Origin: an uncultured Verrucomicrobiota bacterium
GTDB taxonomy: Bacteria; Verrucomicrobiota; Verrucomicrobiia; Limisphaerales; UBA9464
Assembly: GCA_903864375.1 (NCBI GenBank)
Contig: CAIPFS010000696.1
Coordinates: 1-34,662, forward strand
Direction of reading: 5' to 3'
DNA length: 34,662 nucleotides
The position numbers and the translations under genes were made by a program. The notes beneath the pieces were generated by a model. That model had not been told where the DNA came from. It saw only the letters and a program-made list of their open reading frames with translations, and made no database searches. The first letter of the stretch is position 1. Each line of letters begins with the position of its first letter. Shown piece by piece: positions 1 through 34,662 of this stretch.

Positions 1-795
1 CAGCAGCGGCCATAAACGGAGCCCGAGAACCCGGAGGACGGTTCCCAATCCCACCACGATAAACAACCCGCACGTCAGGTACACACAGGCCATCAACCGA
101 GCGAGGGAGACCAGGCTGTGAAGGCCAAACTTTCCGACCGTATAGGCCATGGCACCGAGTGCGGCAAGCGGAGCAAAGCGCATGACAATGGCCACGACAC
201 CCATCAGGACCTCCGAGAGGCGCTGGGAGAGATCCAGAACCACCTGCCCGCGAGAGCCGAGCCGAACCAGAGAGGTGCCGACCAGCAACCCCAGGACCAG
301 CACCGGTAACACATCGCTGGCGGCAAACGCGCCCACCGCGGTTTCTGGAATCAGGTTGAGAAAATAATCGGCCACCGTCATCCGCCGGGCTGCGGCTGCA
401 TAACCTTGAACTGCCGAGGCATCCAACGAATCCGGATGGATATGGAGGCCGTCACCGGGACGGACCAGATTCACCACCACCAATCCCAACACCAGGGCCA
501 CCGTGGTTGCCGCCTCAAAATAGATGACCGTTTTGAGCCCCATCCGTCCCACCTTGCGAAGGTTCCCCACCCCTCCGATTCCCGAGACCAGCGTCAGAAA
601 AATGATCGGTGCCATCAATGCCTTGATCATCTTGATGAAGGCATCCGCCAGGGGCTTTAGTTCGACGCCCCAATCACTTTTGAAATGGCCGACCGTCGCG
701 CCGATGAAAATGGCGATCAGGACCTGGACATAGAGGCTCTTGAGATGACGCATGAAACGGGGTTGCAGCGACTGACCATTATCAGCCAGGACCAT
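1..795 (-). CDS. Dicarboxylate/amino acid:cation symporter (DctA/GltP-like), C-terminus cut by the window edge
   Basis: My minus-strand translation reads MRHLKSLYVQVLIAIFIGATVGHFKSDWGVELKPLADAFIKMIKALMAPIIFLTLVSGIGGVGNLRKVGRMGLKTVIYFEAATTVALVLGLVVVN..., typical of the SDF/DAACS family. Not in the ORF track because it runs off the left edge. Start is at 753 or 795. Confidence 0.88.
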   Translation of the reverse strand, partial: MVLADNGQSLQPRFMRHLKSLYVQVLIAIFIGATVGHFKSDWGVELKPLADAFIKMIKALMAPIIFLTLVSGIGGVGNLRKVGRMGLKTVIYFEAATTVALVLGLVVVNLVRPGDGLHIHPDSLDASAVQGYAAAARRMTVADYFLNLIPETAVGAFAASDVLPVLVLGLLVGTSLVRLGSRGQVVLDLSQRLSEVLMGVVAIVMRFAPLAALGAMAYTVGKFGLHSLVSLARLMACVYLTCGLFIVVGLGTVLRVLGLRLWPLL

Positions 796-868
796 TCCTG
801 CAACCCCTACTTTCCGACTCCGGACGGGCAGCCGAGATGTCCGGAATCCGCCGATACCACCTGCCGGG

Positions 869-1912
869 CTACTTCGCCTTTTTCATCTTCCAGGCCATTT
901 GCAACATCTCCAGGTTGTACGGCTGAACAATCGTCTGTTCGGTCGAATAGAGGAACAAGGCGCAGCGGTAGACGTGATTGGCGACGCTGAGGACATAGTT
1001 CAACACAATCATGCCCGCGAACCAGAAGGCCCCGGTCACTCCAATGAACCAAAAATTTTCGGTCACAACGGAAACGGCCAGAGCCAGTCCCAGGAAAACC
1101 AACGAAGCCAACATCAGCACCACTCCCCCGAGTCGCACCCCGGCAAACCCAATCAGCGCCTCACCCCAGGTCTGCTTCAGGGTCATTGCGGATTTCTTCA
1201 ACATATGAAAGGGATTGACGGATTCCGTATCGGTGACGACCACAGGAATCACAAAGATGGAAGCAACGCTCCACGCGGTTCCCACGAGGCTCAACACCAG
1301 CTTGCCGATAATTCCAACCCGTTCCTCCAACTGCCGGATGACCAGACCCACCAGACCGGCAAAGGAAGCCCAAAGGAGAATCGCCTGCCAGCGGGTCAGG
1401 GCGTATTGAAGCCCGCGTCGGATCGAAACGCCATCGCCCCGGAGCGACGCCAGAATCTCGTGATAGAAGGCGACATTAAAGTAGGTGGCCAGGATCATTG
1501 ATAAAAGGTAGGCCGCTGCAAAATAAGCCATCCCCAGCGGGGTGAGTTGCACATTGTTTTCGGGGTCCCCCGAGCCAGCGCTTGCCCGGTGGAGTCGGGT
1601 CCGGTGATGCGGGACGGTCGACGGTGCCGCCGTGGCAGCGGAACCATCTTCCAGTGTGCCACCGGGGGCGGGCGCAGCTGAATTCGGTTCATTGTGGAAC
1701 ACGCTTTCCCAGACCGCCTGCCAATGCTCGGGCTGGGTGTACCGGTACCCCGTTTGTTGCAAGGCCAATGGGGTGACAAAAAACAAGAGAATGACGGCGG
1801 TGAAGAGAGTGGTCACCACCGGGAACACCAGAAGTTTTGGGTATTGCTGGAGGACGCTGACCGATGCCCGAAAGAGCTGCCAGCTGCGGGAGAATTTTTC
1901 GACGAGGTTCAT
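869..1912 (-). CDS. Multi-pass membrane protein, DUF6159-like
   Basis: 347 aa ORF beginning MNLVEKFSRSWQLFRASVSVLQQYPKLLVFPVVTTLFTAVILLFF, with several hydrophobic segments. The N-terminal pattern resembles DUF6159 proteins; this is from memory. Confidence 0.6.
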   Translation of the reverse strand: MNLVEKFSRSWQLFRASVSVLQQYPKLLVFPVVTTLFTAVILLFFVTPLALQQTGYRYTQPEHWQAVWESVFHNEPNSAAPAPGGTLEDGSAATAAPSTVPHHRTRLHRASAGSGDPENNVQLTPLGMAYFAAAYLLSMILATYFNVAFYHEILASLRGDGVSIRRGLQYALTRWQAILLWASFAGLVGLVIRQLEERVGIIGKLVLSLVGTAWSVASIFVIPVVVTDTESVNPFHMLKKSAMTLKQTWGEALIGFAGVRLGGVVLMLASLVFLGLALAVSVVTENFWFIGVTGAFWFAGMIVLNYVLSVANHVYRCALFLYSTEQTIVQPYNLEMLQMAWKMKKAK

Positions 1913-2085
1913 GTCAGAAAAGGTTGTGTCGGTGGTCAGTGAATATCGCCGGGGCGAAAGAGGTGAGTGGAATTACTTTCTTAATTTCCAACTGTTTTAT
2001 TCTGATTTGTCAAGACATGGGTCTCCGCGTCCGGCATCTGCGTTGCGTTGCATTTGGACCGCCACGACTCCCGCCACACCTCCCA

Positions 2086-5079
2086 TCACTTGGAATGATA
2101 ATTGGGATAGGCGGGTCGCCGTTGCTTGACCGGCGGATTTTTCGCGAGGCTCTCGAGGGCAATGGCCACGGCCTTTTCCAACTGAAGGTCATGACCTTCG
2201 CGCCATGCCTTGGGATCGTATTCCACTTCGACGTCGGGGGCGATGCCGACATTTTCGACCTCCCATTCACCCTTTGTCCCGTAAATGGCCCAGTGGGGTG
2301 CAGTCACACGGCCCCCGTCCAACAGGGGCGGATATCCTCCAATACCAATCAATCCCCCCCACGTCCGCTTTCCCACCAGCGTGCCCACACCGGCCTTGCG
2401 AAAGAGCCATGGCAGCGCATCGCCACCGGACCCGGCAAACTCATTGATCAGCATCACCTTGGGACCAGGGCTCGCTGCGAGCGGGAACGACAAATCCTCC
2501 CCTTCGCGGGTGGTGGAATAGTTCATGACAGTCCGGCGAAGGTAATCGACCACATAATCGGCAATCTGCCCGCCGTGGTTGTACCGTTCGTCGATGACGA
2601 ATCCGGCCTTGTCGATTTGAGCGAAGAAGTAGCGATTGAAGCTGGTGTACCCTTCGGCGGCGGTGTCGGGCACATGCACATAGGCCACCCGGCCACTGCT
2701 CAACCGATCCACGGTGCGCCGGTTATCCTCAATCCAGGCATGGTAGCGCAAGGCGTGGTCATCGGCGATGGGCTTGAGTTTGACATCCCGGGCCGCGGTG
2801 CCATCGGGATTCGGCCCCACCCGGAGGATCACGGCCCGTTCGGCTTTGTCCTGAAAGCGGGAATAGATTTCCTCACTGCCAGTCAAATCGACGCCATCCA
2901 CCGCCAGGAGATACTCACCCACCCCCACATTGACCCCGGGCTCGGTGAGGGGTGCCCGGAGCTCTGGATTCCAATTTTCACCGTTGAGAATCCGGGCAAA
3001 TCGATACCGTCCATTTTCCACCCTGAAGTCCGCCCCCAAAAGTCCCACCTTCACCCGGGGTGGCATCGGCAAATCTCCGCCTCCCACGAACAGGTGCCCC
3101 ACTGACAGTTCTCCGAGCATCTCCTCAAAGAGATAGTTCAGGTCGAACCGGCAGGTCAGCGCATTCAAATAAGGGCGGTACTTTGCCGCCGTGGCTGCCA
3201 GGTCGAGGCCGTGATAATGCGGATCATAAAAGAAATCGCGCTCCAGGCGCCAGACCTCGTCGTACATCTGCCTCCATTCGGCCCGGGGATCGATGGACAG
3301 TTGAACGTCCGCAAACTTCAATCCCCCTTCTCCCGGTTTCGGGGCTGCATCGATGCCCGCGATGAACCACCCATCGTCCTTTTGATAGAGCAATTTTTCC
3401 CGCTTATCAGCGAGGGAGAATGCCTTGATGCCTTCCAGAAACTTCTCAGACTTTCTCTTGGCCAAATCAAATTTGTGCAGGGTGAGTTCGGGGCCCTCGT
3501 CCTCCTCCAGTGGGTTCAATGCCGGACCTTCCACCACCCAAAGAGCGTTCGATTTGCCCGCAACGAGCCCGAGGTAGTTTTTTGCCGGCATCGGCACGGC
3601 CACAATACGCTGGCTGAGGTTTTCAAGGTCGATCCGAATGGCCGCCGGTGCTGCATTGGTCGTCGTTCCGGCTTCATCCTTTTTAGGCGACTCTCCCGCC
3701 TTGGCCGTTCCCCCTGATTCGGGCCTGGCATCCGCACCCGCCGGTTTGTCCCCCTCTTTCGACTTTTCCGGTTTGTCCGACTCCACCTTTTCCTCATCGC
3801 TTTCCAGTGCCAGCGGCGATGGAAGAGTCTTGTCGAGGACAACCAGGTACAGGCTTCGGGTCACCGGATGGTTGATGGCGGACAAATCGCCCCAGCCAAG
3901 ACTTGGGCCAATATCGGTGCTGGCGGCGAAGTACAGGTAGAGTCCGCTGTCAGAAAATTGGGGACTGATCGCGTCGCTCAACCCGTCGGTCACCTGTTGT
4001 TTAACCCCATCGGCCAGGCTGTAAAGGAACACCGCCTGATGCCGGTTGGGGAGCGTCCTGCCATAGGCAATCCAACGGCTCGCGGGCGACCACGAAGGGA
4101 GAAAACCGCGATTGTAGGGGTCGGTATCCACCAGAACGGGGGTACCGCCCTCGACGGACACCCGCCAGAGATTCAACCGTTTGTCGCTAAAGGCGATATG
4201 TTTGGAATCCGGCGACCAGACCGGGTCATAAAAAAATGAAGGGGGCTGTCCCAGTGAGATCTTCCGGAGTTCCCCGGCCCCGCTCTGCTCTTGCAGATGC
4301 AGGGCATATTCACCTGAAGCATCACTGAAATACGCGATCCATTTACCATCCGGCGACCACGCGGGATTGCGATCCGCCACTGCCGGCGAACGGGTCAGAT
4401 TTCGAGTTTCGCCCTTCTCGGCTGGGACGGTAAGAATCTCACCCCGGACTTCAAAAACGGCCCGCTGACCCGTTGGTGAAAGGCGCCCCTCCTTCAATTC
4501 CTTGCCCTCGATCTTTTTGAAATGAGGCCGCACCTCTGCAAAATCTGCCGTCAGATGAATGTCGATGGGATGGGTCTGGGCGGAGCCAAGATCATACAAC
4601 CAGAGACGGCCAAATTGTTCACACACAATGCCCCCGGGTCCCGCCCCAGCTGACTTGAAGTCCAGACCTTCGTTCTTGACGACCTCCCGGACCCCCTGGG
4701 TCTTGAGGTCATAGGCAAAAAGCGTTACCGGACCGTGGCGATCCGATAGGAAGAAAATGGTGTCCTCCACCCACAGGGGATTGAAATCATTGGAGTTTTC
4801 CCTGGGAAGTTTTTGAACCGATGAATCGGCCAGGTTGGCGATCCAGATGGGCTTGGTTTGTCCACCGTGATACCGCTTCCAAGCTCGTTGCCACTGTAAT
4901 TGTGGCACATAGGCCAGATGACTGGCATCCGCAGAAAAGGAACCCTCTTCGGCCAGCGGCAGCGGGATCTCCGTGGCCGGTCCGCCATTTGTGGCAACGG
5001 TGAACAGTCGACCCCCATCCACCGGATTATTCCGGGCAGACCGGAAGAGCACCCGTTGCCCGTCGGGAGCCCCAGCCAA
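2086..5079 (-). CDS. Tricorn-type S41 protease (beta-propeller, PDZ, S41 core); main part of a frameshifted gene
   Basis: TolB/WD40-like propeller repeats (NPAWSPDGKWIAYFSDASGEYALHL), a PDZ-like segment, and the S41 core with EFAGSGGDALPWLFRKAGVGTLVGKRTWGGLIGIGG. The missing N-terminus is in the adjacent frame at 5027-5410. Confidence 0.9.
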   Translation of the reverse strand: MAGAPDGQRVLFRSARNNPVDGGRLFTVATNGGPATEIPLPLAEEGSFSADASHLAYVPQLQWQRAWKRYHGGQTKPIWIANLADSSVQKLPRENSNDFNPLWVEDTIFFLSDRHGPVTLFAYDLKTQGVREVVKNEGLDFKSAGAGPGGIVCEQFGRLWLYDLGSAQTHPIDIHLTADFAEVRPHFKKIEGKELKEGRLSPTGQRAVFEVRGEILTVPAEKGETRNLTRSPAVADRNPAWSPDGKWIAYFSDASGEYALHLQEQSGAGELRKISLGQPPSFFYDPVWSPDSKHIAFSDKRLNLWRVSVEGGTPVLVDTDPYNRGFLPSWSPASRWIAYGRTLPNRHQAVFLYSLADGVKQQVTDGLSDAISPQFSDSGLYLYFAASTDIGPSLGWGDLSAINHPVTRSLYLVVLDKTLPSPLALESDEEKVESDKPEKSKEGDKPAGADARPESGGTAKAGESPKKDEAGTTTNAAPAAIRIDLENLSQRIVAVPMPAKNYLGLVAGKSNALWVVEGPALNPLEEDEGPELTLHKFDLAKRKSEKFLEGIKAFSLADKREKLLYQKDDGWFIAGIDAAPKPGEGGLKFADVQLSIDPRAEWRQMYDEVWRLERDFFYDPHYHGLDLAATAAKYRPYLNALTCRFDLNYLFEEMLGELSVGHLFVGGGDLPMPPRVKVGLLGADFRVENGRYRFARILNGENWNPELRAPLTEPGVNVGVGEYLLAVDGVDLTGSEEIYSRFQDKAERAVILRVGPNPDGTAARDVKLKPIADDHALRYHAWIEDNRRTVDRLSSGRVAYVHVPDTAAEGYTSFNRYFFAQIDKAGFVIDERYNHGGQIADYVVDYLRRTVMNYSTTREGEDLSFPLAASPGPKVMLINEFAGSGGDALPWLFRKAGVGTLVGKRTWGGLIGIGGYPPLLDGGRVTAPHWAIYGTKGEWEVENVGIAPDVEVEYDPKAWREGHDLQLEKAVAIALESLAKNPPVKQRRPAYPNYHSK

Positions 5080-5410
5080 TCACCACATCCGCACCGGGAT
5101 GTGAGGTGAGTCGGGCGGGAATTCCACCTTCCACCGGGATCAGATAAACATCCGCATTGCCGTCATATTCGCCGGTAAAGGCAATCGTGTGTCCATCTGG
5201 CGAGAAGGACGGGTGTTGCTCGCGCCCTGCATGAGTGGTCAATCGGACGGCATCCCCTCCACTCCGCGCCACCCGCCAGAGGTCCCCCGCGTGGACAAAG
5301 ACGACAAAGTCACGGCTCAGGGTCGGTTGTTGAAAGAGCAGCGGGGGAGCGTCACCGAGAAGCGGCAGCGACAGCCATGCGACAAACAGCGTTTTCCAAT
5401 CGATCTTCAT
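5027..5410 (-). CDS. N-terminal fragment of the tricorn-type protease (signal peptide and first propeller blades), separated by a frameshift
   Basis: MKIDWKTLFVAWLSLPLLGDAPPLLFQQPTLSRDFVVFVHAGDLWRVARSGGDAVRLTTHAGREQHPSFSPDGHTIAFTGEYDGNADVYLIPVEGG is a typical tricorn N-terminus. Homology leaves this frame at ...DVVIGW and continues in the 2086-5079 frame as APDGQRVLFRSARNN. Confidence 0.85.
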   Translation of the reverse strand: MKIDWKTLFVAWLSLPLLGDAPPLLFQQPTLSRDFVVFVHAGDLWRVARSGGDAVRLTTHAGREQHPSFSPDGHTIAFTGEYDGNADVYLIPVEGGIPARLTSHPGADVVIGWGSRRATGALPVCPE

Positions 5411-5678
5411 GCAGGGAGTGGGAAGTGGTTGGAAGCGGATATCCGGGACACAACCAACATTTTATGGACGTTCAACCCGTGGTCGTACACCGGTCAAGGC
5501 AACTTTTGGAGTTCAGGCATTGTGCCGCAACGATTGTTGAATGAGGCCATGCGCCGCAGGACCGCCACCGAACCGGTCGCAGTCATGGGATGTCCCACCC
5601 GGCGGACGTGTCGGTGACAATACTGTCGGTCCCCTGGGTATCAGCCCACCCGGGGAAAGGGGAAAGGCCGGAATCCGC

Positions 5679-6731
5679 TCACTTCCGTGCCGGCTGACCG
5701 GCAAGACCAACCGGAAGGTTCTCCCGATTGATCACCACCGGATCACTGAGGAATTCGCGAGTAAACTGGTTTGTTCCCAGGCTCCATCCCCCATTCCACG
5801 ATTTGAAGTAGCGGACCTTGGGAAAATGATTGGTTACTCCGGCCAGAAAACGACGGTAATCAAAATCAGCGGGTGGTTTCTGGGGTCCATGAGGGCCAAA
5901 CTCGGAAAATCCAAATGGCTTGGGCAACGCCGCCAGTTCGGCATAGCCACGAATATGTCCGGGATCGATGAAATCGGTGTAGGCATCGAATCCCACCAGG
6001 TCGACAAAGTTGTCCCCTGGATAATAGACGGCCGTCTTGTCTCCGTGGTTGGGGGCATAAACCCAAAGCAGATTGTCGAGGCCACGGGTTTTGGACAGGT
6101 AGGTGAACATCTCACGCCACACGGCGATGAATTCGGTGGGTTCCTGGGCCCCCCACCAAAACCACCCACCATTCATCTCGTGAAAAGGACGCCACAGGAC
6201 CACGACGCCATCGCGCTGAAGCGCCTCGAGTCCATCGCCCAACTGCTCCATTTCCTTCAGCCATCGTTCCCGGGTTTCGCCTGGCTCCAACAAGGTTGAG
6301 AAACGGACGCCCTTATCCCGCAATCCGCCCCCCTTCGGATTGGCTGGATTATAGAGGTGGGCGCTGACCGTCACGAGTCCGCCTTGATGCCAGTAGGCAC
6401 TGGCCGCGGCGTTGGGCTTGACCACGGTCAGACCCCCGCGGCCAAAATCTGCATAATCCACCCCGATCATCGCCGGCCAATGACCCGTTCGATCATGGAT
6501 TTGCTCCATCAACCCCAGACCGGCGCCCTCTCCGAAATCGCTGAACTGCCCTGATAACAGACGCGGTCCCTCGGTCCGGGTCGACAATTCATGGAAATAG
6601 GCCAGCACCTTGCGGGCGGCCTCCGACGCCTTCGGATTCGCGGTTTCCGCCGCCGTGACCGCCAGAGAGACGATGCATCCGGCGACGGCAGCGAGCACGG
6701 GAAGGCAAACCCGATGGCGCATCGTTCTCAT
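5679..6731 (-). CDS. Glycoside hydrolase family 26 protein (mannan endo-1,4-beta-mannosidase-like), secreted
   Basis: GH26 hallmarks LLSGQFSDFGEG..., VVLWRPFHEMNGGWFWWG (acid/base region) and KPFGFSEFGPHG (nucleophile region). Start chosen at MRTMRHRVCLPVLAAVAGCIVSLAVTAAE, a signal peptide. Confidence 0.88.
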   Translation of the reverse strand: MRTMRHRVCLPVLAAVAGCIVSLAVTAAETANPKASEAARKVLAYFHELSTRTEGPRLLSGQFSDFGEGAGLGLMEQIHDRTGHWPAMIGVDYADFGRGGLTVVKPNAAASAYWHQGGLVTVSAHLYNPANPKGGGLRDKGVRFSTLLEPGETRERWLKEMEQLGDGLEALQRDGVVVLWRPFHEMNGGWFWWGAQEPTEFIAVWREMFTYLSKTRGLDNLLWVYAPNHGDKTAVYYPGDNFVDLVGFDAYTDFIDPGHIRGYAELAALPKPFGFSEFGPHGPQKPPADFDYRRFLAGVTNHFPKVRYFKSWNGGWSLGTNQFTREFLSDPVVINRENLPVGLAGQPARK

Positions 6732-6774
6732 GGAATCGTGTTCACGGAGCCTCGGAGCCGGGTCAAACGCCTGA

Positions 6775-7719
6775 CTACTTTTGAACAACCCAGATGTTGC
6801 GGTAGAACACCGGATTGCCGTGACCCTGGAGGAAGAACGGCCCCCCTTCTGAGCTTTCCTTGCGACCGTTGCCCGGGGTGGGGCCCTTGAGCTCGAGATT
6901 TTCGTGAATCAAGACCCCGTTGTGCTTCACCGTCAGTCGGGCATTGGCCGTCTTTGTTCCCGCGGCATCGAAGGTCGCCGCCGAGAAATCAATGTCGTAG
7001 GTCTGCCAGGTCAAGGGAGGGAAGCACATGTTGACGGCAGGCTTGGCCTGGGTGTAGATGCCGCCACACTCGTTGTTCTCCCCCTTGAGCCCGAACGAGT
7101 CCAGCACCTGGACTTCGTAGCGATCCTGGACATACACACCGCTATTGCCGCGATCCTGGCCGCGTCCGAGCGGCTTGAAGGGCAGCAGGAATTCCACGTG
7201 CGCCGTGAAGTTGGTAAAGAATTGACGGCTCTTGCAACCCGCAAACAGCAGCTTCCGGTCATCCAGATGGCCCCCTTCCCAACCGTCGGCGCTGGTCCCA
7301 TTAAAGAGGACCACCGCACCCGCGGGAGCTTTTGCTCCAAGAGTGGGGCTCAGCCGCGACGTCTTTTCCATGAGATACGGTCCACCGGAAGCGGTGGTAA
7401 CTGAGATCTTTCCACCCGATAACTCCGCGTGATAACCGTTTTCTCCGGTGAAACGAATCATGTCACCGTCCCGCTGTCCGGGAACTTCTGTCCGGACCTG
7501 TTGATTCCAACCGGCGCCGGGAAGTCCCTCGGGATAGGTGACCATCCGAAAATGGTTGTCGCCGAGTGCAATGACCTGCGAACCACCCCAGTCATTTTTA
7601 TATTCGCCCTGGGCCAGGAAATCGGGACCACCCGCCTCCGGAGTCAGGTAGGTCGGGATGTCTTCGGCTACGGCCAGAGTGGCGGCGGTCATCAAGACCA
7701 GTCGGAGGGTGGATTTCAT
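6775..7719 (-). CDS. DUF1080 domain protein (3-keto-disaccharide hydrolase/LamG-like fold), secreted
   Basis: VVLFNGTSADGWEGGHLDDRKLLFAGCKSRQFFTNFTAHVEFLLPFKP...RGNSGVYVQDRYEVQVLDSFG...ECGGIYTQAKP is a canonical DUF1080 pattern. Start chosen at MKSTLRLVLMTAATLAVAED. Confidence 0.88.
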   Translation of the reverse strand: MKSTLRLVLMTAATLAVAEDIPTYLTPEAGGPDFLAQGEYKNDWGGSQVIALGDNHFRMVTYPEGLPGAGWNQQVRTEVPGQRDGDMIRFTGENGYHAELSGGKISVTTASGGPYLMEKTSRLSPTLGAKAPAGAVVLFNGTSADGWEGGHLDDRKLLFAGCKSRQFFTNFTAHVEFLLPFKPLGRGQDRGNSGVYVQDRYEVQVLDSFGLKGENNECGGIYTQAKPAVNMCFPPLTWQTYDIDFSAATFDAAGTKTANARLTVKHNGVLIHENLELKGPTPGNGRKESSEGGPFFLQGHGNPVFYRNIWVVQK

Positions 7720-7895
7720 GGATACAGCAGACCGATGCCGATGGATTTTGTCAGCGTCAATTTGCAGGGCGTTTCGTGAAGCGGGTCGGTTACCCGAACG
7801 CCTCATCATCCGGCTGGATCGCAACGGAGCAATGAACCGGGGTTCCGGGCAATTCGGGAGGCAGGGAACAAGGCGCTGTTGGTCAAAATCGATGA

Positions 7896-8804
7896 TTGGG
7901 GGTCAACGACTGCACGGCGGCTTGCCCCGGACGCCCATCTCCGGTTAGCTGGACGCTCTTGGCAAAACCGACCCACATCCCGCTCCAGGGCAGCGATCCG
8001 ATTCCCATTCTGTATGAGGACCGTTCGGTGCTGGCCATCGACAAGCCTGTCGGCTGGATGCTGGTCCCGTTTACCTGGCAGCGGACCTCACGCAATTTGC
8101 AGGCGGCTTTGACCTCCTCCATCGCCGCGGGCCATTTTTGGGCCCGGTCGCGCGGGCTGACCGGCCTGCAACATGTCCATCGGCTCGATGCCGAGACGTC
8201 TGGTGTTCTGCTCTTTTGCAAAAGTTCCGGAGGCTTGCGCACCTACGCCGATCTCTTCGAAGCCCGCCGGATGGAAAAGGTCTATCTCGCCGTGACCAAC
8301 CGTAAACCGAATCAGGAGGCCTGGGTCTGCCGGGACCCAATTGCTCCGGTGGAGGGGGACTATGGACGGATGGAAGTGGACTCCGCAGGAAAGGAAGCCG
8401 AGACAGCCTTTCGGGTCATCGGCGCGAGCCCGGGAAGATACCTCATCGAGGCGCGTCCGGTCACCGGACGAACCCATCAAATCCGGCTGCACCTGGCTGC
8501 GGCGGATTGCCCGATCGAGGGAGATGAGCTTTACGGCGATACAACGGGAGGGCCAATGGGATTGCGGGCAACGGGCCTGGCCTATACGGACCCATTCACC
8601 CGGAAAGCAGTCGCCATTCGGGCACCGGTGGATCGATTCCTCGAAGGCTTTGGATTTTCGCGGGACGCATTTCGCTGCGAGTTCCGCTCGCTCCCCCCGC
8701 GGCCGCCTCGCCCCTCCAGCGACCGGCCTTCAACAGAGGCATCACCCAAAGGGAAGCCGGTGGGAGGAAAGGAACCAAGAGTGCCAGGGGACAAGGCGAA
8801 ATAA
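7896..8804 (+). CDS. RluA-family pseudouridine synthase
   Basis: ILYEDRSVLAIDKPVGWMLVP, LQHVHRLDAETSGVLLFCKS (catalytic Asp motif), ARPVTGRTHQIRLHLAAADCPIEGDELYG. Exact start uncertain. Confidence 0.92.
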   Translation: MGVNDCTAACPGRPSPVSWTLLAKPTHIPLQGSDPIPILYEDRSVLAIDKPVGWMLVPFTWQRTSRNLQAALTSSIAAGHFWARSRGLTGLQHVHRLDAETSGVLLFCKSSGGLRTYADLFEARRMEKVYLAVTNRKPNQEAWVCRDPIAPVEGDYGRMEVDSAGKEAETAFRVIGASPGRYLIEARPVTGRTHQIRLHLAAADCPIEGDELYGDTTGGPMGLRATGLAYTDPFTRKAVAIRAPVDRFLEGFGFSRDAFRCEFRSLPPRPPRPSSDRPSTEASPKGKPVGGKEPRVPGDKAK

Positions 8805-8867
8805 CCCGTTCCGCAGACCTGCCGCAATCCCGGGGAAGCAAACGCCAGGGACCGATTCCGACCCACC

Positions 8868-9464
8868 ATGAAAGCGGACGCCTTCACCCAACTGCAGACG
8901 GAAATCCGCGCCTGCACCCTATGCACGGCACATCTGCCACTCGGACCGCGACCGGTTTTTCAAATCTCCCGCACTGCGCGTATCCTCATCGCCGGGCAGG
9001 CGCCGGGCAGCAAGGTTCACGCATCGGGCGTTCCCTTCGACGACGCCAGCGGCGACCGCCTGCGCGACTGGCTCGGTCTTGACCGCGAAACATTTTACGA
9101 CGCAAGCCGCGTGGCGATTTTGCCGATGGGTTTTTGTTATCCCGGCACGGGTAAATCCGGCGACCTGCCGCCGCGCCCCGAATGTGCCGTCGCGTGGCGC
9201 GAGAAAATCCTCCGCGAACTCGCCGCCGTAAAACTCACGCTCGTCATTGGAAGCTACGCGCTGGACTGGCATCTCGGCGCGCGCGCCAAGGGGACGCTCA
9301 CGGAGACGGTGCAAGCATGGCGGGAATTCGCCCCGACACTCTGGCCTCTGCCGCACCCCAGCCCGCGCAACAACATCTGGCTTAAAAAGAACCCGTGGTT
9401 CGCACATGAGGTGTTGCCGGAATTACGCAGACAGTTGAGGACGGCAGTGAACCCGACCGGGTGA
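8868..9464 (+). CDS. Uracil-DNA glycosylase family protein
   Basis: IRACTLCTAHLPLGPRPVFQISRTARILIAGQAPGSKVHASGVPFDDASGDRLRDWLGLD...MGFCYPG...PPRPECA..W and LPHPSPRNNIWLKKNPWF. Confidence 0.88.
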   Translation: MKADAFTQLQTEIRACTLCTAHLPLGPRPVFQISRTARILIAGQAPGSKVHASGVPFDDASGDRLRDWLGLDRETFYDASRVAILPMGFCYPGTGKSGDLPPRPECAVAWREKILRELAAVKLTLVIGSYALDWHLGARAKGTLTETVQAWREFAPTLWPLPHPSPRNNIWLKKNPWFAHEVLPELRRQLRTAVNPTG

Positions 9465-9587
9465 CCAGCGTGGTGGCCGCTTTCGTCGCTGAGGCTCTGG
9501 TTCATCCGAAGAGTGGTCACCGCAATGGATGGCCAGCCGCCCGCCGTATTTCCGTCGACGAGGAAAGCCGGAAACCACGGAGCAGCG

Positions 9588-10649
9588 TCAGGGCGCCGTG
9601 ACAAACTTAAGGACGGCCTGGGTGAATGCATCGGGCTGTTCGGCAAACGGGAAATGACCGCAGCGATCGATCAACAGAAGGTCCGAATTGGCAATGCCCT
9701 TTTGGACCGCCTGAGCGGCGGCGGGGGTGATGAGTCCGTCCTGCCTGCCGTTGATCACCAGGGTACGGCATTTGATCTTCGGGAGTTTTGAGCTGTCGTC
9801 GCGAGTGGCATAGTTGGCAGTCTGGATCAACGCCATGGCGGGTTCATTCGCGGGAGCAATCGCCGAGACCGGCACCTGATATCCGCTGAGCGCCTTCCGT
9901 ATCTGTTCATTATAGGCGGCTCCCACTGTACCATCGGCGTAATACATTTCGTTGAACTGGCTCATGGCAAACTGCATGGAGGACATCAACCGAGCCGGAC
10001 CTGCGGGCAATCCCCGGGCGTAGGGGATGTAGGGTTTGAGCATCTGGGCTCGCTGTTTCAATTTCGGATCAGCGCTCTGCTCGTCCTGGGCAATTTGTTT
10101 TTCGGAAAAATCCAGGATGGCCACCTGGGTTTGCGGCTGTGAAAGCAACCCGTCCACGAAGATGAAGCCCCGGGCGCTATCGGGATGAGTGGAGACGTAG
10201 TTGATTCCCAACATGCCGCCCCAGGAATGCCCGAGGACGTACCAATCCTTCACCTTGAGAAACCGGCGAACCTCCTCCACATCTTTGAGAAGATTGTCCA
10301 TGGTGTAGTCCCGGGTCTCCCCGGGGTCAGGCTGCGTCAGATTCTTCAGGACCAGGCGGGTGGATTGACCACAGCCGCGTTGATCGAGATAAACCACGTT
10401 GAGCGATCCTTCGACCGATTTACCCCACGGATAAAACATGTGAGCAGAAAAACCGGGACCACCATGCAAGATGAGGAGGTAGGGATTGGACGGATCCTGG
10501 CCGCGTACCCGAAAATGAAGCTGCGTCCCGTTGATCTTCTCCAGGTAGTCCTGATCCAACGAAGCCCCGAGCAATGGACCAAGACCCATCCCGAGCAGAA
10601 GGGAGATGCTGATCAGGCATCGGACATAAGCGGCGGGGTTTGAATTCAT
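9588..10649 (-). CDS. Alpha/beta hydrolase, proline iminopeptidase-like (S33), exported
   Basis: LLILHGGPGFSAHMFYPWG, VVYLDQRGCGQSTR, WYVLGHSWGGMLGINY (nucleophile elbow), CRTLVINGRQDGLITPA, RCGHFPFAEQPDAF; N-terminal signal-like segment. Confidence 0.88.
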   Translation of the reverse strand: MNSNPAAYVRCLISISLLLGMGLGPLLGASLDQDYLEKINGTQLHFRVRGQDPSNPYLLILHGGPGFSAHMFYPWGKSVEGSLNVVYLDQRGCGQSTRLVLKNLTQPDPGETRDYTMDNLLKDVEEVRRFLKVKDWYVLGHSWGGMLGINYVSTHPDSARGFIFVDGLLSQPQTQVAILDFSEKQIAQDEQSADPKLKQRAQMLKPYIPYARGLPAGPARLMSSMQFAMSQFNEMYYADGTVGAAYNEQIRKALSGYQVPVSAIAPANEPAMALIQTANYATRDDSSKLPKIKCRTLVINGRQDGLITPAAAQAVQKGIANSDLLLIDRCGHFPFAEQPDAFTQAVLKFVTAP

Positions 10650-10765
10650 GAGCCCAACCAGTTCAGCAGGTGCGGCAGCGGTTCGTCAAACGCCGAGGAC
10701 GATTTGTCGGAGATCAACCGATATTCCTTTTGATTTCGGGGGAAACCGTCTGGATCTTGCGGCAG

Positions 10766-11317
10766 ATGAATGTGCCCATCGATCAAAGCAGGAAACTCCT
10801 GGAGGTGTTGCGGGCCCGGTTTGAGAAGCACATGAGCCGCCACAAAGGACTCGAATGGACCGCTATCCAGGAGCAATTGGAGTCCAGGCCCGGGAAGCTC
10901 CGGTCACTCCATGAAATGGAAGGCACCGGCGGTGAACCCGATGTGGTGGGATATGATCGAAAGGCGGACGAATACCTCTTTTTTGACTGCTCTCCGGAGA
11001 CACCCAAAGGGCGGACCAGCGTGTGCTACGATCGGGAGGCACTCATTTCGCGGAAGGAAGCCCCACCGGCAGATAGCGCCATCGATATGGCTTCAGCGAT
11101 GGGGATTGAGCTCCTGACCGAAGAGCAGTATCTGGATCTGCAAAGGCTGGGAGAATTCGATGTCAAGACGTCGAGCTGGTTAAAAACACCGGCGGAGTTC
11201 AGGCGCCAGGGTGGAGCTCTTTTCGGGGATCGCCGGTATGGGCGGGTCTTCGTTTATCAGAATAGCGCTCCCTGTTATTATCGCGTTCGAGGGTTCCGGG
11301 GATGTCTCAGGGTGTGA
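10766..11317 (+). CDS. DUF4256 domain-containing protein
   Basis: Near-canonical DUF4256 sequence: LLEVLRARFEKHMSRHKGLEW...LHEMEGTGGEPDVVGYDRKADEYLFFDCSPETPKGRTSVCYDREAL...TSSWLKTPAEFRRQGGALFGDRRYGRVFVYQNSAPCYY..RGFRG. The ORF extends upstream to 10670. Confidence 0.88.
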   Translation: MNVPIDQSRKLLEVLRARFEKHMSRHKGLEWTAIQEQLESRPGKLRSLHEMEGTGGEPDVVGYDRKADEYLFFDCSPETPKGRTSVCYDREALISRKEAPPADSAIDMASAMGIELLTEEQYLDLQRLGEFDVKTSSWLKTPAEFRRQGGALFGDRRYGRVFVYQNSAPCYYRVRGFRGCLRV

Positions 11318-11471
11318 TTTCAGAGCAAAGCCTTCGATGGTCCATCCGGACATCGATCCACTGACCTGTCCCATCGTTGGTCAACAAGGGTGGCTGGCAT
11401 CGCGAAGGGATGTAAAACAGGGAGATTCAAAACGGGGAGATCCGTGTTTCGACGCAGAGAGTTCGAACGGG

Positions 11472-13421
11472 TTACGGGGTCCCGATGACCGCCCTATAAA
11501 AGCGCTGACCTGCGTTCCCCGCCCCCGAATCGGAGAGGGTCTGAGTGGAGCCATTGAGGGTCAGGGAGGTGAGTGTCTGCCACCCGTTCCCCGGTGCACC
11601 GAGATCCGAGGAGTATTGAACCGTACAGGCGACGCCGTTCATGCCCCGAACGGAGAGCTGATGCGGAGGGCTGAAGGAGAGGGCTGGTGGCGGAAAGACT
11701 CCAAAAACGCCGATGCCGCTGCCCGTTCCCACGTAAACCTTGCCGTTCGAAATCATCGGCGTGGAGAACTTCATCGCAAGCCCCGTCAGATCCCGCACCC
11801 CGGCCTGGGTATTGTCGTAAAGCTCATGTGTGATGTCATTTGCATCGTACGCCCTGAGAATGGCGGAGCTCCCTGAACGAAAACCGCTGGCCTGGATGAT
11901 CCAAAGGATGGCATTGGTGAGGCCATTGGCGGAAAGGCACGGGGATCCGCCGGGAGCTCCCAGGCTTTCAACCGTCTGGGAAACGGGCACGGTCGATAGA
12001 CGGGCGTTGGTGACCGAGTAGCTGTAAAGATAACTGGAGATGAGGTTGATATAGAGCTGGTGATTGAAATAAAGCGGAGCGACACAGCTGGGAATCTGTG
12101 TCGAAACCGCCTGAACAATCTGGTCATTGCCGGTAGGGGAGTTGTGGCCCATATCGTCCCGGTCCACGAGGTAGAGGATACCATCCTTGCCCACCCCGAT
12201 GACCAGATGGGGGTGGGAAGCACTGCCCGCTTCATCTGGCAGGAGGATGGGGCCGCCGGAGCCCAAATCTCCATCCACTGAGGCGAGAAGTGCCTGGTCG
12301 GACGGGGAAAAATAGTCTTGAACCTGAATGCCGTTTCCCGTGGGAGTGGATCCGGAGGCAGGCCCCAGCTTGACGAAGCTGTCACCAAAGTTTGACTGGC
12401 CATCGAAGGTGCCGTTGCCGGTCATGAGGTAAATGCTTCCGTCGGCATCCGCCGCGGGACCCGCCCCGGCCATCCAAATCCCACCGGCAACTCCATTCGG
12501 TGTGTCGTTAAAAACGGACACCTGCTGGAGCGTTCTGGCATCATAGCCAAGGAGCCAGCCATGATAGGGTCCATAGTCGCCCATCGAGGAAAATGCAACG
12601 TAGACGACTCCGTTCAGCAGCAGGAGGGCGCTGCGCTGGAGCTGATAAAAATCATTGAACAGTACGGTTCCCCCGATCGAGTTGATGCCCATGCCGGGCG
12701 CCTGGGCTGAGATCTTGATGGGACCCCCAAACTTTTGAGCTCCGGTCGCCACGTCGAGGGCGCAGAGCAGGTGGTAATACGGCGGGTTTATTCCGCCGCT
12801 ATCTTTGACGTGAGCAACCAGATAGAGGGTGCCAGTCCCTGGGTCGATCACGGGCGTTCCGGTAATGCCCAGTTGGGTCAGCGATCCGTCCGTGGTGTTA
12901 TAATCACGGAGGGGGACGGCCGAGGTGCCGGCGGCGGCATCCGTCAGGTGGACGGTCCAGAGCGGTGCCGCTGTGGCACCCGTGTTGGAATCCGCATCGT
13001 AGGCATAGACGCTATCGTTCTCGGTCACTGCATACACCACATTGTGGACTCCTTTGCCTGGAATGGACACGCCTGTGAGGTACAACGGCTGGGCGTACAG
13101 AAAGTCGTCCGTGGGAAGGTTGAAGAGCAGGCCGAACGTGTTGGAATGGACCAGAGCGGGTGTAAGAAACGTTTCATGAGTGTTCAATCCCGATCGCGCC
13201 GTGTCGTAGTGCCAGGTGGTGACGTTGACGGGAGTAAGCGAACCCTCCGCGGGTGGGGTCGAACCCCAAAGGGAAAGGGCCACCCCTGGTATGAGGAGGG
13301 CTAGGAGGAGGAGTCGATGAAGGACCCCGTTTATCAACGTTCCGCTCACGCGCCTCCCGCTGTGCCGTCCAGGCCCCCGGCAGGATGAGACGTTGTGGAC
13401 GTGATCGGATTCAAGGTTCAT
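11472..13421 (-). CDS. Secreted PQQ-like beta-propeller repeat protein
   Basis: Repeats such as NVVYAVTENDSVYAYDADSNTGATAAPLWTVHLTD, GTPVIDPGTGTLYLVAHVKDSGG, LLCALDVATGAQKFGGP, MISNGKVYVGTGSGIGVFG. Hydrophobic export segment RLLLLALLIPGVALSLWG. Start ambiguous (ORF to 13502). Confidence 0.8.
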   Translation of the reverse strand: MNLESDHVHNVSSCRGPGRHSGRRVSGTLINGVLHRLLLLALLIPGVALSLWGSTPPAEGSLTPVNVTTWHYDTARSGLNTHETFLTPALVHSNTFGLLFNLPTDDFLYAQPLYLTGVSIPGKGVHNVVYAVTENDSVYAYDADSNTGATAAPLWTVHLTDAAAGTSAVPLRDYNTTDGSLTQLGITGTPVIDPGTGTLYLVAHVKDSGGINPPYYHLLCALDVATGAQKFGGPIKISAQAPGMGINSIGGTVLFNDFYQLQRSALLLLNGVVYVAFSSMGDYGPYHGWLLGYDARTLQQVSVFNDTPNGVAGGIWMAGAGPAADADGSIYLMTGNGTFDGQSNFGDSFVKLGPASGSTPTGNGIQVQDYFSPSDQALLASVDGDLGSGGPILLPDEAGSASHPHLVIGVGKDGILYLVDRDDMGHNSPTGNDQIVQAVSTQIPSCVAPLYFNHQLYINLISSYLYSYSVTNARLSTVPVSQTVESLGAPGGSPCLSANGLTNAILWIIQASGFRSGSSAILRAYDANDITHELYDNTQAGVRDLTGLAMKFSTPMISNGKVYVGTGSGIGVFGVFPPPALSFSPPHQLSVRGMNGVACTVQYSSDLGAPGNGWQTLTSLTLNGSTQTLSDSGAGNAGQRFYRAVIGTP

Positions 13422-13849
13422 TCGGATGGTCTGGGGGGATCGGGCGCCTGATGAAGCCGATGGCCCATGGTTGTGCCATGCGGGATCCGGCAGGGAATAC
13501 ATGCGATCGCGCCTCCTTTCGAAATCGGAAGCAATTCATGTGCCGATGGGTTCAGAATCAGAAGGTGCGGTAGTTCCGATACGAAAGGCCCGGCACCTGC
13601 ACACGATTCAGGGACGCAGGCGGAGCGGAAATGGCCGGTTCCCGAGAGTCGATATCCCGTTCATGCAACGCCGTTCGCCATTCCCGGCGGCCATCACTCC
13701 CCGTGCGCCTGGGACAGCAACGGTGGAAAGAAACTGATCGCTTGAGGACAGTCGGTCACCGGGTTTGCATTCTGGGGAGTCCGGCAGATTCTCTTATTCC
13801 AGGTCTCGATTCCCTGCATTTGAACCGCTCGGGTGGGGTCTTCTGGATT

Positions 13850-15850
13850 TTACGGCGTCCAGCGGTAGAGCAGGTTTTTCCCCCTCCAATCCTCCTCGAC
13901 GAGGACCAGGTATTCACCGTTCTGACGTTTCATTGCCGCAAGCGCATAAGGCATGTCCTGCCAGCCGGCATTGCCGCCAACTTCCGGGCCCGGGACGAAA
14001 CCACCGACATAGGTGCCGTCGTTGGCCTTAAGAATATGGGTCGGCTGTCGGTTCTCCTCGGGCTTGACCATGCCCACAAAAATATAGTCGCCCGCCACGG
14101 CAAAGGATTGAGGGGAAAGCGGTGTGCCTTTGTCGGTTCCCTTGGGATTGACCGGCAGCCGGATGGTCCATCGGACGGTTTTGTTTCCGTGAACCCAGCC
14201 GTCGTAACGGCGCAGGGTCTTTCCCACGACACCCCACGATTCGTTCTCATCGCTCTTGAGATACCCGCTGACATACAGCGTGTCGGTCGCCGCCTCGTAA
14301 TGGACCCGCCGCACGACCTCAAAGTCATCCGGCCAGGGCCAGGAGTCTGGTTTTGCCGTCTCAAAGCGCGGCAGGGCATCGTCACTCCACCCCAGGAATC
14401 GGAATCGGTGAATCGTCCGACCTTGCGCGTCGCCGTGCCAGATGTCGCCGTTCTCAGAGACGTTCCACGCCCAGGTTTCGCCCGGAGCGGTGATGCGACC
14501 GACAGGTCTGGCGATCAAGCCCCCGGATCCATCAAACGCAAACAATTGATATCCGCCGCCGTATTGGCCGATGCCATAAAGCAATCGACGACCTTGAAGG
14601 TGGCGGAGGAAAACCGTCATTGCTGAACTTGCCCGAGAGTCTCCGGGGTATGTGATGTGGTCGACCGTGGTCGCTCGCTGCCGCCAGATCAGGCCGCCTT
14701 TCCCGGATTCAAGATCGAGATCGAACAGGGCGGTCCGGCTGTAAACCACCTTGCCATCCGCATCTGGATCGAAACCAAAGGTGTCCACGAAGGCGTGATT
14801 GGCCAGTTCCCATCGCAGCTTCCCGTCCGGAGTGAACGAGCGAACCACGAGCGTTCCAACCGGTGCCCCGTTGAAACCAAGGGCGACGTAAAGGTTGCCC
14901 GCTGAATCTGTCCCCGCTCCACGGAGGGCATAGAGTTTGGTGGAAGAGGATGCACCCGGCGTTCCGGAGCGAATACCCCCTTGATCGCCGAACGTGGAGA
15001 CGAGCTTTGGGATGGCTTCGCCCACGTCGAAGATTTTCACCTGCTGGTCCTGACCGTCATCGCAGACGATGAGCCGTCCGCGTTGGTCAAAGGCAAGCGC
15101 TGTCGGTTTGGCAACGAAATCCAGGCCGGAAAACAATTCCACGCCGGTGACGTCAAAATGCTTCACGTTTGTGCCCGCCAGAACCCACAATGAATGGTCC
15201 GGTGCAAAAGCGACATCCGTGGCGGACGCAACCGTGAAGTGAGTGATCCGGCTGAAGTCGGATGCCCGACGCAGATCAATCTGATTGGTGTAAACCAAGG
15301 CGAGGACCCCCTCCTTCGCGGCGAGACCCAGCGCCTTGTCCGGCATTTCCTGCTCGTCGGAAAATTTCGCCGAATTGAGGTTTCCCGGCATCCAGGTGAA
15401 CCGGAGCAATTGCCCGCCGGTATTGGCGATAAAGATATTGGTTCCGTCCGCGGCGACGGCGCGGTTGCCGGTGCTCCAACCCCAGGCAGATTCCCGACCC
15501 CTCTCCTTCTTGAGGAGGACGCGGTTCACCTGACCGTCCTTGTAGAGCCCGATACACCGCCCTGCTTCATCCCAATCGGTGCCGGCAATGACCGTGCCAT
15601 CCGGGGTGACCTCAATCTCATCCGCACCATTCTGCACCCAGTAGCCCTGTCCGTTGGGGCCGCCATCCCCTGGGAACGAATTACCCACCCAGCTGGTGGT
15701 ATACTGTCCAGGCGGGGCTTTGAAAGCCGGCGTCTGAGCCAGGCCGATTGTTGCCGAAACAACGCTCAAAAACGGGATGACCGCACGGACCACGAGCGCG
15801 CAGGAACGGGACCCAGGGGTTTGGATTGGTTTCATTGGAATACGTTTCAT
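13850..15850 (-). CDS. Secreted NHL/SMP-30-like beta-propeller protein
   Basis: 671 aa ORF with a signal peptide (VVRAVIPFLSVVSATIGLAQT) and repeated blade-like segments (ATDVAFAPDHSLWVLAGTNVKHFD; PTALAFDQRGRLIVCDDGQDQQVKIFD). Starts possible at 15850 or 15835. Confidence 0.7.
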   Translation of the reverse strand: MKRIPMKPIQTPGSRSCALVVRAVIPFLSVVSATIGLAQTPAFKAPPGQYTTSWVGNSFPGDGGPNGQGYWVQNGADEIEVTPDGTVIAGTDWDEAGRCIGLYKDGQVNRVLLKKERGRESAWGWSTGNRAVAADGTNIFIANTGGQLLRFTWMPGNLNSAKFSDEQEMPDKALGLAAKEGVLALVYTNQIDLRRASDFSRITHFTVASATDVAFAPDHSLWVLAGTNVKHFDVTGVELFSGLDFVAKPTALAFDQRGRLIVCDDGQDQQVKIFDVGEAIPKLVSTFGDQGGIRSGTPGASSSTKLYALRGAGTDSAGNLYVALGFNGAPVGTLVVRSFTPDGKLRWELANHAFVDTFGFDPDADGKVVYSRTALFDLDLESGKGGLIWRQRATTVDHITYPGDSRASSAMTVFLRHLQGRRLLYGIGQYGGGYQLFAFDGSGGLIARPVGRITAPGETWAWNVSENGDIWHGDAQGRTIHRFRFLGWSDDALPRFETAKPDSWPWPDDFEVVRRVHYEAATDTLYVSGYLKSDENESWGVVGKTLRRYDGWVHGNKTVRWTIRLPVNPKGTDKGTPLSPQSFAVAGDYIFVGMVKPEENRQPTHILKANDGTYVGGFVPGPEVGGNAGWQDMPYALAAMKRQNGEYLVLVEEDWRGKNLLYRWTP

Positions 15851-16141
15851 CCTGGCGGATCGCACAGTGGACTACCGAGGGTTGGGTCGTCGAGCTGGCG
15901 GCCCCGCTACGGCCTGTCGTGAGTTCGTCATTCAGGAACTGCCCTGCGCCAGTCGCCTGGCCTTCCCCGAGGCTGGCAAAAACATGCCGGCATCCCGTTC
16001 GATGTCCACAGGGAGTTTGATTCATGTCACGGTCCTCATCCGATCGGCAGGAACCAGCGGCCGCCCTTCCGCGCCAGCATTGCTCCTTGGGGGATTCCTT
16101 TCTCCCTTCCCAAATGGAGCGCGCCGGACATCATCCGGGCC

Positions 16142-16936
16142 ATGAAGTACAGCTATGCCGAATTGGCAAAGATGATCGACCATTCCCTGCTTCACCCGAC
16201 CATGACCGATCAGGACCTGGAAGACGGCTGCCGGTTGGCCGCCCGATACCAGGTGGCATCGGTGTGCATCAAGCCCTACGCGGTCAAACGGGCCGCAGAA
16301 TTGCTTCAAGGCACCGGTGTCCTTGTGGGTGCGGTCATCGGCTTTCCCCACGGCAATTCCACCAGCGAATCCAAGCGTTACGAAACCGAGCTCGCCTGCG
16401 CCGATGGTGCTGCCGAAATCGACATGGTCATCAATATTGGCAAGGCGCTGGGAGGCGATTGGGCCTACGTCGAAGCGGATGTACGGATCGTCTGTGACGA
16501 AGCGCATCGCCACGGAGCAAAGGTGAAGGTTATTTTTGAGAACGATTACCTGACCAAAGGCGGTGCCGGTCTGGGCAGTGACGACTTCAAACGAAAGCTT
16601 TGCGTTCTATGCGAGCGTGCCGGAGCGGACTGGGTGAAGACATCGACGGGTTACGGGTTCGTGAAGCAGCCCGATGGAAGTTATAATTACAAGGGGGCGA
16701 CTGAGCACGATCTCGCCCTGATGCGAGCCGCGGTCTCCTCCCGCGTTCAGGTCAAGGCGGCAGGTGGCGTGCGCGACCTCGACGGATTGATACGCGTCCG
16801 GGATTTGGGCGGCTCCCGGTGCGGTGCCACGGCCACGGCCGTCATGATGGACGAGTACCGGCGACGGGAAGCCGCCGAGGCAGCCGGTGGTGTCGAGGAG
16901 AAAATCTCAGGGCAACTGGGTGCGGGCGGATACTAG
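16142..16936 (+). CDS. deoC: Deoxyribose-phosphate aldolase
   Basis: IDHSLLHPTMT, VASVCIKPYAVKRA, VGAVIGFPHGNSTSESKRYET, GAAEIDMVINIGKALGGDWAYVEADV, AGADWVKTSTGYG, VQVKAAGGVRDLDGLI. Confidence 0.95.
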   Translation: MKYSYAELAKMIDHSLLHPTMTDQDLEDGCRLAARYQVASVCIKPYAVKRAAELLQGTGVLVGAVIGFPHGNSTSESKRYETELACADGAAEIDMVINIGKALGGDWAYVEADVRIVCDEAHRHGAKVKVIFENDYLTKGGAGLGSDDFKRKLCVLCERAGADWVKTSTGYGFVKQPDGSYNYKGATEHDLALMRAAVSSRVQVKAAGGVRDLDGLIRVRDLGGSRCGATATAVMMDEYRRREAAEAAGGVEEKISGQLGAGGY

Positions 16937-17024
16937 TTCTGGTGGGCTATCTTTTGATGGAGTCCTTTTGCAGGCGAAACCATCTTCACCCCATTCAAAA
17001 ACAACCCGGTAGAACCCGGAGTGC

Positions 17025-18125
17025 CTACTGGCTCAGCGGATTGCTGACCCCGACGCCACCAAAGCTGCTATCCACGGCGTGGCCGCCTTCATTGGCCGCG
17101 ACCGTACGGACAAAGGTGTCGGTGATCAATTTTGCATACCGTTCAAGCGTCCGGAAGGGGCTGCGGGGAACATAGACGATATCTCCTGCCTGCAGACTCA
17201 CGTCTTTCTGGCGGCCCAGATAGATGGCCTGAAAGTTGACCAATCCGATCCGGGGCTCGGAGAGCGACCCGCGCACAATGGCCACCTGACTGACATAGGC
17301 ATCCGGCGTGGTTCCCAGGGCTTTGGCAATGGCGGTGGTCAGGGTCATGTGATCGACATACCCCAACGGACGAGGGCCCCGGACCGCTCCGAGAACATAG
17401 ATCTGAGCGGAAAGCGAGGAAGGCAGGTAGATGAAGTCGTCCGGCTCGAGATAGATGTTCTGCGTCGTATCACCCTGTCGCAACAACCGTTGAAAATTGA
17501 CGGGCAGCATCTCGCCGCTGCGAATTAAGAAACTGTGATTGAGATCAGCCAACTCCTCCGTGGTTCCCGTGAAGCGCGAAGTGAAGAGTCCGCCGGCCCT
17601 GGAAATGGCCTCGATCACCGTCATGGGTGCGTCCAGCGGAAAGACGCCCGATTTGTTAAGCCGCCCCATGACCCAGACCCTTTTGCTTTCAGCCCGTGTC
17701 AATTGCAGCGATAACTGAGGGTGCTGGTAGTATTGGGTCAGCTCTTTTTCCAGCTTCAATCGGGCTTCCTCGAGGGTCAGCGCCCAGACATCCATTCCAG
17801 GAAGTAGATCGAAATAGATTTTTCCATCGGCACAGACAAAAGTCGTCGTCCGCGTGCCTGTACGCCCGAGGATTTCCAGTTCAATACGGTCGCCGGGGCC
17901 CAGACGGTAGGGCTCGGTGGACGGTCGGAGCCATTCCGGACGTATCTGATTCGAGCTCACCACGCTGGTCAGATTGGTGGCGGGAGCTCCCACGGGGGCC
18001 GGGGTGGTTGCCCGGGGGTCAAATTTCTTGGCCACCAGAACCGATTCCGGCGCACAACCCGCCCAAAAAATTGCCATGGCCACCAGCAGGGGAGGGATGG
18101 GGATTCGGAAAAAGTTCCTGTTCAT
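17025..18125 (-). CDS. Wza-like polysaccharide export lipoprotein (Poly_export/SLBB)
   Basis: Lipobox-like AIFWAGCAPES, YRLGPGDRIELEILGRTGTRTTTFVCADGKIYFDLLPGMDVWALTLEEARLKLEKELTQYY, SLBB segments VWVMGRLNKSGVFPLDAPMTVIEAISRAGGL and IYVLGAVRGPRPLGY. Confidence 0.92.
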   Translation of the reverse strand: MNRNFFRIPIPPLLVAMAIFWAGCAPESVLVAKKFDPRATTPAPVGAPATNLTSVVSSNQIRPEWLRPSTEPYRLGPGDRIELEILGRTGTRTTTFVCADGKIYFDLLPGMDVWALTLEEARLKLEKELTQYYQHPQLSLQLTRAESKRVWVMGRLNKSGVFPLDAPMTVIEAISRAGGLFTSRFTGTTEELADLNHSFLIRSGEMLPVNFQRLLRQGDTTQNIYLEPDDFIYLPSSLSAQIYVLGAVRGPRPLGYVDHMTLTTAIAKALGTTPDAYVSQVAIVRGSLSEPRIGLVNFQAIYLGRQKDVSLQAGDIVYVPRSPFRTLERYAKLITDTFVRTVAANEGGHAVDSSFGGVGVSNPLSQ

Positions 18126-18126
18126 G

Positions 18127-19176
18127 TCACTTGATTCCAGGGACCACCGGGCTGGTGATCAGGGGTCCGATGTTTTTGCCGGTCCAGGTGGTCACGACCG
18201 TCTGGATGAATGAAGTGACCGCAAGGTCGGCGAGGTCCTCCACCCGAATCCACGGACGGTTGGACACGTATACCAGGTCGCGGGGCAGCAGCCGGAAGTC
18301 GGAACCCTTGCCGGCGAGGATGTCCTTGGTATCGACGATGAAACGCTCGGGATTCTCGAGGCTGCCCCGGACAACCAGCACCCGCTGGCGGAAGGCGTTT
18401 TCAGTGAAGCCACCGGCCAGCGTGATGGAGCCGAGGACACTGGCGTCAATGGAGAGCCCCTGGGCGCCGGGCGATCCCACGGCACCCAGCACGTAGATCT
18501 CATTATTCACCGAGGACGGAAAATAAAGGTAGTCGTCGGGTTCGATCAGGATGTTCTGGCTCAAATCCCCACGGCGAAACAGCTTGTCGAGGTCAATGGG
18601 AACCCGCTGATGATTCCGGATCAGAAAGCTGCGGGGCAGATCCGCCAGCTCCACTGTGTTGAGCTGAAAAATGCCTGTTTCAAGTCCACCCGCCTGAGCC
18701 ACGGCCTCGATGACGGTCATGGGACGCTCCAGTGTAAATGCTCCCTTATTAATCACCTTGCCAAGAATATAGAATTTTTTGCTCCTCAATTCCCCGGGGG
18801 TCACGATGACGCGGGGGCGGATGTAGTACCTGGACAGTTCAGAGGCGACGGCCTCCCGAAGCTCGTCGATGGTCTTCCCGGCGGCCATCACCCCAAGGGC
18901 CTGGAGGTAATTCACGCGTCCGTCAGGGGCGATGACGACATTGGGGCGGGCCAGTTCGGGATGTCCGTAAAAGGAGAATCCGATGACGTCGTTGGGTCCC
19001 AGGGTGTAGTGCTCCTGCCAGGCGGCCTTGATTCTGGAATTGCTGCCCGAAAACACCAGCGGAGCCGACGGCTTCGGCGCGGTGGGAATGATGGCTTCGT
19101 CGGCGCGGGCGATGACGAGCGCCAGACAGACGGCAAGGAAGATCCGACACCCGGGGAAGCGGGAGGAAGAGCTCAT
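18127..19176 (-). CDS. Wza-like polysaccharide export protein, second tandem copy
   Basis: YTLGPNDVIGFSFYGHPELARPNVVIAPDGRVNYLQALGVMAAGKTIDELREAVASELSRYY, FYILGKVINKGAFTLERPMTVIEAVAQAGGL. Start MSSSSRFPG overlaps the upstream stop by 4 nt. Confidence 0.92.
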   Translation of the reverse strand: MSSSSRFPGCRIFLAVCLALVIARADEAIIPTAPKPSAPLVFSGSNSRIKAAWQEHYTLGPNDVIGFSFYGHPELARPNVVIAPDGRVNYLQALGVMAAGKTIDELREAVASELSRYYIRPRVIVTPGELRSKKFYILGKVINKGAFTLERPMTVIEAVAQAGGLETGIFQLNTVELADLPRSFLIRNHQRVPIDLDKLFRRGDLSQNILIEPDDYLYFPSSVNNEIYVLGAVGSPGAQGLSIDASVLGSITLAGGFTENAFRQRVLVVRGSLENPERFIVDTKDILAGKGSDFRLLPRDLVYVSNRPWIRVEDLADLAVTSFIQTVVTTWTGKNIGPLITSPVVPGIK

Positions 19177-21194
19177 GACCACGGGAAGAGTTTTGCCTCC
19201 TGATTCAACAGAGCCCCGGCCAGCGGGCAACGGGCATTTTGCAGGATCACCAGGCGTTCACGGACATCGCGTCCGCGAGTCTGATTGCCCCGGGCGAGCC
19301 AGAGCAACTGGGGAACCGTTTCCGCCCACATCAGGGTATCCGGCTGATCGGTTCCGGCGATTTCGAGGAGGACCACCACACCGGTGGCCTGATTCCAGCG
19401 CCCGATCACCTCCTGCCATTGCTGCCGGTGCGCCGCCGTCCATTCCCAGGCGGGTGGCAGCAGCAACCAGACGGTCTGCCCAATGACCGGACCGGCTTCA
19501 TCCGGCCGGCTCAATGCCTGTTCGATGGGAATCACCCGCCCGTTGCGGGGTGCCCGATTGGTGACCACCAACACCGACGGATGGCGTTGGCCGGCCGCGG
19601 CGGCCAGGAGCTCCATCCAGGTGGAGGCTCCCTCCCGGCGCGCAGAGGTGACGAAACCGCAGATCACGTTGCCATTGGGGGTGGCCACGAGTTTGCTTTG
19701 AAGGGCCAGCCAGGTCCGGAAGGCCCAATGCGACTGGGCAACGGCATCCAGGCTTTCGAGGTCGGGAAGGCGCGCCAGAAGGGGCAGTTTGGTGACGCGC
19801 TTCAAATCGGCCGCGGTCTTGATCCGGTCATCCAACAATTCCACGACGCAGATGCCCAACAGGGTTCCCATGACACCCAGAATGCCTCCGACCACCGCCA
19901 GGAGGATGACCTTTTTGGAGCGCCCGGACACCTCGACGTCTTCGACATTGGCGTCGAAGTAGCGGTAGTATCCCGGGGAGTTTTCCTCGTAGAGCTGGGC
20001 TTCACGCTGGCGGCTGGCCAGAAGGGAACGGGAGCCTTCCAGGGATTGCTGACGGGCCTTGATCCGCACGAGCTGCATTGCCTTTTCGGGCAGTCCGCGC
20101 AATTTCTCGTCCACCTCGGTCCGGGTCGCCTTCATCTTTTCAATCTGGGCGGCGACGACCTGCTTGTGGGTTCGCAGGGTGAGCAGTTCGGAGTAATATC
20201 CGGTGGACAAGCCACCTTCTCCCTGACGAGGGGGAGCAATGGGGTTGGTGGCGGACTCCTGGGCCCGTTTCTCCAACTCGGCCAGGAGAGCCTGCTGCTC
20301 CTGAATGATCGGGTTGAGTTCGGTGTATTCCTGGCGGAGGTCCGACAGTCGTTCGCGAGCCACCTGCAACTTTTCTTGAACCGGGCTGTGGGTGGTCAGT
20401 TCCCGTTCGAGCGCGGCCATCTGAAGGTCGATGGTTTCGTACTCGATTTTCATGGTCGAAAACCGGAGGTCCAGGTCGCCAAGGGTGCGCAGGTAGGCAT
20501 CCATCTCCTTGTCAGCGTTGATCAGGCCGGCCTGTTTGGAAAATTCCAGTTCTTCCTGATTGGCCGCCCGGAGGTCCTCCTCGGTCTTGCTCAACTGTCG
20601 CTTGAGCAGGCGGTTCATTTCCACCGCCTCCTGCGTCTGCATTTCCTTGATCAACTTCACGACGGTGTTGCCAAAAATGTTCAGAACCCGCACTGCGGCG
20701 CCGGCGCTGCGTCCTGACACGTAGGTCACGGTGATCAGATCCGTGTTGCGTTCCGGCGTCACCGTCATATTACCGATGATGGCTCGCGAGGACAGCTGGG
20801 CCTCCTCGGCCACCCGCTGCATGACCACAGGCGATTTAACCAGACTGACCAGGGTCTGGACGGTCATCTGCCGGGGTTTGAACGGTTCTCCCAATTCGGA
20901 GGCGCGAAAAGTGGCGGACGACTCCTGGCGGATGAGTTGCGCCGTGGCCTTGTAGGAGGCTGTGAATTTCTTGTACCCCAGTGCCCCGGCAAGGAGGGCG
21001 AGAACAGCTCCCGCCACCCCCATCATCCACCATCGGCGAAGGAGGGCAGCGATCAGGCGGAGGGGATCGAGCGGCATGCCGGATCCGCCAGACGGAGGCT
21101 GGGGCGGCGGCCCGGACGGCACCACACCACCGGAGGCAGTCGGGATGGTTTCCAGACTGTTGGGCGGCAGGTCAGTTTCAGGTCGGGTGGTCAC
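19173..21194 (-). CDS. GumC/Wzc-like polysaccharide chain-length/co-polymerase protein with degenerate BY-kinase-like C-terminus
   Basis: N-terminal Wzz region (LRLIAALLRRWWMMGVAGAVLALLAGALGYKKFTASYKATAQLIRQ), long coiled coil, second TM (VILLAVVGGILGVMGTLLGICVVELLDDRIKTAADLKRVTKLPLLARLP), then a Rossmann-like tail GFVTSARREGASTWMELLAAAAGQRHPSVLVVTN. Confidence 0.9.
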   Translation of the reverse strand: MTTRPETDLPPNSLETIPTASGGVVPSGPPPQPPSGGSGMPLDPLRLIAALLRRWWMMGVAGAVLALLAGALGYKKFTASYKATAQLIRQESSATFRASELGEPFKPRQMTVQTLVSLVKSPVVMQRVAEEAQLSSRAIIGNMTVTPERNTDLITVTYVSGRSAGAAVRVLNIFGNTVVKLIKEMQTQEAVEMNRLLKRQLSKTEEDLRAANQEELEFSKQAGLINADKEMDAYLRTLGDLDLRFSTMKIEYETIDLQMAALERELTTHSPVQEKLQVARERLSDLRQEYTELNPIIQEQQALLAELEKRAQESATNPIAPPRQGEGGLSTGYYSELLTLRTHKQVVAAQIEKMKATRTEVDEKLRGLPEKAMQLVRIKARQQSLEGSRSLLASRQREAQLYEENSPGYYRYFDANVEDVEVSGRSKKVILLAVVGGILGVMGTLLGICVVELLDDRIKTAADLKRVTKLPLLARLPDLESLDAVAQSHWAFRTWLALQSKLVATPNGNVICGFVTSARREGASTWMELLAAAAGQRHPSVLVVTNRAPRNGRVIPIEQALSRPDEAGPVIGQTVWLLLPPAWEWTAAHRQQWQEVIGRWNQATGVVVLLEIAGTDQPDTLMWAETVPQLLWLARGNQTRGRDVRERLVILQNARCPLAGALLNQEAKLFPWS

Positions 21195-21226
21195 GGTTCA
21201 ATCAACCACTGGAATTCAATGGCGCG

Positions 21227-22381
21227 TCAGGAACTTGCAGCCCGACGGGCAATCGCTTCCCGGTACACGGCAAGAACTTGGGACGCATTGCGCTGCCAGT
21301 CAAAGCCTGCGGCATGAACCAGGCCCAACCGGGTCAACTCTTTCCGGCGGGCGCCGTCGGAAGCCATCCGGCTCAGGCCCTGAGTCATGCTATCGACATT
21401 TTCAGGGTCGAGAACCTCGGCCGCGTTGCCAATCACCTCGGCGAGAGCACCGCGGGTGGAGCTGAGCACCGGGCATCCGCAGGCCATGGCTTCCACCGGA
21501 GGAAATCCAAATCCCTCGAACAACGACGGATAAACCATCGTTCCCGCGGCTTGATAGAGGGCGGGAAGCGCGTCATCGGGAACAAAACCCAAAAAGCGGA
21601 TGTCCCGGCTGAACGGTGATTGCGCCGCAGCGGTGCGGATCAATTCCGCACCGGGCCAATCTCCGCCACCGATGGCCAGCAACCACGGAGAGGCCGTCTG
21701 GCTCTTGAATCGATTGAAAGCATCAAACAAGCGGACGTGATTCTTCGCCGGATGCTCCAGGCGGGACACGTACAGGAAGTAAGGGCTGTCCAGCTTCCAG
21801 CGACGGGCCACCTCGGATTCCGCCTCGGGGCGGAGTCCGGGCCTGAATCTCTGATGATCAATGCCATTGTGGACCACGTGCTGGCGTTGAAGTGGAACTC
21901 CGAAGAAACGCTCAATGTCCCTGGCCGTGTTTTGGCTGATGGCGATGATCTCCTCCTGGCGGCGGGCCAATTGCCGGACAACCACCTTCCCGTAGAACAT
22001 CCGGGCGGGATCGTATTTACCCCGGACATGAAACGGAGCGAGGTCGTGAATGGTGGCCACCCGTGCGCAGGGGGCGCTCCAGACCATCCGACGGTAACTG
22101 GGAACATGAAGGACATCGATTTCCATCCGGCGCAGCAACCCCGGAAGGGTGGTATGATGCCAGAGGATATTACGAACAGCGCGACGATGCGTCTCGGGAA
22201 CGGTGACGATCTCCGCCCTGCCCCGGGCAAAGGCAAACAACGGCAACTCCTCCTCCAGCACCAACAGGACGATCTCATGGTCACCGGGTGCCTCCAACAG
22301 GGCGCGGACCAGGGCGAGAATGTATTGTCCAACGCCGGACTTGCCGCGTTGAAGGACCGAGGTGGAAAAGGCGATGCGCAT
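21227..22381 (-). CDS. GT4-family glycosyltransferase
   Basis: MRIAFSTSVLQRGKSGVGQYILALVRALL, VHNGIDHQRFRPG, YPSLFEGFGFPPVEAMACGCPVLSSTRGALAEVIGNAAEVLDPENVDSM. Confidence 0.93.
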   Translation of the reverse strand: MRIAFSTSVLQRGKSGVGQYILALVRALLEAPGDHEIVLLVLEEELPLFAFARGRAEIVTVPETHRRAVRNILWHHTTLPGLLRRMEIDVLHVPSYRRMVWSAPCARVATIHDLAPFHVRGKYDPARMFYGKVVVRQLARRQEEIIAISQNTARDIERFFGVPLQRQHVVHNGIDHQRFRPGLRPEAESEVARRWKLDSPYFLYVSRLEHPAKNHVRLFDAFNRFKSQTASPWLLAIGGGDWPGAELIRTAAAQSPFSRDIRFLGFVPDDALPALYQAAGTMVYPSLFEGFGFPPVEAMACGCPVLSSTRGALAEVIGNAAEVLDPENVDSMTQGLSRMASDGARRKELTRLGLVHAAGFDWQRNASQVLAVYREAIARRAASS

Positions 22382-22383
22382 GA

Positions 22384-23931
22384 TCAGCTCAGGAGCAGGT
22401 TATCGAGCCGGACAATCCGGAGGACGTTCAGCACTGCGGGTGTCGGACCAACAAAACGAACCTTCATTCCCAGTTTGACCCCGTGCTTCCGCACCTTGAG
22501 CATCAGCCGGACACCAGTGCTGTCGATGAACCGAACCCCTTCCAGCCGGACATCCACTTCCGAGGTGTGTCCATTGCGCAGTTCGAGGTAATACTGGGTC
22601 ATATTCCAAACCGCGTCGACGTTGGCCGCCACGACCTCGCCCGTCCATACCAGGGGTCCCACCCGCCCGGAAATGTCCAGATCGACACCCACAGGACGCT
22701 CACCTTCCCGTGCCCGGGTCAATTCGTGGGCCGCCGCCAGGTCGGGAGCGGTGGTGAACATTCCGTCCACCCGCATCAATTCCAAAGCCCGGACGACGGG
22801 GGCGGACGGACCGACCAGAACCAGTTGTCGTTCGTCGGCTCGAAGCTGTTTGAGCAGTCGAATCAGCAGTCCCAGTCCGGTGCTGTCGATGAACTGAATT
22901 TGGGAAAGGTCCGCCAGAACATGCCCTTCGCTGGCCCGGAGCAATCGGATCAGATCGCGATATCTTTCGACGGCCGCGGCATCCAACCGCTCGCCAAACC
23001 GGACGATTTCCGAAATGCCGTGGGTTGTTTCCCGGATTCCCGTCGATTCAGTTCCGGGCGTCGCGGCGGATCGATGTCGTAATTCCCACCATTGGGTTGC
23101 GATGGCTCGACCAAAGACGACGAGGTCGACCGCATATCTTTTGAAGAGGCGTTTCGGTTCCTGCAACAGGCGGAAGATCCATTCCAAACCGGTCTTTTGC
23201 ATCCACCGGGGTGCGCGACGGACGGTGCCACCGAGGAAATCGATGGTTGCTCCCACGCCCACGCTGACCGGCACACCCGATGCCATGAAATGCATGCGAA
23301 TCCATTTCTCCTGCTTGGGACAGCCAAACGCGACGAGGACGATGTCGGGTCGGGCGGCGCGCAGGCGCTGGAGGACATCCTCGTGGTCCATGTCCACCAG
23401 CGGCTTGAACGGTGGCGAATAGGAGCCCACCAGTTGAAGGCGCGGATACCGCAGACGGGTATTGGCGGTGGCCCGCTCCAGGCTCGCCTCCGCACCTCCG
23501 AGGAAGAAAATCCTCCATCCCCGGCGCTCGGCTTCCGCGAGCAGAAGGGGAACAAGGTCGGATCCGGTCACCCGTTCCGGAAGGGGATTGCCGAGCAGAC
23601 GGGAGGCCCAGACGAGGGGCATGCCGTCACACAACACCAGGTCCGCCTCTGCCAGAATTCGTTGCAGTTCCACGTCGCGCAGGGCCTGGACGGCAAAATC
23701 GACGTTGGCCGTCGCGAGATAGTGGGGACGCTTCGAAAGAATCATTTCACCAATGATTCGCAGCGTGTCAGACATGGTGACCTTGTCGAAGGGGACGCCC
23801 AACATGGCCACCGGTGCCGGACGGTCGCAAAGGCTGTTCCGTTCGCCGGGGGAGGCCGGTTTCGAGGTGGTGGGGGCAGATCCAGGAGCGGGCATCATAT
23901 CGCTAGGGCACGGAATCGGTCGACAACCCAA
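22384..23931 (-). CDS. WecG/TagA/CpsF (GT26) glycosyltransferase fused to two C-terminal STAS domains
   Basis: GT26 motifs YLATANVDFAVQALRD, CDGMPLVWASRLLG, ERVTGSDL, AFGCPKQEKWIRMH, GVGATIDFLGGTVRRAPRWMQKTGLEWIFRLLQEPKRLFKRY (about aa 42-285). STAS1 with VLADLSQIQFIDSTGLGLLIRLLKQL and STAS2 with VDVRLEGVRFIDSTGVRLMLKVRKHG. Start may be 23898. Confidence 0.93.
   Translation of the reverse strand: MGCRPIPCPSDMMPAPGSAPTTSKPASPGERNSLCDRPAPVAMLGVPFDKVTMSDTLRIIGEMILSKRPHYLATANVDFAVQALRDVELQRILAEADLVLCDGMPLVWASRLLGNPLPERVTGSDLVPLLLAEAERRGWRIFFLGGAEASLERATANTRLRYPRLQLVGSYSPPFKPLVDMDHEDVLQRLRAARPDIVLVAFGCPKQEKWIRMHFMASGVPVSVGVGATIDFLGGTVRRAPRWMQKTGLEWIFRLLQEPKRLFKRYAVDLVVFGRAIATQWWELRHRSAATPGTESTGIRETTHGISEIVRFGERLDAAAVERYRDLIRLLRASEGHVLADLSQIQFIDSTGLGLLIRLLKQLRADERQLVLVGPSAPVVRALELMRVDGMFTTAPDLAAAHELTRAREGERPVGVDLDISGRVGPLVWTGEVVAANVDAVWNMTQYYLELRNGHTSEVDVRLEGVRFIDSTGVRLMLKVRKHGVKLGMKVRFVGPTPAVLNVLRIVRLDNLLLS
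22387..22659 (-). other. STAS domain 2 of the GT26 fusion (conserved Ser471 in IDSTGV, codon 22519-22521)
   Basis: About aa 425-515: VGPLVWTGEVVAANVDAVWNMTQYYLELRNGHTSEVDVRLEGVRFIDSTGVRLMLKVRKHGVKLGMKVRFVGPTPAVLNVLRIVRLDNLLL. Confidence 0.82.
22732..23019 (-). other. STAS domain 1 of the GT26 fusion (conserved Ser350 in IDSTGLG, codon 22882-22884)
   Basis: About aa 305-400: ISEIVRFGERLDAAAVERYRDLIRLLRASEGHVLADLSQIQFIDSTGLGLLIRLLKQLRADERQLVLVGPSAPVVRALELMRVDGMFTT. Confidence 0.88.
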
Positions 23932-24325
23932 ACGGTCGACGAAGCCAGGAAATCGTGGAGGACACTTCGATGTTCCCCGTTCGGGTCAAATACACGGACA
24001 GCCGGTAGCTTTGCGGCTCGACATAGTCGCCGTGCCAGAATTCGACCCCGTTGGTGAACAACCGGGCCTCGCTCGCGGCACCCTTTGGTTCGAGAGAAAA
24101 ACGAACCGACTCCCCATCGGCAATGTCGTCGAAGGTTCGTTGCTGACCGCAGGCCGTCACCCGCAGGGCGGAGACGGTCCGTCCCGTTTCATTGTAAATC
24201 ATGATGCGGGTGGTCCCGGCGCGCACCCAGGCGACCCCGGCGGAAACAGCCAGCATCAAAATGGCGAGCAACGGCAGCCAGACCCGGCGCCGGCGCCACC
24301 AGTCAGGGGGCAAAACGACGCGCAT
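23903..24325 (-). CDS. Hypothetical protein with N-terminal transmembrane anchor
   Basis: 140 aa, MRVVLPPDWWRRRRVWLPLLAILMLAVSAGVAWVRAGTTRIMIYNETGRTVSALRV...; positive-inside TM segment then a beta-rich tail. In tight register with flanking EPS genes (23-nt overlap with the upstream gene). Confidence 0.7.
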   Translation of the reverse strand: MRVVLPPDWWRRRRVWLPLLAILMLAVSAGVAWVRAGTTRIMIYNETGRTVSALRVTACGQQRTFDDIADGESVRFSLEPKGAASEARLFTNGVEFWHGDYVEPQSYRLSVYLTRTGNIEVSSTISWLRRPFGLSTDSVP

Positions 24326-25505
24326 AGGTTTCGCTCAATTGTCGTCCGAGTGTCTTCCAGGACAACCGGTCTCGGACCGTTTTCTGACCGGTCACCTCCA
24401 ACCGTCGGCGCAGCGCCTCATCGCGGAGACCGTTACCCGTCTCCTCAATAAATGCCTGGGCTGTGTCGGCCAGCAGGATTTCCTCACCATGCCGGAGTTC
24501 AAGACCCTGGGCACCGATGGTGGTGGAAACCACCGGTGTGCCCATCGCCATGCTTTCGGGAATCTTCAACCGGGTTCCACCGCCGATCCGCAGCGGGACG
24601 ATTTGTAACCAGGCCTGCCGGTAATAAGGGCGAACGTCGGGGACACCGCCGGTGACGGTCACCCCCTTGCGGGAGGCGTAGGCCTGAACCTCTGGAAGCG
24701 GGGCCTTTCCCACGATGAGGACCCGCAGTTGAGGCACCCATTCCAGCAGTCCGTCATGGATTTCCTCAAAAAACCAGCGGAGCGCATCGACATTGGGCGA
24801 ATAGTCCATCGCCCCGCAGAAGAGAACCGTCGGTTCAACGGCCCGGGGCACCGGCGTGGATTCAGGGGTGAAAAAATCGAGGTCCACACCGTTGGTGATC
24901 ACGAGGGTCCGGACCCGCCTTGAAATCTCGAAACAGATGAAGTTCTCATCATCGGGACCACAGACCACCTCGAGGGCGGAGCGCCGGGCGATACGGCGCT
25001 CAAAGCGTCCCAGCTTGAACAAATTCTCCCAATCAAGAATGGACTGCCGGAACCCACGGGAAAGCGCGGCCCGCTGTGCCAGTTGAAATTGAAGGTCCAC
25101 CCGGCTCCGGTCGATGGCCAGGGGTAGATCCTGATGGTCCTCCAGAAAGTACTGGGCCATGACGATGTCGCACACATGGACCAGCGGATAGGTCTCGGTC
25201 CCGATAAACCGCTTCAGGGCCTCGGCGATGTGGGGAAGCCGCCAGTGGCGGATGGTGGTGGGAAGCGGATTCAGGAGTCGATTCGAAAGCCGGGGCCAGG
25301 CGGGATGGGAGAACCGGACAAATTCCACCCGTCGACAGAATTCCTGAAAATGAGGCTTCTGATCCTCCCGCTCTCCATTTTCACACAGGGCAAGGAGATC
25401 CACCTCGTGGTCCCTCGCCAGCGCACGCAGCAGGTGATAGGTCCGTTGAAAGGTTCCCCGATCGGGCGGGTATGGAACGTAGGGGTAGACAACAAGAAGC
25501 CGCAT
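24303..25505 (-). CDS. GT4-family glycosyltransferase (resembles PEP-CTERM/EpsH-associated sugar transferases)
   Basis: MRLLVVYPYVPYPPDRGTFQRTYHLLRALARDHEVDLLAL, VITNGVDLDFFTPE, TVLFCGAMDYSPNVDALRWFFEEI, IVPLRIGGGTRLKIPESMAMGTPVVSTTIGAQGLELRHGEEILLADT. Confidence 0.93.
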   Translation of the reverse strand: MRLLVVYPYVPYPPDRGTFQRTYHLLRALARDHEVDLLALCENGEREDQKPHFQEFCRRVEFVRFSHPAWPRLSNRLLNPLPTTIRHWRLPHIAEALKRFIGTETYPLVHVCDIVMAQYFLEDHQDLPLAIDRSRVDLQFQLAQRAALSRGFRQSILDWENLFKLGRFERRIARRSALEVVCGPDDENFICFEISRRVRTLVITNGVDLDFFTPESTPVPRAVEPTVLFCGAMDYSPNVDALRWFFEEIHDGLLEWVPQLRVLIVGKAPLPEVQAYASRKGVTVTGGVPDVRPYYRQAWLQIVPLRIGGGTRLKIPESMAMGTPVVSTTIGAQGLELRHGEEILLADTAQAFIEETGNGLRDEALRRRLEVTGQKTVRDRLSWKTLGRQLSETYARRFAP

Positions 25506-25507
25506 GA

Positions 25508-26668
25508 CTAGTGGTATCGATGCCAGAGTCGTTCGTAAGCCGCAACCAATCCCGGAAGTTGGGATTCCCGGGTCCGAAGTTCGCGTTGGAGCTCGCGTTG
25601 GAGCTGATCATCGCGCCCCTCGGTTGAAAGACTCCCCACACCCCCCAGCAACAGGCAAAGGGAGTGAAACAGGCGCTCACGGGGATAGCGCCCTGATAAT
25701 ACTCCCGGCCAATACCTGTCCCGAAGGTTCACCAGACGGTTGCGCCAGGCGGGTTGTTCCGGACATTTGTCGACACGGCTGCGGGCATAGTCGGAGCCGT
25801 TGGAAAACGAGGTGCCCAACCGACGATTCTCCTGCCACAACCAGACGCTTTTCGCGATGGTCTGCAATCGCTCGAGGGAGCCCTTCAGTTCCTCCCGGGT
25901 GGCGATGGTTCGACGCGGGTGCAATTTGAATTCCACCCCCGCCTGGTGATGAACCTGGACTGCCTTGAGGAACGGCAACTCCTCCGTGGGAGCGATGGCC
26001 AGGAGTCGTCGCTGGCGTTCCCGGCAACTCCAATGGTACTCCCCACGGCTCACCAGCACGACGTCACCCAATGCCAGCTCCAGCTTGGCCAGATTGCGCC
26101 CGACGAAATCGGCCTCCTCGGATCCAAACTCCGGGCGCTCCAACCGTTCCAGGCTGAACAGGAGTCCCGAACAGCGGTTCATCAACAGCCGCGTGGCCTC
26201 ATGGAGCGGAATGCGATGGGCGTCCCGCCGGTGGGCCGCCAGCGACAGGTCCAGAACGTTGGCATCGCCAAAGATCAGCCGGTTTCCGGCTGCGAGATCA
26301 TAATAAAACATCGAGGGCGGGGATGCCAGCAGCTTGGGCAACGTCATCACCTTGAACTCGACCTCAAGTCCCGCCGCAGGGGAAAGCCGGGATCCAATGT
26401 CATGCAATGGTCCCCGGAACTTCCGTTCGGCCAACAAGGCATTGCCGCGCAAAAAGACATAAAACTCGAGGTCGTTGTAGGGCCGTTCTCCATCCGGCGT
26501 CTGAAGGACCCCCCCCTCCCCGCGTCCGTAGCCACCGCCCAGCAGAATGCCATCGAGTTTCCAGCGTGGGATCAGACTCAGGACCTCGTTGCGCACGTCG
26601 AGGCAGAGCTGCGCCAGCCGCCGTTCGAGGTCCGGTCCCCCATCCACTGTGAACCGAATGGAATTCAT
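25508..26668 (-). CDS. Nucleotidyltransferase-fold protein of unknown role inside the EPS operon
   Basis: ILLGGGYGRGEGGVLQTPDGERPYNDLEFYVF fits the pol-beta NTase pattern (G[G/S] ... DhE), with a further acidic strand LEVEFKVMTL. Confidence 0.65.
   Translation of the reverse strand: MNSIRFTVDGGPDLERRLAQLCLDVRNEVLSLIPRWKLDGILLGGGYGRGEGGVLQTPDGERPYNDLEFYVFLRGNALLAERKFRGPLHDIGSRLSPAAGLEVEFKVMTLPKLLASPPSMFYYDLAAGNRLIFGDANVLDLSLAAHRRDAHRIPLHEATRLLMNRCSGLLFSLERLERPEFGSEEADFVGRNLAKLELALGDVVLVSRGEYHWSCRERQRRLLAIAPTEELPFLKAVQVHHQAGVEFKLHPRRTIATREELKGSLERLQTIAKSVWLWQENRRLGTSFSNGSDYARSRVDKCPEQPAWRNRLVNLRDRYWPGVLSGRYPRERLFHSLCLLLGGVGSLSTEGRDDQLQRELQRELRTRESQLPGLVAAYERLWHRYH
25581..25604. repeat. Perfect 12-bp tandem duplication (tcgcgttggagc x2) within the NTase-fold CDS
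   Basis: Read directly as tcgcgttggagc tcgcgttggagc; encodes the QRELQREL repeat. Confidence 0.9.
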
Positions 26669-27921
26669 GATGCCACCCGGGTTCCCCGGGCCAGGGCCAC
26701 CGTCTCCAACAGGTAGCGCTCAAACTGGTCCACAACCACCGGTTCATTGTAACGGGAGCGGACCTCGGCGTGGCCCGTCGCCGCCATTCGTGCTCGGGCC
26801 ACGGGGTCAGACGCCAGTTCAACGATGCGTTCCGCCAGCTGGGCGGCATCGCCGGCCGGGTAGGTCAGGGCGTTTTCGCCGTGCCGGAATAATTCCGGGC
26901 TGCCTCCGGTCATGGTGCCGATGACGGGCAGACCGCTGCTCATGGCTTCCAGCGGTGTCAGGGCAAACGGCTCCTCCCATTCCGAGGTGAACAGGAGGGC
27001 ATCGTGTGCACGGTAGATGCCGGGCATTTCGGACGATCGGGCGGTATGAAAATAGACCGGCAGGTGATGCTCGCGAACGTAGGTGTGCAGGCGGGTGGTG
27101 TAGTCGGCATCACCCCGGCCGTAAATGTGGAGCTCACCGGGAAATCGACCCTGGACGGCCGCCATGGCCCGGAGGGCCGTCATCACTCCCTTATCCTCCG
27201 CCAGTCGTCCCACATAGAGCAGTCGGTGAAGAATCTGTGAAGCCGGGGCGGGAGTACCGGAAAACCGTCCGATATCGACCGGACAATAAATGATGGCCCC
27301 GTGGCCCACAGAATAGCCTTTCGCAGCAGTCAAATCGCGCAGCGCCCGGCTGCAAAAAGTGATCCGATCAAACCGGATGGAGCGGACCGGATCCGCGGGT
27401 GCGACGGAACTCCATTTCCGCCGTTGACCGGTCCAACCCCAAGCTGTTCGCAACACCCGGGCCAGGAGGGACGGATGGCTGCGGTTCCACCAGTCGAGCC
27501 AGACATCTGCGGCCAGGCTTCGGGCAATCCAATGATCGGACAGATGGTAGGCCGTCGGGACAGGCAACCCCTGCAAGGTCAGGCAGATCGATTTGGAAAT
27601 GCCCCCAAGGTTCCAAACATGAACGACATCGGGTTCAAACCGGGCAACGGCCTCACGGACGCACCGGTTGTTGTGCACTTCGAGATCGGCCAGCGCCCGA
27701 ATCCCCAGCCACGGATGACCAAAAAAACCGTGAACGCGGAGGTCCCGACGTACCCCGGGCTCGGTGGCATCCTCCCGAACCCCGTCCACCCGGTGATTGG
27801 AGGTCAGAACTTCCACCGTGTGTCCACGGGCACGCCACGCCGCAACCATGGCGGCGCAGATCAATTCATATCCCCCGACATAATGCGGGGGATAGAGATT
27901 GGACAGGACCAGTATTTTCAT
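26665..27921 (-). CDS. GT4-family glycosyltransferase
   Basis: MKILVLSNLYPPHYVGGYELICAAMVAAWRARGHTVEVLTSNH, RLLYVGRLAEDKGVMTALRAMAAVQ, LLFTSEWEEPFALTPLEAMSSGLPVIGTMTGGSPELFRHGENALTYPAGD. Confidence 0.94.
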   Translation of the reverse strand: MKILVLSNLYPPHYVGGYELICAAMVAAWRARGHTVEVLTSNHRVDGVREDATEPGVRRDLRVHGFFGHPWLGIRALADLEVHNNRCVREAVARFEPDVVHVWNLGGISKSICLTLQGLPVPTAYHLSDHWIARSLAADVWLDWWNRSHPSLLARVLRTAWGWTGQRRKWSSVAPADPVRSIRFDRITFCSRALRDLTAAKGYSVGHGAIIYCPVDIGRFSGTPAPASQILHRLLYVGRLAEDKGVMTALRAMAAVQGRFPGELHIYGRGDADYTTRLHTYVREHHLPVYFHTARSSEMPGIYRAHDALLFTSEWEEPFALTPLEAMSSGLPVIGTMTGGSPELFRHGENALTYPAGDAAQLAERIVELASDPVARARMAATGHAEVRSRYNEPVVVDQFERYLLETVALARGTRVAS

Positions 27922-28787
27922 GCGGGTGTGGATTCCTTCCAGCCCTGGCGGTAGCCGGCCAGCTTGCCAGCCCGCTGCGCCCATCGCACCCGCGCGGCAT
28001 GAGGCCATTCACCGAACCTCCGGTGGCTGGAGCAAAACCGGAAATCATGCCGGACGTCGCTCAGCCAGCCGAGAAGGACAATACGCCACCAGGAAATCCC
28101 GTCCGGATGCCGGCTCCAGGCCCGGGCGATGGCCCGGGCGTCGCCAAAGCTTCGTCGCCGGGCCTGTTCGACGGTGTAGTTATGCGAGTGCATCACCACC
28201 GATTCCGGGACATAGAGGACGTCGTAGCCCTGCGCCCGGCACCAGCGTGTATATTCATCGTCCTCGGCGTACTGCAATTCCTCCCGGAATCCACGGCGCG
28301 CCCAGGCATCCCGCCGGAGGCCGCTGCTGACCATGCTGAAAAAATGCTCCCACCGGGCGGATTCCCGGGCGGGACCAAAGCAGCGTTCATAATCACAGGC
28401 ATACACAGCCTGGCAGTCCGGACGCGGAATCTGACGTCCGAAAACCGCTGCGACCCGGGGATTGGCCAGCGGAGCCGCCAGCCGGGGAAGCCAGTCGGTC
28501 CCCTGGGGCGTCGCGTCGGCATTGAGAAAGAGGCAGACGTCGGCGCGGGCCAGCCGCATCCCATGATTCATGACCCGGCTGGGATTATATTCCGCGGGTG
28601 TGATCTGGATGAAGTGGGCCGGCTGGAACGCCCGGATGAGCTCCTGGGATCCGTCGGTGGATCCAGAGTCGATCACGATGAGCTCCCAATTCCGATACTG
28701 CTGAGCCCGCAGGGCCGGGAGCGTCCCCTTGAGGGCCCACGCCTCGTTGTACGAGCGCATGATGATGCTGACCAGCGGTTCGCTCAT
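27918..28787 (-). CDS. GT2-family glycosyltransferase
   Basis: VSIIMRSYNEAWALKGTLPALRAQQYRNWELIVIDSGSTDGSQELI, LFLNADATPQGTDWL, YAEDDEYTRWCRAQGYDVLYVPESVVMHSHNYT. Confidence 0.94.
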   Translation of the reverse strand: MSEPLVSIIMRSYNEAWALKGTLPALRAQQYRNWELIVIDSGSTDGSQELIRAFQPAHFIQITPAEYNPSRVMNHGMRLARADVCLFLNADATPQGTDWLPRLAAPLANPRVAAVFGRQIPRPDCQAVYACDYERCFGPARESARWEHFFSMVSSGLRRDAWARRGFREELQYAEDDEYTRWCRAQGYDVLYVPESVVMHSHNYTVEQARRRSFGDARAIARAWSRHPDGISWWRIVLLGWLSDVRHDFRFCSSHRRFGEWPHAARVRWAQRAGKLAGYRQGWKESTPA

Positions 28788-30346
28788 GGGACGGACCTCC
28801 GACGGATCGGAAAACGACGGCCAAATTTCCGGGTCAATTCCTCCTGTTCGCCCGGTCGCAAGGCCATTCGCCAGAGTCCGAACGCACCCACCACGCCCGC
28901 CAGCGTCCCCTCAATGAACATGGCGGCCATGGTCGAGCCACCGGGTGCCAGTACGACCAGTTTCAAGGCGATCAGGACGGCCAGCATGGGGAGGCATCCC
29001 AGCCACGAGGGAATCACGGATTGCCGGAACAAGGGCCAGCCTTTGAGACCCGTGTTCTTGGCCATCCATGGCCACAAGTGGACCCATCCGAAATAGAGGG
29101 TGGGAATCAATGAACCGACCGCCACCGCCACCACGCTCCGGGTTGCCAGCACCAGGCCGACACTGAGAATGAGATTGGCGGCAGCCTCGCCGAGGCCAAG
29201 CCACATCAGTCGACGTTCATGGCCGGTCATCATGAAGATCCGCTTGGAAACGCTATGGGTCAGGATCGTGGTGTAAAACCAGGCCAGCAGCACATGTCCC
29301 ACAAGGATGGTATCCGCCGAGAGCGACTTGTCGCCGGTCAACAAACGAAGCAGCTCGGAAAGGTAAAAGGCACAGAGCAGGTAGAGCGGCGTGGCGATCA
29401 GCACGGTCCAGCGAAGGCTGTTGACCAGCAAATCCTGAAGCGCGGCCGTGTCTCCGGTGGCATGGAGATGGGCCGCTGCCGGCGAGAGGGTGTCCTGCAC
29501 CTGCTTGGTGAACTGGCTGAACACCTCGGCCACTTTTGCGCCGGCCTGATAGAGTGCCACTGCCGAAACCGAGAGAGCGGCACCGAGCACCAGCTGATCG
29601 GTTTTCCCCAACACGATGTTGGTGGCGGTGCCCAGGTAGGCAAACACCGAAAACTGCATGGTCTCCCCCATCATCGACGGTGAAAACAGCGACGGACGAA
29701 TCCGAACGCCAGGCATCCGCTGGAGGGCGAAGAGCGCCGCCAGAAAGTCGGGGGCCAATGCAAAGAACAGCGCGATGAACATCACCGCCATGAAACTCCA
29801 CTTGAACCAGACGGCGGCGGCGATGAAACCGAGCCGCAGGATCAGCGCTCCGGAAATCAGGTTGTTGGTCAGCCGGATGCGTTGCTGCCCGCGGAGCACC
29901 TCCGGGAAGATGCCCATCGGAAAGGCCAGCCCGATGCCGAGAAAAAACACCACCATGACCTTGCGGAACTCCTCATGATTGGCGGCGGAGACGCCAAACC
30001 ATCGGACGATGGTGGCCGAGCCCGCCAGGACCACCAATGCGATGGCCACGGAAATACCGGCATAGAAGACCAGGATGGTGCTCAGCACCCGGCTGAGCTT
30101 TTCCCAATCCTTCAGGACCGAAAGTTCGGCCACCCGCTTTTGGGCGGCAAAGCCGAATCCGAAATCGAGAAGGATGCCATACCCAAACACACTCCAGAGC
30201 AGCGACCAAAAGCCAAACTGCTCCTGATTCAGGGACTGATACAACATCCGGAACGTGAGCAGACCGACGGCCATGCCCAGGACGGTCCGGACATAGTTCG
30301 AAATCGAGTTGCTCCAGATGTTGCGTTTGACCTCGGCGTAGCTCAT
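28784..30346 (-). CDS. Oligosaccharide flippase family protein (Wzx/MATE-like)
   Basis: Start at MSYAEVKRNIWSNSISNYVRTVLGMAVGLLTFRMLYQSLNQEQFGFWSLLWSVFGYGILLDFGFGFAAQKRVAEL; many TM segments. The ORF extends to 30637, but the internal ATG overlaps the upstream stop in the same 4-nt pattern as its neighbours. Confidence 0.92.
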   Translation of the reverse strand: MSYAEVKRNIWSNSISNYVRTVLGMAVGLLTFRMLYQSLNQEQFGFWSLLWSVFGYGILLDFGFGFAAQKRVAELSVLKDWEKLSRVLSTILVFYAGISVAIALVVLAGSATIVRWFGVSAANHEEFRKVMVVFFLGIGLAFPMGIFPEVLRGQQRIRLTNNLISGALILRLGFIAAAVWFKWSFMAVMFIALFFALAPDFLAALFALQRMPGVRIRPSLFSPSMMGETMQFSVFAYLGTATNIVLGKTDQLVLGAALSVSAVALYQAGAKVAEVFSQFTKQVQDTLSPAAAHLHATGDTAALQDLLVNSLRWTVLIATPLYLLCAFYLSELLRLLTGDKSLSADTILVGHVLLAWFYTTILTHSVSKRIFMMTGHERRLMWLGLGEAAANLILSVGLVLATRSVVAVAVGSLIPTLYFGWVHLWPWMAKNTGLKGWPLFRQSVIPSWLGCLPMLAVLIALKLVVLAPGGSTMAAMFIEGTLAGVVGAFGLWRMALRPGEQEELTRKFGRRFPIRRRSVP

Positions 30347-31629
30347 GGGGCCGTCCTCCCGAAACGCGTTGCCGCATGACGCTCTGCCGCCCGATAGAGC
30401 CCTTCCAATTGAACCGCCACGCGGCTCCAGTCGTAGCGTCCCCGGGCCTCCTCCCGCCCGGCTTCGCCCAACCGGCGGCGCAGACCGGAATCGCCAGCGA
30501 GAAGCAGCAGACGTTGGGTAAGGTCGGCGGCGGTCCCCTCCTCCCCGGGGCGGATGAAAAGGCCGTTTTCCCCGTCGTGAATCAGCGCCCGGAGGCCACC
30601 CACATGATTTGCGACCACCGCCCGACCGGCACTCCACGCCTCCAGCACCACGATGCCGAACGGCTCATGGCGGGACGGCAGCACAAAGACGTCGCAGGCG
30701 TGATAGGCCTCCACGAGCTGGGGATCGTCGTTGCGCAGCCCCGGCAGCAATCGAACGGAACCGGAAAGCTGTCGTTCGGCCACCAGAGCCCGGAGACGTG
30801 CAGCGTAGTCCGGCTGGGTCTCCGGTCCGATCAGGACCAGAAAGGCATCGGGCTGATGACGGATGAATTCAGAAAATGCCTCCAGCAGAAGCAGTTGATT
30901 TTTTTGGGGATCAATCCGGCTGAGGTTCAGAACCACGAATCCGTTCGCGGGGATTCCATGACGGCGACGGAATGCGGCACCGTCCCCGGTGGCGAAACGG
31001 GCCGAATCCACCCCATTCGGCAGGTAGGCAATGCGATCGTGTTTCAACTGCCCCCGGGCCTTCTCGAGTTCACCCGCCCCCACGCAGATCACTTGATCGG
31101 CATCGTCCAGAATACGTCGGGATCCGAAGAGGGCCCCGAAAACCTTGCCCCACTCCGGCTTGTTGGCGATGGGGCGGAGCATCTGTTCCCGTTCGGCCTC
31201 AGGAACATCAAACACGCCGCCATGGAGGGTCACGACAAACGGTTTCCGACGGAGACGGGCGGCGGTTCGAACCTCTCCACCCAGCCGCTTGAGGGCGTGG
31301 GCATGGAACAGCCGCACGTTGGGGCGGGATAAGAGCCCACAGAAGAGGGAGAGGGAAAGCAGGTTGCCCCCTTTTTTGTCCATGGCGGCCCGGTCCTCGC
31401 GGCTCAACCCCAAAAAAGGATAACAGTAGGGATACCGGTGGACCGGCACTCCCCCCAATTCCTCATGCCTCTGACTGGCCAGGGCCATGGAGGTCATGAT
31501 TTCCGGAGCGGCACCCGCGCGTTGTTGCTGACGCGAGATCTCGAGAATCACGGTTTCCGTGCCTCCCCATTCCGCGGCGACAAACCGGCGGGGAACATGA
31601 ACGATCCGTTGTTTCTCCGACGGGTTCAC
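30343..31629 (-). CDS. GT4-family glycosyltransferase
   Basis: PRRFVAAEWGGTETVILEISRQQQRAG, RIAYLPNGVDSARFATGD, VVLNLSRIDPQKNQLLLLEAFSEF, VFVLPSRHEPFGIVVLEAWSAGRAVVANHVGGLRALIHDGENGLFIRPGE. Confidence 0.95.
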   Translation of the reverse strand: MNPSEKQRIVHVPRRFVAAEWGGTETVILEISRQQQRAGAAPEIMTSMALASQRHEELGGVPVHRYPYCYPFLGLSREDRAAMDKKGGNLLSLSLFCGLLSRPNVRLFHAHALKRLGGEVRTAARLRRKPFVVTLHGGVFDVPEAEREQMLRPIANKPEWGKVFGALFGSRRILDDADQVICVGAGELEKARGQLKHDRIAYLPNGVDSARFATGDGAAFRRRHGIPANGFVVLNLSRIDPQKNQLLLLEAFSEFIRHQPDAFLVLIGPETQPDYAARLRALVAERQLSGSVRLLPGLRNDDPQLVEAYHACDVFVLPSRHEPFGIVVLEAWSAGRAVVANHVGGLRALIHDGENGLFIRPGEEGTAADLTQRLLLLAGDSGLRRRLGEAGREEARGRYDWSRVAVQLEGLYRAAERHAATRFGRTAP

Positions 31630-32384
31630 GAGCGCAGAAAGAGGAAGGTGCCCCCTTCCTCCCGTTCAACGTGAAATCCGAGATTCAACAAATCCCCGAC
31701 AATCCGGTAGGTGGCCGCATGCCCGATGAAACCAGGGTGCAATTCAACGATGATCTTGCGAACGGAGGCGGGAAGCTGGCGGAAATCGACATATTGTTCG
31801 GCCCCTTCAATGTCCATGATGAAAGCCGTGGGGGAATAATCCATCCGGGACACGAGGGTGGTCAGGGACACTCCCGGGACCTGAACCGAGCGCCCGCCGG
31901 AACCGGCGACCAGCGAGTTTTCCCAAAATTCGTTGCCGATATTCAAGGTCACCATCCCGTCCGATGCCGCCAGTGCCAGATTCAAGACGTTCGGAGTGCG
32001 TCCGTTGATTTCGTAGTTGCGCTTGAGGCGCTCCACGGTTCCCGGATTGGCCTCCACCGTCGTGTAGCGGGTGATGCCAACGCGAATCTGGCAGAACAGA
32101 CCGATGAACCCGATGGCACCTCCCACCTCCAGGACCGTGTCCTCCGGGCGCAGGAACTGTTGTGCCAGCAGACGTTCCTGCACTTCATAACGCCCCAGCA
32201 GAAGATTATTCTTCATCACGGAGGACAATCCTTTGACCTCCAATTGCACCCCCTCCAGGGTGACACGCTCCACCTTGGGCAGGGAGAACTTAAACCGCCA
32301 GCGGGTGCGAAAATCCTGCCAGAGCTGATACAGGAGCGTTCGCTCGATCAGGCTGGGGCGTGTCGACGAAGGGGTGGAACTCAT
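31626..32384 (-). CDS. FkbM-family methyltransferase
   Basis: EDTVLEVGGAIGFIGLFCQIRVGITRYTTVEANPGTVERLKRNYEING, AFIMDIEGAEQYVDFRQLPASVRKIIVELHPGFIG. Confidence 0.9.
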   Translation of the reverse strand: MSSTPSSTRPSLIERTLLYQLWQDFRTRWRFKFSLPKVERVTLEGVQLEVKGLSSVMKNNLLLGRYEVQERLLAQQFLRPEDTVLEVGGAIGFIGLFCQIRVGITRYTTVEANPGTVERLKRNYEINGRTPNVLNLALAASDGMVTLNIGNEFWENSLVAGSGGRSVQVPGVSLTTLVSRMDYSPTAFIMDIEGAEQYVDFRQLPASVRKIIVELHPGFIGHAATYRIVGDLLNLGFHVEREEGGTFLFLRS

Positions 32385-33598
32385 GGAAGGTTGGGCGTTG
32401 CCCCGGTCCGGTTGCGATCCCGGGCGAGCAGGGCGGTCTCTTTCATCAAATCACAGAGGTGGGGAATGGCAGTCAGACTGTCGGGAAATTCACGCTGATT
32501 GGTCAGGACGGTGGCGTACGAATGCCTGTCTGTCGGATGATAGCCGTGCATGGCGCGGATGGGGCGCTCGCCCATGTGGCTCGGAACGATAAGAACGCCC
32601 TCCTTCACCAGGAAGATCAACTCCCCGAAATAGCGATCCTCAAAGCGCGTGTGCATCGCCTCCAGTTCGTTGTCGGGCAGAATCCGGCCCTCAGGCACCT
32701 GCTGTAGCGTGGCCTCGATCAACTGCCGGGCCCGATCATTGAAAAACCAGAACCGGGCCATGGTGGAATCGTACACCGCGGCGTAGTCCTTTTGAAATTT
32801 CAACGGCAGGGCATCGATCCGGGCCATCAAATCGAGGTGGATGTCGCAGTTGGCCATCCCGTGATCGCTGAAAACGTACAGGCGAATGTCGTCGTACCGG
32901 CTTTGGGCGGCCTGGATGAGTTGTTGCAGCCACTGTTCATACACCCGGAGGCGGGCGGGAATTTCCGGTGAATCATTGCCCACGCGGTGCAACAGGCCAT
33001 CCAGACCCGCCCAGTAAAGAAACGCAAAGTCAATGGAACCATCCCGCAACCGGGCGGCGAGGGCGTCGCGATTGGCCTCCTCGGACTGGGCTGGATCACT
33101 GACAAAGTACGGAATCTGCTGTGCCACCAGGAAATCAAAGATATTCTCACCCCGGTTCATTCCCCCGGGTCGCAGCGGGCTCTTTTTCTCAGTGAAGTCG
33201 TACCGATGGATGTGCTGGAACGGAATGTTATAAAGATCAAAATAACCCTGAAACTGAAGACGCGCCTTGAAGATCCGTGTGAGCACCCGGCGGACGATGC
33301 GTCGCCCCGTCAGAGCCCGGGGAAGCCAGCGGAGCCACCGGAGGGAGCGGAACGGCGAGTTTTTCGGGTCATGGACAAAATAACACCAGTTGCGATGCTG
33401 AACCGGCCATCGCCCGGATAGAATCGACGGCACACAGGTCGAGCTGTAGCCAAAGACGCTGTCCAATCGTCGCCGGAGGGGGACGAATCCGTTTCCAAAG
33501 GGATCATTCCGGAGGATTTCCCATCCCATGGCGTCAATCATGACGAAGAGCGCCAGCACGGGCTTCCGGGGTGCGCTCCCGGGCTGTTCGGAATTCAT
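32381..33598 (-). CDS. Alkaline-phosphatase-superfamily enzyme (type I phosphodiesterase/nucleotide pyrophosphatase-like)
   Basis: LFVMIDAMGWE (metal Asp), FGYSSTCVPSILSGRWP (nucleophile region), YWAGLDGLLHRVG (Asp/His ligands), LYVFSDHGMANCD (Asp-His), IRAMHGYHPTDR (His ligand). Confidence 0.85.
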   Translation of the reverse strand: MNSEQPGSAPRKPVLALFVMIDAMGWEILRNDPFGNGFVPLRRRLDSVFGYSSTCVPSILSGRWPVQHRNWCYFVHDPKNSPFRSLRWLRWLPRALTGRRIVRRVLTRIFKARLQFQGYFDLYNIPFQHIHRYDFTEKKSPLRPGGMNRGENIFDFLVAQQIPYFVSDPAQSEEANRDALAARLRDGSIDFAFLYWAGLDGLLHRVGNDSPEIPARLRVYEQWLQQLIQAAQSRYDDIRLYVFSDHGMANCDIHLDLMARIDALPLKFQKDYAAVYDSTMARFWFFNDRARQLIEATLQQVPEGRILPDNELEAMHTRFEDRYFGELIFLVKEGVLIVPSHMGERPIRAMHGYHPTDRHSYATVLTNQREFPDSLTAIPHLCDLMKETALLARDRNRTGATPNLP

Positions 33599-33987
33599 GG
33601 CGTGGAAGGAGGTGTTGCCAGGGTGGAGATCAGGCGACGGGCTTCGGCCGCCAGGGAACTGGGACTGAACGGCTTGGTCAGGTAGAGCGCCGCCCCGGAG
33701 CCCTGGGCTTCCGTGCGGGTGATGGTCTGACCGCGGGTGGTCAGCATGATGATGGGGATGGCGGAGGTCGAGGGAGTCGCCTTCAGATGCCGGAGGGCGG
33801 TGATTCCGTCCATTTCCGGCATGGTGACATCCATGACGATCAGGGCCGGGAGTTCCCGGCTGGCCAGCTCAATGGCCTCACGACCACTCCGGGCCGTCAG
33901 GATTTGATACCCATCCTTCTTCAGGCTCAGTTCGGTGAGTCGCAACATGTGCGGCTCGTCATCCACGATGAGAACTTTGCGGCTCAT
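33595..33987 (-). CDS. Stand-alone CheY-like response regulator receiver
   Basis: VLIVDDEPHMLRLTELSLKKDGYQILTARSGREAIELASRELPALIVMDVTMPEMDGITALRHLK...IPIIMLTTRG...ALYLTKPFSPSSL, with phospho-acceptor Asp, Thr and Lys retained. The ORF extends to 34062; start set at MSRKVL. Confidence 0.94.
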   Translation of the reverse strand: MSRKVLIVDDEPHMLRLTELSLKKDGYQILTARSGREAIELASRELPALIVMDVTMPEMDGITALRHLKATPSTSAIPIIMLTTRGQTITRTEAQGSGAALYLTKPFSPSSLAAEARRLISTLATPPSTP

Positions 33988-33988
33988 G

Positions 33989-34662
33989 TTAATAAAGCAG
34001 GTTCCCGGCAAGAACCAGCAGGGCGGTATCATCGGCCGGTTCTCCGGAGTTTTCGAATTCACCCAGCAGCTCCACGATTTTACGACGGGTCACATCGATG
34101 GGCTCGGCACTCACGACGGCGTTGCGCAGCAGGGCCTTGATGGGCTCGAGGCCCAGAAGGTCGCCGTCCCGGTTGCGGGCCTCAATGAGTCCGTCGGTGA
34201 ACAACAGGGCACGGCCCCCACGGTAGGAACGCGTCTCTTCGGAGGGCTCGGAGTCCTCCACAATACCGAGAGGGGGGCCGCCGGCCCGTACCTCGCACAC
34301 CTCCCCATGGGCGTCCGCCAGGAGCATCGGGGGATGACCGGCACCGGAAACCCGGATTTCACCCCGTTCCACGTCAATGTAGGCCAGTTGGGCGGTGATG
34401 AACATTTCGGCCGCGTCCAACTCACTGAACAGATTCTGGTTCAGCCACGCCAGGAATCGCCCCGGGTGAGGGGCGAGGTCGCGTCGGGATCGCACCAGGC
34501 TCCGGAACATGAGGGCAAACAGTGCCGCCGGAAGCCCTTTGCCCATCACGTCGCTCATCACCAACAGCAGATTGCCGTTATCCGTGACGAGGGCATCGTA
34601 GTAATCGCCGCCAATCTGTCGGGCACTGCGGCAAAACCCGGCAAGCGATGCACCGGGAAGCA
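33989..34662 (-). CDS. SpoIIE/RsbU-type PP2C serine phosphatase, N-terminus beyond the window
   Basis: My translation to the window edge reads ASLAGFCRSARQIGGDYYDALVTDNGNLLLVMSDVMGKGLPAALFALMFRSLVRS...FITAQLAYIDVERGEIRVSGAGHPPMLLA...LLFTDGLIEARNRDGDLLG...PADDTALLVL, a hallmark SpoIIE-PP2C domain. The ORF-track start at 34564 is a TTG inside this domain. Confidence 0.93.
   Translation of the reverse strand, partial: LPGASLAGFCRSARQIGGDYYDALVTDNGNLLLVMSDVMGKGLPAALFALMFRSLVRSRRDLAPHPGRFLAWLNQNLFSELDAAEMFITAQLAYIDVERGEIRVSGAGHPPMLLADAHGEVCEVRAGGPPLGIVEDSEPSEETRSYRGGRALLFTDGLIEARNRDGDLLGLEPIKALLRNAVVSAEPIDVTRRKIVELLGEFENSGEPADDTALLVLAGNLLY

Follow-up and report, generated by a model that had tools for sequence, protein, structure and literature searches.

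The closest characterised polysaccharide system in which a STAS-domain protein is switched by phosphorylation is SypA/SypE of Vibrio fischeri. SypE carries a serine kinase, a receiver (REC) domain and a PP2C phosphatase in one protein and controls Ser56 of SypA; a SypA S56A variant permits biofilm, and an S56D variant fails to support it (PMC10120452). SypA acts below transcription, and its protein target is not known (PMC10120452). There is also a precedent for joining STAS to a glycosyltransferase that makes polysaccharide: a review (PMC8256260, citing Wang et al. 2007) describes Anabaena all4160 as a glycosyltransferase whose N-terminus is a STAS domain, and the title of Wang et al. 2007 indicates that it is needed for heterocyst envelope polysaccharide. 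On the enzymatic side, the C-terminal appendage of the glycosyltransferase TagA is required for catalysis, directs the enzyme to the membrane and supplies the missing part of the monomer's active site; soluble TagA dimers are inactive (PMC6493773).

Here we describe a WecG/TagA/CpsF (GT26) glycosyltransferase fused to two STAS domains, encoded on a contig of an uncultured Verrucomicrobiota bacterium. The whole stretch of DNA analysed, 34,662 nucleotides in length, is referred to as the window.

Results

The window holds a polysaccharide locus whose genes lie on the minus strand and run from a phosphatase fragment through two Wza-like exporters. Its features, including the parts of the fusion gene, are as follows.

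33989..34660, minus strand: SpoIIE-type PP2C phosphatase, the C-terminal part of a HATPase_c-GAF-SpoIIE protein truncated at the contig end (PF07228, E 7e-42)
33595..33987, minus strand: stand-alone receiver (REC) domain, directly behind the kinase/phosphatase (PF00072, E 1e-27)
32381..33598, minus strand: type I phosphodiesterase-like protein (PF01663)
31626..32384, minus strand: FkbM-family methyltransferase (TIGR01444)
30343..31629, minus strand: GT4 glycosyltransferase
28784..30637, minus strand: polysaccharide flippase-like protein (MatE/Polysacc_synt_3)
27918..28787, minus strand: GT2 glycosyltransferase
26665..28008, minus strand: GT4 glycosyltransferase
25508..26668, minus strand: 386-aa protein, no Pfam match
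24303..25505, minus strand: GT4 glycosyltransferase
23903..24325, minus strand: small 140-aa protein, directly upstream of the fusion gene
22384..23931, minus strand: GT26-STAS-STAS fusion gene, 515 aa from TTG; single open frame in 71 homologues
23134..23646, minus strand: WecG/TagA/CpsF (GT26) catalytic domain of the fusion (PF03808, residues 96-266, E 2e-66)
23077..23217, minus strand: C-terminal membrane-targeting/active-site appendage of the fusion (7mpk alignment and conservation; role per PMC6493773)
22729..23025, minus strand: STAS domain 1 of the fusion (PF01740); acceptor-type Ser350, codon 22882-22884
22387..22692, minus strand: STAS domain 2 of the fusion (second PF01740 stretch); acceptor-type Ser471, codon 22519-22521
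21227..22381, minus strand: GT4 glycosyltransferase, directly downstream of the fusion; conserved neighbour
19173..21194, minus strand: Wzz/Wzc-like chain-length determinant (PF02706 and TIGR03007, below curated cut-offs; PF02706 at 24.9 bits against 25.5)
18127..19230, minus strand: Wza-like polysaccharide export protein (PF02563 and SLBB)
17025..18125, minus strand: second Wza-like polysaccharide export protein (PF02563 and SLBB)

Several of these genes recur in other genomes. The phosphodiesterase-like gene (32381-33598) adjoins the REC gene, directly behind it, in many relatives, and many Verrucomicrobiota conserve the 386-aa protein (25508-26668) beside the GT26-STAS gene in their exopolysaccharide locus. 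Two further long open reading frames, at 11472-13502 (676 aa) and 13850-15865 (671 aa), gave no clear Pfam or NCBIfam matches.

Counted from the TTG, the fusion frame comprises 515 codons without an internal stop; an ATG at 23898 (504 aa), immediately past the point where the upstream gene ends, is the likelier start. The GT26 part exceeds the curated cut-offs of both PF03808 (223 bits versus 27.4) and TIGR00696 (160 versus 69). The C-terminal region is matched in two stretches by PF01740 (E 3e-25) and again in two stretches by PF13466, and NCBIfam assigns the protein both to the WecB/TagA/CpsF superfamily and to ant_ant_sig, the anti-sigma factor antagonist superfamily, each above cut-off. 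Both STAS domains contain an I-D-S-T-G motif (D349-S350 and D470-S471), so that DSTG, a form of the phospho-acceptor signature D-S-[ST]-G, occurs twice. The original prediction, namely that one reading frame joins a full WecG/TagA/CpsF domain to two STAS domains with acceptor-type serines at positions 350 and 471, is thus upheld by Pfam, by NCBIfam and by the structure prediction described below, with identical residue numbering; the C-terminal part that it had read as STAS is scored as such by PF01740, PF13466 and ant_ant_sig alike. These are not stand-alone, single-domain STAS regulators of a sigma factor; since they are fused to GT26, the protein as a whole is not a member of the RsbV/SpoIIAA family. 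A second GT26 enzyme of the same genome (279-aa frame) lacks STAS domains.

Closer examination of the catalytic part highlights the elements expected of a functional TagA-like transferase. In a phmmer alignment to 7mpk, TagA residues Thr37, Asp65 and Arg83 correspond to T45, D73 and R91, and the appendage residues Arg214 and Arg221 correspond to R225 and R232 (486-aa numbering). None of these five varies among the 71 homologues, and the equivalent of TagA Gln167 is kept in 64 of the 71. Judged by these residues, the GT26 enzyme looks active. The STAS pair starts shortly after the appendage.

The fusion is conserved over its whole length. Seventy-one homologues align end to end with one open frame, at 75-89% identity within the same genus and 41-60% elsewhere, and the frame between the GT26 and STAS regions, where a stop or frameshift had been named as a risk to the original prediction, is open in these full-length relatives and in the closed, single-contig genome G472, which also carries the fusion. 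Full-length homologues occur in 19 of 96 order-level relatives (the window's own genome counted) and strong matches in 37 of 390 phylum-wide genomes, nearly all covering STAS and one-contig genomes included. Among 80 GTDB loci, nearly all with full-length homologues, almost all belong to the Verrucomicrobiota and one to Luteimonas. Some homologues are single-STAS variants. The Luteimonas panaciterrae protein (locus L134, frame 9746-12181) is a GT26-STAS-STAS whose frame runs to 812 aa, the last 200 or so residues being additional and without a Pfam match, and the kinase described below was not found in that genome. Spread by plasmids or other mobile elements was considered and rejected, as no plasmid record covered 80% of the query and the best matches were to the GT26 part only.

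Comparison of the window with its closest relative gives dN/dS values of approximately 0.03 for both GT26 and STAS2 and 0.05 for STAS1, against 0.27 for the linker; the STAS regions are under purifying selection. An AlphaFold2 model built from 71 sequences reached a mean pLDDT of 92.1 and a pTM of 0.90, and Foldseek matched it to TagA (7mpk, TMt 0.94) and to STAS proteins of the SpoIIAA/RsbV type (1tid, 1th8 and 6m36, TMt 0.83-0.88). The model that had been proposed as a check on the fusion thus returns both expected folds.

The phosphatase fragment at the contig end belongs to a kinase/phosphatase gene split over two contigs of one genome, namely the window (33989-34660) and contig C557 (L161:3166-4284), which lie about 12 bases apart; the two were left unjoined in our analysis. 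Contig C557 carries the kinase half together with a lone STAS gene, a hexapeptide-protein gene and a PF02397 initiating sugar transferase. In the sister genome G002 the protein is intact (606 aa; HATPase_c_2 at 19-137, GAF, SpoIIE at 411-600) and 91% identical to the window's fragment. The same three further genes as on C557 precede it there, and REC is also present. Direct reading finds the phosphatase metal-site motifs GGDYYD, SDVMGKG, FTDG and ADDT intact, as are the kinase N-box EAANNA and the GRGL motif. In all neighbourhoods mapped, the cassette includes its own lone STAS.

The cassette and the fusion tend to occur together. A HATPase_c-GAF-SpoIIE protein is present in 17 of 19 genomes with the fusion versus 12 of 77 without it (Fisher p = 2e-9, 96 order-level relatives), a figure inflated by shared ancestry; with one genome per family, the counts are 8 of 10 versus 4 of 36 (p = 7e-5). 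Genome G056, whose sole match is a broken phosphatase part, was scored as lacking the kinase/phosphatase. Among 38 further fusion genomes, 34 encode it, and 13 of the 38 do so on the same contig as the fusion, mostly 0.5-12 kb away and 23 kb away in one; for weaker, largely STAS-less GT26 paralogues the corresponding count is 0 of 28. In L097, L151 and L152, where the domains were checked, lone STAS gene(s), kinase/phosphatase, REC and GT26-STAS-STAS follow one another directly, and in closed genome G472 all four lie inside 4.4 kb. Within 10-kb flanks the kinase turned up at just 6 of 80 loci, because, as genome-wide and longer-range searches reveal, it is often 9-15 kb away or on another contig.

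Within the window's order the fusion seldom occurs without the cassette. The cassette went undetected in some fusion genomes, namely G091, 4 of the 38 further genomes and most of a distant clade. Outside the window's class, many kinase/phosphatase matches cover the phosphatase part only and are probably generic SpoIIE proteins; as cassette presence is weaker there, we make no phylum-wide claim of obligate pairing. Conversely, loci L141-L150 represent genomes with a STAS, HATPase-GAF-SpoIIE and REC cassette and no GT26-STAS fusion. In two of them (L142 and L146) the fusion-less cassette lies beside a PF02397 initiating transferase, and the cassette therefore probably has other clients besides the fusion.

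Both acceptor motifs are well kept. The aspartate is invariant (71 of 71) in each STAS domain and the serine is present in 67 of 71 in each, with threonine in three of the STAS2 sequences. The SpoIIAA-like aspartate of the beta2-alpha1 loop is retained by STAS1 in 51 of 71 and is absent from STAS2. In Verrucomicrobiota outside the window's class (the distant clade L164, L166-L168 and L170-L195), STAS1 mostly reads W-L-x-S-x-E-L-G, with the aspartate and glycine lost, and STAS2 mostly keeps D-S; the cassette as a full protein is mostly undetected in this clade. Same-class genomes with a linked cassette (G472 and G577, and the more distantly linked G490, G370, G379 and G505) keep D-S in STAS1. 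This STAS1 pattern fits co-evolution with the cassette kinase, as a correlation that follows clades. STAS2 may use another partner, since the distant clade lost the STAS1 aspartate and kept the STAS2 D-S.

Discussion

The genome context described above points to a reading that we consider probable, with some reservation: GT26-STAS-STAS would be the direct effector of a locus-encoded, SypA/SypE-like partner switch in which serine phosphorylation gates exopolysaccharide synthesis, the enzyme itself being a glycosyltransferase of TagA/WecG type that associates with the membrane and serves a Wzx/Wza-type exopolysaccharide pathway. In this scheme the RsbW-like HATPase domain would bind the STAS domains and phosphorylate Ser350 and Ser471, and the SpoIIE/PP2C domain of the same polypeptide would dephosphorylate them under the control of its GAF domain and of the REC encoded next to it. 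Whether the STAS domains are bound or free, and phosphorylated or not, would then control the glycosyltransferase. Because the pair is attached immediately behind the TagA-like appendage, it most likely would permit or block the appendage transition from inactive soluble dimer to active membrane monomer. If SypA is a guide, activity probably resides in the unphosphorylated form; this direction is the weakest step of the model.

We count the switch mechanism as partly supported because the cassette is co-encoded, co-occurring and linked and the acceptor serines are conserved. The original prediction that partner binding or serine phosphorylation controls glycan synthesis accordingly gains strong genomic support, both from the cassette and from serines present in 67 of 71 homologues at each site; every step beyond the gene content, phosphorylation included, is what we infer.

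Counting against the effector reading are the fusion genomes in which the cassette went undetected, the loss of the STAS1 aspartate in the distant clade, the missing SpoIIAA-like aspartate of STAS2 and the 12 genomes that hold the cassette without the fusion; from these 12 it follows that the lone STAS may be the main cassette substrate. The STAS pair might then serve only to dock the glycosyltransferase to a complex of lone STAS and kinase/phosphatase, or to other assembly proteins in a stressosome-like or MlaB-like manner, with phosphorylation acting on the lone STAS and not on the enzyme. That the cassette always comes with its own lone STAS would suit such a dock, as would the degenerate STAS1 retained by the distant clade. 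We nevertheless regard it as unlikely, given that both acceptor motifs persist (Ser 67 of 71, Asp 71 of 71) down to approximately 40% identity, which exceeds what a pure dock needs, and that the fusion is rarely without the cassette within the window's order.

Information could also flow in the opposite direction. The canonical RsbV/RsbW and SpoIIAA/SpoIIAB switches place their STAS protein upstream of the kinase (PMC10120452), and the enzyme's STAS domains could by the same logic act as an anti-antagonist input, the state of the glycosyltransferase titrating the RsbW-like kinase and so informing a further client, for example a sigma factor or the lone STAS, about polysaccharide assembly. This arrangement is improbable: no sigma-factor gene was seen in a non-exhaustive mapping of cassette neighbourhoods, and in the Syp system STAS lies downstream of the kinase/phosphatase (PMC10120452).

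Kinases and phosphatases encoded elsewhere might instead switch the fusion STAS domains, the cassette being linked to the locus only on account of its regulating polysaccharide by way of the lone STAS or the initiating transferase. Fusion genomes do contain many other HATPase_c_2 matches, sensor histidine kinases included, and some lack the cassette; the REC gene, however, adjoins the fusion in L097, L151 and L152, and linkage is seen in closed G472, leaving this explanation highly improbable. Finally, although the window forms a single contig in a fragmented assembly that is 76% complete, an assembly or frameshift artefact, or a decaying fusion without a role, can be dismissed in view of the same fusion in 71 homologues and a closed genome and of the strong purifying selection reflected in dN/dS.

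If the direct-effector reading holds, partner switching would reach beyond transcription and govern envelope enzymes directly, and the locus suggests that slime production is switched on and off directly at the enzyme. Finding the fusion with kinase, phosphatase and receiver in one locus names a candidate target class for SypA-like STAS proteins, and direct phospho-control of lipid-linked sugar assembly becomes testable in a single purified system. More tentatively, partner switches might act directly on a glycosyltransferase, with the fused STAS as the regulated output, and the fusion could then serve as a Rosetta stone, hinting that SypA-like STAS proteins of polysaccharide loci target glycosyltransferases of the lipid-linked assembly pathway.

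Our literature search, with most subscription journals outside its reach, returned no description of GT26 with a C-terminal tandem STAS or of its cassette, and queries on WecG with STAS and on Verrucomicrobia exopolysaccharide with STAS returned nothing relevant. The architecture had been put forward as not known to be described experimentally; that stands insofar as no paper on GT26-STAS-STAS was found, and the precedents of all4160 and SypA/SypE lower its novelty somewhat.

Compared with enzymes of known structure, the fusion shares the fold of the TagA/TarA and WecG transferases (e.g. Thermoanaerobacter italicus TagA, 5wb4 and 7mpk; TMt 0.94), together with the Thr/Asp/Arg catalytic pocket and both conserved appendage arginines. 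The reaction that characterises the GT26 family is the transfer of a ManNAc/ManNAcA-type sugar to undecaprenyl-PP-GlcNAc. TagA ends at the appendage, whereas the fusion continues into two STAS domains. Anabaena all4160, compared here by its description in a review, likewise places a STAS domain on a polysaccharide glycosyltransferase; that domain is N-terminal (PMC8256260), whereas the fusion carries a C-terminal tandem.

Among partner switches, SpoIIAA/SpoIIAB/SpoIIE and RsbV/RsbW/RsbU have in common with this locus the STAS fold, the D-S-S/T-G motif, a HATPase_c_2 kinase and a SpoIIE-type phosphatase, but they control sigma factors through a separate kinase and phosphatase, whereas the output proposed here is an enzyme. 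HmpU/HmpV/HmpW of Nostoc punctiforme similarly tie a partner switch with a STAS output to motility and polysaccharide (PMC8256260); in that system the STAS protein is alone, its target is not known and no GT26 fusion is reported (PMC8256260). SypA/SypE of V. fischeri matches the window's locus in its STAS protein, its polypeptide with N-terminal kinase and C-terminal PP2C, its receiver and its polysaccharide locus (PMC10120452), and the 606-aa protein of G002 indeed unites kinase and PP2C in one polypeptide within a polysaccharide locus that also holds a STAS gene. The two systems differ in that REC is central in SypE, whereas here GAF is central and REC is a separate downstream gene, and in that SypA is a lone STAS, whereas here STAS is additionally fused to the glycosyltransferase.
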